This document shows, in pieces, positions 1-54,521 of a stretch of 54,521 bases of DNA. Below the pieces are notes generated by a model that saw only the letters and a program-made list of their open reading frames with translations, did not search any database and had not been told where the DNA came from. Every line of letters starts with the position of its first letter. The stretch's first letter is position 1. A program made the position numbers and the translations under genes. The DNA is from Verrucomicrobiota bacterium (GTDB taxonomy: Bacteria > Verrucomicrobiota > Verrucomicrobiia > Limisphaerales > UBA9464): the NCBI GenBank assembly GCA_947454705.1, contig CANGKZ010000036.1:1-54521 (forward strand). Direction: 5' to 3'.

Positions 1-298
1 GCGATGTCACCGGTCGGTGCGACGCCACGAACGGTTTCGAAAGCGGTGTCGACGCTCCGCTTTGCCACCGCACTCCACAATCGCGCGGCTCGGCGTCTGT
101 GCGGTTGCTTCCACGTTTCGGCCGGCGACTTCACGCGGGGTCCGCAGACGAATATGGGGCGTGGGTGGAACCCCGCCCTCCACCGGGAGATGAGTTTCGA
201 TCTTCGATCTTCATTCCGGCGGCGCCTACGCAGAGGAAGGATCGATCTCAGATCGCCTGTTTGACACTCGCGGCAGCCACGCCTAGAGACACAGGAAC
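1..298. repeat. Composite dispersed repeat at left edge (REP-like element plus module B)
   Basis: No gene is supported before 299. Bases about 36-78 carry a REP-like element (CGAAAGCGGTGTCGACGC ... CCACCGCACTCC) that recurs at 38311-38350, 39904-39949 and 40205-40250. Bases about 125-186 carry a second module (TTCACGCGGGGTCCGCAGAC and onward) that recurs inverted at 40079-40138. The two modules are in the same order and spacing in both places, so the copy here is an inverted counterpart of about 40040-40250. Short open frames in this stretch are accidental. Confidence 0.7.
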
Positions 299-1711
299 AT
301 GCCCCGCCCGATCCGCCTGATTCACGCCCTCGGCTCATTCCTAGCGGGCATCGCTCTCGCAACGCTACCGGTTCGATCCGCGCCGGCTTCCGAAACGAAC
401 ACCAGCGGCACCCGCAGCGTCGCACCAAACTCGGTTGCTACGAATTCTCCGCTCGGGCAGTGGGGACAGTGGCGTGGACCGCTGGCCAATGGCGTCGCTC
501 CGCTCGCGACTCCACCGATCCGTTGGAGCGAAACGCAGAACCTTCGCTGGAAGATCCCCCTGCCCGGTGCCGGACACGCCAGCCCGATCGTGTTCGGTGA
601 GTTCGTGTACGTGCTCGCCGCCGTTCCCGTCGGCGATGCGCAACCGCCGGTGTTCGACACCGCCCCCGGCGTACATGACAGCGTCCCGGTCACGCATCGG
701 CACCAGTTCCAGGTTCTCGCCATAAACCGACGCGACGGGGCCGTTGCCTGGAAGAAAACCCTGCGTGAGGAATGGCCCCATGAAGGCGGTCACGTGACCG
801 GCAGCCTGGCTTCCAATTCCCCCGTCACCGATGGCGAGAATCTGTACGTGTTCCTGGGTTCCCGCGGGCTTCACTGCCTCACGCTCCAGGGCGAGTTAAA
901 ATGGTCCCGGGATCTGGGACGAATGCACACGCTTCACGCCCACGGCGAGGGAAGTTCGCCGGTGGTGCATGGCGATACCTTGATCGTGTGCTGGGATCAT
1001 GAGGGGGAATCGTTCCTACACGCCTTTGACAAGCGCACCGGCGAACCGCGCTGGAAGGTCGCCCGTGATGAGAAGACGTCGTGGGCCACGCCTCTGGTGG
1101 TGGAGCACGAGGGCCGCACCCAGGTGGTGGTCAGCGCCACCAAGCGCGTGCGCGGATACGACTTCACCACCGGAGAGCAACTGTGGCAATGCGCCGGGCT
1201 GACGGAGAACGTGGTCTCTTCCCCGGTGTTTCATCCGCAGGGATTAATCGTCGCGGGCAACAGCTACTATCAGCAGGCCATGCTGGGAATCCGTCTCGCA
1301 GGCGCGCGCGGGGATCTCACGCGGACGGATCGCGTGGCATGGCGGTTGAACCGATCCACGCCCTATGTGTCTTCGCCGCTGCTCTATGACGACACCCTGT
1401 ATTTTCTCCGTCACAACCAGAACATCCTCTGTCGGATCGATCCTCTGACCGGCACGCAGCGCGGCGATCCGGTGCGATTGGACGGAATCACCGACTTCAT
1501 TTTCAGCTCTCCTGTGGGAGCCGCAGGACGGATCTACGTGACCGCGCGGGATGGGGTGACGGTGGTGTTGCGACACGACCGCGAAAACGCGGTGCTGTCC
1601 GTGAATCGGTTGAGCGACTCGTTTAGCGCGTCTCCAGCCTTGATCGGCAACGAACTCTATCTTCGGGGCGAGCACTTCCTCTATTGCATCGCCGAGGTGG
1701 TGTCGAAGTAG
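299..1711 (+). CDS. Secreted PQQ-type beta-propeller repeat protein
   Basis: 470 aa. The N-terminus is a signal peptide (hydrophobic segment about residues 9-30 with an Ala-rich end). The rest is a series of beta-propeller blades of the pyrroloquinoline-quinone-like/BamB type: recurrent segments such as GQWGQWRGP near the start, LAINRRDGAVAWKK, HAFDKRTGEPRWKV and GYDFTTGEQLWQC, with the W..../GxxxW blade signature. Proteins of this kind in verrucomicrobia and planctomycetes are periplasmic or secreted scaffolds. Real PQQ binding and dehydrogenase activity are not shown by the sequence. The ATG at 299 is preceded by AGGAAC, a usable ribosome binding site. The gene stands alone on the plus strand and converges with the gene ending at 1924. 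Substrate or partner unknown. Confidence 0.8.
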   Translation: MPRPIRLIHALGSFLAGIALATLPVRSAPASETNTSGTRSVAPNSVATNSPLGQWGQWRGPLANGVAPLATPPIRWSETQNLRWKIPLPGAGHASPIVFGEFVYVLAAVPVGDAQPPVFDTAPGVHDSVPVTHRHQFQVLAINRRDGAVAWKKTLREEWPHEGGHVTGSLASNSPVTDGENLYVFLGSRGLHCLTLQGELKWSRDLGRMHTLHAHGEGSSPVVHGDTLIVCWDHEGESFLHAFDKRTGEPRWKVARDEKTSWATPLVVEHEGRTQVVVSATKRVRGYDFTTGEQLWQCAGLTENVVSSPVFHPQGLIVAGNSYYQQAMLGIRLAGARGDLTRTDRVAWRLNRSTPYVSSPLLYDDTLYFLRHNQNILCRIDPLTGTQRGDPVRLDGITDFIFSSPVGAAGRIYVTARDGVTVVLRHDRENAVLSVNRLSDSFSASPALIGNELYLRGEHFLYCIAEVVSK

Positions 1712-1843
1712 GAGATTCGATGAGGAAAGTGCCGCCTTTTACGATGGAACTTTCACGGGTTTGGAGGTTCCGATTCAGGGGGGGCGTGCCTTTGAGTGAG
1801 GATTGAAGTCAAACCCTCCCCCGTGCCCTGTCCAACAGCGGAG

Positions 1844-1857
1844 CCGCGTGAACGCGG
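1844..1857. repeat. Short palindrome CCGCGT-GA-ACGCGG
   Basis: A perfect 6-bp inverted repeat in the 212-bp gap between two converging genes. The surrounding string GCGTGAACGCGGTACTCC is nearly repeated at 20328-20345 (GCGTCAACGCGGTACCCC), so it looks like a dispersed intergenic element rather than a gene-specific terminator. There is no T tract. Confidence 0.4.
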
Positions 1858-1923
1858 TACTCCATACCGGTGGGCAAGCCGTTTCCCCTCGATTCTCCTC
1901 ATTCCTTCAACCACCGCATTCTC

Positions 1924-3924
1924 TCAAAACAACCTCGTCTCGAAGCTGCTCTTCGGGGACGGCCAGGGCCAGTCGAGCTCATTCCCCTCCCGTCGGCCGT
2001 TGGCGGAGGTCTTTTGCATGACACCCTGGTCGTCCTTGCCATCGGCACCCACGCTCCAAAGTTGGTACCACCCGTCCTGCGTGGGCTCGTACCGGTACGG
2101 CGCGTTCGACATCAGATCCTTCGGAACCGAAGTCAGGTAAGCCGGACTCAACGCATCGAGGTTCTTCGGATAGGCACCGTGCGCGATGTAGTGTCGCTCC
2201 AACGCGCAGGCAATCATACCAAGCTGGGCCGTTACCTGCGCCCGACTCGCCTTCGGTGACGATCTCCCGAGGCCCCGCAGCAACAATTGAGCAATGAAGT
2301 TCTTTGGGCTCAGGTTCAGGTATAGAGATTGATAATACTCACCGGCCGAATCTCCGGTGGAGCCTGCATCCACCACTCGCATCGAATTCGCACCCGCCGC
2401 CAGAGCCGCCCGCTCGATGTTCAGGAGGATCTGATGTCCCCGGAGAAAAGCGATCTGGTTCTGGCGAATCCATCCATCCGGGACGACGACGGAAGCAGCC
2501 ATGAGGAAGTTCGCCTGATGCGAGCTGTCATCGGAGCTTCCGAGTTGATCGATCTCCGTCAATCGCTTGGTGCGGTCGTGCTGCAGGCGATCGAGTTCCA
2601 TATTGCCGATGGCTCGCTCGGCCTCGAGGGCCAGAATGGATCCCCTGCGGTAATCCCGCGATGCCAGGATCGACTGGAACTCGGCGAGCTGGGCCTCGTT
2701 CCATCGGTGATCCACCATTCCCTGCCAAATCACTTGAATCGCGAATCGATCGAGGTTGAACCGCACGTATTGCGAGATGATCAACGGCTCCTCGGAGAGC
2801 ATCTCCGCCATCCGAAGCATGAGACGCACGTCCTTCAACGCGGACGCCGAGTCATTCTTATCCAGGTAGGCAATGGCCCGCAGTTGAAGCATGCGTTCGG
2901 CGGTCTTGATCGTCGAGAGCGCGGGCAGGAGCATACCGAATCCTTCCTCGAAGTGGTGCGGATACCTCCCATGAGGGCGTGATGCGGCGGCAGAAAACTC
3001 GCTCAGCTCAGGATCGAATTTACTCAGGGCGAGCAACACATCGTCGGCCGGATTCCCGGGCACCGGCGGAAGGGGAAACACCGGGGTGGCTCGCCGGCCC
3101 TGGGACTTGGCGGTGTTCGTGGTGGACCAGCGGAACTGCTTCGCCCACGCCGCAAGGTTCACCCGTCCATCGAACGCCACCTTCGGATGATTCCCATTCG
3201 TCACCACCGGTTCATGCGGATCCTGGGGCAACGAGAAGTTTTGATACACCTCCCATCGATTGGTCACTTCCCACTCAAACCCAAAACGATGGTTGTCAGG
3301 TCCGGAAGTCCGGCGGTACGCGTAGCGTTTCCAAAAGGGTGTGGCGAAGAAGTTGTCTTCGTCCCGAACCGGAGGCGGGATGATGCATTCCAGTTGAAAG
3401 CATTCACCGGCCGCCTTGAGTTCGGCCTGAACCTGTCTCCAAGCCCAGGCTCCACGCACGTTTTCAATCGCATGAAAGAGGAGCAGTGGCGTCACCAGCT
3501 TGATGAGGATTTCATAGGCCAACGCTGGAATGGCGTAGCCCAGGCCTACCCGTTTGGGAGCCACGGTGCCGGTTTCCGACGCCTGCCCGGATGCGGCGAT
3601 CCGCGCCGACCGGGCGTTCCAGCACATCCGCGAAAGGCAACCCCAGACCAATCCCGACAGCGCCCCGAATTCCGCAAATGCCGGAGCCATCCAGGAACGC
3701 ATCTGCAACAGCCCGTCCGATCCTTCCGAAAAGACGACTCCGCTGAACAGGATCCACATCCCCAGCCAGACCATCAACCACGCCAGTCCGGCCCAGGCCG
3801 CAATGATCAAGCCGACCCGTAGCCACGAGAATCGATCCGCCGGTTTGGGAATCCACGACCGGACAAAGAACCAAATCCAGCGACTCTCGTTTTCTTTGAG
3901 GATGTATTCGGTGAGGGAGAGCAT
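1924..3924 (-). CDS. Large membrane protein with soluble C-terminal domain, function unknown
   Basis: 666 aa. Three hydrophobic stretches lie near the N-terminus (about residues 36-66, 78-100 and 127-153), followed by a long soluble region. The last 100 residues contain a segment of the kind seen at the end of type II pseudopilin-like verrucomicrobial proteins (ALERHYIAHGAYPKNLDALSP, then a GWYQLWSVGADGKDD ending), but there is no prepilin cleavage motif at the N-terminus. The ATG at 3924 is the first in frame; the bases before it are C-rich with no clear Shine-Dalgarno. No enzyme motif is recognisable. The codons for WYQLW coincide with one copy of the dispersed CCAANNTTGGTAC motif (2055-2069). 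Confidence 0.65.
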   Translation of the reverse strand: MLSLTEYILKENESRWIWFFVRSWIPKPADRFSWLRVGLIIAAWAGLAWLMVWLGMWILFSGVVFSEGSDGLLQMRSWMAPAFAEFGALSGLVWGCLSRMCWNARSARIAASGQASETGTVAPKRVGLGYAIPALAYEILIKLVTPLLLFHAIENVRGAWAWRQVQAELKAAGECFQLECIIPPPVRDEDNFFATPFWKRYAYRRTSGPDNHRFGFEWEVTNRWEVYQNFSLPQDPHEPVVTNGNHPKVAFDGRVNLAAWAKQFRWSTTNTAKSQGRRATPVFPLPPVPGNPADDVLLALSKFDPELSEFSAAASRPHGRYPHHFEEGFGMLLPALSTIKTAERMLQLRAIAYLDKNDSASALKDVRLMLRMAEMLSEEPLIISQYVRFNLDRFAIQVIWQGMVDHRWNEAQLAEFQSILASRDYRRGSILALEAERAIGNMELDRLQHDRTKRLTEIDQLGSSDDSSHQANFLMAASVVVPDGWIRQNQIAFLRGHQILLNIERAALAAGANSMRVVDAGSTGDSAGEYYQSLYLNLSPKNFIAQLLLRGLGRSSPKASRAQVTAQLGMIACALERHYIAHGAYPKNLDALSPAYLTSVPKDLMSNAPYRYEPTQDGWYQLWSVGADGKDDQGVMQKTSANGRREGNELDWPWPSPKSSFETRLF

Positions 3925-4388
3925 GGGGGGCGGGAGTTAAAGGGTTGAACGGTTGAAGCGTTGAAGGGTTAAAGTGGGAAGGACCGGGCGCGGACTTGAC
4001 GGGCGGATGGATTCTGAGCGTGGTAAAACAGGTTGAGGCGAAGATCGGATTTATTAACCGCAGATAAACGCGGATGAACGCAGATGGGGAGAGAGGTCAA
4101 TGACTGGAACGACGTATGAGGGGTGAACTAGGATCGGCGCTTTCACTCTTCAACGCTTCAATCTAGAAACGGCAGTTGAAACCACAGATGGACACAGATT
4201 CACACAGATAGAGAGGGAGATGGGGGACTCAAGAGGTCTCAAACGGTCTCACCGTCTGGGTGATCCATGAATCCTTCCGTTTCGCGCGTTTTCATCTGTG
4301 TTTATCCGTGTCCATCTGTGGTTGAACTCTTCTTGAACTGCCGTTTTTAGGTTCAACCTTTCAACTCTTCAACCAACCCCCCACCTCC
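3925..4388. repeat. Gene-free stretch with long inverted-repeat element (GTTGAA / CACAGATGG words)
   Basis: No gene is seen in these 464 bases. About 3943-3975 is a run of GTTGAA words at 7-8 bp intervals. 4147-4209 and 4291-4375 are the two arms of an imperfect inverted repeat: each arm, read inward, has a GTTGAA/TTCAA-rich end, then AACGGCAGTT, then CCACAGATGGACAC, then a second CACAGAT. The 80-bp centre is not repeated in the arms. The same arm sequences recur at 17264-17310 and 17563-17612. The length and paired arms suggest a non-autonomous mobile or palindromic element. No transposase is nearby. Confidence 0.65.
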
Positions 4389-4853
4389 CTACCCCAACCT
4401 GGGGCGATCCAGCATCCGCAGACTGCTTCTCGGACGCGGTGGGGCTGGAGCGACGGGTTGAGCTTCGATCGCGGGACGCTCGGGTTCGCGAAGTCCGGCG
4501 AGGATCATCAGTTCCTGGCGTTCCGCGCGCACTTGGGCCAGCTGTTCGGGAGGCAGGGACCGGGCCGATACAACCATGGATCCGCGCTCGGTTGTATCGC
4601 GGGACAGGGCATTCAAACTCAACCCCACCACCCACACTGCCGCCAGCCCGCGCCACGCGGGCGAAAGGCCGGTGAACCAGGAATGGAACATCTCCCATCC
4701 ACCGGGAGCGGAACGCTGCACCGTCGCTCGCGATTCCGTGCGGGCACGCGTCGCGCGGAGTGACTCGAGGATGGACGCCTGCAGGGCCGGTGGCGTCGCA
4801 CGGAGCGGGCATCGACCGAGCTGCTGTTCAAAATCGTCGGGCTTCGGAGTCAT
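4389..4853 (-). CDS. Small single-pass membrane protein following ECF sigma factor (putative anti-sigma)
   Basis: 154 aa from ATG 4853. The frame is open further upstream, but that part would overlap the sigma factor gene, and an ATG at 4853 gives an N-terminus (MTPKPDDFEQQLG) of sensible composition. It has a soluble N-terminal part of about 60 residues, one membrane segment (about residues 70-90, AWRGLAAVWVVGLSLNAL), then a Pro/Arg-rich tail. There is no zinc-binding HxxxCxxC anti-sigma motif. The assignment as sigma regulator comes from its position: it starts 52 bp after the ECF sigma stop codon on the same strand, and the second sigma gene of this window (22271-22963) is also followed by a small single-pass protein. 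Confidence 0.6.
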   Translation of the reverse strand: MTPKPDDFEQQLGRCPLRATPPALQASILESLRATRARTESRATVQRSAPGGWEMFHSWFTGLSPAWRGLAAVWVVGLSLNALSRDTTERGSMVVSARSLPPEQLAQVRAERQELMILAGLREPERPAIEAQPVAPAPPRPRSSLRMLDRPRLG

Positions 4854-4905
4854 GGGGAAAAAGGGGTTGGAAGTGGCGTGGGAATTGCGGGATGACGGGA
4901 TCTCT

Positions 4906-5415
4906 TCATCGGATCTCCTCGTAGAGCGGGCGCAGATGCTCGCGAAGTTTTTCCAGACCGTACCGATACCGGCTCGCGGCCGTGTTGAGCGGAATCTCCA
5001 GCGTTGAGGCAATGGCTTCAAAGGTCAGTCCCTCCCAAAGCTTCAAGTGCACCACAGCCCGCTGATCCGCCGGGAGCTGACCGAGGGCGCGGACGAGTTC
5101 GCGTCGATACGCCGCCTCATCCGGATTCTCCGCGGGCTGAAACAACTCGACGACCTCCTGCCCTGCCGCCTCGTGCACCCGCGTGCGCGATTCGCGACGC
5201 CGGATCAAATCCACGGCGAGGTTGTGCGCCATCCGGAAGAGGAACTCTCGCTCATTACGAATGGTGGCGAGCAGCGCGGGTTTCTCCGCCAGCGAAAGGA
5301 ACAGCTCCTGGAGCAGGTCCGAGGCATCGGCCTCATTCCGGGTGAGATTCAGCAGGAACGGGAACAACGCCGCCGAGTGGCGGAGGCAAAGTTGTTCGGG
5401 ATCGGGCGGAACCAT
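4906..5415 (-). CDS. ECF-family RNA polymerase sigma factor
   Basis: 169 aa from ATG 5415, which has a good ribosome binding site (TTTGGAG about 9 bp upstream). A TTG 54 bp further upstream is less likely. Sigma-70 region 2 spans about residues 15-75 (NEADASDLLQELFLSL, then FLFRMAHNLAVDLIRRRESR). Region 4 spans about 100-160 (LPADQRAVVHLKLWEGLTFE, then a helix-turn-helix ending in NTAASRYRYGLEKLREHL). ECF factors direct RNA polymerase to a small regulon in response to a signal, usually held by the product of the next gene. The downstream small membrane protein is the candidate regulator. The gene is divergent from the HAF/Ig protein gene at 5574, so the 158-bp gap holds both promoters. Confidence 0.9.
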   Translation of the reverse strand: MVPPDPEQLCLRHSAALFPFLLNLTRNEADASDLLQELFLSLAEKPALLATIRNEREFLFRMAHNLAVDLIRRRESRTRVHEAAGQEVVELFQPAENPDEAAYRRELVRALGQLPADQRAVVHLKLWEGLTFEAIASTLEIPLNTAASRYRYGLEKLREHLRPLYEEIR

Positions 5416-5573
5416 GGGCTGTTGCTCCAAAGACGCACGCCGCGACGGTTTTTGTCTAATCCGAAGCAATATTTCGCACCGACGCCGGACTGGCTTTTTC
5501 GCCGAAATCTGTTAATCAACATCCACTTCCCTTCATTTCAGTTCGTCAGCAACGCCAAGTTTCAAGGAATCCC

Positions 5574-7091
5574 ATGTGCTCCCCATCGATGACCAAGCGC
5601 GGCCCCCTGCTCTTCCCAATCCTGTCCCTGATGGGTGCCTCCGCCGTGTTCGGCGCCGAGTTTCTGGTCACGCCTCTCGGAGAGGTCACCCCCACGGCGA
5701 TCAACGCGGGCGGACTGATCGTGGGAAACAGCGCCAGCGGTGCCTTCCTGCACGACGGCACCAACCGCACGCAACTCACCGTCAACGCGACCTACTTCGG
5801 ATCGCCCGCCGGCGGTCCGCCGCCGCAGCGCTACGTGCTCGCCACGGCAGCGGCGATGAATGCCTCCGGTCAGGTCGCAGGCTCCGTGCTTCCCGTGCCG
5901 GCAATTCCGAGCACCCAAACTGCGGTGCTCACCGACGGCAAGGGCGGCGGACTGCTCTTTTCCCAAGGCCGTACCACCGATGCCGTGAACCTCCAGGGCC
6001 AGGCCGCAGGCGGCGAAGGTGCAGCGTTTTTGTTCAACGGAACCCAGGTCACCCTTGCAGGCGGCGAGTTCCCCAAGCTCCGCGGCCTCAACGATGCCGG
6101 GCTGGCGGTGGGAAGCGTTGCGCCGGGATTCGGGTTCGACCAGGCCGCCACCTTCGATCTCGCAACCGGGGCCGCCACTCTGATCGATCTGGCGACCGTG
6201 CTCGAAAACCTCTACGGCCCGCGTCCGGCTTATCAAAGCACCGCCACTGCCGTGAACAACGCGGGCCAAATCGTGGGAACCATTCGATACGCCGGCGGGG
6301 CCCCGATCCCGCAGCCCAATCCCTCGTTCCTCGTGAGTGGAGGCACGGCGTCCAATCTTGGTACACTCGGCGGACTCAACGCGTCGGCCTACGCGATCAA
6401 CAACAACGGCATCGTGGTGGGCGATTCCACGCTCGCAGATGGATCGCAGCACGCGTTCATTTATCGGAACGGCCAGATCACCGACCTGAACGGCCTCATT
6501 GCCACCAGCGGATGGGTGCTCACATCGGCCCGAGCCATCAATGACCGTGGCCAAATCGCCGGCGTGGGGACGCTCAATGGAATCAACTCCGGGTTCCTGC
6601 TGACGCCCATTGATTCAGGTGCAGTCCAGCCTCCCTCCATCGCCACACAACCCGCGGGCGGCACCTTTGAACTTGGAGCCTCCATCACCCTCACCGCCTC
6701 GGTGACTGGCACGCCTCCCTTTGGATTCGAGTGGCAAAAGGATGGCAAACCACTGACCGGACCGTTCACGAATTCCCTGGTGCTGACATCGCTGAAGGGA
6801 ACTGACAGCGGAATCTACCGTCTCGTGGTGACCAACAGCGCCGGCAAGGCGACGAGCTCGGAGGCGACGATTCAGGTCTTGGATCCGCTGCTGGCCACCG
6901 CGCTGTACACGGTGGTGCAGGTCCGCGGCGAGGTGGGCGGGAAGTACCAAATTGAGTACAAGAACCAGGCCGAAGCCGCCGCGTGGCTTCCGTTGTCCAC
7001 CGTCATGCTCACGCAGAATCCCCAGTTGGTGCTCGATGTCGAATCGGTGACCAACCGGTACCGCATTTACCGCGCCACGCGGTTGCCTTGA
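5574..7091 (+). CDS. Secreted HAF-repeat and Ig-like domain protein
   Basis: 505 aa. Signal peptide at residues about 1-28 ending in AVFGA. At least six HAF-type beta-repeats follow, each with an (I/L/M)Nxx G x (I/V)xVG pattern: INAGGLIVGNS, MNASGQVAGSV, LNDAGLAVGSV, VNNAGQIVGTI, INNNGIVVGDS and INDRGQIAGVG. An immunoglobulin-like domain at about 350-435 has the WQKDGKPL and DSGIYRLVVTN signatures. The last 65 residues (YQIEYKNQ ... YRIYRATRLP) belong to the C-terminal module shared with other secreted proteins here. The ATG at 5574 has AAGGA 8 bp upstream. Likely surface or extracellular; no enzymatic residues seen. Codons SNLGT coincide with a CCAANNTTGGTAC motif at 6351. Confidence 0.85.
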   Translation: MCSPSMTKRGPLLFPILSLMGASAVFGAEFLVTPLGEVTPTAINAGGLIVGNSASGAFLHDGTNRTQLTVNATYFGSPAGGPPPQRYVLATAAAMNASGQVAGSVLPVPAIPSTQTAVLTDGKGGGLLFSQGRTTDAVNLQGQAAGGEGAAFLFNGTQVTLAGGEFPKLRGLNDAGLAVGSVAPGFGFDQAATFDLATGAATLIDLATVLENLYGPRPAYQSTATAVNNAGQIVGTIRYAGGAPIPQPNPSFLVSGGTASNLGTLGGLNASAYAINNNGIVVGDSTLADGSQHAFIYRNGQITDLNGLIATSGWVLTSARAINDRGQIAGVGTLNGINSGFLLTPIDSGAVQPPSIATQPAGGTFELGASITLTASVTGTPPFGFEWQKDGKPLTGPFTNSLVLTSLKGTDSGIYRLVVTNSAGKATSSEATIQVLDPLLATALYTVVQVRGEVGGKYQIEYKNQAEAAAWLPLSTVMLTQNPQLVLDVESVTNRYRIYRATRLP

Positions 7092-7104
7092 TTGAAGCGA
7101 CCGA

Positions 7105-7140
7105 GGGGAGACACGGATTTCACGGATTCACACGGAATTG
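7105..7140. repeat. GGGGAGACACGGATTTCACGG repeat, copy 1
   Basis: The string GGGGAGACACGGATTTCACG followed by GATTCAC begins about 14 bp after the stop codon of the preceding gene. The same string occurs at 15206-15242, again about 14 bp after a stop codon. It resembles the ATCCGTGTCxATCTGTG class of intergenic words also present at 4290-4320. Confidence 0.6.
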
Positions 7141-7172
7141 GAATTGGCGGCTGGATTCGGGTCCGAACGCAA

Positions 7173-7200
7173 AAGCACCGCCTGATGGCAGGCGGTGCTT
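7173..7200 (-). terminator. Rho-independent terminator of the phosphatase/PEP-CTERM unit
   Basis: A perfect 11-bp stem, AAGCACCGCCT / AGGCGGTGCTT, with a 6-base loop, lies 47 bp downstream of the stop codon at 7247. Read on the minus strand the stem is followed by TTTT. It ends the three-gene minus-strand unit. Confidence 0.85.
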
Positions 7201-7246
7201 CGCGCGAAACGATGGAGCTCTTCCTTGGCTCTCGGCTCCCGAGTTA

Positions 7247-7894
7247 TTAGCGCCGGGTGCGGCGCCAGGCGACGGCTCCCACGAGCAGCGCGCCGGCCAC
7301 GAGGCATCGGGCATCCACTTCCGGAACCGCGGCCACCGAGGTGAACGAGATCTGCTGGTAGAACTTCCCGGCGGGGAGCAAGACCTTGTTCACGCCGGAC
7401 AACGATCCGATGGAGAAGGTGCCGCCACCGATCGACAGGTTGACCGACAGCGACCCGATCTGCTGGTCCTGGGCATTGAAGAACAGGACGGACTGCACCG
7501 GGTTCACGTTTCCACTGATCGAGCTCAGCTCCAGCTTTCCGCTGAAGCTCGACAGGGTGGTCGAACCCGGGAGCAGCACGAGGATCGGCTGAAACAGCGC
7601 GTTCATGGCCTTTTCACCGGTGGCGCTGCGACCGTAGTCCTGCGGCTTCTCCACGGTTACGGCAGGCGCGCTGGTATCGATCTGCCAGAAGTCGCTCCCC
7701 GGAATATCACTTCCGAAGGAGTCCACTTTGGGAGCATAGACCGCGTAGGAGAACAACGTTCCATCGTTGGCATACGAATTGGCCAATCCGGCGTTGCCGA
7801 CGGAAGGCGGAATATCGAAGGAATACACCCCGCCTAAGGCAACGGGGCTCGAAAGCACCGCCGCGAGGCAGAGGGCTGATATGGGAGTTTTCAT
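7247..7894 (-). CDS. PEP-CTERM-type secreted protein, function unknown
   Basis: 215 aa. Signal peptide (residues about 1-21, ending ALGG). The C-terminal 27 residues form a sorting signal of the PEP-CTERM type: VPEVDA, a hydrophobic segment (CLVAGALLVGAVAW) and a basic end (RRTRR). The canonical Pro-Glu-Pro reads P-E-V here, so the motif is variant. The middle is beta-rich and not recognised. Proteins with this tail are anchored and then processed by an exosortase, which is not in this window. The gene starts 24 bp after the alkaline phosphatase stop codon on the same strand and ends at a strong terminator. That makes it the last gene of a unit with the phosphatase and suggests a role at the same place outside the inner membrane. 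Confidence 0.8.
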   Translation of the reverse strand: MKTPISALCLAAVLSSPVALGGVYSFDIPPSVGNAGLANSYANDGTLFSYAVYAPKVDSFGSDIPGSDFWQIDTSAPAVTVEKPQDYGRSATGEKAMNALFQPILVLLPGSTTLSSFSGKLELSSISGNVNPVQSVLFFNAQDQQIGSLSVNLSIGGGTFSIGSLSGVNKVLLPAGKFYQQISFTSVAAVPEVDARCLVAGALLVGAVAWRRTRR

Positions 7895-7918
7895 GGGGTT
7901 GGTCGTTTTCCCGATTGA

Positions 7919-9970
7919 TTAACGAACACCACCGAGAACGGCCTGCATGGCCTTGAAGAACACGTCGGTGTTGTCCATCACGCCGGTGAACTGAGCGGCG
8001 CCGCGACCGTAGGCGGAGATGGGGATGTCGGAGGCCGTGTGAACCGCCTGATCTCCCGGCACCTGTCCATAGAGGAAGAAGCCACCGGCGACGGCACGAT
8101 TGGTGGCCGCGACCGGATAGGTGGACAACGGAGCTGACTTGATCAGCGGCTGCTGGCTGTCCTGGTCCGGCGTGGGCGCCGTGACGTAGTTCTCGTAACG
8201 GTCGGCTCCGCCCGCGTAGCCGATGATCACCTTGTAGTTCGGGTCCGTGGTCAGCGGATATCCATCGCCCGAGGTGACATAACTCGGGAACCCGGCGGCG
8301 TCGTAAGGTCCCACCACGGAGTCGCGCAGATTGTTCGCGATATAATTCGTGGTGACGTAGGGGATGCCGGCGATGTTGTTCGAGATGATCTGGGTCGTCG
8401 GCGCCGGATTGGCCACCGCAGCGCTCAGCTGGGAGGCGGTCTTGAGGGAAGCACCGATGATGTTGATGCCGCCGCATTCGTGATCCGCGGTGACGAGGAC
8501 GAGGGTGTCCGGATCCTTCGCGGCATAGGCCTGGGCGCGGGCCACGGCGCGGTCGAATTCGATCGTCTCGAGGATCCAGCGATCGCTGTCCATCAAGTGC
8601 GCCTGCTTGTCGATGCTCGCGCCTTCGATCATCAGGAAGAAGCCGGCCTGATTCTGGCTCAGCACCTGAAGGGCCTTGTCGGTCATCTCGTCGAGCATCG
8701 GCTGGTCAGGCAGCAGGTAGTCATTCACCACGGGCTGGCCGTTCGGACCGTTCACGCCGCGACGACCGTCGATCTTGTCCTTTGCCACATTCATGTTGGA
8801 GTAGGAGAAGAGGCCGAGGAGCTTCTTCGTTCCCGCGGGAACGGCGTTCAAACCGGTGCGATCGGGGACATAGGTCCAGCCCGCGGTCTTGAAGTCGGCG
8901 ATCAGGTCGCGATTGGAATCCAACACACCAGCAGGCACGCCCCAGGCGGTGGTGAGATCGGAGGGAAGGACGTAGTCGCTGGAGTCCTTTCGGGCCGAAG
9001 TGGCTTGGGTCACGCTGTTGGTCTTCGCAGGAAGGAACCATTTGCGTCCGCCACCCAGCAGCACGGTCAAACCGGTGTTGCCGCTTTCGTCCAGGTACTG
9101 ATCGCAGATGCCAGTGCCGTTACCGCGATTCGACGTGTGGGCCGCCATGGCCGCCGGGGTCGCATCGAACACATCGGCCGTGGTCACGATGCCCAGCGCC
9201 TTGCCCTGGGTGCGCTTGAGGTATTCGGCCGCGTACTCAACACGGGGATTGTCAAAGGCGTCGATGGTGTCGTCGGGGAACACGCCTTCCTGGCCGTTAT
9301 TCGCCTTGTTGCCGGTGGAGTAGCAGTGCGCACCGGGAGCGGAATCGGTCACGATCGAGTTCAGCGAACTGGTCATGACGATGCCGGTGAACGGGAAGGT
9401 GTCCATGGCGAGCGGGGCGTTGGCCTTACCCTGCTGATAGCCCTGGGAAACAATGCGCGCCGCAGTGCGGTGCGCGATGCCCATGCCGTCGCCGATGCAG
9501 AGGATGATGTTCTTCGCCCGGCGACCGGTCTGGGTCACGCCGACGATTTCAAAGTTTCCAGTTCCCCAGGTCAGGGTGCCATCGGACTGGGTCGCGAGGA
9601 CGTAAAGCTTGTGAACTCCCGGGAGGAGATTTGAGTACGCACGGGACGTCGCCACCGTCGCCCCAGCAGGGAGGGTGCTGACGAGACCGGTGCGCTGCAG
9701 CGTCACTTGATCCACGAACCTGCCGTCCACGAAGAACCGCACGTCGGTGATCGTGGCGCCGGCTGAAGGAGCCACGGTCGCCTGGAGATCGAAGCGCTGG
9801 CCGGGCAGGAAGCGAGAGGTCACGGGATTTCCGTCGTCGTTGAACGAGAACAGCATGCTCGGCGGGGTCAACCGGAGGATGCTGGGGTTTGCCTGAACGA
9901 CAGCCGCGGTGAGTGCGGCAGCCACGAAGGCCACTGCGGTACGAACGAGGGGATGGCTTTGGTGTGTCAT
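7919..9970 (-). CDS. Secreted alkaline phosphatase (PhoA superfamily) with N-terminal Ig-like domain
   Basis: 683 aa from ATG 9970. A TTG 33 bp upstream would only lengthen the signal peptide. Residues about 1-33 are a signal peptide. An Ig-like beta domain follows (about 45-145, FLPGQRFDLQATVAPSAGAT, DVRFFVDGRFV). The phosphatase domain starts near 155 with IILCIGDGMG (zinc/magnesium ligand Asp). The nucleophile Ser lies in TDSAPGAHCYSTG, and further metal ligands in EGASIDKQAH and VTADHECGG, all characteristic of alkaline phosphatase. It removes phosphate from organic esters outside the cytoplasm. It lies between a gene of an unnamed secreted domain (10031) and the PEP-CTERM gene (7247) on the same strand. 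Induction by phosphate shortage is expected for the family, but no Pho box could be recognised. Confidence 0.93.
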   Translation of the reverse strand: MTHQSHPLVRTAVAFVAAALTAAVVQANPSILRLTPPSMLFSFNDDGNPVTSRFLPGQRFDLQATVAPSAGATITDVRFFVDGRFVDQVTLQRTGLVSTLPAGATVATSRAYSNLLPGVHKLYVLATQSDGTLTWGTGNFEIVGVTQTGRRAKNIILCIGDGMGIAHRTAARIVSQGYQQGKANAPLAMDTFPFTGIVMTSSLNSIVTDSAPGAHCYSTGNKANNGQEGVFPDDTIDAFDNPRVEYAAEYLKRTQGKALGIVTTADVFDATPAAMAAHTSNRGNGTGICDQYLDESGNTGLTVLLGGGRKWFLPAKTNSVTQATSARKDSSDYVLPSDLTTAWGVPAGVLDSNRDLIADFKTAGWTYVPDRTGLNAVPAGTKKLLGLFSYSNMNVAKDKIDGRRGVNGPNGQPVVNDYLLPDQPMLDEMTDKALQVLSQNQAGFFLMIEGASIDKQAHLMDSDRWILETIEFDRAVARAQAYAAKDPDTLVLVTADHECGGINIIGASLKTASQLSAAVANPAPTTQIISNNIAGIPYVTTNYIANNLRDSVVGPYDAAGFPSYVTSGDGYPLTTDPNYKVIIGYAGGADRYENYVTAPTPDQDSQQPLIKSAPLSTYPVAATNRAVAGGFFLYGQVPGDQAVHTASDIPISAYGRGAAQFTGVMDNTDVFFKAMQAVLGGVR

Positions 9971-10030
9971 GGATTTCTGGATGGGTTTTCTTATGCGAAT
10001 CAAAAAAGGGATGCCCAGTGCCTTGCGGAA

Positions 10031-10726
10031 TTACTTGGAGGCGGTGGTCACCGTAGACTTGGGAGCCGCTGGCACCACGCTGACGGCAACGGGCGCGGTC
10101 ACGCGGACGCGGGCCACTGAGGATCGTCCGTCAGCCTCTTCACGGCCGCCCAATTCGAGCACTCCAGTCACGCTCACCGGTCCGGAGTAGCGCGGCGGAA
10201 TGGGTTGCGCGCTCTTGGGCAGAAAGACATGGATCGTGGTCACCGGAAGGTCGTCGCACTGGCCGTAGTCGCGCTCGTGAACGCTCTGGGGAACCGGCGA
10301 AAACAGAAACGCCCAGGGAATGGGCTGGGATTGGCGGACAATGTATCCAGTGATGCGCACCTGTTTTCCCGCGAGCTCCTTGGCGCGATCCGTGTACTGA
10401 AGCTGCTCGCCGCCGGACGTGGATTTGAAGAGTTCGCGAAAGCTGATTTCCGCGACTCCGTTCGCGTCAATCTTGGACTCCTTGTTCGCCGCATCCGTCC
10501 CGCTCGCCCGGCCTCCGGTTTTCACCACCTCCGTCTCGGCTGCAACCGCTGCCATGACCCGGCGTCTCGGGCGGGCTTCCTCACCTTCGGCATTCACTCC
10601 CTGCATTCCTTGCGAAATGCAGCAGACCAATAAAGATACGACCGATATTCGTCGCAGAACCGTCGGAACTCCCAGTGGGAACGAGTGAGTGAAGAGCACC
10701 CCCACAAGTTGGAGTGCGAACGTCAC
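10031..10726 (-). CDS. Conserved secreted protein next to alkaline phosphatase, function unknown
   Basis: Up to 231 aa. The start is uncertain: GTG at 10726 is used here, but a shorter product beginning nearer the hydrophobic segment (RRISVVSLLVCC, about residues 25-36) is possible. After the signal peptide comes a low-complexity stretch, then a compact domain (about 100-205) that looks like a small OB-type beta barrel: KELAGKQVRITGYIVRQ, FLFSPVPQSVHE, then YGQCDDLPVTTIHVFLP and VSVTGVLELG. The DDLP-V-T pattern and the KQVRITGY opening look like conserved features, but I cannot name the family; DUF3299-type proteins are a loose comparison only. It ends 60 bp before the phosphatase start, so it is probably the first gene of that unit. 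Divergent from the plcP-like gene at 11014. Confidence 0.65.
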   Translation of the reverse strand: MTFALQLVGVLFTHSFPLGVPTVLRRISVVSLLVCCISQGMQGVNAEGEEARPRRRVMAAVAAETEVVKTGGRASGTDAANKESKIDANGVAEISFRELFKSTSGGEQLQYTDRAKELAGKQVRITGYIVRQSQPIPWAFLFSPVPQSVHERDYGQCDDLPVTTIHVFLPKSAQPIPPRYSGPVSVTGVLELGGREEADGRSSVARVRVTAPVAVSVVPAAPKSTVTTASK

Positions 10727-11013
10727 GGAACCCGGTCGGCCCGGTCACGATTCCGCCAAGGCGAGGCAACGGATCGGATTCAATATGACGATCCGGTTTC
10801 GACCCCGCGTCCCGGGGGTATCAATCTTGATTCGGTTGGCCTGAAACTCACAGAGACCGGGGTTTTTTCCGGCGGGAACTTTTCCGCATCGGCGTCGATC
10901 CGGACGCGAACCCGCAACGTTTTCGCGACGAGTCCGGTTCCTGCTTGGATTCGCAGATTCGAACGCATAGCCAACGGTTGCGCAGGGGACAAATCACATC
11001 GCGCGCCGAAAGG

Positions 11014-11892
11014 ATGAAATACAACGCCATCTGGATTTCCGATGTTCACCTGGGCAGCCGCCACGCCCAGACGGACCTCCTGCTCGATTTCCTCCACGAG
11101 TCCCAATGCCGTCACCTCTATCTCGTGGGGGACATCATCGACGGATGGGAACTCCGGCGACGCTGGCTCTGGGACACGAACTCCAACACGGTGATCCAAA
11201 AGATCCTGCGGATGAATCGAAAGGAAACCCGGGTGACCTACGTGTACGGGAATCACGATGAGTTTCTGGAGGAGTTCGTGGGACTGAATCTCGGCGGAGT
11301 GCGCCTGGTGGAACGCGCAATCCACGAAGGCGTGGATGGGCGCCGTTTTCTGGTGATGCACGGACATCAATTGGACGGCCTGGTCTATTTCAACCGGCTT
11401 CTGGAACGGGTCGGTTCACGGATCTACGACTGGATTCTGGAGTTCAATCTGCATTTCAACCGCGTGCGGCGGCGTCTCGGCTTCGGCTATTGGTCGGTGG
11501 CGGCGCATCTGAAGTTTCAGGCCAAGTCAGCGGTCAAGTACGTCACTCAGTTCGAGGAAGGAATGGTTCATATCGCGCGACAGGCCCAGGTGGACGGCGT
11601 GATCTGCGGTCACATCCACCGCGCCGAGATCCGCAACGTGGACGGGATCGAATACCTGAACTGCGGGGACTGGGTCGAGAGCTGCACCGCGCTTGCGGAG
11701 GACTTCGAGGGAAACATCCACCTGCTCAAACTGCACCCGAGCCGGACCCGTGGCTCCAAGCCGGCAAATGCATCAGGCCCCGGGGCCGTTGTTCCAACCA
11801 TGGTACGTGCCGAGCAGTCCCGAAGCTGCCCAAACGTCCCGGCTCCCGTACCGCAACCGGAACTGGCCGGCTTGTTTAATTCCGGACACTAG
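11014..11892 (+). CDS. plcP: PlcP-like metallophosphoesterase (phospholipase C type; UDP-diacylglucosamine diphosphatase superfamily)
   Basis: 292 aa from ATG 11014, which puts the first beta strand (KYNAIWISDVHLG) at the N-terminus as in the family. Metal-binding motifs are D10-x-H12, GD40IIDGW, GNHDE near 78, HGHQ near 115 and GHIH near 205. The features DGWELRRRW.W, N-x-V-I-QKILR, VRRRLGFGYWS and LNCGDWVESCTA fit the cytosolic phospholipase C PlcP of Sinorhizobium meliloti, from memory of that family, better than LpxH. PlcP releases diacylglycerol from phospholipids when phosphate is short. The last 60 residues are an extra proline-rich tail. LpxI at 34882 can supply the lipid A step. Nearby btaA would consume the diacylglycerol. 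The 3' end overlaps the converging methyltransferase gene by 17 bp. Confidence 0.75.
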   Translation: MKYNAIWISDVHLGSRHAQTDLLLDFLHESQCRHLYLVGDIIDGWELRRRWLWDTNSNTVIQKILRMNRKETRVTYVYGNHDEFLEEFVGLNLGGVRLVERAIHEGVDGRRFLVMHGHQLDGLVYFNRLLERVGSRIYDWILEFNLHFNRVRRRLGFGYWSVAAHLKFQAKSAVKYVTQFEEGMVHIARQAQVDGVICGHIHRAEIRNVDGIEYLNCGDWVESCTALAEDFEGNIHLLKLHPSRTRGSKPANASGPGAVVPTMVRAEQSRSCPNVPAPVPQPELAGLFNSGH

Positions 11893-12628
11893 CCATCGAT
11901 CGGATCGCCGTCTGCGTCCCCGCGGCATCGCCCGGCCTCGCGTCCATCGACTCCAGGAGGACCGCATCCAGTTGATCCCGGTGCCGAAGCTCGCTTCGGG
12001 TTTCGAAGCCGGACTCATGGAACACGCCGAGCTCCACCGGATTTACATACAGCACCCACACCGGATGCCGTTGGGCGTGCTCACGAATCCGTGCGACGAC
12101 ACGTCGAAGCGTTTCCCCTCGAAACGGATTATACAAAAACGCGACGAGCGGCCCCTCCCGCGGGACAAACATCGCCGCATCCATCACGCAAACATGAACC
12201 ACCGTCTCGGGGAATCGCTTCCGCAATCTCAACAGGTTGCCCTCCGCCAGTATCGCCAGCGCCGGCATCATCTCCACACCCACGACATGCCGGAATCCTG
12301 CGATCATCCCCACCGCCATCCCACGCCCCTTTCCGCATCCATAGTCCACAAAGTGGGACTGCAGCGCGCAGGGCGGCAGCCGATTCAACATCTCAAGCAC
12401 CGTCCTTGGTGAGACCCCTTGATATTGCACCGCATCGAGGACACTCGCATTGCCCGCTGCGCCGGACGCAGTCACTTCCATCGGCATCGCCGCCCTCAAT
12501 CCATGCCGCAGATCAAACCAGGCGGTGCTGATAAAATCGGCAAGCGTGGGGATGACTCCGCGACGCAGCACGGCATGGCATGCGAATCCGACATACTTCC
12601 TCGTCAATCGGCGAACCTCGTCCGGCAT
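11876..12628 (-). CDS. Class I SAM-dependent methyltransferase, DOT1-like fold
   Basis: 250 aa from ATG 12628; a GTG 12 bp upstream is also possible. SAM-binding motif I is FVDYGCGKGR (about residue 105), followed by the acidic residue in VVGVEMMPAL. The pattern VDYGCGKGR with a following helix is typical of DOT1-like methyltransferases. A post-motif LVAFLYNPF and a C-terminal LYVNPVELGVFHESGF complete the fold. It is divergent from btaA (187 bp apart) and converges on plcP. The position suggests it could methylate the homoserine head group in place of BtaB, but it does not resemble BtaB beyond the general fold. The substrate could also be a protein or small molecule unrelated to lipids. Confidence 0.75.
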   Translation of the reverse strand: MPDEVRRLTRKYVGFACHAVLRRGVIPTLADFISTAWFDLRHGLRAAMPMEVTASGAAGNASVLDAVQYQGVSPRTVLEMLNRLPPCALQSHFVDYGCGKGRGMAVGMIAGFRHVVGVEMMPALAILAEGNLLRLRKRFPETVVHVCVMDAAMFVPREGPLVAFLYNPFRGETLRRVVARIREHAQRHPVWVLYVNPVELGVFHESGFETRSELRHRDQLDAVLLESMDARPGDAAGTQTAIRSMASVRN

Positions 12629-12815
12629 AATCCACTTCACGCCGTGCAGTCTCTACACTCGGGGGCACTGCAATGCGTCGGCGCCGTTACAATATGGCAT
12701 CAGAACATCGCACCGGTTGCCGTAACATTTGAAACCAGTTCACGCTGTTCGGCAGTTCGCCTCGGCGACGCATCCCAGTGACAATGACAGGACGGACGGT
12801 GCCCTTCCCTCTCCC

Positions 12816-14012
12816 ATGAAATCACTCACCACCTGGACCACGGAACGCTTGTTCAATTACGTCCACGGGAATTATCTCGTTTACAACACCTGCTGGGAGG
12901 ATCCCCGGTTGGATCGCGAGGTCATGGCCATGGGGCCGGACGATGAAGTGGTGTTGATCACCTCCGCCGGATGCAACGCGCTGGACTACGCCCTGGATGG
13001 TCCGCGCCGGATTCATTCGGTGGACATGAACTTCCGGCAGAATGCACTGCTGGAGCTCAAGATCGCCGGAATCCGGCACCTGGATTTCGACCAGTTCTTC
13101 TCGGTCTTCGGCGAGGGCGGCACGCCGCTGTTTTCCGATTTGTACCGATCCAAATTGAGAGCCTCCCTCTCACCCGTTTCCCAGGCCTACTGGGACCGGC
13201 ATTTCTATTTCTTCGCGCGCACCAAACCGACCTCCTCGTTTTACCACCGCGGCACCACCGGGTTCTTCGCCCGGGGAATGGTGCGGTATTTCAAGATGGC
13301 GGGAGTCTATGAGGACATCCTGCGCGTGTTCTCCGCCGGATCGCTGGAGGAGCAGCGGGAGATCTATCATGGTCGAGTCCGCGCGAAGTTGTGGCGCCCG
13401 GCGATCAAACGCGCCCTGCAAACGGATCTGGCACTCAGCCTTCTCGGAGTCCCCGCAGCGCAGAAACAACACCTGGAGCGGACCTGCGGGCAGTCGATGG
13501 CCGATTTCATGGAAGACAGCGTCGAGGCCGTCTGCGCGCGGCTGCCGGTTGCCGACAACTATTTCTGGCGCCTGTATCTGTTCGGCCGCTATTCCCGCGA
13601 CTGCTGCCCGAGCTACCTGCAGGAGGAGAATTTCAAGCGATTGAAGGGGGGCCTGGTGGATCGCATTGAAATCCACACCGGCAGCCTGACCCAGTTCCTG
13701 CACCAACACCCCGGCGGATTGTCCCGCTTTGTCCTGTTGGATCACATGGACTGGCTCAGCCACCGCCATCCCGAGGCGCTCGCCGAAGAATGGCAGGCAA
13801 TCGTGACCTGCGCCCGCAAGGAGGCCCAGGTGCTCTGGCGCTCGGGCGGTTTCCGCGTGGACTACGTGGATCCGCTCGTGGTGCAACACCAGGGCTCACG
13901 CTGCCGCGTCGGCGAACTTCTGAATTACAACACCCACCTCGCCGACGCCTGTCATCAACGCGACCGGGTTCACACCTATGGCAGTTTCTACATTGCCCGT
14001 TTCAATTCCTGA
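12816..14012 (+). CDS. btaA: BtaA: S-adenosylmethionine:diacylglycerol 3-amino-3-carboxypropyltransferase
   Basis: 398 aa, usual length for the DUF3419/BtaA family. ATG 12816 gives the family start (KSLTTWTTERLFNYVHGN). Conserved blocks are LVYNTCWEDPRLDREVM (residues about 20-36), VLITSAGCNALDYAL (about 48-62, SAM site), IHSVDMNFRQNALLELK (about 68-84), and the C-terminal VLLDHMDWLS. BtaA moves the aminocarboxypropyl group of SAM onto diacylglycerol, giving diacylglycerylhomoserine, the first step to the betaine lipid DGTS, a phosphorus-free membrane lipid. The second enzyme BtaB is not adjacent. The next gene starts 35 bp before this one stops, so the two are probably translated together. 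No Shine-Dalgarno is visible before the ATG. Confidence 0.88.
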   Translation: MKSLTTWTTERLFNYVHGNYLVYNTCWEDPRLDREVMAMGPDDEVVLITSAGCNALDYALDGPRRIHSVDMNFRQNALLELKIAGIRHLDFDQFFSVFGEGGTPLFSDLYRSKLRASLSPVSQAYWDRHFYFFARTKPTSSFYHRGTTGFFARGMVRYFKMAGVYEDILRVFSAGSLEEQREIYHGRVRAKLWRPAIKRALQTDLALSLLGVPAAQKQHLERTCGQSMADFMEDSVEAVCARLPVADNYFWRLYLFGRYSRDCCPSYLQEENFKRLKGGLVDRIEIHTGSLTQFLHQHPGGLSRFVLLDHMDWLSHRHPEALAEEWQAIVTCARKEAQVLWRSGGFRVDYVDPLVVQHQGSRCRVGELLNYNTHLADACHQRDRVHTYGSFYIARFNS

Positions 14013-15192
14013 CCTCGGCCGCACGCCGGCTGCATCCGCCGCACCGCATCATCCCGCCGTCCATGTTTCGTTTCAGGAGCGGGCACTACGGGCAGTCGGC
14101 GGAGCATCAACAGGCGCGAAGGCATACTGGCGCGGTGTGCTGGAGCACGGTCCCCGCTCCTTCGCGCCCAATTTGGAGACGCAGGCGGGCTGGATCGAAT
14201 TTGAAAGCGGCGATGGCTGCCCGGTCACGGTTCAGGACGGACCGTGCGGCAATTCCTATCCGGCCTCGCTGCTGACCCAATACATCGACTACCCGCGCGC
14301 CGAACTCGACTTGGTGAAATCGGGGGCAGCTCGACTCGCCACCCGCATCGGGTTGGCCGGGTTCGAGGCCCTGCTCCGACTCGCCCAGTCGGATCGCGCG
14401 GTGCAGTGGAACAGCTGGCTGATGTCCACCAACGTCCCTCCTCAGGGACTGATTCGCGCCACACAGTCCGTGACAGCGGAACTCCTTCGTCGTTTTCCCA
14501 GCCACGCGATCCTGCTCAAGAATGTGGATCCCACCGAGTCGGCCGATTGGATCCCCACGTTGCGAGACTCCGGATACGACCTCGTCACCAGCCGTCAGGT
14601 GTATCATTTCGACGGCAAGGCCGCCGGGTACTGGGGCAAATCGACGGTGAAGCGCGACCTGAAGGAATTCGCGGCGGATCCACGGTTCACCTGGTGCACG
14701 CATGAGGAAATCTCGGTCACCGAGGCCCTGCGCATCACCCAGCTTTACTCCCAGTTGTATCTGGAGAAGCACTCGCAGTTGAACCCGCAATACACTGAAC
14801 GATTTGTCCGAAGTGCCCTGCGCGAGCGCTGGCTGGAGTTCCATGGTCTTCGGGACCAGGCCGGAACACTGGTGGGCATCTTCGGATTCTTCACCCTCGG
14901 CGGCACCACCACGGTTCCGTTCATCGGTTACGACACCTCGCTCCCCCAAGAGGCGGGGCTCTATCGACGCCTGTTCGCCGGCATCCTCCGACTCATCGCG
15001 GAGCGCAAACAGCATCTCAACTACAGCTCCGGTGCGGGCGACTTCAAGGTGCGTCGGGGCGGAGTGCCGGTCATCGAATTCAACGCCCTCCGATACGATC
15101 ATCTCCCCATCCATCGACGCACCGCCTTCCGCCTCGCCGGAGCGCTGGTGAATCGATACGTCCGCCCCTGGCTCGAGAACCACTCGCATTGA
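13978..15192 (+). CDS. GNAT-fold (FemAB/acyltransferase-like) protein coupled to btaA
   Basis: 404 aa. ATG 13978 lies inside the last codons of btaA (35-bp overlap in another frame). The C-terminal half (about 210-385) has the fold pattern of the GNAT/FemAB acyltransferases: a conserved GYWGKSTVKRDLKEF, then a helix rich in Q/Y (QLYSQLYLEKHSQLNPQY), then LVGIFGFFTLGGTTTVPFIG and LYRRLFAGILRLIAERK, ending YSSGAGDFKVRRGG. The N-terminal half (about 50-200) is less clear. Because it is translated with BtaA, the likely acceptor is the BtaA lipid (for instance N-acylation of the homoserine amine), but an amino-acid or acetyl donor is equally possible. This is inference from context; GNAT-fold proteins act on many amines. 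Confidence 0.7.
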   Translation: MAVSTLPVSIPDLGRTPAASAAPHHPAVHVSFQERALRAVGGASTGAKAYWRGVLEHGPRSFAPNLETQAGWIEFESGDGCPVTVQDGPCGNSYPASLLTQYIDYPRAELDLVKSGAARLATRIGLAGFEALLRLAQSDRAVQWNSWLMSTNVPPQGLIRATQSVTAELLRRFPSHAILLKNVDPTESADWIPTLRDSGYDLVTSRQVYHFDGKAAGYWGKSTVKRDLKEFAADPRFTWCTHEEISVTEALRITQLYSQLYLEKHSQLNPQYTERFVRSALRERWLEFHGLRDQAGTLVGIFGFFTLGGTTTVPFIGYDTSLPQEAGLYRRLFAGILRLIAERKQHLNYSSGAGDFKVRRGGVPVIEFNALRYDHLPIHRRTAFRLAGALVNRYVRPWLENHSH

Positions 15193-15205
15193 CGATCCCC
15201 CGTCG

Positions 15206-15323
15206 CGGCGGGGAGACACGGATTTCACGGATTTCACCGATTCACCAGGATTGGGGATCAGGAATGGAACATCGGATTTCTGACGTTTCTCCGTTTTGCC
15301 TTTTTCCTTTCTCCTTTTGCCTT
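15206..15323. repeat. GGGGAGACACGGATTTCACGG repeat, copy 2, and pyrimidine tract
   Basis: 15206-15242 repeats the string found at 7105-7140, again about 14 bp after a stop codon. 15283-15323 is a pyrimidine-rich run built from CTCCGTTTTGCC, TTTTTCC and TTTCTCCTTTTGCC units. Neither codes for a protein. The next gene starts at 15412. Confidence 0.55.
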
Positions 15324-15411
15324 CAGCAGCCGTCCGGCTGCCGCCGGGCTGCCGCGGGCATTGCACGGCGTCGGCGGGCGGACTAGAACTGCGGCCCGCG
15401 GTTCCGCCCAA

Positions 15412-16965
15412 ATGAATCTCCCCGCCAGCGCTCCATCCGGTTCCCCTCCCGTAGCCCGTCCCTTGCTGCGTGTCATCGTGGTGGAGGATTCCGAGCCCGA
15501 TGCGTTCGTGCTCACCGCATTGCTCCGGGCAGGCGGATGGCAGGTGGTTCAACGCCGCGTGGCCAATGCCACCGATCTTCGAAACACCCTCCTGAGCGAG
15601 CCCTGGGACCTGATTCTCAGCGATCACACCATGCCCGGCTTCAGCGCCCCGGAGGCCCTGGCGCTGGTCCAATCCACCGGGATCGACATCCCGTTCATCA
15701 TCATTTCCGGCGGGATCGAGGAAGGCGTGGCCATCGAGGCCATGAAGGCCGGCGCGCACGACTTCCTCATGAAGGGCGCCCTCGCCCGGCTCGTTCCCGC
15801 CGTCCAACGCGAGCTTCGCGAGGCGGCCGTTCGCAAGGCGCGTCGCGATGCCGAGGCCTCCCTGCGCGAGAGCGAACTGCGCTACCGGTCGGTGTGGGAA
15901 AACTCCACCGATGCCGTCCTGCTCATCGATTTCGAGGGATTGATCCGCTTCGCCAACCCGGCGGTGAACCAAGTGTTTGGCTGGGCCCCGGAGGAATTGG
16001 TCGGATCGCGCCTCAACCGCCTCCAGCCCCCCAACCTCCCTCCGGAAACGTGGTGGACCATGACCCGGACCACTCATGGGGCCCGCGCGCTGGAGACCAC
16101 CGGTTTGCGACGCGATGGTTCCGCAGTGGAACTCGACATCGCATTCACCGAGATGCGCATGGGCGAGCAGCTTTGGTTGGTGGCGTTTTTCCGCGACGTC
16201 ACGGAACGCCGCCGCGCCGAGGAGGAGCTCCGGCGGAGCCGACAGGAATTCGCCGCCGCCCGGGAAATCCAACAACGCCTGTTCCCGAAAGCCGCCCCGG
16301 AACTTCCCGGGTTCGACATCGCCGGGGCTTCGCATCCTGCCGACGCCGCCGGGGGCGATTACTTCGACTGGCTGCCCATGTCCGACGGCGCAATGGGCCT
16401 GGTGATCGCCGACGTCAGCGGTCACGGCGTGGGGCCTTCCCTGCTCATGGCCGAAGCCCGGGCTTACCTGCGTCCGCTCGCGCGACGCCATTCGGATCCC
16501 GCAGAAATCCTGAACCGCGCCAACGAGCTGTTGGCCGATGACCTGGGATCCGAGCGCTACATCACCCTGGCCCTCGTTCGGCTCGATCCGGTCCGGAGGT
16601 CGATCACCTACGCCAGCGCGGGGCATCCGCCCGGGCAGTTGATCAGTGCCGATGGCACGATTCGCAAGACCCTGCCCCGAACCGGGCGTCCACTCGGCCG
16701 TCAGGGGAGCGCTCCGTATCTGGCCTCGCCGGAAATCCCGTTGAACCCGGGCGACCGCTTGCTCCTGGTCACCGACGGGATCGACGAAGCGATGCGGGCC
16801 GACGGCGAATGCTTCGGATTGGACCGCGCCGTGGACGTGATCCGAAACGGAACCGAAGCCTCTGCGTTGAGCCTCGTGGAACGCCTGGCCGAAGCCGCCC
16901 GGGCCTTCACCGCGCCGGAACCGCAGGCCGATGACCTCACCATCGTGGTCATGCGGGCACTCTGA
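15412..16965 (+). CDS. Response regulator with PAS and PP2C-type (SpoIIE/RsbU) phosphatase domains
   Basis: 517 aa from ATG 15412; an in-frame TTG 51 bp upstream is unlikely. Receiver domain at about 22-140 (VIVVEDSEPD acidic pocket, phospho-acceptor Asp in DLILSDHTMPG, K in FLMKGA). PAS domain at about 165-285 (RYRSVWENSTDAVLLIDFEG, GWAPEELVG, FFRDVTERRRAEEEL). A short coiled coil (SRQEFAAAREIQQRLFP) leads to a SpoIIE-type PP2C domain (about 320-515) with metal-binding Asp in AAGGDYFDW, VIADVSGHGVG, LLLVTDGID and QADDLTIVVM. Such proteins dephosphorylate a STAS-domain antagonist in partner switching when their receiver is phosphorylated. A STAS-like protein is encoded at 17608. No histidine kinase is adjacent. 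Confidence 0.9.
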   Translation: MNLPASAPSGSPPVARPLLRVIVVEDSEPDAFVLTALLRAGGWQVVQRRVANATDLRNTLLSEPWDLILSDHTMPGFSAPEALALVQSTGIDIPFIIISGGIEEGVAIEAMKAGAHDFLMKGALARLVPAVQRELREAAVRKARRDAEASLRESELRYRSVWENSTDAVLLIDFEGLIRFANPAVNQVFGWAPEELVGSRLNRLQPPNLPPETWWTMTRTTHGARALETTGLRRDGSAVELDIAFTEMRMGEQLWLVAFFRDVTERRRAEEELRRSRQEFAAAREIQQRLFPKAAPELPGFDIAGASHPADAAGGDYFDWLPMSDGAMGLVIADVSGHGVGPSLLMAEARAYLRPLARRHSDPAEILNRANELLADDLGSERYITLALVRLDPVRRSITYASAGHPPGQLISADGTIRKTLPRTGRPLGRQGSAPYLASPEIPLNPGDRLLLVTDGIDEAMRADGECFGLDRAVDVIRNGTEASALSLVERLAEAARAFTAPEPQADDLTIVVMRAL

Positions 16966-17001
16966 GCGGTGACACGCTCCGAAATAATTCGGAAAAAACC
17001 A

Positions 17002-17029
17002 TTGAACCGAAGTCGTTGGGGCCTAGTAT
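17002..17029 (+). promoter_or_regulatory. Sigma-70-like promoter of tRNA-Pro
   Basis: A -35 box TTGAAC (17002-17007) and a -10 box TAGTAT (17024-17029) are separated by 16 bp. The -10 box ends 24 bp before the tRNA. This is the only plausible promoter in the short AT-richer gap after the phosphatase gene. Confidence 0.6.
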
Positions 17030-17053
17030 CCGCCCGCCTTCAAGGCAACCGGT

Positions 17054-17130
17054 CGGGGCGTAGCGTAGCTTGGTAGCGCGTCTGAATGGGGTTCAGAAGG
17101 TCGTGAGTTCAAATCTCACCGCCCCGACCA
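17054..17130 (+). tRNA. tRNA-Pro (anticodon GGG)
   Basis: 77 nt, with the CCA end encoded. Acceptor stem CGGGGCG / CGCCCCG, discriminator A, then CCA. The D arm contains TTGGTA. The anticodon arm TCTGA-ATGGGGT-TCAGA has anticodon GGG after the invariant U33. The variable loop is AGGTC, and the T arm is GTGAG-TTCAAAT-CTCAC. All four stems pair. It reads CCC/CCU proline codons. A T-rich stretch (TTCTTCTGTTTTT) follows directly. Confidence 0.97.
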
Positions 17131-17607
17131 TCTTCTTCTGTTTTTCTCACGATTCCTCACGAACTGCTGACTTCGTCCCCCAGTATCGCTCGAGGGCGGG
17201 ACTCAATATCGATGAGGATGCCTTCGCGCCCGCTCCGTGTTCTCCTTCGACCACCGCTCGTCGCTTCAACCTAAAAACGACAGTTCGAACCGCAGATGGA
17301 GAGGGAGATGAATCGTCGGATGCGCCTCCGATTCGTTCACCTGCTGGATGAGTCTCAGCAGCCTCAGCGCCGCGGCTGTTTTCTCCCGCAACTCCAGAAT
17401 TAGGCGGCGGAGTTCCTCACACGTTTGGAGTCCATTGTCTGCGCGGGTCCGTCGAACGGTTGAAAATCAACTGCCTGCATGCCTCGATACACGCCTCCCC
17501 GAACCGTCTGAAGACGCGACTCCAAACGACTGAGAAAACCCCCGGGGCAGCGTCGAATTCCCCTTCAACGCTTCAACTTTTTAACCCTTCAACCGCCGTT
17601 TCCAGGT
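17131..17607. repeat. Gene-free stretch carrying split copy of the GTTGAA/CAGATGG element
   Basis: No gene is supported in these 477 bases. 17264-17310 matches the left arm of the element at 4147 (TTCAACCTAAAAACGACAG, then CCGCAGATGGA and AGAGGGAGATG). 17563-17612 matches the right arm (TTCAACGCTTCAAC, then CGCCGTTTCCAGGTTCAACC). Between them, CGTTTGGAGTC (about 17424) and GACTCCAAACG (about 17519) form an 11-bp perfect inverted repeat. The arms frame a centre different from that at 4210-4290. Confidence 0.55.
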
Positions 17608-18150
17608 TCAACCAACGCCGCCGGGTTGAATCTTCCGTCCGCCCGCTGCGGTAGAATCGGTGGGAGCTGGAACGGACTGGCCCTCCTTCGATCCGGAAAG
17701 GGGCAAGTCCACGTACCGGGACTTCTCGATCTGCGGCGTCATCGATACGCCGGTCCGAGAGGAACCGATCAACCACTCGACGGCGCTTTTACGGTCGTTG
17801 AACAACTGCACGGCCAAGCCCCGGTTGGCACAAATGGATCGCCAGAAACGGATCATCTCCAGCATCGCCGGTGAATCCGACAGAATGATCGCCTCCCTCA
17901 GGGGAACCTTTCGGCTGTTGGCCCGGAGCAGGTCGGCAAGGGAATAGAGGTCGAGACTGGAATGGCCGCCGGTCATTCGCGCGCAATCGGCCAGGAGCAG
18001 GTGGCGATCCGATTCGTGAGCCAGTGCCAGCGTCTTGGAAACGGCATCTTCCGGCTCCTTCAGAGACACCTCGCCCATGAAGCAGGTTTCCACGATGGGA
18101 TGAGAATCCACGAGGCTGCTGTTCCAGGGCATGAAAACAACGTGCCCCAT
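17608..18150 (-). CDS. STAS/SpoIIAA-like protein, function unknown
   Basis: 180 aa from ATG 18150. A second ATG at 18132 (MPWNSSLV) has a better purine-rich stretch upstream and may be the real start. The central 100 residues (IVETCFMGEVSLKEPEDAV, then LLLADCARMTGGHSSLDLYS, LREAIILSDSPAMLEMIRFW, and RGLAVQLFNDRKSAVEWL) have the alternating strand/helix pattern of SpoIIAA-like STAS domains. The last 45 residues are low complexity. It starts 53 bp after the TlpA-like gene stop on the same strand, so co-transcription is likely. A role as the target of the RsbU-type phosphatase at 15412 is possible, but no conserved phosphorylatable Ser-plus-acidic motif could be assigned. A CCATTTTTGGTGC sequence overlaps the start codon. 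Confidence 0.6.
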   Translation of the reverse strand: MGHVVFMPWNSSLVDSHPIVETCFMGEVSLKEPEDAVSKTLALAHESDRHLLLADCARMTGGHSSLDLYSLADLLRANSRKVPLREAIILSDSPAMLEMIRFWRSICANRGLAVQLFNDRKSAVEWLIGSSRTGVSMTPQIEKSRYVDLPLSGSKEGQSVPAPTDSTAAGGRKIQPGGVG

Positions 18151-18203
18151 TTTTGGTGCAGTGGCAACTGACCTGAGAAAAGTCCAAAGTCCAAAACCCA
18201 CGG

Positions 18204-19436
18204 TCAGCGCGGCGCGGGGGCAGTGGGTTGCATCAGCCGGAGGGCCTCGGTGCATTCGGCTTCGAGGTTATCAAAATCGATACGCCCCTTGAGGGCGTGG
18301 ATGCCCGCCAGCGCGGCGTGGATGGATTCGGCCGCCTTCACCCGGTCCCCCAGGTGATAGTACGCCCAACCGAGCCTCCATCGGGCAAACTGCTGCCATC
18401 GACTGTCGGGCTTCGCGGCATCCGCACTTCGCTTCGCGGCTTGCCAGGCGAGCTTGGTGTCAAAGCGCGCCTCATCCGAGGTGGCGACAATGCAGGCCGA
18501 GAGAAAGCTCATGATGTCGTCATTCGTGCCATGCTTCGCAATGAGTTCGCGGGCGTAGTCGTTCACCGGATCCACCCGGTTTCGCTGCAGCAATAGCATC
18601 AACTTCCACTGATACGCCCCGGCGACCTCGCTGGAAGGATCGGCCGCAAATGCCGCGTTCAAACTGGCAAGCGCGGCCGCAGAATCCCCGCGTTCCATGG
18701 CGGCCCGATACCCCGGATACCTGGCATCGGTGCCCGACGCCCGCTTGCGCGCGGCTTCGATGTCGACCGCGCTTCGGGACAGCGCTTCCGCTTCCGCCTG
18801 TTGCTGCCGGGCCGATTCCCGAGCGTAGTCAAAGGTTCCTGCGAGGACTTCCGACACGATGCGATCTATGACCGCCGGATCCCCGATCCCGGCCCAGGCG
18901 ACCCGTCCCTTTCGATCCAGGATGTAAGCGGTGGGAATCCCGCCGGTGCCTGTCGGCTTGAACCAGGTGGCATGCATCCGGCGATCCACGGTGTCCACGG
19001 CCACTGGATAGGTCATCTGATCCCCCATCTTCCGGACAAACGCCCGCACGCGCTGCACGTAGGCGGTGTCCTCCGGCGTTTCCTGAGCTTCCGAGATGCT
19101 CACCCCAATCACCTCCACATCGTTCGTGGCCCGCTGCGAAAGTCGGGTCAGGTGAGGAATCGCCGCCCGGCATGGCCCGCACCACGTCGCCCAGAAGTCG
19201 ATGACATATACTTTTCCAGGCTGCCACGAACGAATGGGGCCGCCCTGGATCCACGATCCAACCACCAAGGGGGGAGGCGGCTTGCCGATTAGTGCATCGA
19301 TCGGATTGGCGCGAGTGGATTCCGCCGCCGACCCCGACCCACGAGCCACCAGCAGGAGCATCCCTACAAGCCATTGGGTCGCAACTACTCTCATCCATCG
19401 CTTGCTTTGGAATGGTTGGAGCCAGGGAGCGTTCAT
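18204..19436 (-). CDS. TlpA-like thioredoxin-domain protein with TPR-like C-terminus
   Basis: 410 aa. ATG 19436 is the first of two candidates; ATG 19394 would still keep the signal peptide (RVVATQWLVGMLLLVARGSG). The thioredoxin-fold domain spans about 50-205: YVIDFWATWCGPCRAAIPHL carries the CxxC redox site, followed by DVEVIGVSISEAQ and the cis-Pro region GTGGIPTAYILDRKGRVAW. The C-terminal half (about 225-400) is alpha-helical with TPR-like repeats (AMERGDSAAALASLNAAFAA, WQQFARWRLGWAYYHLGDR). Such proteins act outside the cytoplasmic membrane as thiol-disulfide reductases, often for cytochrome maturation. The substrate is not evident. First gene of a probable pair with the STAS-like gene. 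Confidence 0.85.
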   Translation of the reverse strand: MNAPWLQPFQSKRWMRVVATQWLVGMLLLVARGSGSAAESTRANPIDALIGKPPPPLVVGSWIQGGPIRSWQPGKVYVIDFWATWCGPCRAAIPHLTRLSQRATNDVEVIGVSISEAQETPEDTAYVQRVRAFVRKMGDQMTYPVAVDTVDRRMHATWFKPTGTGGIPTAYILDRKGRVAWAGIGDPAVIDRIVSEVLAGTFDYARESARQQQAEAEALSRSAVDIEAARKRASGTDARYPGYRAAMERGDSAAALASLNAAFAADPSSEVAGAYQWKLMLLLQRNRVDPVNDYARELIAKHGTNDDIMSFLSACIVATSDEARFDTKLAWQAAKRSADAAKPDSRWQQFARWRLGWAYYHLGDRVKAAESIHAALAGIHALKGRIDFDNLEAECTEALRLMQPTAPAPR

Positions 19437-19514
19437 CCGGAAACGCTACGATGCACCGGCCCGGGAAGCACGCGACTTCCCGGTTTTGACGGCCCCATTG
19501 CCGCGCAAGACAAC

Positions 19515-19555
19515 AAAAACCCGATTCCCAAGCCACGGCGGGCGCAGGAATCGGG
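19515..19555 (-). terminator. Rho-independent terminator of the CHRD/PEP-CTERM gene
   Basis: Stem CCCGATTCC (19520-19528) / GGAATCGGG (19547-19555), 9 bp, with an 18-base GC-rich loop. It is followed on the minus strand by TTTTTG. It lies 32 bp past the stop codon at 19587 and between two minus-strand genes. Confidence 0.8.
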
Positions 19556-19586
19556 ATGCTGAACTCTTAAAATGGGAAGGCCGACC

Positions 19587-20167
19587 TTACTTCTGCGCCT
19601 TGGCGCGGGCGCGGCGAATCAGGGCGAACGCGCCGAGCAAGCCACCGACGACGGCAGCGGTCTCACCGGGTTCGGGAACCGGAGCGAGGAAGCCGCCGAT
19701 TTCACCGCCGGGGAACGAGGAAGTGTGAAGATTCACGTAGGCCTTGCCGGCGTTGATGTCGGCGATCAGCGCGGTCTCCGCAGCAGAAGCGGTCGGCTGG
19801 GAGGCGTAGCTGCCGCTGTAGGTCGAGAGCTGCGTGAGATCAAGGGTCACGCTGTAGGTGCCGGAAGATCCCGAAGGAAACCCGGGGAAATTGAGGGCCA
19901 CACCGGCAGTCCCGGTGAATGGCGAGGCGGTTGCCGCGTGCACGTGGGAGACTGTTGAGGTGCCCGTGCCCACCCAATAGTACTGAGCCACCGTCAACGT
20001 GTGAGCCACGTTGTCGTAGTTCAATTGAGCGTATCCGGTTGCCAAACTTCCGCTCGCACCGCCCGGCTCCACAAAGGAACCCGTCAGGTTGGCTCCGTAT
20101 TGAAATACAGCCGCGTGGGCATAGGTCGCGAGCGCAACCACAGCAGGGAGAAGCAGGATTTTTTCAT
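19587..20167 (-). pseudogene. CHRD-domain PEP-CTERM protein with frameshift in the signal peptide
   Basis: The open frame from GTG 20141 gives 184 aa with a CHRD domain (about 10-140: GTGTSTVSHVHAATASPFTG, YVNLHTSSFPGGEIGGFL) and a PEP-CTERM tail (VPEPGETAAVVGGLLGAFAL, then RRARAK). That frame begins in the middle of a signal peptide. ATG at 20167 is followed by exactly six A. With one more A the reading would be MKKILLLPAVVALATYAHA, a textbook signal peptide joining the open frame perfectly. As written, ATG 20167 runs into another frame. Either one A was lost in the sequence, or the A-tract varies naturally and switches the protein on and off. The feature is called a pseudogene only because of this single base. 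CHRD domains are found in secreted proteins; the role is unknown. Confidence 0.75.
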
Positions 20168-20484
20168 GGTTTGTTCGGAAGATTCCTTAGAACAGTGCGA
20201 ATTGCTCCTAGGGGAATATCGGATTCCGAACCCGAGGTCAAGCCCTAGTAGGCCTCCGCGAAGCAGTACCAAAGTTGGAACTTCGCCAAGATCCAAAGTC
20301 CAATCTCCTTCGCGCCTACCCGAGCAGCGTCAACGCGGTACCCCAGCCGAAAACGTCCAATCGCGCATCCTGCATCCTCCATCTCCAATCCTGCCTCCCT
20401 CATCCACCTTGAGAACTCCCGCCGTTGCAGGTCTGTCTAAATATTTCTCGCCCGGCAGCGTCAGTCCGGCAGAATTTGAAATCC
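20168..20484. repeat. Gene-free divergent region with dispersed motifs
   Basis: 317 bases between two divergent genes. It contains GTACCAAAGTTGGA at 20266-20279 (a CCAANNTTGGTAC motif on the minus strand), AAGATCCAAAGTCCAATCTCC just after it, the GCGTCAACGCGGTACCCC string (about 20328, near copy at 1848), and a CATCCTGCATCCTCCATCTCC pyrimidine run. Promoters for both neighbours must lie here, but no clear -35/-10 pair was identified. Confidence 0.5.
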
Positions 20485-21693
20485 ATGTCTCCCATTGAGC
20501 GCACCATCGAGGTCCGCTGGCGGCATCAGGTGCGGTTCACCCACGGGGTGTTCGCGCCGGACAATGCCCTGCTTGCAGATCTCCTCACCGACGGTCGCAC
20601 CGCGCCGTTCCATCGCCGATCGAAGGCGCTGGTGGTCCTCGATGAATCGCTCGCCACGGCCCGGCCGGAGCTGGTGCGGATGATCGAGCAGTATTTTGCG
20701 GGGCATTCCGATTCCCTGACCCTGGTGGCTGCCCCGGTGCTGATGGTCGGAGGCGAGGCGGTGAAGAACGCGTTTTTCCGGGTGTCGGAAGTGCATGCCT
20801 TGATCGATCGATACCACGTGGACCGGCACGATTACGTCCTCGCGATCGGTGGCGGCGCGCTGCTCGACATGGTGGGGCTGGCCGCAGCGACCGCGCACCG
20901 CGGGGTGCGTCTCGTTCGACTTCCCACCACCACGCTGGCCCAGGACGATTCGGGCGTGGGCGTGAAAAACGGCATCAATGCCTTCGGGAAGAAGAATTTC
21001 GTGGGCACTTTCGCGCCGCCCTTTGCGGTGATCAACGACTTCCAGTTTTTGGAAACGCTGTCCCCGCGCGACAAGCGGGCCGGATATGTGGAGGCAGTGA
21101 AAGTGGCCTGCATCCGGGATGCGGCATTCTTCACCCAACTCGAGGAGGATGCGGACCGGCTGGCCCGGTTTGAACCTCCGGCGATGCACCGCCTGATTCA
21201 TCGCAGTGCCGAACTGCATCTGAATCACATTGCCGATGGCGGCGATCCCTTCGAGATGGGCAGCGCGCGTCCGCTCGATTTCGGTCACTGGGCCGCACAC
21301 AAATTGGAGCAGCTCTCCGAATACCGGATCCGGCACGGCGAAGCCGTCGCGGTGGGCATCGCGCTCGACGTGATCTACGCGCGCCGGATGGCCTACCTCA
21401 CTCCGGCGGAATCCGAGCGAATCCTCACCCTGCTCGATCGACTCGGCTTCGAATTGTTCGCGAGCGAGCTGCTGCATCGGGACGAAAACGGTCAGCTGTT
21501 GGTGGTGGCCGGACTGGAGGAATTCCGCGAGCACCTCGGCGGAGAGCTCACCATCACGCTCCTGCGGCAAATCGGGCAGGGCTTCGAGGTGCATGAGATG
21601 AATCTGCCGCTCGTGGTCCAGTCGATTCACGAACTTCAGGAACGGCAGTCCCGTCGCAGCCGGGTTTTGATCCCATCACGCCAGGCGGGTTGA
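20485..21693 (+). CDS. 3-dehydroquinate synthase-like sugar phosphate cyclase (EboD-like)
   Basis: 402 aa from ATG 20485. NAD-binding motif YVLAIGGGALLDMVGLAAAT (about 115-135). Then LPTTTLAQDDSGVGVKNGINAFGKKNF and the zinc ligands Glu in YVEAVK, His in DFGHWAAHKLE and His in RHGEAVAVGIALD. These are the AroB superfamily landmarks. The wording of the blocks (GDPFEMGSARPLDFGHWAAH) fits, from memory, the EboD group of the ebo/edb clusters rather than housekeeping AroB. EboD cyclises a sugar phosphate of unknown identity in a cofactor-transport pathway. No other ebo genes (UbiA-like prenyltransferase, TatD-like hydrolase) are in the window, so the pathway is undecided. It stands alone on its strand. 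Confidence 0.8.
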   Translation: MSPIERTIEVRWRHQVRFTHGVFAPDNALLADLLTDGRTAPFHRRSKALVVLDESLATARPELVRMIEQYFAGHSDSLTLVAAPVLMVGGEAVKNAFFRVSEVHALIDRYHVDRHDYVLAIGGGALLDMVGLAAATAHRGVRLVRLPTTTLAQDDSGVGVKNGINAFGKKNFVGTFAPPFAVINDFQFLETLSPRDKRAGYVEAVKVACIRDAAFFTQLEEDADRLARFEPPAMHRLIHRSAELHLNHIADGGDPFEMGSARPLDFGHWAAHKLEQLSEYRIRHGEAVAVGIALDVIYARRMAYLTPAESERILTLLDRLGFELFASELLHRDENGQLLVVAGLEEFREHLGGELTITLLRQIGQGFEVHEMNLPLVVQSIHELQERQSRRSRVLIPSRQAG

Positions 21694-21807
21694 CCCGGTC
21701 TCAACGCGCGATCCACGGCACCCGGCAGCCACCGTGCCGTTTCGGCGTGGAGCAATCGTCCCGGCGTTCCGGACCGCATCAAATTCGAGAATCCGCCCGA
21801 GGCAGAT

Positions 21808-22287
21808 TCACTCGATTTGCGTTCCGTCGAGGAACACGAGTCTGCGGTGCCCATCGACGTCGTGAATCCACCCCAGGGGGCGGCCGGAAAACGCTGCGAG
21901 CAATGCCTCATCGGTCAGCACCCTGAAACCGCGGGGTGAGGCTTCGGTCCGCACCACCGCAAATTGGGCCGATTCGCTTCGCGCAATCGGAACCGTCGTC
22001 CCGACTGTTCTCACCAAAATCCCGGTGGGGATCGGCCGTGTGTTCACCGTCTGGTAAGCTTCACGCTTCACCGCTGTCGGCTTCGGCTGGCTCAACCACA
22101 CGCCCGCCACCATCAACAGGGAAAAGACGACCGCCGCCGCGCCCCGGACCTGGCGGCGGCGACGACGTCGGCTGCGCGCCAGCGAAACCACGAGCTCAAG
22201 CGTGCTCTCGCGGAATCGACCGAGTTCGGAATCAAACAGGACCTCCTCCAACAGCGGCGGGGATGAGGGCTCAGGGTTTGGCTTCAT
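21808..22287 (-). CDS. Putative anti-sigma/membrane partner of second ECF sigma factor
   Basis: 159 aa. The soluble N-terminal part is about 45 residues with a basic stretch (RSRRRRRRQVR), then one membrane segment (about 50-66, AAAVVFSLLMVAGVWLS) and a C-terminal domain outside the membrane (about 70-159) ending in LGWIHDVDGHRRLVFLDGTQ. The ATG at 22287 lies 17 bp inside the sigma gene, so translation is coupled. There is no zinc-finger anti-sigma motif. Function is inferred only from the coupling with the sigma factor. Nothing else is recognised in it. Confidence 0.6.
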   Translation of the reverse strand: MKPNPEPSSPPLLEEVLFDSELGRFRESTLELVVSLARSRRRRRRQVRGAAAVVFSLLMVAGVWLSQPKPTAVKREAYQTVNTRPIPTGILVRTVGTTVPIARSESAQFAVVRTEASPRGFRVLTDEALLAAFSGRPLGWIHDVDGHRRLVFLDGTQIE

Positions 22288-22963
22288 TTCGAATCCGTTT
22301 CAGGAGTTGAAGTCGCAATCGTTCACGAATCCGTGCGAGTCGGGACTCCACGGCCTTCGGTGTTGTTCCAAGTTCGACAGCCATCCCGGGAATGGAGCTG
22401 CGTGTTTCATACCGGGCCAGAATCAAGGCGCGTTCCTCAGCAGGAAGTTCGGCCAGCGTTTCCCGAAGCCACAGGTTGAGTTGCTGATCGGCATCGTGAT
22501 TCGCAGACGACGTTGAGGGATCCACGCGGCAAAACCACTCCCGCGCGTACGAGGCGAGCAACGCGGTGTACCGATTTTGATGCCTCGCTCCATCCCGTGC
22601 CGCGCTGCGTGCGAGGACCGAGAGCCAGCTCCAGAACACCGCCTCGGACTCAAACCGTCGGACATGCCGGTTCACCCGGAGCAGCGTTTGCTGAAGTGCA
22701 TCGCGCGCCGCCTCTTCGTCCCCGCGCACCACCACGAGGAGGTAGCGCAACAATCGATCAAAATAGGTCCGATGAAATTCGCGCCACGATTCCTCGTCGC
22801 CGCGTGCGAGTCCGGCGGTGAGCTCGGACACCAACGCATCGGGACCGGATTCGTGGGATTCGCTCACAGAAGGTCGCGCCGCCCCACGGAACTTCGGGAA
22901 TTCCAGCGGCCATGGCCCAGCAGGCTTCTCCCGCCAGTCGAATGAGGTTCCCCGTGCATGCAT
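22271..22963 (-). CDS. ECF-family RNA polymerase sigma factor
   Basis: 230 aa. The first 35 residues are an unusual extension; a later start is possible, but ATG 22963 is the best in frame. Region 2 spans about 50-115 (TAGLARGDEESWREFHRTYF, then AARDALQQTLLRVNRHV and FWSWLSVLARSAARD). Region 4 spans about 165-225 (LPAEERALILARYE, GMAVELGTTPKAVESRLARI). It shares 17 bp with the next gene and starts 46 bp after the secreted hypothetical gene at 23010, so three genes probably form one unit. Target promoters unknown. Confidence 0.88.
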   Translation of the reverse strand: MHARGTSFDWREKPAGPWPLEFPKFRGAARPSVSESHESGPDALVSELTAGLARGDEESWREFHRTYFDRLLRYLLVVVRGDEEAARDALQQTLLRVNRHVRRFESEAVFWSWLSVLARSAARDGARHQNRYTALLASYAREWFCRVDPSTSSANHDADQQLNLWLRETLAELPAEERALILARYETRSSIPGMAVELGTTPKAVESRLARIRERLRLQLLKRIRNEAKP

Positions 22964-23009
22964 TTCAGGTCCACCCGCCCCAGGCCTGATTGATTCGTTG
23001 GACCTCCGG

Positions 23010-23867
23010 TTACTTGGACTTCGGGGGATCTTTCTGGAGGAGTGTGCCAGACTTTTCCAGGACCTTCATCACTTCCGGATTGAGCTTTTCCGTCGGCGCC
23101 GCCACCGGAACGACCACCGGCGGTTCAAGCTGCCTGAGGACATCGGTAATCGACGCCAGGGCCGCATCCGACCCGAAGACCATCAGCAGTTTGGTTTCGG
23201 GATGATAAGTGAGCTCAGGGTTCGGCGTGATTCGCTGCATTTTCCACCCGGTTTGGACGGCGGTAATGATGTCCTCAACGGAATGGAGACCCTGTTCCGG
23301 TTTGCCGAGATAGCGCGAGAGACTGAAGACCTTCAGCTTTTGATTTTGGACCTGATTGGAGGCATCCGGGAGAGCGTCCGAGAAATACGTCCAGATGGTG
23401 TTTGTCGTAATCACACCGTCCCCCGTGGATTTAAAACCGGAAATCGAATAACGGGTCGCACCGGGATTTCCCAAAATGGGCGCAGACACAAGACGCTGAT
23501 TCGCGGCATGCAGCGCCACGAACACCTCAGGGACGGTCACATGGGACAACTGAAGTCTGGGGATCTTCACGTCCACATACTCTTCGGGAATGATGGCATT
23601 GACCTTGGCTCCCTGAACCCTGGAGATGGCCTTAATCAGGTCTTCAGGAGCTCCCCCGGGGAAATCCAGATCGAATCGAGGCAGCTCAGGCGGCGGAGGC
23701 TCAACCGAATAGTTCTGCCCTCCAACTTGGATCTGCCCAGGACCGGAAATAATCCCTGGGCGAGGACTCTGGGCCAGCGAACTGGACGAGATCGAAGTGA
23801 CAACAGCAACAGCGGCCACGAAAAATCCGAGGCGCAGGCGAACGAGAAGGCGGGAAATCGTGTTCAT
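23010..23867 (-). CDS. Secreted hypothetical protein upstream of ECF sigma factor
   Basis: 285 aa from ATG 23867, which starts a clear signal peptide (RLLVRLRLGFFVAAVAVVTS, cleaved near SLAQS). The mature part begins with a proline-rich linker, then a domain with short secretin-like or STN-like patterns: FPGGAPEDLIKAISRVQG, VNAIIPEEYVDVKIPRLQL, VTVPEVFVALHAANQ, and later HSVEDIITAVQTGWKM, LTYHPETKLLMVFGSDAALA, ITDVLRQL. This alternating beta-alpha-beta pattern is what STN/secretin N-domains show, but without the outer-membrane channel. It may therefore be a periplasmic adaptor or sensor. Its place directly before a sigma factor and putative anti-sigma suggests part of a signalling unit. No confident family name. 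Confidence 0.6.
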   Translation of the reverse strand: MNTISRLLVRLRLGFFVAAVAVVTSISSSSLAQSPRPGIISGPGQIQVGGQNYSVEPPPPELPRFDLDFPGGAPEDLIKAISRVQGAKVNAIIPEEYVDVKIPRLQLSHVTVPEVFVALHAANQRLVSAPILGNPGATRYSISGFKSTGDGVITTNTIWTYFSDALPDASNQVQNQKLKVFSLSRYLGKPEQGLHSVEDIITAVQTGWKMQRITPNPELTYHPETKLLMVFGSDAALASITDVLRQLEPPVVVPVAAPTEKLNPEVMKVLEKSGTLLQKDPPKSK

Positions 23868-23935
23868 TTCATCCGGATACACGCCCGCCGAGGACAAACC
23901 CCTCAATCTTTTTTCCAACCGTCGCAGGAACCCAT

Positions 23936-26374
23936 TCAGCGCCCGTCGGCGACCTGGCTCGGATTCTGGAGTTGCATGGGGTCCCCTTCCCCGCGGCGCT
24001 GCTGGAAGGGGGCGCTCTTCACCACGGCTTCGATCAGCGAGGAGAACCGGTTTCCGCGGGACTCCATCGACTTGATAATCGCGGCCACCGTCGGCTTGTC
24101 GTAGTACTCCAATCCCCGGCCGGTGGCGTAGGTCAGCATCTTCTCGGCGAGGCACCGGAGGAAATCCGCGCGGTGCGTGGTCACGAACAGGCGGTTGAGG
24201 TCACGGTGGTCCGTAAACTTTTCTCCGGTGGGCAATTCCCCCGAGGGCTCGACGGGATCCGCACCATCGCGATCGCGGAACGTCCCCACGGCGTCGAAAT
24301 GCTCGAAGGCGAAGCCGATGGGATCCATGCGATCATGGCAGCTTGCACACATCGCGTTTTCACGATGCTGCTCCATGCGACGACGCAACGTGCCCACCAG
24401 TTTTTCACCGGCTTCGAGCGGCGGGACGTTGGGGGGCGGAGGCGGTGGCGGCGTGGAAAGGATGTTCTCCAGCACCCATTTTCCGCGCTTCACCGGTGAG
24501 GTCCGCGTGGGCGTGGAGGTGATGGTGAGGACGCTTCCCTGGGTCAGCACGCCCTGCCGGGGCGATCCCGCGAGCGACACCTTGCGGAACTCCGGTCCGG
24601 TGACATCGGCCATGCCGTAGTGCTGGGCCAGTCGCTCGTTCACAAACGTATAATCCGCGGTGAGGAAATCCATCACCGGGCGATCTTCCTGCAGCACGTA
24701 TTGGAAAAACGTTTCCGTTTCGGTGCGCATGTCGTCGCGCAGCGCGGCTGAGAAGTTGGGGAATTTCTCGGCGTCCGGATCCGAGATGGGCAACAGCCGG
24801 AGCTGCAACCATTGCCCGGCGAAGTTCTCGGTGAATGCGCGGGACTTGGGATCGCGAAGCATGCGACGCAATTGCGCATCGAGGTTGCGACGCAATTTCC
24901 CGGCATCGGCGAGGGCGAACAGTTCGTCGTCCGGCATCGAGCTCCACAGGAAGTACGACAACCGCGCGGCCAAGGCGTGTTCGTCGATGTTATGAATCGC
25001 CGAGGGGTTGTTCGGATCGGGCTGCAATTCGCCGCGGAACAGGAAGTGCGGGGAAACCAGCACCGCGGTGAGCGAATGCTTCACGGCGGTCACAAAGCCG
25101 TCGCCGGAGGAACGGGCGCCAGCGTAGAGCTTCACCAGACGATCCACCTCCGTCGGCGTCACCGGACGACGCCAGGCGCGCCGCGCAAATTTGGTGAGAA
25201 TCTCCCGGGCCACCACGGGCTCCTGCGCAGCATTGGCCGGCAGACGCGAGAAGATGCGCTGGTGACTCTCAGGGAGCGTCGCTTCGACACCCACCGGACC
25301 GGTCACTTCGATCGCATGGCAGAACAGATTCCGTTCCTTCGGTTCGGTCTGCTGCCGGATGGGACGCCCATTGGCGCGCGGCTTGTCCTTCACCACTTCC
25401 CATTTCGAGGCCTGATAGAAATGGTTGAGGAAACTCACCGTGAGACGATGCCGACCCGGTTTCGCGATCTGAATCTCGGCGGTATAGAACTCCGGGCTGC
25501 TGGTGGTGGCCTTGACTTCGAAGCGCTTGATCTCGCGTCCATCGAGGAGCAACGCCATGCGCGCCGGATCGTCCCCGGCTCGTTGCTGATATGCCTTCAC
25601 CCGGAACGTGTACGTGCCGGGCTGCTGGAACAGATTCTCGACCCACAATTCACCGGCCGACGCGAGACCGCGCACCGGACCGTTGTCGATGCCGCCTTCC
25701 ATTTCGCGCGGACCAAACTTCCGCACCGGAGTGGTGCGTGGACCGTCCACAATCGCCTCGTCCATCACACGCTCGGCCGCGCGAAGGTATTTCTCCAGCA
25801 GCATCGGCGGGAGCGAAAGCACGTCGCCAATGTTGTCAAAGCCGTAGCCCACGTCATCGGGCGGGAAATCCTCGGCCGGCTTGAAATCCACGCCCACGAG
25901 ATCGCGGATCGTGTTGTTGTACTCATTCCGGTTCAGCCGGTGGAGGGTCACGCGGCCCGGATCCGGATGATCGGGATCCACCGGGAAGAGCGTGCGTTCA
26001 ATCCAGGCCGTGACCTGCGTGCGCTCCTGCGCGGAGGGCTGGGACTTCTTCTTCTTGGGCGGCATCTCGCCCGACTCGATGTTGTTCAGGATGCGTTCCC
26101 AGGTGCGGCGATCGTTCACCACGGCGGTGACGTTCGTAAACGCATCGAGCGACAGGCCGCCCTTGGTCGCACCGTCCCCGTGGCAGTCCCAGCAGTACCG
26201 GTTGAGCATCGGCAACACCTGCGCGTGCAGGTCGCGGTCCGCCTTTGCCAGATCGATCTGGGGCGGCTTCCGGCCCGAAGTGCCGGCTGATGAGGTGCGT
26301 TGCGACGCGACACAACCGGCGGCCACCACGGCAGCCGCCACAAGAATTCCCCCAATAACGGTGGTTTGGCGCAT
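23936..26374 (-). CDS. DUF1592/DUF1587/DUF1588/DUF1585-type c-type cytochrome lipoprotein
   Basis: 812 aa from ATG 26374. The signal peptide ends in a lipobox (AAVVAAGC), so it is a likely lipoprotein. One heme site, CWDCH, lies near residue 60 (LNRYCWDCHGDGATKGGLSL), followed by the PSCyt-type block GEMPPKKKKSQP. DUF1587 follows (VTLHRLNRNEYNNTIRDLVG), then a carbohydrate-binding-like beta domain (about 260-370), DUF1595/1592 (FARRAWRRPVTPTEVDRLVKLY, LSYFLWSSMPDDELFALADAG), DUF1588 (SPRQGVLTQGSVLTITSTPTRTSPVKRG) and DUF1585 (HRADFLRCLAEKMLTYATGRGLE). A second CASCH site lies in NAMCASCHDRMDP. This architecture is typical of planctomycetes and verrucomicrobia. The redox partner is unknown, and the DUF1552 protein that often accompanies it is absent here. 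Confidence 0.9.
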   Translation of the reverse strand: MRQTTVIGGILVAAAVVAAGCVASQRTSSAGTSGRKPPQIDLAKADRDLHAQVLPMLNRYCWDCHGDGATKGGLSLDAFTNVTAVVNDRRTWERILNNIESGEMPPKKKKSQPSAQERTQVTAWIERTLFPVDPDHPDPGRVTLHRLNRNEYNNTIRDLVGVDFKPAEDFPPDDVGYGFDNIGDVLSLPPMLLEKYLRAAERVMDEAIVDGPRTTPVRKFGPREMEGGIDNGPVRGLASAGELWVENLFQQPGTYTFRVKAYQQRAGDDPARMALLLDGREIKRFEVKATTSSPEFYTAEIQIAKPGRHRLTVSFLNHFYQASKWEVVKDKPRANGRPIRQQTEPKERNLFCHAIEVTGPVGVEATLPESHQRIFSRLPANAAQEPVVAREILTKFARRAWRRPVTPTEVDRLVKLYAGARSSGDGFVTAVKHSLTAVLVSPHFLFRGELQPDPNNPSAIHNIDEHALAARLSYFLWSSMPDDELFALADAGKLRRNLDAQLRRMLRDPKSRAFTENFAGQWLQLRLLPISDPDAEKFPNFSAALRDDMRTETETFFQYVLQEDRPVMDFLTADYTFVNERLAQHYGMADVTGPEFRKVSLAGSPRQGVLTQGSVLTITSTPTRTSPVKRGKWVLENILSTPPPPPPPNVPPLEAGEKLVGTLRRRMEQHRENAMCASCHDRMDPIGFAFEHFDAVGTFRDRDGADPVEPSGELPTGEKFTDHRDLNRLFVTTHRADFLRCLAEKMLTYATGRGLEYYDKPTVAAIIKSMESRGNRFSSLIEAVVKSAPFQQRRGEGDPMQLQNPSQVADGR

Positions 26375-26749
26375 TTGAGTTGGTTTGGACGGAAACACAG
26401 GCGGGCGTATTGCGGGAAAAGTTGGACCGGATGCGAAAAAGGGCAATCCAAAGCCGGGCGGAGAGTTCGAATTTGGAATTTGGAATTTGGAAAGCAGGAA
26501 AGCAGGAGGGACGGAAGCAGGAGAAAGATACCCTTAGGCTGGGGGAGCTTCGGGTGCCTGTGAGCTCGGCGGTGTTTCGTCCCGCATTCAAAAGCGCCAG
26601 GGGACTGGCGCACTCCATGACGCTGTCGCGACTCCAACACCCGCGCGGCGAAATCCGCCAGGTCTTGGACTGCGGTAGTCCTCTACCGCTTTGAACGGAG
26701 CACGCGCCGCCAACCCGAAAACCGGTCGCAGAAACCGCTGTTTTCCGGG
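26375..26749. repeat. Gene-free stretch with GAATTTG repeats and a REP-like hairpin
   Basis: 375 bases without a supported gene. 26467-26490 is GAATTTG repeated three times in tandem. It is followed by GAAAGCAGGAAAGCAGGA, which also occurs after GAATTTGG at 38143-38168. The string CACTCCATGACGCTGTCGCG lies at about 26610. 26672-26689 is a perfect hairpin, GCGGTAG-TCCT-CTACCGC, inside GGACTGCGG...CCGCTTTG, which matches the outline of the REP elements at 38183, 39904 and 40205. Confidence 0.6.
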
Positions 26750-29446
26750 TCAATTCGAGGACGCCTCACGAACGCGGAAGTACTGCGTCGCCGATTCGGG
26801 CGACACCGGCACCAGCCAACCCGTTTCCGGGAATCGGCCCACGATGGACTGCGCCACGGTCCACGGCCCCGCGGGATCCGCAGCCGAAAGCACCTCGTAT
26901 CCGACCGCATTGCGCCCCGGCCAACTCAGCCGGATTCCCCCCGTGCCCGGGCCCGAAACCGCAGCTTGTACCAGAAGTGGTGCATCGAACTGCACCGGAT
27001 TCGTCCCAATCCATTGCTCCACCACGTTGGAGTAGCCGTCCAGGTCGGGATCCTCCGCGGGGCGCGCCGACAATCCACCAAAGGCCTTTTGCTCCCACGC
27101 GTCGTCCAATCCGTCGGCATCGGTGTCCAAAATCGGAACACCCCGCAGCGTCAGCACCACGGAATCGACCGATCCGGTCATTCCCGGGGCCTCGTCGGTG
27201 ACCTCGACCGTCCACGTTCCAACGCTCGATTCGCCCAGATGCATCGCGGACTGATACGTCCACGACGCCGGAACAGCCTGAGTTCCCCCGCCCGGCCGGT
27301 TCAACACGCTGAGCGTTCCTGCCGGGGATCTCAGCGTGACCCGCAGGTCCTGCAATCGCGGATGATGCCAATTCATGTGAACTTCGACGTGTTCCAGCGA
27401 CAGCATCTGGCTCACGGAAAAGGTCCAGCGCGCGGGATTGAGTTGGAGTTTCGCGCGCACGCCCGAGGGGCTGGCGATCCACGACTTGAGGGTGTCGCCC
27501 GAGGCGCGACCAATCTGCACGGCGGGAATGCGGACGAATCCGGTGTTGCGCAGGATCGATCGGTCATCAGTCCCCTGCGTCGCCTGCACGAGGACAAACG
27601 CAGCGCCGGCATCGGCCGCTGCATCGATCGCCGACGCGATGGATGCGGTGCCTCCCGGAATCAGCAGGCCGTAACTGCCCGCGGCGGGCGCGGGCACCGG
27701 AAGCTGCCCTCCGGCGTACACAGGCAATTCAGCCGTCGGTCGGTCGACGTGCACTCCCACCGAACCGGCTGCACCAAATCCGATATGACCCGCAGGAACC
27801 GCATCGCCCGCTGGAAGAACGCGGAGGCCGTCATCGGGAATCGGCTGGGCGATGGCGTTGGTCCAGGAGAGGACGGTCGCGGGCGGACGCGGGTTCCAAA
27901 TTTGGGCAATCCTCACGGCCTGTCCGGCATCGGGAATTCCGAACCCCACATTGGGGCTCACGCGAAATCCGGCGCCGTTGGTTTGCAGGGCCGGATCCGC
28001 GAGGTCCACATGACGCGCAGAGACGGCGAGGATCTGCTGCACATCACGCCAGCCGAGCTCGGGACGCGCCGACAACATCAGCGCCACAATCCCCGCCACC
28101 TGCGGCGCCGCGGCTGACGTACCATAAAACCCCGAGGAACCGAATGCATAGTCCCACAGCGCGGGGTCGTTGGGATTCGCAGTGGAATTCGCCCCGCGGC
28201 TTCCCAGTCGGTCGGTGGTGAACAGCCCCGGCGATGCGGAATCGGTCGGATCCCCACCCATCGCCGCCAGCCAAACGCAGGCCCCCGGCGTGCTGTAGCT
28301 GGCTACGCGACCGTCGTTGCGCACCGCGGCGACGGTGATTTGCCGGTAGTCCGACGCGTAGGCATCGAGGTTCGCATCGCCGACCCCGGCGGCCAAACTG
28401 TAGTCCGTGGTCCGCGTGTTGCCCGAGGAGCGGATGAGCACCGTGCCGCGTCCGCCGCGGCCCGCAGTGACCGCGTTGGAAATGGCGAGCGATTCCACGA
28501 GGCTCATGGCGAGCGGTTCGAATTCGGAATTGCCCCAGGAATGGTTCTGAACGGCGACTCCGTTGGTTCCGCCCAGGTGACGCCCGTTCTCGAACATCTG
28601 CGCGAGCTCATCATCGGCCGGAGCATTGTCCACGGCGTCGAAGATCACCCAACTCAACCACCCGCTTTCCGGAGCCACGCCAGAGATGCCCAATCCATTG
28701 CCTCCTCGCGCGGACGCGATTCCCGCCACTGAGGTGCCATGGGTTTGAAAAATCGTGGAATGCCCGCCGGTCGGAAGCCCGGTGACGAAATTGAAATGAC
28801 CGGCCACCGCGTTGGGCGAAAGGTCCGGATGCGCGACCTCCACGCCATCGTCCACCACGGCCACGGTGACGCCGCGCCCCCGGCTCCATGGCCACGCCGA
28901 ACGAACCCGAAGATCCGGCGGGCCCGGGGGCAGCCCCGCGATGGGATCCGCAGTTTCGAGGTAGGTCTGTCCGGTGAAATACGGATCGTTGGGCGCCGGT
29001 GCGTAGGCAAAGTGACGGGCCAGACGCTTGCGGAAAATCGGCACCGCAGCCTCCACCTCCGGAAGCCGCGACCACGCCTCGGCCAAACGCGAGGCAGCGA
29101 GGGGATCGGAAGCTTCGAGCAGCACGGTCCGGTCATCGAGAACACGAACCAGTTTCAGATTTGGTACATCTCCAAGGAGCGACTCCCGAGTGGCGGCATC
29201 GGCCCGGAGGACGAGGCGCGAGGTGATGACCGAAGTGCGCGTGCCTCCGGGCATGGTTGCGAGCCAGGTGCCGGAGGTGGCATTGGAACTCACGATCCAG
29301 TTCTGGAGTTCCGGCGCGCGGAACTGCATCTGAAGCGTGGTTCCGGTTCCAGGCTTCACCGCCGCGGCGCAAAGCGAATCCGCCGCGGACAGCAGCAGCC
29401 CCAGGGAAAGGGCTGCGAGAGCATTGCGCGTGAAGTGACCGGGCAC
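26750..29446 (-). CDS. Secreted subtilisin-like (S8) protease with P domain and calcium-type repeats
   Basis: 898 aa from a GTG at 29446; no ATG fits, and this start leads straight into the signal peptide (FTRNALAALSLGLLLSA). A pro-region of about 130 residues precedes the protease. Catalytic Asp lies in VAVVDDGVEVAHPDL, His in THGTSVAGIASA and Ser in YGTSAAAPQVAGI, with the oxyanion Asn in SSGNT. A kexin/furin-type P domain follows (VEVHMNWHHPRLQDLRVTL, ESSVGTWTVEVTDEAPG). Then come acidic repeats of thrombospondin type 3 kind (LDTDADGLDDAWEQ, DPDLDGYSNVVEQ) and the C-terminal module ending QYFRVREASSN. It degrades or matures extracellular proteins. Divergent from recF. Both upstream sequences share 126 bp. 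Confidence 0.93.
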   Translation of the reverse strand: MPGHFTRNALAALSLGLLLSAADSLCAAAVKPGTGTTLQMQFRAPELQNWIVSSNATSGTWLATMPGGTRTSVITSRLVLRADAATRESLLGDVPNLKLVRVLDDRTVLLEASDPLAASRLAEAWSRLPEVEAAVPIFRKRLARHFAYAPAPNDPYFTGQTYLETADPIAGLPPGPPDLRVRSAWPWSRGRGVTVAVVDDGVEVAHPDLSPNAVAGHFNFVTGLPTGGHSTIFQTHGTSVAGIASARGGNGLGISGVAPESGWLSWVIFDAVDNAPADDELAQMFENGRHLGGTNGVAVQNHSWGNSEFEPLAMSLVESLAISNAVTAGRGGRGTVLIRSSGNTRTTDYSLAAGVGDANLDAYASDYRQITVAAVRNDGRVASYSTPGACVWLAAMGGDPTDSASPGLFTTDRLGSRGANSTANPNDPALWDYAFGSSGFYGTSAAAPQVAGIVALMLSARPELGWRDVQQILAVSARHVDLADPALQTNGAGFRVSPNVGFGIPDAGQAVRIAQIWNPRPPATVLSWTNAIAQPIPDDGLRVLPAGDAVPAGHIGFGAAGSVGVHVDRPTAELPVYAGGQLPVPAPAAGSYGLLIPGGTASIASAIDAAADAGAAFVLVQATQGTDDRSILRNTGFVRIPAVQIGRASGDTLKSWIASPSGVRAKLQLNPARWTFSVSQMLSLEHVEVHMNWHHPRLQDLRVTLRSPAGTLSVLNRPGGGTQAVPASWTYQSAMHLGESSVGTWTVEVTDEAPGMTGSVDSVVLTLRGVPILDTDADGLDDAWEQKAFGGLSARPAEDPDLDGYSNVVEQWIGTNPVQFDAPLLVQAAVSGPGTGGIRLSWPGRNAVGYEVLSAADPAGPWTVAQSIVGRFPETGWLVPVSPESATQYFRVREASSN

Positions 29447-29572
29447 ACAGCGACCGTAGCGAAGCCCGGTCGGGGCGGCTACTCCGGGTCTTTGGAGGAT
29501 GCGGCAGCCGGCCACTTTATTCGGTCGCGAGCCGCCCTTTTCATCCGATGCGGGTTGTCCCATCGTCCGCCC

Positions 29573-30658
29573 GTGCATCTGGCCCGACTGCGTCTCCGCG
29601 ACTTCCGGAATTACTCCCGGATGGATGCGGATTTTGCCCCGGGCTTCCACGTGTTCCTCGGCGACAACGCGCAGGGGAAGACCAATCTGCTCGAGGCGAT
29701 CTACCTGCTGGCAACGCTGCGATCCTTCCGCGGCGTGGGCGGGGCGCAGATGATTCGGCACGGGGCGCCGGGATATTTTGTCGGCGGTTCGGTGGTGGGA
29801 AGCCAGGCCGGTGAGATCAAGGCCTGGTGGTCGCCCAAGGAACGAAAACTTTCGCTGAACGGCACGCCGGTCCGACGGCTGAGCGATTACCTCGGGGTGC
29901 TGCGTGCGGTGGTGTTCTGCACCGAGGATCTGCAACTGGTTCGCGGCAGCGGCCGGGTGCGTCGGCGGTTTCTCGATCTGTTGCTGAGCCAGACGGATCC
30001 CGGCTATTTGCCCGTGTTGTTGCGCTACACGCAGGCGTTGAAGGCGCGGAATGCGCTGCTGAAACAGCCGCGAATCGATGAGGATCAACTCGCGGCCTTC
30101 AGTGGTGAATTGATCGATCTGGGAACGCGGATCGTGGCGGCGCGACGCGCGCTGGTGCCCAAGATTTCTCCGCTCGCGCGGCTGGCGCATCGACGCATCG
30201 CGGTGGAGGCCGATGACCTGAAACTGGAGTACGCGCCGAATTTGAAGGGCGATTTCGCCGTGGCCCTCGCGCAGAGCCGCGCACGCGAACGCGCGATGCG
30301 CACGACGGTGGTGGGGCCGCATCGGGATGATCTCACGCTGCTGGTGAACGATCGTCCGGCCGATGAATTCGGCAGCGAGGGACAGAAGCGCACGCTCGCG
30401 GTGGCCTTGAAGATTGCCCAAGCGGAGTACCTGACCGGCATTCACGGACAGCCGCCGGTGTTGCTGATCGACGATGTGATGGGGGAGCTCGACGCGCGGC
30501 GTCGCGCGGGATTGATGCCGCTCCTGCAACAGGTGCATCAGGCCACGGGCCAGGTGTTCATGACCTGCACGGAGGAAAGCTGGCCCAAGGAATTGTCCCA
30601 ACGGCTGGTGCGGTGGGAGGTGCGCGGCGGGACGGTGGCACCGCAACGCGCCGGGTGA
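29573..30658 (+). CDS. recF: RecF DNA repair/recombination protein
   Basis: 361 aa, usual RecF length. The start is a GTG (29573), which gives the classical N-terminus VHLARLRLRDFRNY. Walker A is GDNAQGKTN (about residue 33). The D-loop/signature region is SEGQKRTLAVALKIAQ (about 270), and Walker B is PVLLIDDVMGELD (about 300). RecF loads RecA onto gapped DNA with RecO and RecR. The gene is not next to dnaN or gyrB as in many bacteria; its neighbours are a protease and a LamG protein. Confidence 0.95.
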   Translation: MHLARLRLRDFRNYSRMDADFAPGFHVFLGDNAQGKTNLLEAIYLLATLRSFRGVGGAQMIRHGAPGYFVGGSVVGSQAGEIKAWWSPKERKLSLNGTPVRRLSDYLGVLRAVVFCTEDLQLVRGSGRVRRRFLDLLLSQTDPGYLPVLLRYTQALKARNALLKQPRIDEDQLAAFSGELIDLGTRIVAARRALVPKISPLARLAHRRIAVEADDLKLEYAPNLKGDFAVALAQSRARERAMRTTVVGPHRDDLTLLVNDRPADEFGSEGQKRTLAVALKIAQAEYLTGIHGQPPVLLIDDVMGELDARRRAGLMPLLQQVHQATGQVFMTCTEESWPKELSQRLVRWEVRGGTVAPQRAG

Positions 30659-30928
30659 AGCTTCCTGCACGGCGGGGCGCTGAAACCGTCGACGCGTTGG
30701 AATCAAATCCGGGCGGGGATGCTCTCCCTGGGAACTTGCGGGCCTTTGCGTCGGCCTGGTGCGCCAACGGAGGGACGTGATTTCTCAATATCCAACCTGT
30801 TCCGAGCGAGAAGATTCCGAGGTCACCCGAGAAATCGGTTTGGATCGACTTCTCGCGTTGCCGTATCGTCGCCCGATTCCTCTGCGGGGAGGAACCGACG
30901 AGGAGCATTTTATCCCCAAGACCATCTC

Positions 30929-32560
30929 ATGAAAGGCCTGCGTCCGTTCATTCTCGTCCTGATGTTCATTGGCCTGCGCTGTTCAGAACAGGGCGCCTCC
31001 GCCAACCAGGTCTTCGTTCCGGGAGACTCGGCAGGGTACGTCAGCATACCGAATCACCCCCAGCTGCAGAACCCCACGGAGTTCACGATTGAGTTCTGGT
31101 TAAATCCATCCCGGCGGGACGGCCGACCGATCTCGAAAGGGGACGGATTGAACGACTTCACCGATCAGTCGTATCACTTCGATTTGAGAGAGCTGGACTA
31201 TTTTAGGGCGGAGATATTTTGGGAATTCGATCCAACCAAGGCCGGGTATGACGTCCTCAGAGCCCCCATCCCTTTGGGACAATGGACCCACGCGGCAGTG
31301 GTGTTCTCGAGCAGACAAGGCTCCCTGAGTCTGTTCTTAAACGGAGAATTAGTCGCCCAGAACACGGGATTGGAGGGCCGGCTCCTTCGTCAATCCACGA
31401 AACCGTTGATCTTCGGGTGGACGCCTCCGTTTTTTGATACGTTCAGCAATGCGCGCCTGGATGAAGTGCGAATCTGGGATGTGGCCCGAGAGCCAGCGAA
31501 CATCGTCCGCGACATGAGCTGCACGTTGACCGGTGCCGAGCCACATCTGGTCGCCTACTGGAACTTTGAGGGCGTCGCCGTAACAGACCTCACTGGGAAT
31601 GGTCACGACGGGATCCTGTATCAGAACGCGCAACTTGCACCGATGCCGGAGGATGACTCGATCCACGCCGGGGGCTGCGGCGGCTCGCTGCCCATCACAC
31701 CTCGCTTCGTCATTGTGGATGAGACGCCGGGAGGTGGTCAGATTTCCGTCACTCCGCCTCGTTCGAGCTTCGCCATAAACACGGTCGCAACCCTGACAGC
31801 GCTTCCAGATGTCGGGTGGACGTTTCTCGATTGGAAAGGCAACGCTGAAAGCACTGCAACGACGATCACGCTCCGGATGACCGGTGAGAAACGAGTGCGG
31901 GCCCGGTTTGGTACCGTCATTAAGCCTCAGAAGAACGGAAACGGAACGGTCACCCTGGATCCGCCGTCCCCTCCCTATCCCTACGGAACCACGGTCCGTG
32001 TGACCGCCACGCCGGATGCCGGCAACTACTTTACCGGTTGGTCGGGAATTGTCGGCGGCACTCGGAATCCGCTTACGTATGTCGTAAAGGATGGCACGCC
32101 GCTAATCCGGGGTTCGTTCGCAGCCCTGCCTCCGGATCAAAACACGCTGACAGTCACTCACCAGGGGCTTGGAAGAACCACGGTCACTCCGCAAGCCAGC
32201 TACTATGCACCGGGAGAACCGGTGACTGTCACCGCCACGGCCGATTCGGGGCAGGCATTCCTGGGTTGGGCTGGCGACGCCGCTGGAACCGATAACCCGC
32301 TGAGTGTGACCATGGACAAAAGTCGCAGTCTCCGCGCGCTGTTCACGGAACGTCCCCGGCTGGCGATCCAGTCCATCGGCCGGGAAGGCGTGCTCGTCAC
32401 CCTCGTGGGAGCCACAAAGGCAACGTACGCCATCGAAACCTCCACCGACCTGGCAACATGGACCCCGCACACGACGCTTCAAACCAGCTATGGAGAGGCG
32501 CAAGTGATCGAGCTGCCGGTCGGAGATCAGCCGCTGTTTTACCGGGTCATCAGTCAGTAA
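30929..32560 (+). CDS. Secreted LamG-domain protein with InlB-type repeats
   Basis: 543 aa. ATG 30929 starts a signal peptide (KGLRPFILVLMFIGLRCSE). A concanavalin-like LamG domain follows at about 30-225 (GYVSIPNHPQLQNPTEFTIE, LFLNGELVAQNTG, LDEVRIWDVAR). Then come three divergent InlB B-repeat-like units (about 240-475): TALPDVGWTFLDWKGNAEST, VTATPDAGNYFTGWSGIVGG, and VTATADSGQAFLGWAGDAAG, each ending in a short F-rich strand (VRARFG, IRGSFA, LRALFT). The tail is the shared C-terminal module (YAIETSTDLATWTPH ... FYRVISQ). It is probably a cell-surface or secreted binding protein. An earlier in-frame start at 30719 would add a region without signal-peptide character and is not preferred. Confidence 0.85.
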   Translation: MKGLRPFILVLMFIGLRCSEQGASANQVFVPGDSAGYVSIPNHPQLQNPTEFTIEFWLNPSRRDGRPISKGDGLNDFTDQSYHFDLRELDYFRAEIFWEFDPTKAGYDVLRAPIPLGQWTHAAVVFSSRQGSLSLFLNGELVAQNTGLEGRLLRQSTKPLIFGWTPPFFDTFSNARLDEVRIWDVAREPANIVRDMSCTLTGAEPHLVAYWNFEGVAVTDLTGNGHDGILYQNAQLAPMPEDDSIHAGGCGGSLPITPRFVIVDETPGGGQISVTPPRSSFAINTVATLTALPDVGWTFLDWKGNAESTATTITLRMTGEKRVRARFGTVIKPQKNGNGTVTLDPPSPPYPYGTTVRVTATPDAGNYFTGWSGIVGGTRNPLTYVVKDGTPLIRGSFAALPPDQNTLTVTHQGLGRTTVTPQASYYAPGEPVTVTATADSGQAFLGWAGDAAGTDNPLSVTMDKSRSLRALFTERPRLAIQSIGREGVLVTLVGATKATYAIETSTDLATWTPHTTLQTSYGEAQVIELPVGDQPLFYRVISQ

Positions 32561-32605
32561 GCGGGCGGCCGATGCGGCCAATGCCTTGACTGGGATCTCC
32601 GTCGC

Positions 32606-33628
32606 TCAGCGGCGCGCAGAGAGGATCGGCGAAAGTTTCGCGATCACGCGGTCCACAGAAAGCCGGTTCAGGCACGCCAGTTTCTCCGGATTCCGGCAGG
32701 ACGCCTTGAGGCACGGCGCGCACTCGAGGTCCACGCGCAGCACGCTGTCGAGCTGCCGATACGGCCCAGTCCGCGTGGGCTCGGTGGGTCCAAACAGGGC
32801 CACCACCGGCACGCCGAGCGCCACCGCCACATGCATGGGGCCGGTGTCGTTGGTGACCAGGACGTCGCATCGACGAATCCATTCCACCATTCCCGGGAGG
32901 GACAGTTGCCCGGTGAGATCGAGGCAACGGGGTCCGGCGATGGCGGTGATTTGTTCGGCGAGAGGACGATCCCCGGTGTCGCCAAGCACGGCCACGCCGA
33001 GGGAATCATCGAGCGCGAGGAGGCGTCGGGCGAGTTCACCGAAGCGTTCCGCGGGCCAGCGTTTGTTCCACCAGCGGGCCCCGGGTTGGAGCGCGATCCA
33101 GCGTCGGCCATCGCGCGGCCACACCGAATCCACGATCACGGCGGCTTCTTCGTTGCGGGGCATCCACTCGAAGTTGGAATGCACGGGCACCTGAAGATGC
33201 CGGAGCACCTCGAGGTACCAATCCACCGCGTGGGTGTTGAAGGAGGGGCGAGGAACCCGGAGGTCGTACAGCGCGGTCGCGCCTTCGCGGGCATCGTCGA
33301 GACCGATGGTCAATTCGCCGTTGGCCAGCCAGGCGATGGCACCGCTGCGGGCGAGGCTTTGGAGATCGATCACCCAGTCGTAGCGCTCGGCGCGCATTTT
33401 GCGGATGCACGAGACCACGGATCCGAAGCCGGAGGGATTGCCCCAGCGTTTGCGATCGAAGGGGATAAGGCGGTTGATGTCGCGATCGCCCTGCAGGAGC
33501 GGCATGAGGCCGCGGAGGATCCACCAGTGGATTTCGGCCTGCGGAAAGCGCTGACGCAGCAGCCGAACCACGGGCATGGCGTGGACCACGTCTCCGAGGG
33601 AGCTCGGCTTGAGAATCAGGATTTTCAC
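32606..33628 (-). CDS. Glycosyltransferase family 9 (heptosyltransferase-like)
   Basis: 340 aa from GTG 33628, which gives the family N-terminus VKILILKPSSLGDVVHAMPV. Other landmarks are WVIDLQSLARSGAIAWL, WIALQPGARWWNKRWP, and the donor site VTNDTGPMHVAVALGVPVVALFGPTEPTRTGPY. GT9 enzymes add heptose (or a related sugar) from an ADP-sugar to the lipopolysaccharide core. The actual sugar here is not certain. A C-terminal cysteine cluster (ECAPCLKASCRNPEKLAC) is unusual and may bind a metal. It is the last gene of a minus-strand envelope cluster starting with lpxI. Confidence 0.88.
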   Translation of the reverse strand: MKILILKPSSLGDVVHAMPVVRLLRQRFPQAEIHWWILRGLMPLLQGDRDINRLIPFDRKRWGNPSGFGSVVSCIRKMRAERYDWVIDLQSLARSGAIAWLANGELTIGLDDAREGATALYDLRVPRPSFNTHAVDWYLEVLRHLQVPVHSNFEWMPRNEEAAVIVDSVWPRDGRRWIALQPGARWWNKRWPAERFGELARRLLALDDSLGVAVLGDTGDRPLAEQITAIAGPRCLDLTGQLSLPGMVEWIRRCDVLVTNDTGPMHVAVALGVPVVALFGPTEPTRTGPYRQLDSVLRVDLECAPCLKASCRNPEKLACLNRLSVDRVIAKLSPILSARR

Positions 33629-33727
33629 GACAGGACTTCTACCGGGCAATACGCCCCAACACGGGAAACAAGGAAACTGGGAAACACCGCAAAGGGACTT
33701 TGGAACAGGCCCCTTCGCACGGTCCGT

Positions 33728-34450
33728 TTACTTGCCCGAGGCCAGACGATCCGCGAGACGCTCCGGGAGTCCGGCGGCGCGAATCTTCTTCTGCTGGGCG
33801 GCGATGTCGTAATCCAGCCGGCGCAACTCAATGGTCTGCTGCGCCAGGTCGTAAATCACATACGAGGCCTTCGGGTTTCCGTCGCGGGGCTGCCCCACGC
33901 TGCCGACGTTCACGAAGTACTTCTTGCCGGCTTCGACGCGAAACTTGGAGTAGGTCCCGCCCCGGACTCCGGAGTCGCGGATGAAGGCGACCGGAACGTG
34001 GGTGTGACCGAAGAAGCAGACCTGCGTGTTCTGGTAGGTGAAGCTGGCGGCGGCCTCGAGCTTCTCGAACACGTAGCCCCAGCGATGCGGCGCATCGAGG
34101 GTGGCGTGGACGATTGAGAAATTGGCCACCAGGCGGAAATACTTCAGGTCGCGCAGCCACTTGCGGTCATCGGCGGTGAGCTGGTTGCGGCTCCAGCTGA
34201 CGGCTTCCGCGGCGGCGTCGTTGAATCCTTCCGGATCCTCGTCCGCACCGATGTATTCGTCGTGATTGCCCTTAACGGTGGGGATGTTCATGCCACGGAC
34301 GATATCGAGGCACGCCTTGGGGTCCGCCCCATAGCCGACCACATCGCCCAGACAGGCCACGTGGGTGCAGGCCTGCTGCTTGATGTCGTCCAGCACCACC
34401 TGAAAGGCATCCAGGTTGGCGTGAATGTCCGCTATGACTGCGTATTTCAT
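33728..34450 (-). CDS. Calcineurin-like metallophosphoesterase
   Basis: 240 aa. Metal-binding motifs are DIHAN (residues 8-12), GDVVGYG (about 35), GNHDEYI (about 61), the HATLD region (about 115), and GHTHVP (about 148). The GDVVGYGADP and NVGSVGQPRDGNPKASY wording marks the group of small cytosolic phosphoesterases often linked to diadenosine or other phosphate esters. The substrate cannot be decided. It starts 4 bp after the acylphosphatase gene, so the pair is translated together. Confidence 0.88.
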   Translation of the reverse strand: MKYAVIADIHANLDAFQVVLDDIKQQACTHVACLGDVVGYGADPKACLDIVRGMNIPTVKGNHDEYIGADEDPEGFNDAAAEAVSWSRNQLTADDRKWLRDLKYFRLVANFSIVHATLDAPHRWGYVFEKLEAAASFTYQNTQVCFFGHTHVPVAFIRDSGVRGGTYSKFRVEAGKKYFVNVGSVGQPRDGNPKASYVIYDLAQQTIELRRLDYDIAAQQKKIRAAGLPERLADRLASGK

Positions 34451-34454
34451 CGAA

Positions 34455-34733
34455 TTACCGCACTATTTCAAATCCACGGAACTCCCCCAGGGGCTCCGAC
34501 TCAAATTCCACTTCATCACGAATCATCGGGCCGAGCCCGCATTCGCGGATGCCTTGGCGGAATTCCACCAGTTCATCTTTCTGCCCCTCGGCGATCAGTT
34601 CCACCCGGCCATCGGCCAGGTTTCGAACGATTCCCGTCACTTCAAATCCGGCCGCCAGGCGTTTCACCTGATACCGAAATCCCACTCCCTGCACCTTGCC
34701 AGAGTAGAACACTTGAACACGACGGCGCTTCAT
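34455..34733 (-). CDS. acyP: Acylphosphatase
   Basis: 92 aa from ATG 34733, the usual size. An upstream in-frame ATG at 34763 would add 10 residues without family match. The phosphate-binding loop is SGKVQGVGFRYQV with the catalytic Arg in GFR; the catalytic Asn is in GIVRNLADGRVELIAEG. It hydrolyses acyl phosphates such as acetyl phosphate or carbamoyl phosphate. It lies 4 bp upstream of a phosphoesterase on the same strand. Confidence 0.95.
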   Translation of the reverse strand: MKRRRVQVFYSGKVQGVGFRYQVKRLAAGFEVTGIVRNLADGRVELIAEGQKDELVEFRQGIRECGLGPMIRDEVEFESEPLGEFRGFEIVR

Positions 34734-34881
34734 TCCAGACCCGATTCCGCATGAATTCCGCATCCAATCGACTCAACGGTCGGACCTAGGAAGCCTCACG
34801 GCAGGCCGGCGACTTAGCCATATCCGTGCCGAAGTAAGCAACGGTTTTGTTCCTTCTCTCCTTGGACGCTGCCGAAACGGT

Positions 34882-35718
34882 TCAAGATACACTCTTTTCC
34901 GCAAAAAAGGTCAGAACCGTGACTTTTCTCTCTTTTGCGACGGATTCGAGCTCCGGCCGATCGAGCAACAGGGTCCGGCCCGCCTCCACCGCAAGGGCGC
35001 GAATTCCGTGGTCGGCGCAGGTCTGGACGGTCCGGGGTCCGATGCACGGGATGTCGAACCGCATGTCGTGCCCCACTTTTGCCGTTTTCACCGCCACGGC
35101 CCCGCCGGAGCTCCCGGCCAGGCGGCCCCCGCGCTCGAGGCAGGCATCGGTGCCCTCAAATCCCTCCACGGCGAGCGTGGTGCCGTCCTTCACCACCACA
35201 CTTTGACCGATTTCGAGCCGGGAAATCTCCTTCGCGATCCGCGCGCCGTAATCCACCACCGCCTTGAGCTCGGGGGTGACGGCCGGGCCCACGGAGTACC
35301 CGGGGCCGGGCATCCAGGCCTGGAGCCACGGGGTGGATTCGATCAGGCGGACGCCGTCCTTTTCCAATTCGTCGGCAATGGCACCAAAAATGGTGTGGGC
35401 ATTCTTCTCCTTCAGGCGAAGGAGCAGCCCCATGGCCCTGAAATCCGGTCGAACATCGAAGAGATTCCGCGGTGCGATCTGCCCGAGCATGACGCATTCG
35501 GTGATGCCGCGCTGGGTGAAGGCCCCAATCATTTTGGACAATTGCCCCACCCGGAGCCAGACCACCTCGTCCACCTTGCTGGCCAGGATGGGGTCGGTTT
35601 CACCCTCAAACCCCACGGCAACCACCCGGCGTCCCTGGCGGCGGGCTTCATCGGCAAAGACCAGCGGCAACGATTTGGAACCGGCGATCAACCCGAGCGG
35701 GCTTGAAGAATTGGACAT
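34882..35718 (-). CDS. lpxI: LpxI: UDP-2,3-diacylglucosamine pyrophosphatase
   Basis: 278 aa, usual length. N-terminal domain: LGLIAGSKSLPLVFADEARR and VVAVGFEGETDP. C-terminal domain (DUF1009): LGPAVTPELK-like block GPGYSVGPAVTPELKAVVDY, SVVVKDGTTLAVEGFEGTDA, GRLAGSSGGAVAVKTAKVGHDMRFDIPCIG, and LAVEAGRTLLLD. LpxI cleaves UDP-2,3-diacylglucosamine in lipid A synthesis and replaces LpxH where LpxH is absent. This shows the organism makes lipid A and frees the metallophosphoesterase at 11014 for another job. First gene of the envelope cluster; divergent from the protease gene at 35862. Confidence 0.95.
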   Translation of the reverse strand: MSNSSSPLGLIAGSKSLPLVFADEARRQGRRVVAVGFEGETDPILASKVDEVVWLRVGQLSKMIGAFTQRGITECVMLGQIAPRNLFDVRPDFRAMGLLLRLKEKNAHTIFGAIADELEKDGVRLIESTPWLQAWMPGPGYSVGPAVTPELKAVVDYGARIAKEISRLEIGQSVVVKDGTTLAVEGFEGTDACLERGGRLAGSSGGAVAVKTAKVGHDMRFDIPCIGPRTVQTCADHGIRALAVEAGRTLLLDRPELESVAKERKVTVLTFFAEKSVS

Positions 35719-35861
35719 GCAGCGAGGAAATCGAAATGCGTAATGGACCCGGCCAGCATCATGCGCGGGCGGATGCGGGTCAAACCGAGTTCTGCCCCGC
35801 GCCGAACCCTTGCAACACGGCCGAACTCAGGCAGCGTTTCCCGGTGCGAATCGTGCATCCC

Positions 35862-36956
35862 ATGTCCCGCCTATCCCGGCTGCAAGCCGCCCTCGGCGGA
35901 TTGGCGGCCTGGGGAGCCACGACGCACGCGATGGCGTTGATCTTTTTTGGAACGGCGGATCCCGCGTTTCACACCACGGCCCCCACGGGAGAGTATTCCG
36001 AGTCCGGATGGCAGTGGCTGGTCGATGGTGGATTCTGCGCCACGGTCATTGGACCGCATCACGTCGTGTCAGCGCGGCATCTCGGGCTGACTGCTGGGAT
36101 CCAATTTCGATACAAGGGGCTGCTCTACGAGGCAATCCGGGTGGCCTCCCCGGCAACGGGCGATTTGAGTCTCCTGGAAATCGCCGGCCGAATGCCGGAT
36201 GCGGCTCCGAGGTACCGGGGCACCAACGAAATCGGGTCCACGCTCTTCATGACCGGACGCGGGACTCCCCGCGGGGAACCGGTATACGGTCCTCCGCCCG
36301 ACGGCACGCGCCTTCAAGGATGGCGATGGGGCAACGCCCCCGGGGATCTGAGGTGGGGCACCAATTCGGTTGCGGAGACCTATCTGGCCAAACCCACGGA
36401 TCCGATCACCGGCGACTACCTCGTGTCCTATTTCACGGATCAGGGCGGAAATGATCTGACCACGCTGTCGATCGGGGACTCGGGAGGGGGCGGTTTCATC
36501 CGGGACGACGACGGCACGTGGAAACTTGCCGGGGTCAACTACGGCGTTGAAGCCGTCTTCAATACGACCACCACAGGCGACGGGTTTTACGCAGCGCTGT
36601 TCGACCGCACCGGCTTCTACGAATTCGACGACGATCAAAAGGCCTGGATCATCGATCCCAGTCAGGCCGATCAACCAGGCACGAGCTTTCTACTCACGCG
36701 GATTTCCTCCTACAACGATTGGCTCGACACCGAACTGGCCCGACCGCCGGAAACCGATTGGCCCCGCCTGATGTCATCGGATTCCGTAGATGGCCCGTAC
36801 CTCGAACACCCCGCCTACTCGGTGCTGATCAAATCCAAATCCTTCTCGGTGTCGGCCGGCGACGCCCGGCGTTTCTTCCGGCTCGAGAGCGATCAACCCC
36901 TCACCGTGAAGGCCCCGTCGCTTCAGAAGGGAATGCTGATCTTCACCTACGAGTAG
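35862..36956 (+). CDS. Secreted trypsin-like (S1) serine protease, paralog 1
   Basis: 364 aa from ATG 35862. Signal peptide about 1-25 (LQAALGGLAAWGATTHAMA). The mature N-terminus is FFGTADPAFHTTAPTG, identical in outline to the next gene. Catalytic His lies in VSARHLGL, Asp in ATGDLSLLEIAG, and Ser in SIGDSGGGGF, giving a complete H-D-S triad of the trypsin fold. There is no disulfide pattern of animal trypsins. The C-terminal 65 residues (VDGPYLEHPAY ... ARRFFRLESDQ ... LIFTYE) are a version of the shared secreted-protein module. It probably acts outside the cell. The next gene, starting 29 bp downstream, is a tandem duplicate. Confidence 0.85.
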   Translation: MSRLSRLQAALGGLAAWGATTHAMALIFFGTADPAFHTTAPTGEYSESGWQWLVDGGFCATVIGPHHVVSARHLGLTAGIQFRYKGLLYEAIRVASPATGDLSLLEIAGRMPDAAPRYRGTNEIGSTLFMTGRGTPRGEPVYGPPPDGTRLQGWRWGNAPGDLRWGTNSVAETYLAKPTDPITGDYLVSYFTDQGGNDLTTLSIGDSGGGGFIRDDDGTWKLAGVNYGVEAVFNTTTTGDGFYAALFDRTGFYEFDDDQKAWIIDPSQADQPGTSFLLTRISSYNDWLDTELARPPETDWPRLMSSDSVDGPYLEHPAYSVLIKSKSFSVSAGDARRFFRLESDQPLTVKAPSLQKGMLIFTYE

Positions 36957-36985
36957 GCCCCGACGGTCCCCCCGCTTCAAAGCAG

Positions 36986-38116
36986 ATGCCCCACCGGATC
37001 CCCAGTTTCTTGAAACGAACAGGCGCAAGCGTCCGTTCGCGCATGATGTTCCTCATCACGTGCGCGCTTCTCCTGCGGATCGAGCCGCTGCGGGCGATTA
37101 CCTTTTTTGGTACCGACAATCCGGCGTTTCACACCACGGCGCCGACCGGTGTTTTCACGAACAGCGGGTGGCAGTGGCAGGTGTCGGGCGGGATCTGCGC
37201 CACGGCGATCGGTCCGCATCACCTGGCCACGGCACGGCACCTCGGGTTTAATCCTGGACTGGAATTCATCTACCAGGGACTTCGATACCGCGCGATTCGC
37301 GTCTCGTGGGCGGACACGGGGGATCTGGCGATGCTGGAAGTGGCAGGCAGGATCGGTTCGTTCGCCCCGTTGTATCGCGGGACCAATGAGGTCGGAAAAA
37401 CCATCGTCATGCATGGCCGGGGAACCCAGCGGGGCGATCCTGTCTACGGCCCGCCGCCCAATGGAACGCAGGTTCGCGGGTGGCTCTGGGGCGGATCGGA
37501 CTTCCTGCTGCGCTGGGGCACCAACCGGGTCGAGGACACCTACGATACAACGCCGAAGGATCGAATTACCGGGAGTTACCTGATCTCGCATTTCTCAAAC
37601 CGAGGCGGATCGGACCTCGCCACCTTTGCGGTGGGGGATTCAGGCGGCGGATCGTTTCTCCGGGACACCGACGGCGCATGGAAACTCGCGGGGGTGAATT
37701 ACGGGGTCGAAGCACAGTTCAATAGCTCGACGAACGGCGCCGGATTCTACGCCACACTTTTTGATCGGCGCGGATTTTACACCTTCGATGAAGATCTCCA
37801 GGCGTGGACGATCGACCCCGATAAAATCAACGAGCCCCGAACCGAGCTCTACATGACGCGCATTTCCTCCAATCTGGCGTGGATTGATTCGCAGTTGGAG
37901 CGCGACCCCGCAGTGGACTGGCCGATCCTTGAATCAGCCGCTAACGCCACCGGACCGTTCGCCGAACACGAGGCCTATGCGGTCACCGTGGATCTCAAAC
38001 AAATCGTGATCAACGCAGGGCCGCAGAAGGCGTTCTTCCGGTTGCGCAGCACAACCTCGCTTAGGCTTAAAGGCCCCACGGTGAAGGACGGGCAGTTTGT
38101 GTTTACGTACGAGTGA
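36986..38116 (+). CDS. Secreted trypsin-like (S1) serine protease, paralog 2
   Basis: 376 aa from ATG 36986; ATG 37043 (MMFLITCALLLRIEPLRA) may be the true signal-peptide start. The mature part begins FFGTDNPAFHTTAPTG. Catalytic His lies in ATARHLGF, Asp in DTGDLAMLEVAG and Ser in AVGDSGGGSF, all intact. The protein is colinear with paralog 1 over its whole length, including the end (VNAGPQKAFFRLRS..., FVFTYE). The duplication is old enough that only about half the residues look identical by eye. The pair is likely one transcription unit. Different substrate choice is possible, since the loops between His and Asp differ. Confidence 0.85.
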   Translation: MPHRIPSFLKRTGASVRSRMMFLITCALLLRIEPLRAITFFGTDNPAFHTTAPTGVFTNSGWQWQVSGGICATAIGPHHLATARHLGFNPGLEFIYQGLRYRAIRVSWADTGDLAMLEVAGRIGSFAPLYRGTNEVGKTIVMHGRGTQRGDPVYGPPPNGTQVRGWLWGGSDFLLRWGTNRVEDTYDTTPKDRITGSYLISHFSNRGGSDLATFAVGDSGGGSFLRDTDGAWKLAGVNYGVEAQFNSSTNGAGFYATLFDRRGFYTFDEDLQAWTIDPDKINEPRTELYMTRISSNLAWIDSQLERDPAVDWPILESAANATGPFAEHEAYAVTVDLKQIVINAGPQKAFFRLRSTTSLRLKGPTVKDGQFVFTYE

Positions 38117-38142
38117 GGGGTAATCCGTCGGCACATCGGGTT

Positions 38143-38168
38143 GAATTTGGAAAACAGGAAAGCAGGAA
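38143..38168. repeat. GAATTTGGAAAACAGGAAAGCAGG repeat
   Basis: The unit after GAATTTGG (AAAACAGG, then AAAGCAGGA) also occurs at about 26483-26510 next to a triple GAATTTG run. Both copies lie between genes. Function unknown. Confidence 0.5.
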
Positions 38169-38182
38169 CGAGAGGCCAGTTG

Positions 38183-38353
38183 TTTTGGAGTGCGGCGGGA
38201 AGCGGAGCGCCACGCCGCTTTGGTCGGCACACCGGGGGGAGACCGCTTCGCTCGCAACCCCGGGTCAAGTCGCGAAGGTTGCCGGTCGGTTTCCCTCGTT
38301 CGCGCGAACTCGAAAGCGGTGTCGACGCTGCGCTCTGCCACCGCACTCCAAAA
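38183..38353. repeat. REPIN-like element, copy 1 (two REP hairpins head to head)
   Basis: 171 bp with perfect 13-bp inverted ends TTTTGGAGTGCGG / CCGCACTCCAAAA. Next to each end sits a hairpin: on the left GCGGCG...CGCCGC, on the right GCGGTG...CACCGC (on the other strand). The stems differ at one base pair that is kept paired. A second copy of the whole element lies inverted at 40205-40374, so the two frame the oxidoreductase gene. Confidence 0.7.
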
Positions 38354-38382
38354 GGACGCCGGGTTTTGAAATCGGCATGAAA

Positions 38383-38413
38383 AAACCCCGGCTCCGCGAG
38401 GGAGACGGGGTTT
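38383..38413 (-). terminator. Rho-independent terminator of the oxidoreductase gene
   Basis: Stem AAACCCCG (38383-38390) / CGGGGTTT (38406-38413), 8 bp, followed on the minus strand by TTTTTT before CATGCC. It lies 26 bp past the stop codon at 38439. Confidence 0.8.
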
Positions 38414-38438
38414 GAAGAGTGGGAAACGCGGAGGCGAA

Positions 38439-39734
38439 TCAGACCACCTTGCTCTTGCCCGGGACCGCCACCGGGTAGAAGCCGTCCGGACCCGCGAGGG
38501 TCTTCGGAACGGTATCCCAGGAATAGCTGTCGGGGTGAAGATCCACGCTGGAGTTCAGCGCATCTTCCCAGGTGATTTCCGTGCCGGAGTAGGTGGCGAG
38601 ACGGCCGAGGATGGCGGTCATCGTCGACTTGGCCCCGTTGAACGCTTCGTTGTACGGCTTGTCGGCGCGGATGGCGGCGAACAGGTCGTCGTGTTCGACC
38701 TGATACGGATCCTTGTCGCGACCCTGGTTGCGCCAGGCGCTGCCGCCGGTCGGCTTGATGATGTAGCCGCTGACGTCGCAGGTGCCCTTGGTGCCAACCG
38801 CGTGTTCGCTGACGCTCGACCAGCAGCCGCGGATGTGACGGCACTGGCTGAAGTTCACGGCACCGCTCTCGTAGAAGAATTCCACGGCGTGGTGGTCATA
38901 GATTTCGCCGAATTCCTTGCCGGTGCGGACCTGGCGACCGCCCATGCCGCGGGCCTTGACTGGGTAACCACCGAGCACCCAGTTGGCGACGTCGAGGTTG
39001 TGGATGTGCTGTTCGACGATGTGGTCACCGCCGAGCCACACGAAGTAATACCAGTTGCGCATCTGGTATTCCATTTCGGTCTGGCCTTCCTTGCGGGGAT
39101 TGACCCACACGCCGGCGTCGTTCCAGTAGGTGCGCATGGTGTGGATGTCACCGATGGCGCCGTCGTGCAGACGCTTGATGGTTTCGAGGTAGCCCGCCTG
39201 GTGATGACGCTGGAGGCCGATGCCGACCTTGAGGTTCTTCTTCTTGGCTTCCTCGGCGGCGGCCAGGAAGCGGCGGACGCCCGGAGCGTCGGTGGCCACC
39301 GGCTTCTCAGCGAAGACGTGCTTGCCCTGCTTGACCGCTTCTTCGAAATGGATGGGGCGATAGCCCGGAGGGGTGGCGAGGATCACCACGTCGGCCAGGG
39401 CGATGGCCTTCTTGTAGGAATCGAGGCCCACGAACTGGCGTTCCGCCGGCACGTCCACCTTGGGTCCCTGCGCGTTGCGGAGGTTGTTCAACGCGCCGTC
39501 CATGCGGTCCTTGAAGGCATCGGCCACGGCCACGAGCTTCGTGCCCGGGACGTTGAGGGCCTGATTGGCGGCGCCGGATCCGCGGCCACCGCAGCCGATG
39601 AGCGCGATCTTGAGCTCGTCGCTGCCCGCAGCGTAGGCGAAGCGGTTGGCAGCGAGGGCGCCCACAGTGGCGACACCCGCAGTGGTGATGAAGTTGCGCC
39701 GGGAGAACGGCGTGATGATGGAGGACTCGTTCAT
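38439..39734 (-). CDS. Tat-exported Gfo/Idh/MocA family oxidoreductase
   Basis: 431 aa. The N-terminus carries a twin-arginine signal (SRRNFIT at residues 11-17, then TTAGVATVGALAANRF). The Rossmann domain starts with KIALIGCGGRGSGAA (about 42-56). The family motif EKPVATD lies near 140 and the catalytic-site region HHQAGYLETIKRLHDGAIGD near 170. A later block is WYYFVWLGGDHIVEQHIHNL and FGEIYDHHAVEFFYES. These enzymes oxidise or isomerise sugars or cyclitols with tightly bound NAD(P). Export through Tat implies a folded, cofactor-loaded periplasmic enzyme, common in verrucomicrobia. The substrate is not known. It is framed by the two REPIN-like repeats. Confidence 0.92.
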   Translation of the reverse strand: MNESSIITPFSRRNFITTAGVATVGALAANRFAYAAGSDELKIALIGCGGRGSGAANQALNVPGTKLVAVADAFKDRMDGALNNLRNAQGPKVDVPAERQFVGLDSYKKAIALADVVILATPPGYRPIHFEEAVKQGKHVFAEKPVATDAPGVRRFLAAAEEAKKKNLKVGIGLQRHHQAGYLETIKRLHDGAIGDIHTMRTYWNDAGVWVNPRKEGQTEMEYQMRNWYYFVWLGGDHIVEQHIHNLDVANWVLGGYPVKARGMGGRQVRTGKEFGEIYDHHAVEFFYESGAVNFSQCRHIRGCWSSVSEHAVGTKGTCDVSGYIIKPTGGSAWRNQGRDKDPYQVEHDDLFAAIRADKPYNEAFNGAKSTMTAILGRLATYSGTEITWEDALNSSVDLHPDSYSWDTVPKTLAGPDGFYPVAVPGKSKVV

Positions 39735-40204
39735 GGTAATGATTGGCTCAACTTCGGACGCCCAAACAGGCGCCGCGATTCAAGCCGGATAAAACTCAGG
39801 ACTGGGATTCGAGGAAACGCTACGGGACGCAGTGGGGAAACATCAAGGGCCAAGCTTCACGCGAATGAAGCGGCTGAATGAAAACCAACGACCAACGAAG
39901 CGTCCTTTTGGAGTGCGGTGGCAGAGCGCAGCGTCGACACCGCTTTCGAACCCGTGTGTCGTGCAACACCGACCGGCAACCCCAATAAATCGGCGGAAAA
40001 CCATTAACGCGCGGGTGATCCGCCTCGTCCCCTCGGCGGCTACAGGAATCAACAATCGCCGATCGAAGATCGCACCACGGTGGAGGGCTTGGTTCCACCC
40101 AAGCCCCATATTCGTCTGCGGACCCCGCGTGAAGTCGCAGACCGCCAGCCAGACCTCACCGCGGAGGCGCAGAGACGCAGACGTGAACACGCGATGCCGC
40201 GCAA

Positions 40205-40374
40205 TTTTAGAGTGCGGTGGCAGAGCGCAGCGTCGACACCGCTTTCGAGTTCGCGCGAACGGGGAAAACCGACCGGCAAACTTCGCGACTTGGCCCAGGG
40301 TTGAGAGCGAACCGGTCTCCCCCCGGGGTGTGCCGACAAAAGCGGCGTGGCGCTGCGCTTCCCGCCGCACCAAA
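40205..40374. repeat. REPIN-like element, copy 2 (inverted)
   Basis: It matches 38183-38353 in reverse orientation along its full length with scattered changes. Its hairpins are GCGGTG...CACCGC and GCGGCG...CGCCGC (on the other strand), in the reverse order of copy 1. The middle shares TTCGCGCGAAC, ACCGACCGGCAA, CTTCGCGACTTG and GTGTGCCGAC with copy 1, allowing for strand. Confidence 0.7.
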
Positions 40375-40488
40375 GCGACTGGCAACTCGGTAGCGATTGG
40401 TGAAGGCGAACCGGAAGAGTCTCCACCCTCTTTAGCAATTGATCTTGAACTCACCACCGCGAGGCCGCGAGGCCCGCAAAAAGCAAAA

Positions 40489-40518
40489 ACCCGAGACGGG
40501 GTTGAGCCCGGCTCGGGT
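40489..40518 (-). terminator. Rho-independent terminator of the cytochrome/formylglycine-type gene
   Basis: Stem ACCCGAG (40489-40495) / CTCGGGT (40512-40518) with a GC-rich loop, followed on the minus strand by TTTTGCTTTTTGC. It lies 21 bp past the stop codon at 40539. Confidence 0.75.
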
Positions 40519-40538
40519 GAGATTGGGAAGCCTGAACC

Positions 40539-42320
40539 TTACTGCTTCTTGACCGGGAAGCTGGTCCAGACGCGCTCGAGTTCCTCAGGCGTGGCCGGAA
40601 CCTTCAGCGGACGCACCACGCGCCAGCCCAGGAATTGGGCGTCGGTGAGGTACCACTTGGACTTCGGAAGCTGCGGGTCGCGCATCTTCCAATCCTTGTC
40701 GCTGGCCGTGCGCAACGCGATGCGCAGGCCATCGACATCGGAATCCCAAGATCCACCACGCGCCACGTGCGGGTATTCGGCGAAGCCCGGAACCCAGGGA
40801 TTTTCGGCCGGCTGCGTTCCGTAGGCGTCGGCCTTGTAGCCGTCCATGGTCCATTCGGCGACGTTGCCGATAATGTCGTAGAGCCCCCAGGGATTCGGCT
40901 TCTTGCGTCCGACCTTCTGGTACTTGTTGTCGGCGTTGTCGAAGAACCACGCGTAGTCCTTGGCCTGCTTGGGATCATCGCCCCAGAAGAACTTGGTGGT
41001 GGTTCCGGCGCGGGCTGCGTACTCCCACTCGGCTTCGGTGGCGAGGCGGTAGAAGTGACCGGTCTTCGCGGAGAGCCAGCGGCAGTAGTACAGCGCGGCC
41101 ATGTGGGTCATGCTGATCGCCGGGTACCCATCCTTGCCCATGCCGAAGCTCATTTCGACATACGGCGTGGTGGGGCGGCTGACGGCATCGGCTTCGCGAC
41201 CAACGTAGGGATTGCCGCCATCGGCCGGGCGCGGGAATTCCACCATCAGCATCAATTCGCGATCGACGCGCTCGGTGCTGACGTTGGTGCCCTTCTCGAA
41301 GGCCGGGAACATGAAGAGCTCGTACTCGTTCCAGGTCACCTCGGTCTTGCCCATCCAGAACGGATCGATCTTCACCTTCCGTTGCGGACCTTCGTCTTCC
41401 TTGCGTCCAGCTTCGGAGGCCGGGCTGCCCATGAGGAATTCACCACCGGGGATGCCGACGAGTTCAAATCCCACCGGACCGGTGATGGTTTCGCGATAGC
41501 CCTGCGGCTTTTCACCGGCGGGGGGCGGGGTGACCGTGCTGTTCTTCACCAGCATCGCGTGAATGGCCTCATACATGGCCTTGGTGTCGCGCGTGGTGGT
41601 GGCGGCGGCTTCCTTCTGCGAGAGCTTCACGCCATCGGGCCACTCGGCACCCTGGTTGATCCAGTCGCGGATGCGATCGGTGAGCTGCTTGGGCAGCGGG
41701 CCACCCTTCTTGCGGGGGGGCATGAGATCGTCGTGATCCTGCGGGAGAATGGTCGTGGTGTAGACCTTCGACTTCGAGGCATCGCCCGGGACGATGTCCT
41801 TCGACTTGAAGAACTCGGCCTTGTCGTCCATGCGGAGGTCACCCTTGGCGTGGCCTTCCTTGTGGCAGCCGACGCAGTTGACCTCGAAGATCGGTTGGAT
41901 CTGTTTGACGAAGTCCACCTTCTCCGCCTGTGCCAGCACGACCCCTTCGGGCCACTTGGCGCCCTGTTCGATCCAGGTCTTCAGCGTGTCCTGCTGGGCC
42001 TTGGTCAGGCGATCGCCCTTCGGCGGCATCGCCTTGTCGTCGTCCTTCGGCAGCGTGGTGGTGGTGTAAAGAGGCGACTTCGCAGGATCCCCCGGCACGA
42101 GCGAGGTGCCGCTTTCGCCGCCCTTGATCGCACCGGCGAGGGTGGTGAGGGACAGGCCGCCCTTGGGCTTTTCAGGGCCGTGGCACTTGAGGCAGTACAC
42201 CTCAAGAATGGGTTTCACCTGCTTGTTGAAATCGACGGGATCCGCGGCGCGCGCGGCGAGAGGTCCGGAGAGGACGGCTGTCAGGGTGAGGGCACCCGGG
42301 AGAAAACGGAATCGGCTCAT
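40539..42320 (-). CDS. Secreted fusion: two planctomycete-type c-heme domains plus formylglycine/SUMF1-type domain
   Basis: 593 aa from ATG 42320. Signal peptide about 1-26 (LTAVLSGPLAARA). The first heme domain (about 30-125) has C43-LK-C46-H (PILEVYCLKCHGPEKPKGG) and the DKAMPPKGDRLT block. A second, similar domain (about 128-225) has CVGCH and HDDLMPPRKKGGP. A linker precedes a formylglycine-generating-enzyme-type domain (about 270-590): GFELVGIPGGEFLMGSPASE, FWMGKTEVTWNEYELF, YRLATEAEWEYAARAGT, NPWGLYDIIGNVAEW, HVARGGSWDSD and LGWRVVRP. The catalytic cysteine pair of true formylglycine-generating enzymes was not recognised, so a binding or structural role is likely. Export and the heme sites suggest a surface redox or sugar-linked role. 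Confidence 0.85.
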   Translation of the reverse strand: MSRFRFLPGALTLTAVLSGPLAARAADPVDFNKQVKPILEVYCLKCHGPEKPKGGLSLTTLAGAIKGGESGTSLVPGDPAKSPLYTTTTLPKDDDKAMPPKGDRLTKAQQDTLKTWIEQGAKWPEGVVLAQAEKVDFVKQIQPIFEVNCVGCHKEGHAKGDLRMDDKAEFFKSKDIVPGDASKSKVYTTTILPQDHDDLMPPRKKGGPLPKQLTDRIRDWINQGAEWPDGVKLSQKEAAATTTRDTKAMYEAIHAMLVKNSTVTPPPAGEKPQGYRETITGPVGFELVGIPGGEFLMGSPASEAGRKEDEGPQRKVKIDPFWMGKTEVTWNEYELFMFPAFEKGTNVSTERVDRELMLMVEFPRPADGGNPYVGREADAVSRPTTPYVEMSFGMGKDGYPAISMTHMAALYYCRWLSAKTGHFYRLATEAEWEYAARAGTTTKFFWGDDPKQAKDYAWFFDNADNKYQKVGRKKPNPWGLYDIIGNVAEWTMDGYKADAYGTQPAENPWVPGFAEYPHVARGGSWDSDVDGLRIALRTASDKDWKMRDPQLPKSKWYLTDAQFLGWRVVRPLKVPATPEELERVWTSFPVKKQ

Positions 42321-42382
42321 GGCTTCGTGTTCGGCGAGAATAGCTGCGCGATCCGACTCCATGTCAAACCCGCGACGTGCCC

Positions 42383-42401
42383 CATGGATAAAAAATCCAT
42401 G
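42383..42401. repeat. Perfect 7-bp palindrome CATGGAT-AAAAA-ATCCATG between two genes
   Basis: It lies in the gap between the TPR gene (ends 42421) and the start of the fusion gene (42320). It could be an operator for the downstream gene or a weak terminator of the upstream gene, but there is no T tract. Symmetry and position are all that can be seen. Confidence 0.35.
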
Positions 42402-42420
42402 AATAAAACCCGATCCGGAA

Positions 42421-43986
42421 TCAGGTTCCGAGGGCCTCGGAGATCTCCTTGGACCAGGTATCGGTCGGATTGTTCTTCATCCACTCGCCCAACATCCGAC
42501 GCGCCTCCTCCAGGTTTCCACTCAAGGCCTGAAACAGGCAGACCGTGGGAACAAAGTGCCGCGCCATGCGGATCCATTCCTGGTTCTTGGGCAGACGATC
42601 GATCCGCGTGGCGATCTCTCGGAGCTGGTCAGCCACGCCTTCGAGCGAGGCGGCATCGGTGGATGTTTTGAGCTTCAGCGACACCACCGTCATTCGCAGC
42701 CAGAGGTTTTCCGGCTCCACCTCGACCCCGGCCTCGGCTGTCTCCAACGCATCGTCCAACCGCCCGGCCCGTTCGAGCGACTTGGCATACATCAGAAAGT
42801 TTCTCCCGGTCGGACGCACCTTCGCCCGGGCGGCGCAGGTTTCCCGGAGCCCGTCGCGATCCTCACTGCGAAGGTGCACCGCCAACAACACCTCCCAGGC
42901 CTGGAACCGCGAGGGATCGAGCTTCACCGCGCGCTTCAAGGTGGCTTCGGAGGCCGCCCGGCTGCCGGTGAGGAATTGCAGGATTCCCCGCATTTCCAGG
43001 GCCAGAGCGGCCGTCGGACCGGCATCCTCCGAGGCCAGCGACTCCAGCGCGCGCAGCGCCCCGACGATCCGCTGCTGGGAATCGGCGGGGAGTGTCCCAA
43101 AATCGACACCCTCGGAAGCTTCGGGGCCGACCCGGGCCACGAGTTCGGTGAATCCGGCGATCCCCCAGCTCAGCACGTTGGTCTTCCACAGCGTGGCGGA
43201 GCGCCAGTAATCCTCGACCGCGGCCTGCGCGGGGACGGATCCAGGTTCGCGTTTCCCCGACGGGGCGGAATCCGCCAACCCGTCCTGGGCGACGGCAAAG
43301 CGATGGAATCCCCGCGCGCGATAGGCAGTCGGTTCATTCGGGGCGAGCTCCACGGCGCGATCCACGAGTTTGCCCGCCTCGGCTTGTTTCGCGGGTTTCT
43401 CGGCCTTTGCGGAGGAGGAAGATCCGGTCAGCCATTGCGCATCGAGAATCTGAGCCAGCGCCAGGCGGCTTCGCCATGCCGAGGGGTTCGCTTCGAGCGC
43501 GGAGCGGAGGCGTCGCTCCGCTTCCGGGGCGCGCCCGGCCAGCTTCAGCGCCTCGGCGAGTTCGGCCTGCGCCTCGTCGTCCGACGCCGTGCGCTCGACC
43601 CGGGATTGGTACAGTGCGATGGCCTTGTTCAACGCAGCGGCGGTGCCGTTGGTGTCCCCGGTGGCGGGAAGCCAGGTGCCCAGGCGCAACCATTCGTGCG
43701 CGTTGTCGGGACTGGCCTTCAACACGGCGCGGGCTGCGGCGATCTCGGTTCGCGGGCGTTCGGGATCGTTCACCACAAAGCCGCGCGCGAGGTCCACTCC
43801 GAACGCGATTTGCAAATCCACCTGCGGACAACGCACCAGCTGCCGAAGGGCGTCGGGACCGGTGCCCAATTTTGGTACAGCCAGCGCCCCGCCACACAGG
43901 AGGGCGGATCCCAGCCACACTCCGATCCACCGAAGGATTCGATGCCGATGGGACTTCACGGCTTCACGGTACGATCGGATCGCCAT
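42421..43986 (-). CDS. TPR-repeat protein with N-terminal membrane segment
   Basis: 521 aa from ATG 43986; the frame is open further upstream, but that part is Arg/Pro-rich without coding character. The membrane segment is at about 18-37 (ILRWIGVWLGSALLCGGALA). Helical TPR-like repeats run through the rest: AHEWLRLGTWLPATGDTNGT, ALNKAIALYQ, AELAEALKLAGRAPEAERRL, LRSALEANPSAWRSRLALAQ, LAYAKSLERAGRLDDALE and others. TPR proteins act as scaffolds. It starts 40 bp after bioB on the same strand, so it may be transcribed with it. A copy of the CCAANNTTGGTAC motif falls on its VPKLG codons (43865). Confidence 0.75.
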   Translation of the reverse strand: MAIRSYREAVKSHRHRILRWIGVWLGSALLCGGALAVPKLGTGPDALRQLVRCPQVDLQIAFGVDLARGFVVNDPERPRTEIAAARAVLKASPDNAHEWLRLGTWLPATGDTNGTAAALNKAIALYQSRVERTASDDEAQAELAEALKLAGRAPEAERRLRSALEANPSAWRSRLALAQILDAQWLTGSSSSAKAEKPAKQAEAGKLVDRAVELAPNEPTAYRARGFHRFAVAQDGLADSAPSGKREPGSVPAQAAVEDYWRSATLWKTNVLSWGIAGFTELVARVGPEASEGVDFGTLPADSQQRIVGALRALESLASEDAGPTAALALEMRGILQFLTGSRAASEATLKRAVKLDPSRFQAWEVLLAVHLRSEDRDGLRETCAARAKVRPTGRNFLMYAKSLERAGRLDDALETAEAGVEVEPENLWLRMTVVSLKLKTSTDAASLEGVADQLREIATRIDRLPKNQEWIRMARHFVPTVCLFQALSGNLEEARRMLGEWMKNNPTDTWSKEISEALGT

Positions 43987-44026
43987 GAAGCGAGGCCGAT
44001 TTTGGGTCGCCGTTTCGCGCCGGGGC

Positions 44027-45073
44027 TCAGGCGGTGGCGAGCGAGGCTTCCCGGTTCTCGCAGGAGGCGGCGCATTCCGCGGCGCGCGGCGAGTGCGGAT
44101 TCGCAAAGGCAGGCCGCATGGTCATTCCGAGAGCTTCCAGCAGCAGTCGGTCGGCATCGTAGCTCGGCGACGGCACGGCCTTGGTGAGCATGAACTCGGT
44201 CTCGCTGGAGAAGATGGAATTGGCCCCGGCGAGGAAGCACATGGCCTGAGCGGTGGCGTCGAGTTTCACCCGGCCCGCGGTGAGGCGGACGTCCGACTTC
44301 GGCATCACGAGGCGCGTGGTGGCGATCATCCGGATCACATCCCACACCGGCACATCCTTGGCGGTGGCCAGCGGGGTGCCTTCAACTTTGGACAGGATGT
44401 TGATGGGCACCGACTCCGGATGCGGCCGGACCGCGGCCAGGTTCTGCAGCATCTTCAAGCGGTCCTCGACCGACTCGCCGAGTCCGATGATGCCGCCGGA
44501 GCACAGCGTCATGCCGGTCTTGCGCACGTTGCCCAGCGTTTGCAGGCGGTCGGCGTAGGTGCGGGTGGTGATGATGGTTTCGTAGAACTCCTCGCTCGAA
44601 TCGAGGTTGTGATTGTAGGCGTAGAGCCCGGCATCTTCGAGGCGCTTGGCCTGATGCTCGCTGAGCATGCCGAGGGTGCAGCAAACTTCCATGCCGAGAT
44701 CGGTCACGCTGCGAACCATGTCGAGCACGCGATCGAACTGGTCGTTGTCCTTCACGCTGCGCCAGGCGGCGCCGAGGCAGACGCGCGACACGCCCGCGGC
44801 CTTGGCCCGGGAGGCGATCTCCATCACCTGGGTCCGGTCCATCATGCGCTCCGCCCCCACCCCGGTGTTGTAGCGCGAGGACTGCGCGCAGTAGGAGCAA
44901 TCCTCGGGGCATGCACCGGTTTTGATACTGATCAGCTTGCTGACCTGCATCTCGCGCGGGTTGTGAAACTTGCGGTGCACGGAGGCCGCCCGGAACACGA
45001 GATCCAGCAGCGGCGTGTCGTACAGCGCGCGCAGCTCATCCAGGGTCCAGTCGTGGCGGAGTTCGTCGTTCAT
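44027..45073 (-). CDS. bioB: Biotin synthase
   Basis: 348 aa from ATG 45073; an ATG 15 bp upstream (MLGREM) is also possible. The radical-SAM cysteines are C55, C59 and C62 ([20 protein letters not shown]). Biotin-synthase blocks follow: [63 protein letters not shown] and FLAGANSIF. It inserts sulfur into dethiobiotin, the last step of biotin synthesis. The extra C-terminal cysteines (AAECAASC) are unusual. Other bio genes are not in the window. It lies 94 bp after the TolC gene of the efflux operon. Confidence 0.97.
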
Positions 45074-45167
45074 TTCGCGGCCCAACATGCCGGGCCGACC
45101 GAAGCTTGTAAACCCGCGAGACCCGCGAAGTTGACGGAAGTCGAATCGAGGTTTGGGCGGCGCCGGG

Positions 45168-46514
45168 CTACCGGGGGTTGCCCAATTTTGGAATACCCGG
45201 ATCCGGCTCGCCCACGGCGCTCCACAATTCCCACTGGATGCGGTTGTGGTCGGCGATGGCGCGGATCTGTTCCGACTGGCTCCGGGTGAACTCGCGCTGG
45301 GCATCGATGGCCTCCAGCACCACGCCCACGCCGAATTCCCGACGCGCCTGCGTGAGTTGCAGCAACTCCCGTGAACTGGCCAGCGCGCGGGAGGCTACCG
45401 CCAATTGGGCCGCCGCGGACTCGGCCCGGGTCCGAGCCTCAATCACTTCGCGGATGACTTCATCGCGCGCCTGTTCCGCGTTCAGCCGGGCGATGCGAAG
45501 CCGGGATTCCGCCCCGCGCGTGCGCGTGCGATCCCCGATGCCGCCCGGACCGATGCGCCAGCTAAGCCCGAGAAAATAGTCCTGAAAGTCATCCGCGTTT
45601 CGAAACTCCCCATTCCGACCGCCAGCAAATCCACCGAGCGAGGCCTGCGCGCCGAGCGTGGGGATCCACGGTCCGACGGTGGTTCCATCCTTCGACGCCG
45701 CTGCCCCGGCGATTCGGGCCTGGGCTCCGGCGAGTTCGGATCGATGGCCGAGCGCGGACGCCATCAACGCATCGAGAGTCCGGTTGGTGGAGACAAGGGC
45801 CACAGGGATGAACTCGTTGAGGTCAGGTCGCAGCTCAACGTGCATCGGCAGGCGCAGCACCTGGGCGAGTCGCACCGAGGCAACACGGACCTCTTCCTGG
45901 GTGCGGAGGCGCAGGGATTCGTTGCGCTCGCGCTGGATTGCGGCGCGTTGCACATCGCCGGCAAAGGCGAGTCCGGCCTCCACTGCGCGACGAACCTGGC
46001 CGAGGTACTCGTCGGAAATCCGCACCAATTCCTCCGCCGCACTGAGCGATGCCGCAGCGCGGGAGAGCTCGAGGTAGGCGGCTGCTGCTTGAACGGTCGT
46101 GACGCGGCGCTGCGTAGCCTCATCGGCCTCTACGGCGCGCACCGACTGCTTTGCGGCGAGAACGCGGTAAATGGAATCCCCCAACTCCACCTGCGCCTGA
46201 ACGGTCAACGCGGCAGTGCCGGACTGCTTGGAGGCATCGAAGACGTTGCCCACCACGTCCTGAAGATTACCATCATGACGCCGGTATCCAACCCCCGGAG
46301 ACAGCCAGGGAAACATCCCCTGACGCTCGCGATCGAGCCCGCTGCGAGCCTCCACCACGCGTTCGGCTGAAATCTCAACGGCACGATTCTGCGCCCCAGC
46401 AAGACGCAACGCGGTCTGCAAGGTGATGGGATTCGACTCCGCACCGCACGACGCCACACCGAGCATCCCGAACCCGATGAACACGAGGCATCGAATGAAG
46501 GTCCTTCCGGTCAT
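45168..46514 (-). CDS. TolC-family outer membrane channel protein
   Basis: 448 aa. Signal peptide at 1-25 ending in SCGAE; a lipidated cysteine is possible. The rest is long alpha-helical coiled segments with the OEP pattern: [74 protein letters not shown]-type strand region, and the second half repeating the pattern ([40 protein letters not shown]). It forms the outer membrane channel of a tripartite efflux system. Its ATG overlaps the stop of the membrane-fusion gene by 4 bp (ATGA), so the two are translated together. Last gene of the RND operon. Confidence 0.92.
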
Positions 46515-47536
46515 CGGGCCTCCTTCGTGCGGACGGCCACTCCATCCGCCGGTGCGGTTTTTCCAACCGCGATAATCGACGCGCCTTCCCCAACCCCGCC
46601 CAGCACCTCGGTAACTGCTCCGTCCTGGAACCCCAGTTTGACCGCCGTCTTGCGACTCACGCCCTGTTCCACGCGAAACACAAATCCCGCAGCTTTCTCC
46701 ATCACCACGGCTTCGGTGGGAATGGTCCAGGTGTTGGTGTGGCGTTCGAGGCCGATCCTCACCGTGGCGTACATCCCCGGCCGCAGTCGGTCGGAGGGAT
46801 TCGGAAGATCCGCCTCCACCCAGAGCGTCCGCGTGGATTCATCGAGCGCACCGGAATTGCGACTCACCCGCGCTTCGAACACGTCGGGAATCCCCTCAAC
46901 GGTGACCCGCACCGGCAGACCGGTTCGAATCCACACCGCCTCCGCCTCGGGCACGGGCACCTGCGCGCGAAGCACCGAGGTGTCGGCAAGAGTGACGATG
47001 GACGAAGCTCCACCCGCAGCCCCGGCTGGCAGGAACGCCCCGGCATCGACAAACCGCGCGGTGACCCGTCCCGAAAAGGGCGCGGTGACCTTGGCGTAGC
47101 GCAGCAGCGTTTCGATTTTTTCCAATTCCGCGCGGGTGATTTCGAGACGCCCGCGCGCGGTGTCGAGGGATTGCGGGGTCACCAGGTCGGGCGCTTTTTG
47201 TCGGGCCGCTTCGATCCGCCGCGCCTCCGCCTCGGCCACCGCCACCTCGGCGCGCAACCGCACTCGATCGGCAATCAACTCGGGCACTTCCAATTCCGCC
47301 ACCCCCTGCCCCGCGGTCACGCGATCGCCGCGGTCCACGGAAATCGAGTTCACGAATCCAGCGACGCGCGCCTGCAGCGTGACCTGCTGATTCGCGCGCA
47401 GCGTTCCGGGAAGCGCGGCGAAGCGCGTCACGTCCCCACGCACCGGGTGGACGACCGACACCTCGACCGGATCCGCCGCCCGGACCCACATCCCCGCGGC
47501 CAACAGGCCCAAGACCGTGATATTAGACAAGTTCAT
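46511..47536 (-). CDS. RND efflux membrane fusion (periplasmic adaptor) protein
   Basis: 341 aa from ATG 47536; the longer frame would overlap the RND gene by about 100 bp. Signal peptide about 1-20 (NITVLGLLAAGMWVRA). Adaptor architecture: a barrel-sandwich (lipoyl) half QVTLQARVAGFVNSISVDRG, then a helical hairpin (RVRLRAEVAVAEAEARRIEA), the second lipoyl half (VTAPFSGRVTARFVDAGAFL), a beta-barrel (LRAQVPVPEAEAVWIRTG) and a C-terminal domain. It links the inner membrane RND pump to TolC. It is 2 bp after the RND stop codon and overlaps tolC by 4 bp. Confidence 0.92.
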   Translation of the reverse strand: MNLSNITVLGLLAAGMWVRAADPVEVSVVHPVRGDVTRFAALPGTLRANQQVTLQARVAGFVNSISVDRGDRVTAGQGVAELEVPELIADRVRLRAEVAVAEAEARRIEAARQKAPDLVTPQSLDTARGRLEITRAELEKIETLLRYAKVTAPFSGRVTARFVDAGAFLPAGAAGGASSIVTLADTSVLRAQVPVPEAEAVWIRTGLPVRVTVEGIPDVFEARVSRNSGALDESTRTLWVEADLPNPSDRLRPGMYATVRIGLERHTNTWTIPTEAVVMEKAAGFVFRVEQGVSRKTAVKLGFQDGAVTEVLGGVGEGASIIAVGKTAPADGVAVRTKEAR

Positions 47537-47538
47537 GC

Positions 47539-50500
47539 TCAATGGCTCGAAGGGGTGGAGGTGGAACGAAGAAAATGCGCGCTGTCCGGGTCCTCCGGAT
47601 CGAGCGATGCCGAACGCACGCCGGAAGGGGCGATCCACGCGAACACCGCGGGAAGCACCACGAGCGTGGCCACGGTGACCAAGAGCAAACCTCCCACGAC
47701 CGCGCGTCCGAGCGGAGCGGTCTGCGGACCCGCCTCCCCCAGTCCGAGCGCCATGGGAATCATGCCCGCGATCATCGCCGCACTAGTCATCAAAATGGGA
47801 CGCAGACGCGACGTGGCTCCTTCGAGCGCGGCCTCCAGGGGCGTGGCTCCGGCGAGACGCGCCTTCTCGGCGAAGGTCACCAACAGGATCGCATTCGCCA
47901 CCGCCACGCCGATCGCCATGATGGCCCCGATCGCCGATTCCAGATTCATCGTGGTTCGCGTCAGGAACAGCATCAGCACCACTCCGAGCAACACCGCGGG
48001 CACGGTGGCCAGCACGGCGAGGGCGAGCCGCCAGCTCTGGAAATGAGCCAGCAGCATGAGGAACACCACGGCCACGGCGACGCCGAGACCCGACTGAAAC
48101 CCACCCATCAATTGGCGCAGCGGAACGGACTGCCCGCGGACATCCACGCGGGTTCGCGCGGGCCAACGCTTCGGATCGGAAATTTCCGGGAGCGCCTCCA
48201 ACTCGCGCAGCACGCGTCCGAGATCGGCCCGACGCAAATTCGCCGTCACGCTCACCACGCGGGCCATGTTGTACCGTTCGTACTGCCCCACCACGGTGCC
48301 GGGGGTCACCGAGGCCACGTTGCGCAACAGCACGCTGCGATTCGGCCCGGCGCCGACCGGAAGGTTTCGCAGGTCCTCGAGCGAGCGCGTCTCCGTTTGC
48401 GGCACCTGCACTTGAACGCTGTAACTCACGCCGGTGTTGGGATCGGCCCAGTACCCCGGAACCGTGAATCGGCTGGAGGTGGTGGCCGGAACGAGCGACC
48501 GGGTGACATCGCCCACCTTCACGCCCATCAGACCCGCCCGCTCTCGCTGGATCGACACCTCGACGCTGGGATAATCGAGCGACTGCGCGATCTGCACGTC
48601 GCACAGCGCCGGCATCGACGCCATTTTCGCGAGCAACTTCTCGGCATGTTCGCGGCTGGCGGCGAGATTGGGTCCGCTGACCGCCACCTCGATCGGCGTG
48701 GGTGAACCAAAACTCATTACCCGGCTGACGATGTCGCTGGGTTCAAACGACACGCGAACGTCGGGCAGTTCCCGAGCGAACACCGCACGGAGCCGCTCCT
48801 TCAATTCCGGGATGGCCACACCGCTTCCCGACCGGAGCTGCACCGAGAGATGCGCCTCCTCGGGTCCGCTGTTCCATAAATGAATCAGGTTCACCGGATA
48901 ATTCGCCGCGTGCACGCCCACCAGCCCGAGCGAGAGGCTGACCTGGTTGGTCCCCCCGGCTTCGCGCTGAATGAGATCGAGCGCGCGCAGGGCGATCTGC
49001 TCGGTGTTGTCGAGGCGTGTCCCTGCGGGCGCACGCAGGCGCAGCGCGAATTGGCCGGAATCGACCGACGGAAAAATCTCCACCCCGAGCCTCGGTCCAA
49101 TCCAAAACACTCCGCCAAGGGTGATCCCCAAATACGCCGCCACCACCACCCACCGGGCCGCGAGCAATGGTTTCAAGCCGGCGGCATAACGGTCGCGCAA
49201 GGCCCCCATCCACCGGGCGTCCTTCACCGCCCCAACGGACGGAAGCCACCACACGCAGAGGATCGGCACCAGGGTGCTGGACAACACGAAGGAGGCGGCC
49301 ATGGAAAACCCGACCGCCATTGCCAGCGGAGTGAACAGCGCGCGGGCCGCGCCCTGCATGAAGAACGCCGGGAGAAACACCGCGAGCACGCACAACATGG
49401 CCAGCAACCGGGGCAGCGCCGTCTCGCGCGTGGCGAGCAACGCGGCACGCGCCAGCGGTTCGCCGCGAGTGCGTTGAACGTGGAGATTTTCCACCGTGAC
49501 GGTCGCCTCATCCACCAGGATTCCCACGGCCAGGGCGAGTCCACCCAGGGTCATGAGATTCACACTCTGCCCGGTCACCCAAAGCCCGAATCCGGCGGCG
49601 AGCAGCGCCAGCGGAATGTTCACCACCACCACCAGGGCGCTGCGGGCATCGTGCAGAAAAAGCAGGACCATCAATCCGGTGAGCACCGCGCCGATGGCTC
49701 CTTCGCGGATCAAATCGCCAATGGCCCGGGTCACCACGGGCGATTGATCCAGCTCGTAGCTCACCCGGATGTCGTCCGCCACCGCGGCCTGGAATTTCGG
49801 CAGATTCCGCTTCACCAGGTCCACCACCGCCAGCGTCGAGGCATCGGCCCGCTTGGTGACCGGCATGTACACGGTTCGACGTCCGTTCACGAGGGCGTAG
49901 CTGGTCACGAGATCGCTGGCATCCTGGACCGATGCAAGATCACGCACGAACACCGCCGCGTTCCCCTGCACGCGAACCGGAACTCCCTCCAGATCGCGGA
50001 TGTTCCGCACCTGCGCGTTGGCAGGGACAATCGGGTATTTGTCCCCCAGGTTCATGTTGCCCGAGGGGCTGATCACGTTGGCCTGCGTGATGGCCTGGAC
50101 CAATTCATCGGGCGAAATGCCATACGCACGTAGACGGTCCGGACGGGCATTGATGGTGATCGTTCGCGCCCCGCCGCCGAACGGAGGCGGAGCAGACACG
50201 CCGGGGAGCGTGGCAAAGAGCGGACGCACCTGGTTGAGCGCGGCATCCTGCATCTGCCCCACGGTGCGATTCGCATTGGTGGTGGAAAACACGAGCTGCC
50301 CCACCGGCACGCTTCCCGCATCGAACCGCGTGATGAACGGCCCCGGCGTGCCCGCCGGCATGAACGCTCGCGCCCGGTTCACATAGGCCACCGTCTCCGC
50401 CATCGCCGCCGACATGTCGGTGCCCGGATGGAATTGGAGCTTCATGATCGAAGCCCCCTGAATGCTCTTGGATTCGACGTGTTCGATCCCGGTGATGTAG

Positions 50501-50715
50501 AGAAAGTGGTACTCGTAGTAGTACGTCAGCGATCCCTCCATCTGCGCCGGATCCATCCCGCCGAACGGCTGGGCGACATAGATCGTGGGAATGCCAAGGG
50601 GAGGAAAAACGTCGCGGGCCATGCGGCCGAGCCCGAGCACGCCACCGAGGCAGAGGGCCAGCACCAAAACGAACACCGTCACCGGACGGCGAAGCGATAA
50701 ATTGAGAGGCGACAT
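47539..50715 (-). CDS. RND family efflux transporter permease (AcrB-like)
   Basis: 1058 aa from ATG 50715. Typical 12 membrane segments in two halves, the first starting LNLSLRRPVTVFVLVLALCL. The proton-relay region in segment 4 reads GILVDEATVTVEN, where AcrB has two Asp; the second is replaced by Glu. Conserved blocks are DVFPPLGIPTIYV, a porter domain with FGGGARTITINARPDRLRAY, and in the second half LLAHFQSWRLALAVLATVPA and IMAIGVAVANAILLVTFAEK. It pumps drugs, metals or other compounds outward using the proton gradient; the substrate cannot be told. First gene of the operon with adaptor and TolC. No regulator gene is adjacent; the Ser/Thr kinase lies divergently at 50950. Confidence 0.95.
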   Translation of the reverse strand: MSPLNLSLRRPVTVFVLVLALCLGGVLGLGRMARDVFPPLGIPTIYVAQPFGGMDPAQMEGSLTYYYEYHFLYITGIEHVESKSIQGASIMKLQFHPGTDMSAAMAETVAYVNRARAFMPAGTPGPFITRFDAGSVPVGQLVFSTTNANRTVGQMQDAALNQVRPLFATLPGVSAPPPFGGGARTITINARPDRLRAYGISPDELVQAITQANVISPSGNMNLGDKYPIVPANAQVRNIRDLEGVPVRVQGNAAVFVRDLASVQDASDLVTSYALVNGRRTVYMPVTKRADASTLAVVDLVKRNLPKFQAAVADDIRVSYELDQSPVVTRAIGDLIREGAIGAVLTGLMVLLFLHDARSALVVVVNIPLALLAAGFGLWVTGQSVNLMTLGGLALAVGILVDEATVTVENLHVQRTRGEPLARAALLATRETALPRLLAMLCVLAVFLPAFFMQGAARALFTPLAMAVGFSMAASFVLSSTLVPILCVWWLPSVGAVKDARWMGALRDRYAAGLKPLLAARWVVVAAYLGITLGGVFWIGPRLGVEIFPSVDSGQFALRLRAPAGTRLDNTEQIALRALDLIQREAGGTNQVSLSLGLVGVHAANYPVNLIHLWNSGPEEAHLSVQLRSGSGVAIPELKERLRAVFARELPDVRVSFEPSDIVSRVMSFGSPTPIEVAVSGPNLAASREHAEKLLAKMASMPALCDVQIAQSLDYPSVEVSIQRERAGLMGVKVGDVTRSLVPATTSSRFTVPGYWADPNTGVSYSVQVQVPQTETRSLEDLRNLPVGAGPNRSVLLRNVASVTPGTVVGQYERYNMARVVSVTANLRRADLGRVLRELEALPEISDPKRWPARTRVDVRGQSVPLRQLMGGFQSGLGVAVAVVFLMLLAHFQSWRLALAVLATVPAVLLGVVLMLFLTRTTMNLESAIGAIMAIGVAVANAILLVTFAEKARLAGATPLEAALEGATSRLRPILMTSAAMIAGMIPMALGLGEAGPQTAPLGRAVVGGLLLVTVATLVVLPAVFAWIAPSGVRSASLDPEDPDSAHFLRSTSTPSSH

Positions 50716-50892
50716 CAAAATAAAACCAGACTCTCGAAGGCGGAAATCAGCCGAATCCGGGACTCACCCCAAATCCCAAAACGCGGTCCCAAACCATCGG
50801 CCTCCTGTCGGGAATGAACAGCTCTAAAAACCGGGATCCGCATCGTTTCCGATTCGTTTCAAATCGAGTGCCTGGGACCTGATTTTTGCGGT

Positions 50893-50918
50893 TGAACGCA
50901 CTTCAAACGATTTGATAA
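50893..50918 (+). promoter_or_regulatory. Possible promoter of the Ser/Thr kinase gene
   Basis: TTGAAC at 50893-50898 and TGATAA at about 50914 are separated by 15 bp, slightly short of the usual spacing. The words around the -10 (AAACGATTTGATAAGA) recur downstream of the kinase gene at 54342-54357. Weak support only. Confidence 0.35.
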
Positions 50919-50949
50919 GAAAACCTTACCAGTATCAGAACTGGTACAT

Positions 50950-53900
50950 TTGGATCCGCAAAACCCTTCTCGTTCGCCGACTTGTTCGCGCTGTGGAAGC
51001 CCTTTTAATCCGAGGGCTGAAGGGGACCTTTGTCCCAAGTGCCTGTTCTCCGATGTCTTCGCGCAGGATTCCTCGTTCAATGAAGCGCTGAAATCCCAAG
51101 CCCCCGAAGCGCCGGCGTTGATTCGTTACTTCGGCGATTATGAGTTGGAGGGCGAGATCGCCCGGGGCGGCATGGGGGTGATCCACCGGGCGCGGCAGGT
51201 AAGCCTCGGGCGGACGGTGGCGATCAAGCTGATGTCGGCCGGAGAATTCGCACGACCCGAGGTGGTGAAGCGTTTCCGCACCGAGGCCATGGCGGCGGCG
51301 AAGCTTCAGCATCCGAACATCGTGGCCATCCACGAGGTGGGCGAATACCAGGGGCTCCAGTATTACTCGATGGACCTGGTCGAGGGTCCAAACCTCGCCG
51401 CCCAGCTTGCCGGACAAACCCTGCCCGCACGACGCGCGGCGCAGTTGTGCAAGACACTCGCCGAGACCGTGCAGTACGCGCACGACCGCGGGATCCTGCA
51501 TCGCGACCTCAAGCCGTCGAACGTGCTGATCGATCCCTTCGGTCAGCCGAGGATTACCGATTTTGGTCTGGCCAAGGACATCACTGCGGAATCCGACCTT
51601 ACCGTGACCGGCCAGGTGCTGGGAACGCCGGGGTTCCTGCCGCCGGAGCAGGCGGATTCCACGCGGGGGCAGATCGGTCCCGGGGCCGATGTCTACTCGC
51701 TGGGGGCTGTTCTGTATTTCACCCTCACGGGACGTCCGCCGTTCGTGGGCGGGACGGTTCACGAGACCCTCCGGCAGGTGTTGACCGACGATCCGGTCGC
51801 TCCGCGCCTGCTGAACTCCGGCGTGCCGCGGGACCTGGAAACCATCTGCCTCAAGTGCCTCGAGCGCGATCCCGCTCGACGCTATCTCACCGCCGCGGAA
51901 CTGGCGGCGGATCTAGGGCGGTTTCTCGACGGGCATCCAATTCACGCGCGTCCGGTTTCCCCCGCGGGACGGTTCCTCCGCTGGTGCCGTCGCCGCCCCG
52001 CCATCGCCACCGCGTGGGCGCTGGTGGTGTCGCTCGCGATCGGTTCGAGCATCGCCTCCGTCCTGATCCAGCGCGCACGCGTCCGCACGCAGGCCGCGCT
52101 GGACGAGGGACGCGCGCGACTCCGCGAATCGCTCATCTCGGAGGCCCGCGCCGTGATGGTGACGCTCCAGCCCGGACGACGCGCCAAAGCGCTCGCCGCC
52201 CTGGCCGAGGCCTCGCGCATCCGGCCCGGTCCGGACATCCGGCACGAAGCCTACTCGGCGTTGTTGCTCTGGGATCTCAAGATCCAGGACACCTGGAAGT
52301 TGGACTTCGGTTTTGGCGGTTACCTCAAATTCGATGAGTCGGGCAAACGTGCCTTGAACGACAACCTGCGCTGGGGCGGTGGACAGCGGGAGCCCACGCG
52401 GTTCGTCCAATGGAATTCCACGTCCACAGCGCCCACGGTCCTCACGATCGAAACCCCTGTCTCCGCGGTTGGCCCGTTCGATTTTTCCCAGAACGGAAAA
52501 CGGGTCATTGGCCGGTTTGAGGACCACACCATCCGCGTCTGGGAATTCGGCCAGCCCAAGCCGTTCCTCGTGCTGTCCAACAACCCGGCCCCGATCGTCA
52601 CCAAGAACGACGTCGACACGGACGACGTCCGCATTTCGGCCGATGGCACGCGCTTCTTCACCGGGCGCAAGGGCGGTGGCCTTTCGATGTTCCGAGTTTC
52701 CGACGGCGCGGAGACCGCGCGGTGGGAGAGCTCCACCACCTTCAACCTGGTCCGATTCTCCCCCGACGGAACCCGGATCGCCGCGCTCTACTACGGGGAC
52801 CGTACCAAAAACGAGATTCTGGTTTTTGACACCGACCTTCACCTCGTGGTCACGATCCCGTTGAGCCATCCGAGCACCTCGTTCGGCTGGTCCGCGGACT
52901 CCAGCCAGATCAACGCGGCCCTCGATGACGGCACGGTGGAAATGTACGACGCCAAACGCGGATGGGTGGCTGCGCGGATCGTTTCCAACATCACCGACGC
53001 CGGAAAGGCTGCCTACTTCGGCGAGGACAATCTCCTCGTCATTCGCAGCATGGGAATGATCTCGCGCATCTTCAACGCGAAGCTCGGGAAGGAGGAATTG
53101 GTGTTGGGCAACACCGGCCCGAGCGCGTTCCGTCCGCGGAAGAAGGGCATGGAGTTCATCGCCACCACGACCCTGGGCGACGGACAGATTTGGAAATTCG
53201 AATCCCCGGCAGGATATCGAATCATCCCCGGCGGACACCTTCCGGCGCAGGGACGTTTCTACAACCACTGCGGAATGGACTTCAGTCCGGGCGGCGAATG
53301 GGTCGTGACCAGCCACGCCGGTCAGATCCGCCTGCGCGACGTCGCCACCGGCCGCCTGCTCGATGAACTCGATGTCGGCACCACCAATCGCATCGAGTAC
53401 GCCATGGTCGCCCTGCAGGATGCGGGACGCACCCTGATCCGCAGCTCCGGGGACACCGGCCTCTGGCGGCACCGGATCACGCAGACTCCGGAGGGTCCCA
53501 AAATTGGTCCAGGCGAACGGCTCGATTCGGTTCCCAAATTCCTGATGACCAGCCACACTGCGGATGGACGCCGGATCGTCCAGACGTCGGCATTCCAGAA
53601 CGGCGACGAGGAAGTGCGCGTGGTGGATGTCACCGAACAGGGGGCCCGGGAAATTCGCCGTTGGAAGCTCAATGACGCCTTTGCCACCGCCATCAGTCCG
53701 GATGGAACCCGACTGCTGGTCAGCGGTGGCGGGGATCGTCCCATTCAGATGTATCGAATCGACGACGGCGTGTTGCTCACCACCCTCGACAGCTACTCCC
53801 ACTCGGACATTTGCTGGGACGGCCCCGGCAACCTGGTCATGGGCGCGGATGGGGCGAACACGACTGCGTTCTGGGACCCCACCACCTGGAAACGCGTGGC

Positions 53901-54180
53901 CACGCTGACCGGGGATTTCGGCGCCGAGGACACCGTGTTCTCAATTTCGCCGGATGGGAAGGAAGCGGTCCTGCTCAAGAATCAGCGCATCTCAATCTTC
54001 TCGCTGCCCGCGTGCACGGTGCGGATGAGCTTCGATCGTCCGCTGAGCGCCGGCGTCGTCTCCGGCCTGAAATACCTTCCCGACGGCAAACGCTTTGCGG
54101 TGCTCTGGCAGGACGGCCGGATCGACCTCTTCGACCCCGAAGCCATTCGCGCCGCCGGACTCGCCCTCGGGATCCAATGA
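50950..54180 (+). CDS. Ser/Thr protein kinase with zinc ribbon, membrane segment and WD40-like propeller
   Basis: 1076 aa. The start is a TTG at 50950; no ATG or GTG fits, and the zinc ribbon (C12, C15, C28, C31) follows at once, as in verrucomicrobial homologs. The kinase domain spans about 64-330: GEIARGGMGVIHRARQ, the ATP-site Lys K93, the catalytic loop ILHRDLKPSNVL, and the metal site ITDFGLAKD. All key residues are present. A membrane segment (about 355-375, AWALVVSLAIGSSIASVL) leads to a periplasmic or surface beta-propeller of WD40-like repeats (VRFSPDGTRIAAL, ISADGTRFFTG, DFSPGGEWVVTSHAG, AISPDGTRLLVSGG). It senses an unknown external signal and phosphorylates cytoplasmic proteins. 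The propeller is of the PKN-type family known in planctomycetes and verrucomicrobia. Confidence 0.92.
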   Translation: MDPQNPSRSPTCSRCGSPFNPRAEGDLCPKCLFSDVFAQDSSFNEALKSQAPEAPALIRYFGDYELEGEIARGGMGVIHRARQVSLGRTVAIKLMSAGEFARPEVVKRFRTEAMAAAKLQHPNIVAIHEVGEYQGLQYYSMDLVEGPNLAAQLAGQTLPARRAAQLCKTLAETVQYAHDRGILHRDLKPSNVLIDPFGQPRITDFGLAKDITAESDLTVTGQVLGTPGFLPPEQADSTRGQIGPGADVYSLGAVLYFTLTGRPPFVGGTVHETLRQVLTDDPVAPRLLNSGVPRDLETICLKCLERDPARRYLTAAELAADLGRFLDGHPIHARPVSPAGRFLRWCRRRPAIATAWALVVSLAIGSSIASVLIQRARVRTQAALDEGRARLRESLISEARAVMVTLQPGRRAKALAALAEASRIRPGPDIRHEAYSALLLWDLKIQDTWKLDFGFGGYLKFDESGKRALNDNLRWGGGQREPTRFVQWNSTSTAPTVLTIETPVSAVGPFDFSQNGKRVIGRFEDHTIRVWEFGQPKPFLVLSNNPAPIVTKNDVDTDDVRISADGTRFFTGRKGGGLSMFRVSDGAETARWESSTTFNLVRFSPDGTRIAALYYGDRTKNEILVFDTDLHLVVTIPLSHPSTSFGWSADSSQINAALDDGTVEMYDAKRGWVAARIVSNITDAGKAAYFGEDNLLVIRSMGMISRIFNAKLGKEELVLGNTGPSAFRPRKKGMEFIATTTLGDGQIWKFESPAGYRIIPGGHLPAQGRFYNHCGMDFSPGGEWVVTSHAGQIRLRDVATGRLLDELDVGTTNRIEYAMVALQDAGRTLIRSSGDTGLWRHRITQTPEGPKIGPGERLDSVPKFLMTSHTADGRRIVQTSAFQNGDEEVRVVDVTEQGAREIRRWKLNDAFATAISPDGTRLLVSGGGDRPIQMYRIDDGVLLTTLDSYSHSDICWDGPGNLVMGADGANTTAFWDPTTWKRVATLTGDFGAEDTVFSISPDGKEAVLLKNQRISIFSLPACTVRMSFDRPLSAGVVSGLKYLPDGKRFAVLWQDGRIDLFDPEAIRAAGLALGIQ

Positions 54181-54521
54181 TTTCCACCCACACCGAACGG
54201 CCGCAATTTCAGGACTCGATTGTACCAAAGTTGGAAATTGGCCCCCGGACCATTTCTGATATAACAAGTTTCCCTCCCGGCGTCCGCAGCCAGGTGTTCA
54301 TCGGGAGGCGCTCGGTTCACGGATTGAAGCACAAGGAATCAAAACGATTTGAATAAGACCACCCATCTCCGGCGTTAGCAGGCCGTTGAAAAACCCCTGT
54401 TTATCTACCCGATTCTCTCCTGAGCGGTGTTCAAAAGGCTGAAAACTGGATTTGGCAAAAGGGTGGCCCGGCGGTGTGGGGCTGACTGGGTTCCATTTTC
54501 CCAGTCTCCCGACACACCGCA
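54181..54521. other. Gene-free right edge with motif copy and strong hairpin (possible mobile element end)
   Basis: No gene is seen. 54221-54236 contains TGTACCAAAGTTGGAA (CCAANNTTGGTAC motif, minus strand). 54342-54357 repeats the words before the kinase start. From about 54377 the sequence GCAGGCCGTTGAAAAACCCC resembles the outer ends of insertion sequences. 54471-54520 forms a long hairpin: GCGGTGTG ... GACTGGG / CCCAGTC ... CACACCGC. Any element would continue beyond the window. Confidence 0.4.

What the first reader, a model, noticed from the sequence alone, without database searches (positions are those of the whole stretch)
26672..40374. REP-like palindromic family with covarying stems
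Elements share the frame GGAGTGCGG...CCGCTTT. Stems read GCGGTG/CACCGC (1-85 region, 38311, 39904, 40205), GCGGCG/CGCCGC (38187, 40350) and GCGGTAG/CTACCGC (26672). The fifth pair changes T-A to C-G with pairing kept, which suggests selection for the hairpin. Two elements facing each other make the 171-bp REPIN-like unit with 13-bp perfect ends. REP families in other bacteria are mobilised by RAYT transposases; none is in this window.
Basis: partly seen in the sequence, partly recalled or inferred. Interest (0 to 1): 0.55.

Follow-up and report, generated by a model that had tools for sequence, protein, structure and literature searches.

The report
GGAG-tagged REPINs with their own transposase
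Short hairpin repeats scattered between the genes of this Verrucomicrobiota bacterium belong to a widespread family of tiny mobile DNAs that sit beside, and are probably copied by, a dedicated transposase, and they carry a recognition tag different from the tags found described.

Summary
The elements belong to two REPIN populations of this genome: A/B doublets (218 strict matches, reversed control 0) and C/D doublets (65, control 0). The window holds no RAYT, but the genome has a 189-aa HYH-type RAYT on another contig, lying between A/B units. Relatives of this RAYT, picked by protein similarity, carry hairpins of the same frame (GGA[G/C]TGCG...CGCT[T/A]T, matched in relaxed form) within 600 bp in 78 of 80 loci, under record names from several phyla. 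Stems covary: 341 of 372 inner pairs are Watson-Crick against 188.6 in shuffles. The sites compared are empty in congeners. The tag is GGAG or GGAC, not GT[AG]G or CGTC. The fourth tag base tracks RAYT residue 27 in strand beta-1 (G/A with GGAG, S/R with GGAC, with exceptions); kinship-corrected support is only suggestive. Guide pairing was not supported. Verdict: a REP/REPIN-RAYT system with a new tag, a new variant of a known kind.

The parts
40..76 (-). REP type A (family 1), head (GGAG) at 76; a B partner at the usual spacing would lie beyond base 1 of the contig
26591..26616 (-).
26667..26692 (+). REP type C (family 2), GGACTGCGGTAGTCCTCTACCGCTTT
26591..26692 (.). family 2 REPIN core, D(-)/C(+), tags inside, 50-nt spacer (50 nt in 5 of 5 C-/D+ pairs of the sample); bases beyond the tails are also partly conserved
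38183..38353 (.). family 1 REPIN, 171 bp, B(+)..A(-), tags outside, 13-bp perfect ends TTTTGGAGTGCGG; absent from the corresponding gap in congeners G064 and G006
38187..38221 (+). REP type B (family 1)
38313..38349 (-). REP type A (family 1)
39910..39946 (+). REP type A (family 1), no B partner found next to it
40209..40245 (+). REP type A (family 1), head AGAG
40339..40373 (-). REP type B (family 1), decayed head (TTGGTGCGG)
40205..40373 (.). family 1 REPIN A(+)..B(-); it lies in the 761-bp unaligned gap 39784-40544, which is 91 bp without REPs in congener G064

Best explanation
The elements are REP hairpins arranged as REPIN doublets: non-autonomous mobile DNA copied in trans by a REP-associated tyrosine (Y1/HUH) transposase. 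In family 1 the cognate enzyme is the 189-aa RAYT at G000:C20:469-1038, which sits between A/B units. The enzyme most likely binds the single-stranded hairpin through its foot (TGGA[G/C]T next to the GCG/CGC stem base), tolerating changes in the upper stem as long as pairing is kept. It then cuts beside the hairpin, probably at the nearly constant C|T of the CGC-TTT tail or at a CT/TT site 5' of the tag, and joins the unit at a new, mostly intergenic place. Family 2 (C/D) is a second population that goes with a different RAYT of the same clade, present in congeners G006 and G269 but not found in this draft assembly. Shown here: repeat families, doublet geometry, covarying stems, RAYT linkage under record names of several phyla, positions that differ between congeners, coincidence of hairpin class with RAYT clade. 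Inferred: binding, cut site, single-strand mechanism and current mobility.
For: 218 strict family-1 matches (113+/105-), reversed-pattern control 0; 65 family-2 matches, control 0. In 1,095,926 sampled bases: 58 copies, 45 in groups; 13 A+/B- pairs, 5 C-/D+ pairs all with a 50-nt spacer; reversed control 0 (the C7 and C20 parts of the sample were picked knowing that they hold copies). RAYT: NF047646 84.1 bits, cut-off 80, HYH motif, preceded by two 158-bp B..A units (the first with a decayed B head) and followed directly after its stop by an A half-unit of 77-78 bp, 93.5-96.2% alike; a dispersed unit (C2:118375) is 93% identical over 158 bp. Of 116 genomes of the order, the 30 with this RAYT all have 6 or more frame matches (median 58.5), the 86 without have median 4.0; Mann-Whitney p 1.6e-11. 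Stems: 341 of 372 inner pairs against mean 188.6, max 220 in 1000 arm shuffles. Hairpin length class changes 8 times on the RAYT tree against 24.5 shuffled, min 18. Gaps without REPs at the corresponding places of G064 and G006. Fold: best PDB match 4er8, RAYT bound to a REP hairpin, E 1.5e-8, TM 0.56/0.63.
Against: No transposition or cleavage was seen. Of the 86 genomes without this RAYT, 36 have 6 or more frame matches and 17 have 20 or more, so the repeats can exist without a detected enzyme (draft genomes, lost RAYT, or another enzyme). 10 of 43 further RAYT loci had no frame hairpin found, and of 26 NF047646 loci fetched first, 10 had none (at least five of these are not of the HYH clade). 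A prediction of the guide-pairing model, GT beside GGAC tags and CT beside GGAG tags, was not met in the 5' flank (GT 92 of 188 vs 58 of 108, p 0.47; CT 102 of 188 vs 68 of 108, p 0.18), and the 3' tail begins with CT for both. With an over-inclusive ORF set (100 aa and more) 36 of 58 REP midpoints fall inside ORFs, coverage 90.9%; with ORFs of 250 aa and more 7 of 58 do, coverage 81.8%. The fold match is moderate.
Confidence: 0.87

Rival explanations
1. The hairpins are mainly RNA or DNA regulatory structures (terminators, mRNA 3'-end stabilisers, gyrase or other protein sites) kept in place by selection; RAYT linkage is incidental.
For: Strong hairpins, mostly outside long ORFs (7 of 58 midpoints inside ORFs of 250 aa or more, coverage 81.8%); of the 21 gap copies that could be classed, 12 lie between convergent ORFs, against 115 of 483 random gap positions.
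Against: RAYT linkage in 78 of 80 loci; the compared sites are empty in congeners whose shared gene is 83-86% identical in DNA; doublet spacing and part of the interior are conserved; the only Rfam match of the window is a tRNA; the tail is only TTT.
Confidence: 0.08
2. They are MITEs of a DDE-type IS whose inverted repeats are TTTTGGAGTGCGG, and the RAYT association is secondary.
For: 13-bp perfect inverted ends in the 171-bp unit at 38183-38353.
Against: Each end is a complete hairpin of its own with a directional tag and tail; the same kind of hairpin occurs singly and in tags-inside doublets; RAYT linkage and clade match. I did not search for a DDE element with these ends.
Confidence: 0.03
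3. The only PF01797 hit of the genome, the IS200-type TnpA at G000:C26:62346-62693, mobilises the elements.
For: Same HUH/Y1 superfamily; the only PF01797 hit in the genome.
Against: It scores as IS200/IS605 (NF033573 77.5 bits, cut-off 55; NF047646 24.4, cut-off 80) and has no strict frame element within its 3.3-kb locus (3 one-mismatch heads against 1.54 expected).
Confidence: 0.02

Closest known systems
GTAG-tagged REPs with RAYT/TnpAREP (Nunvar 2010 PMC2817692; Di Nocera 2013 PMC3733652; Bertels and Rainey 2011 PMC3116915; passages seen)
   Same: 20-40-nt hairpins in many mostly intergenic copies, asymmetric tetranucleotide at the 5' foot, hetero-doublets (REPIN/BIME), an HUH/Y1 RAYT flanked by the same hairpins.
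   Different: The tag is GGAG or GGAC with one T before the stem instead of GTAG/GTGG; [quoted passage not shown]
TnpAREP subclass 2.8 (PMC6006769, passages seen)
   Same: HYH variant of the HUH motif, similar size, YIHYNP-like Y motif (ours mostly YVHQNP).
   Different: That subclass is described from Cyanobacteria with GT[AG]G long REPs; the clade here is mostly Verrucomicrobiota with GGA[G/C] tags. Whether the two are sisters was not tested.
E. coli TnpAREP (PDB 4er8)
   Same: Best fold match and only sequence-profile hit in the PDB at E 0.01.
   Different: Of the guide-contact residues named in PMC6006769, W94 and E100 correspond to W112 and E/D117, but Q95, H101 and R104 face F/H113, T/S118 and mostly T121 in the alignments; this mapping rests on one profile alignment.
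CGTC-tagged REPs (PMC3733652, passages seen)
   Same: Tagged hairpin doublets.
   Different: Different tag and reported to lack a dedicated transposase.

Membership tests
REP / REPIN (RAYT-linked hairpin repeats) | short palindrome in high copy number | tested here: met
REP / REPIN (RAYT-linked hairpin repeats) | mostly extragenic | tested here: met
   7 of 58 midpoints in ORFs of 250 aa or more vs 81.8% coverage; an over-inclusive set of 100 aa and more gives 36 of 58 vs 90.9%
REP / REPIN (RAYT-linked hairpin repeats) | inverted doublets | tested here: met
   13 A+/B-, 5 C-/D+, 4 A-/B+ in the sample
REP / REPIN (RAYT-linked hairpin repeats) | RAYT gene flanked by the same hairpins | tested here: met
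   family 1: in this genome; clade: 78 of 80 loci. Family 2: not in this genome, but in congeners G006 and G269
REP / REPIN (RAYT-linked hairpin repeats) | mobilised by the RAYT | not testable with these tools
   needs a cleavage or mobility assay
GTAG superfamily of REPs | GTAG or GTGG tag at the 5' foot | tested here: not met
   tags are GGAG or GGAC; not filed under this superfamily
CGTC superfamily of REPs | CGTC tag, no dedicated transposase | tested here: not met
RAYT / TnpAREP | NF047646 above curated cut-off | tested here: met
   84.1 bits, cut-off 80
RAYT / TnpAREP | HUH motif and catalytic Tyr | tested here: met
   NHYH 67-70 and Y132 invariant in 21 and in 39 rows; that Y132 is the catalytic one is inferred from the motif
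RAYT / TnpAREP | low copy number, not multiplying like an IS | tested here: met
   one A1 match at E 1e-30 in this genome, at most 2 in the 30 carrier genomes; in the class sample one genome, G373, had 4 at E 1e-60
TnpAREP subclass 2.8 | HYH motif | tested here: met
TnpAREP subclass 2.8 | long canonical GT[AG]G REPs | tested here: not met
TnpAREP subclass 2.8 | proline-rich N-terminal domain; place in the tree with cyanobacterial members | not tested
   no cyanobacterial members were fetched

The most novel reading that the evidence does not exclude
A natural recognition code: in this RAYT clade one residue of strand beta-1 (27 in the window genome's RAYT) reads the fourth base of the REP tag. 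A small residue (G/A) goes with GGAG, and S or R with GGAC. The code has switched repeatedly together with the repeats, so RAYT and REP coevolve base by residue.
Probability: 0.45. Interest if true: 0.72.

Novelty: new variant of a known kind. Interest (0 to 1): 0.52.

Why it matters
How a RAYT finds its own REPs and chooses where to cut is an open question; PMC8266576 (passages read) treats three enzymes, all with GTAG-type tags. Here is a large natural series of enzyme-hairpin pairs in which the frame is nearly constant while tag base four, stem and loop vary. It offers a concrete, testable specificity residue and an explicit negative result for simple guide pairing in the 5' flank. One genus also shows two REPIN populations, each with and without an enzyme in different species, which suits studies of how orphan REPIN populations persist. 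It would also help to annotate small repeats between genes of Verrucomicrobiota.

Tried and rejected
PF01797 as a RAYT probe missed the true RAYT and found an unrelated IS200-type enzyme. None of the 30 fetched PF01797 loci (L001 and L040-L068, four of them shorter than 2.1 kb) carried the strict hairpin; one (L058) had a lone GGAGTGCGG. NF047646 found the RAYT. A second NF047646 hit of this genome (G000:C30:39218, 77.5 bits, below cut-off, HLH rather than HYH) has no frame hairpin within its 7-kb locus. Of 26 NF047646 loci fetched had a frame hairpin (one of them, L121, far from the gene) and 10 had none; A1 was then built from 21 rows of the HYH clade, most of whose flanks I had already seen.

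Guide pairing (GGAG with CT, GGAC with GT) was tested in the 5' flank and not supported.

Residue 27: found in a first set of 91 rows (S in 19 of 21 GGAC-only rows, G in 2; G 27, A 19, S 4 of 50 GGAG-only rows; one gene is in it twice, L149 and L109) and tried on 43 further rows (70 fetched, 25 dropped as at least 95% identical to the first set, 2 as internal duplicates). GGAG-only rows gave G/A in 20 of 20; GGAC-only rows gave R 4, S 1, G 1 of 6. The rule as first stated (S) was right in only 1 of 6; it holds in 5 of 6 if widened after the fact to S or R (Fisher about 9e-5, one-sided, by hand from these counts, not corrected for kinship; the four R rows are one clade). 17 of the 43 rows had mixed tags (7) or no hairpin (10) and are not in these counts. 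On supported branches 4 independent pairs exist (2.7 for, 0.0 against on average). On all branches there are 13 pairs: 8.0 for, 0.0 against, rank 1 of 189 columns, each column coded by the residues commoner in GGAC rows of the same data; nominal p 0.008, not significant after correction for 189 columns. Exceptions: L165, L192, L197, L214 (GGAG, S) and L150, L205, L324 (GGAC, G).

Decay of the orphan family 2 against family 1 could not be judged: the copy thresholds truncate both. The alignment of the family-2 site with G095 and G269 was poor (in G269 the strand was wrong in my script); only the distances and the absence of a hit there are used. The gaps at 38.2 and 39.9 kb were compared with G064 and G006 only; in G269 and G095 the two sides lie apart.

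Paper searches: GGAGTGCGG gave 108 papers, 30 listed, none of the 30 titles on REPs. Searches joining REP/RAYT terms with Verrucomicrobia listed Di Nocera 2013 as the only REP paper naming Verrucomicrobia (25 listed of 90, 237 and 402). Two further searches added no paper on GGAG tags among the 12 and 15 listed. I did not see supplementary files, figures, or papers outside the held library.
Full report
WHAT IS THERE. The window is C36:1-54521 of a 5.45-Mb draft genome in 80 contigs, 95.7% complete. Five strict frame matches lie in the window against 0.00 expected in 100 shuffles. The 9-base head alone is not informative: 27 matches with up to one mismatch against 27.5 expected.

TWO FAMILIES. 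Genome-wide, GAGTGCGGN{15,35}CCGCTTT gives 218 matches (113/105) and its reversed control none; about 100 are listed, nearly all of two hairpin types, A (37 nt with the first G) and B (35 nt). A second search for the short hairpins gives 65 matches (30/35), control none, mostly of two types: C with tag GGAC and D with tag GGAG. In 1,095,926 sampled bases (contigs C1, C2, C4 and C6 whole, parts of C7 and C20 picked because they hold copies, and the window) I found 58 copies (A 31, B 15, C 5, D 7; reversed control 0), 45 of them in groups. A+/B- forms 13 pairs with the tags outside (spacer 86-149 nt), C-/D+ 5 pairs with the tags inside (spacer 50 nt in all five), A-/B+ 4 pairs with 20 nt, A+/A+ 2 and D+/D- 1. 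The 13 A/B units are 158-221 bp long, and the sequence just inside A is conserved as far as ACCGACCGG.

THE TRANSPOSASE. The genome has one of this clade at E 1e-30: G000:C20:469-1038, 189 aa, NF047646 84.1 bits with cut-off 80, motifs NHYH and YVHENAVKHG. It is preceded by two B..A units of 158 bp and followed, directly after its stop codon, by an A half-unit; a dispersed unit elsewhere (C2:118375) is 93% identical over 158 bp. The only PF01797 hit is an IS200-type enzyme without strict REPs nearby. A second, weaker NF047646 protein has none either.

CONSERVED FRAME. They come mostly from Verrucomicrobiota records, and also from records named Hydrogenedentes, Pyrinomonadaceae and other Acidobacteria, Phycisphaerae, BRC1, Lentisphaerae, Proteobacteria (names as in the records, nearly all MAGs). 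The frame with GGAG/GTAG-like tag lies within 500 bp in 53 of 80 (both sides in 35), against 8 of 694 distant 500-bp windows. Allowing any fourth tag base, GCG[G/C] and asking for five outer pairs gives 77 of 80 within 600 bp. L139 has tail CTAT, which makes 78 of 80; for L187 and L199 none was found. By sides: 130 of 154 against 16 of 533 distant windows. In a further set 33 of 43 had one.

COVARIATION. From the flanks of 123 RAYT loci, 60 of them contributing, come 93 distinct 26-nt hairpins, collected by frame only with no pairing asked of the middle. Their four inner pairs are Watson-Crick in 341 of 372 cells. Shuffled arms give 188.6 on average and at most 220, and slid registers 63-144. 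Pair 9-20 alone is G-C in 67 and C-G in 23. Within the genus, A reads GCGGTG/CACCGC here and GCGCCG/CGGCGC in G064, two compensatory changes.

RAYT AND REP TRAVEL TOGETHER. In 116 genomes of the order the RAYT was found in 30, all of which have 6 or more frame matches (median 58.5); the 86 others have median 4.0, with 36 at 6 or more and 17 at 20 or more; the reversed control has median 2.0, maximum 8. Hairpin length class changes 8 times on the RAYT tree against 24.5 in shuffles (min 18), and the tag base 11 times against 18.3 (min 13). The RAYT of this genome groups with L139 among enzymes with long hairpins, whereas most enzymes with short CCT-loop hairpins form a different group (45 of 88 inner branches are weak). 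In the same genus, G006's RAYT is flanked by GGAGTGCGGTAGTCCTCTACCGCTTT, the C stem with a GGAG tag, and G269's has GGACTGCGGCAGCCCTCTGCCGCTTT beside it. Family-2 matches are dispersed in G006, G269 and G095 but none is listed for G064 (list truncated). G095 has no RAYT of this clade at E 1e-30. So family 2 here looks like a population whose enzyme was lost or is missing from the assembly.

POSITIONS TURN OVER. The 761-bp gap with three REPs at 39784-40544 is 91 bp without REPs in G064 and 466 bp without REPs in G006; the REPIN at 38183-38353 is absent from the corresponding gap in both. The gene between them is 86% (G064) and 83% (G006) identical in DNA. The family-2 site at 26.6 kb has no family-2 match in the syntenic gaps of G095 and G269, which are each about 257 bp shorter (arithmetic from the coordinates). 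These are different species, so this shows turnover in the genus, not current movement.

HOW IT LIKELY WORKS. RAYTs of other groups bind single-stranded REPs, need the foot tetranucleotide to cut, and cut at C|T (one also at C|A) (PMC8266576, passages read). The model of the L139 RAYT (mean pLDDT 87.4) matches best the E. coli RAYT bound to a REP hairpin (E 1.5e-8, TM 0.56/0.63). The constant parts here, TGGA[G/C]T-GCG and CGC-T[T/A]T, are what such an enzyme would read, with C|T at the tail as the likely cut. The parse of the tag as GGA[G/C] plus one T is by analogy; TTGG or TGGA with a longer spacer, or a relation to the GAG that follows GTGG in some Pseudomonas REPs, is not excluded. If tag and cut site were coupled by base pairing, GGAC should go with GT; in the 5' flank it does not. 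Instead tag base four tracks residue 27 of the enzyme: GGAG-only 70 rows G 42, A 24, S 4; GGAC-only 27 rows S 20, R 4, G 3; the strongest of the columns compared. Residue 27 lies in strand beta-1 (21-28 in the model), and PMC8266576 states that GTAG contacts of the E. coli enzyme lie in beta-1, around beta-4 and at the C-terminus. Kinship-corrected support is 8.0 pairs for and 0.0 against out of 13, nominal p 0.008, not enough for 189 columns.

KNOWN OR NEW. REPs, REPINs and RAYTs are known, and Di Nocera 2013 already reports GTAG repeats in Opitutus terrae (Verrucomicrobia) (passages read). The word-start term GGAG has no occurrence in the main texts of PMC3733652, PMC12306157, PMC6006769, PMC8266576 and PMC2817692, nor anywhere in PMC8049555; in PMC3686654 and PMC3116915 it occurs, in the passages shown, only inside listed GTAG/GTGG-type REP sequences or 16-mers of them. 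I therefore rate this as a new variant: a GGA[G/C]-tagged REP frame shared across many lineages, with its own HYH RAYT clade.

Noticed in passing
G062:C129, G052:C141, G095:C61, G022:C19 and others: NF047646-type (RAYT-like) domains inside open frames of about 1000-1500 aa, in G062 and G052 two matches in one frame; such large proteins with Y1 domains look unlike ordinary RAYTs.
   Followed up: no
window 26475-26507 and 38143-38167: A short repeat (GAATTTGGAAAGCAGGAAAGCAGGA) stands next to both REP sites; similar stretches recur in congeners.
   Followed up: no
window 119-208 and 40055-40144: A 90-nt inverted repeat pair, 84% complementary, near family-1 A elements; possibly part of a larger composite unit.
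   Followed up: no
window 4180-4209 and 4294-4323: 30-nt inverted repeat, 90% complementary, around AACCACAGATGGACACAGAT.
   Followed up: no
L107 2654-3283, L117 2809-3549: RAYT open frames run through REP sequence at their start (MECG.., ALECG..), so annotated starts of such genes may be too far upstream.
   Followed up: no
window 17054-17127: tRNA gene, the only Rfam match of the window at gathering score.
   Followed up: no
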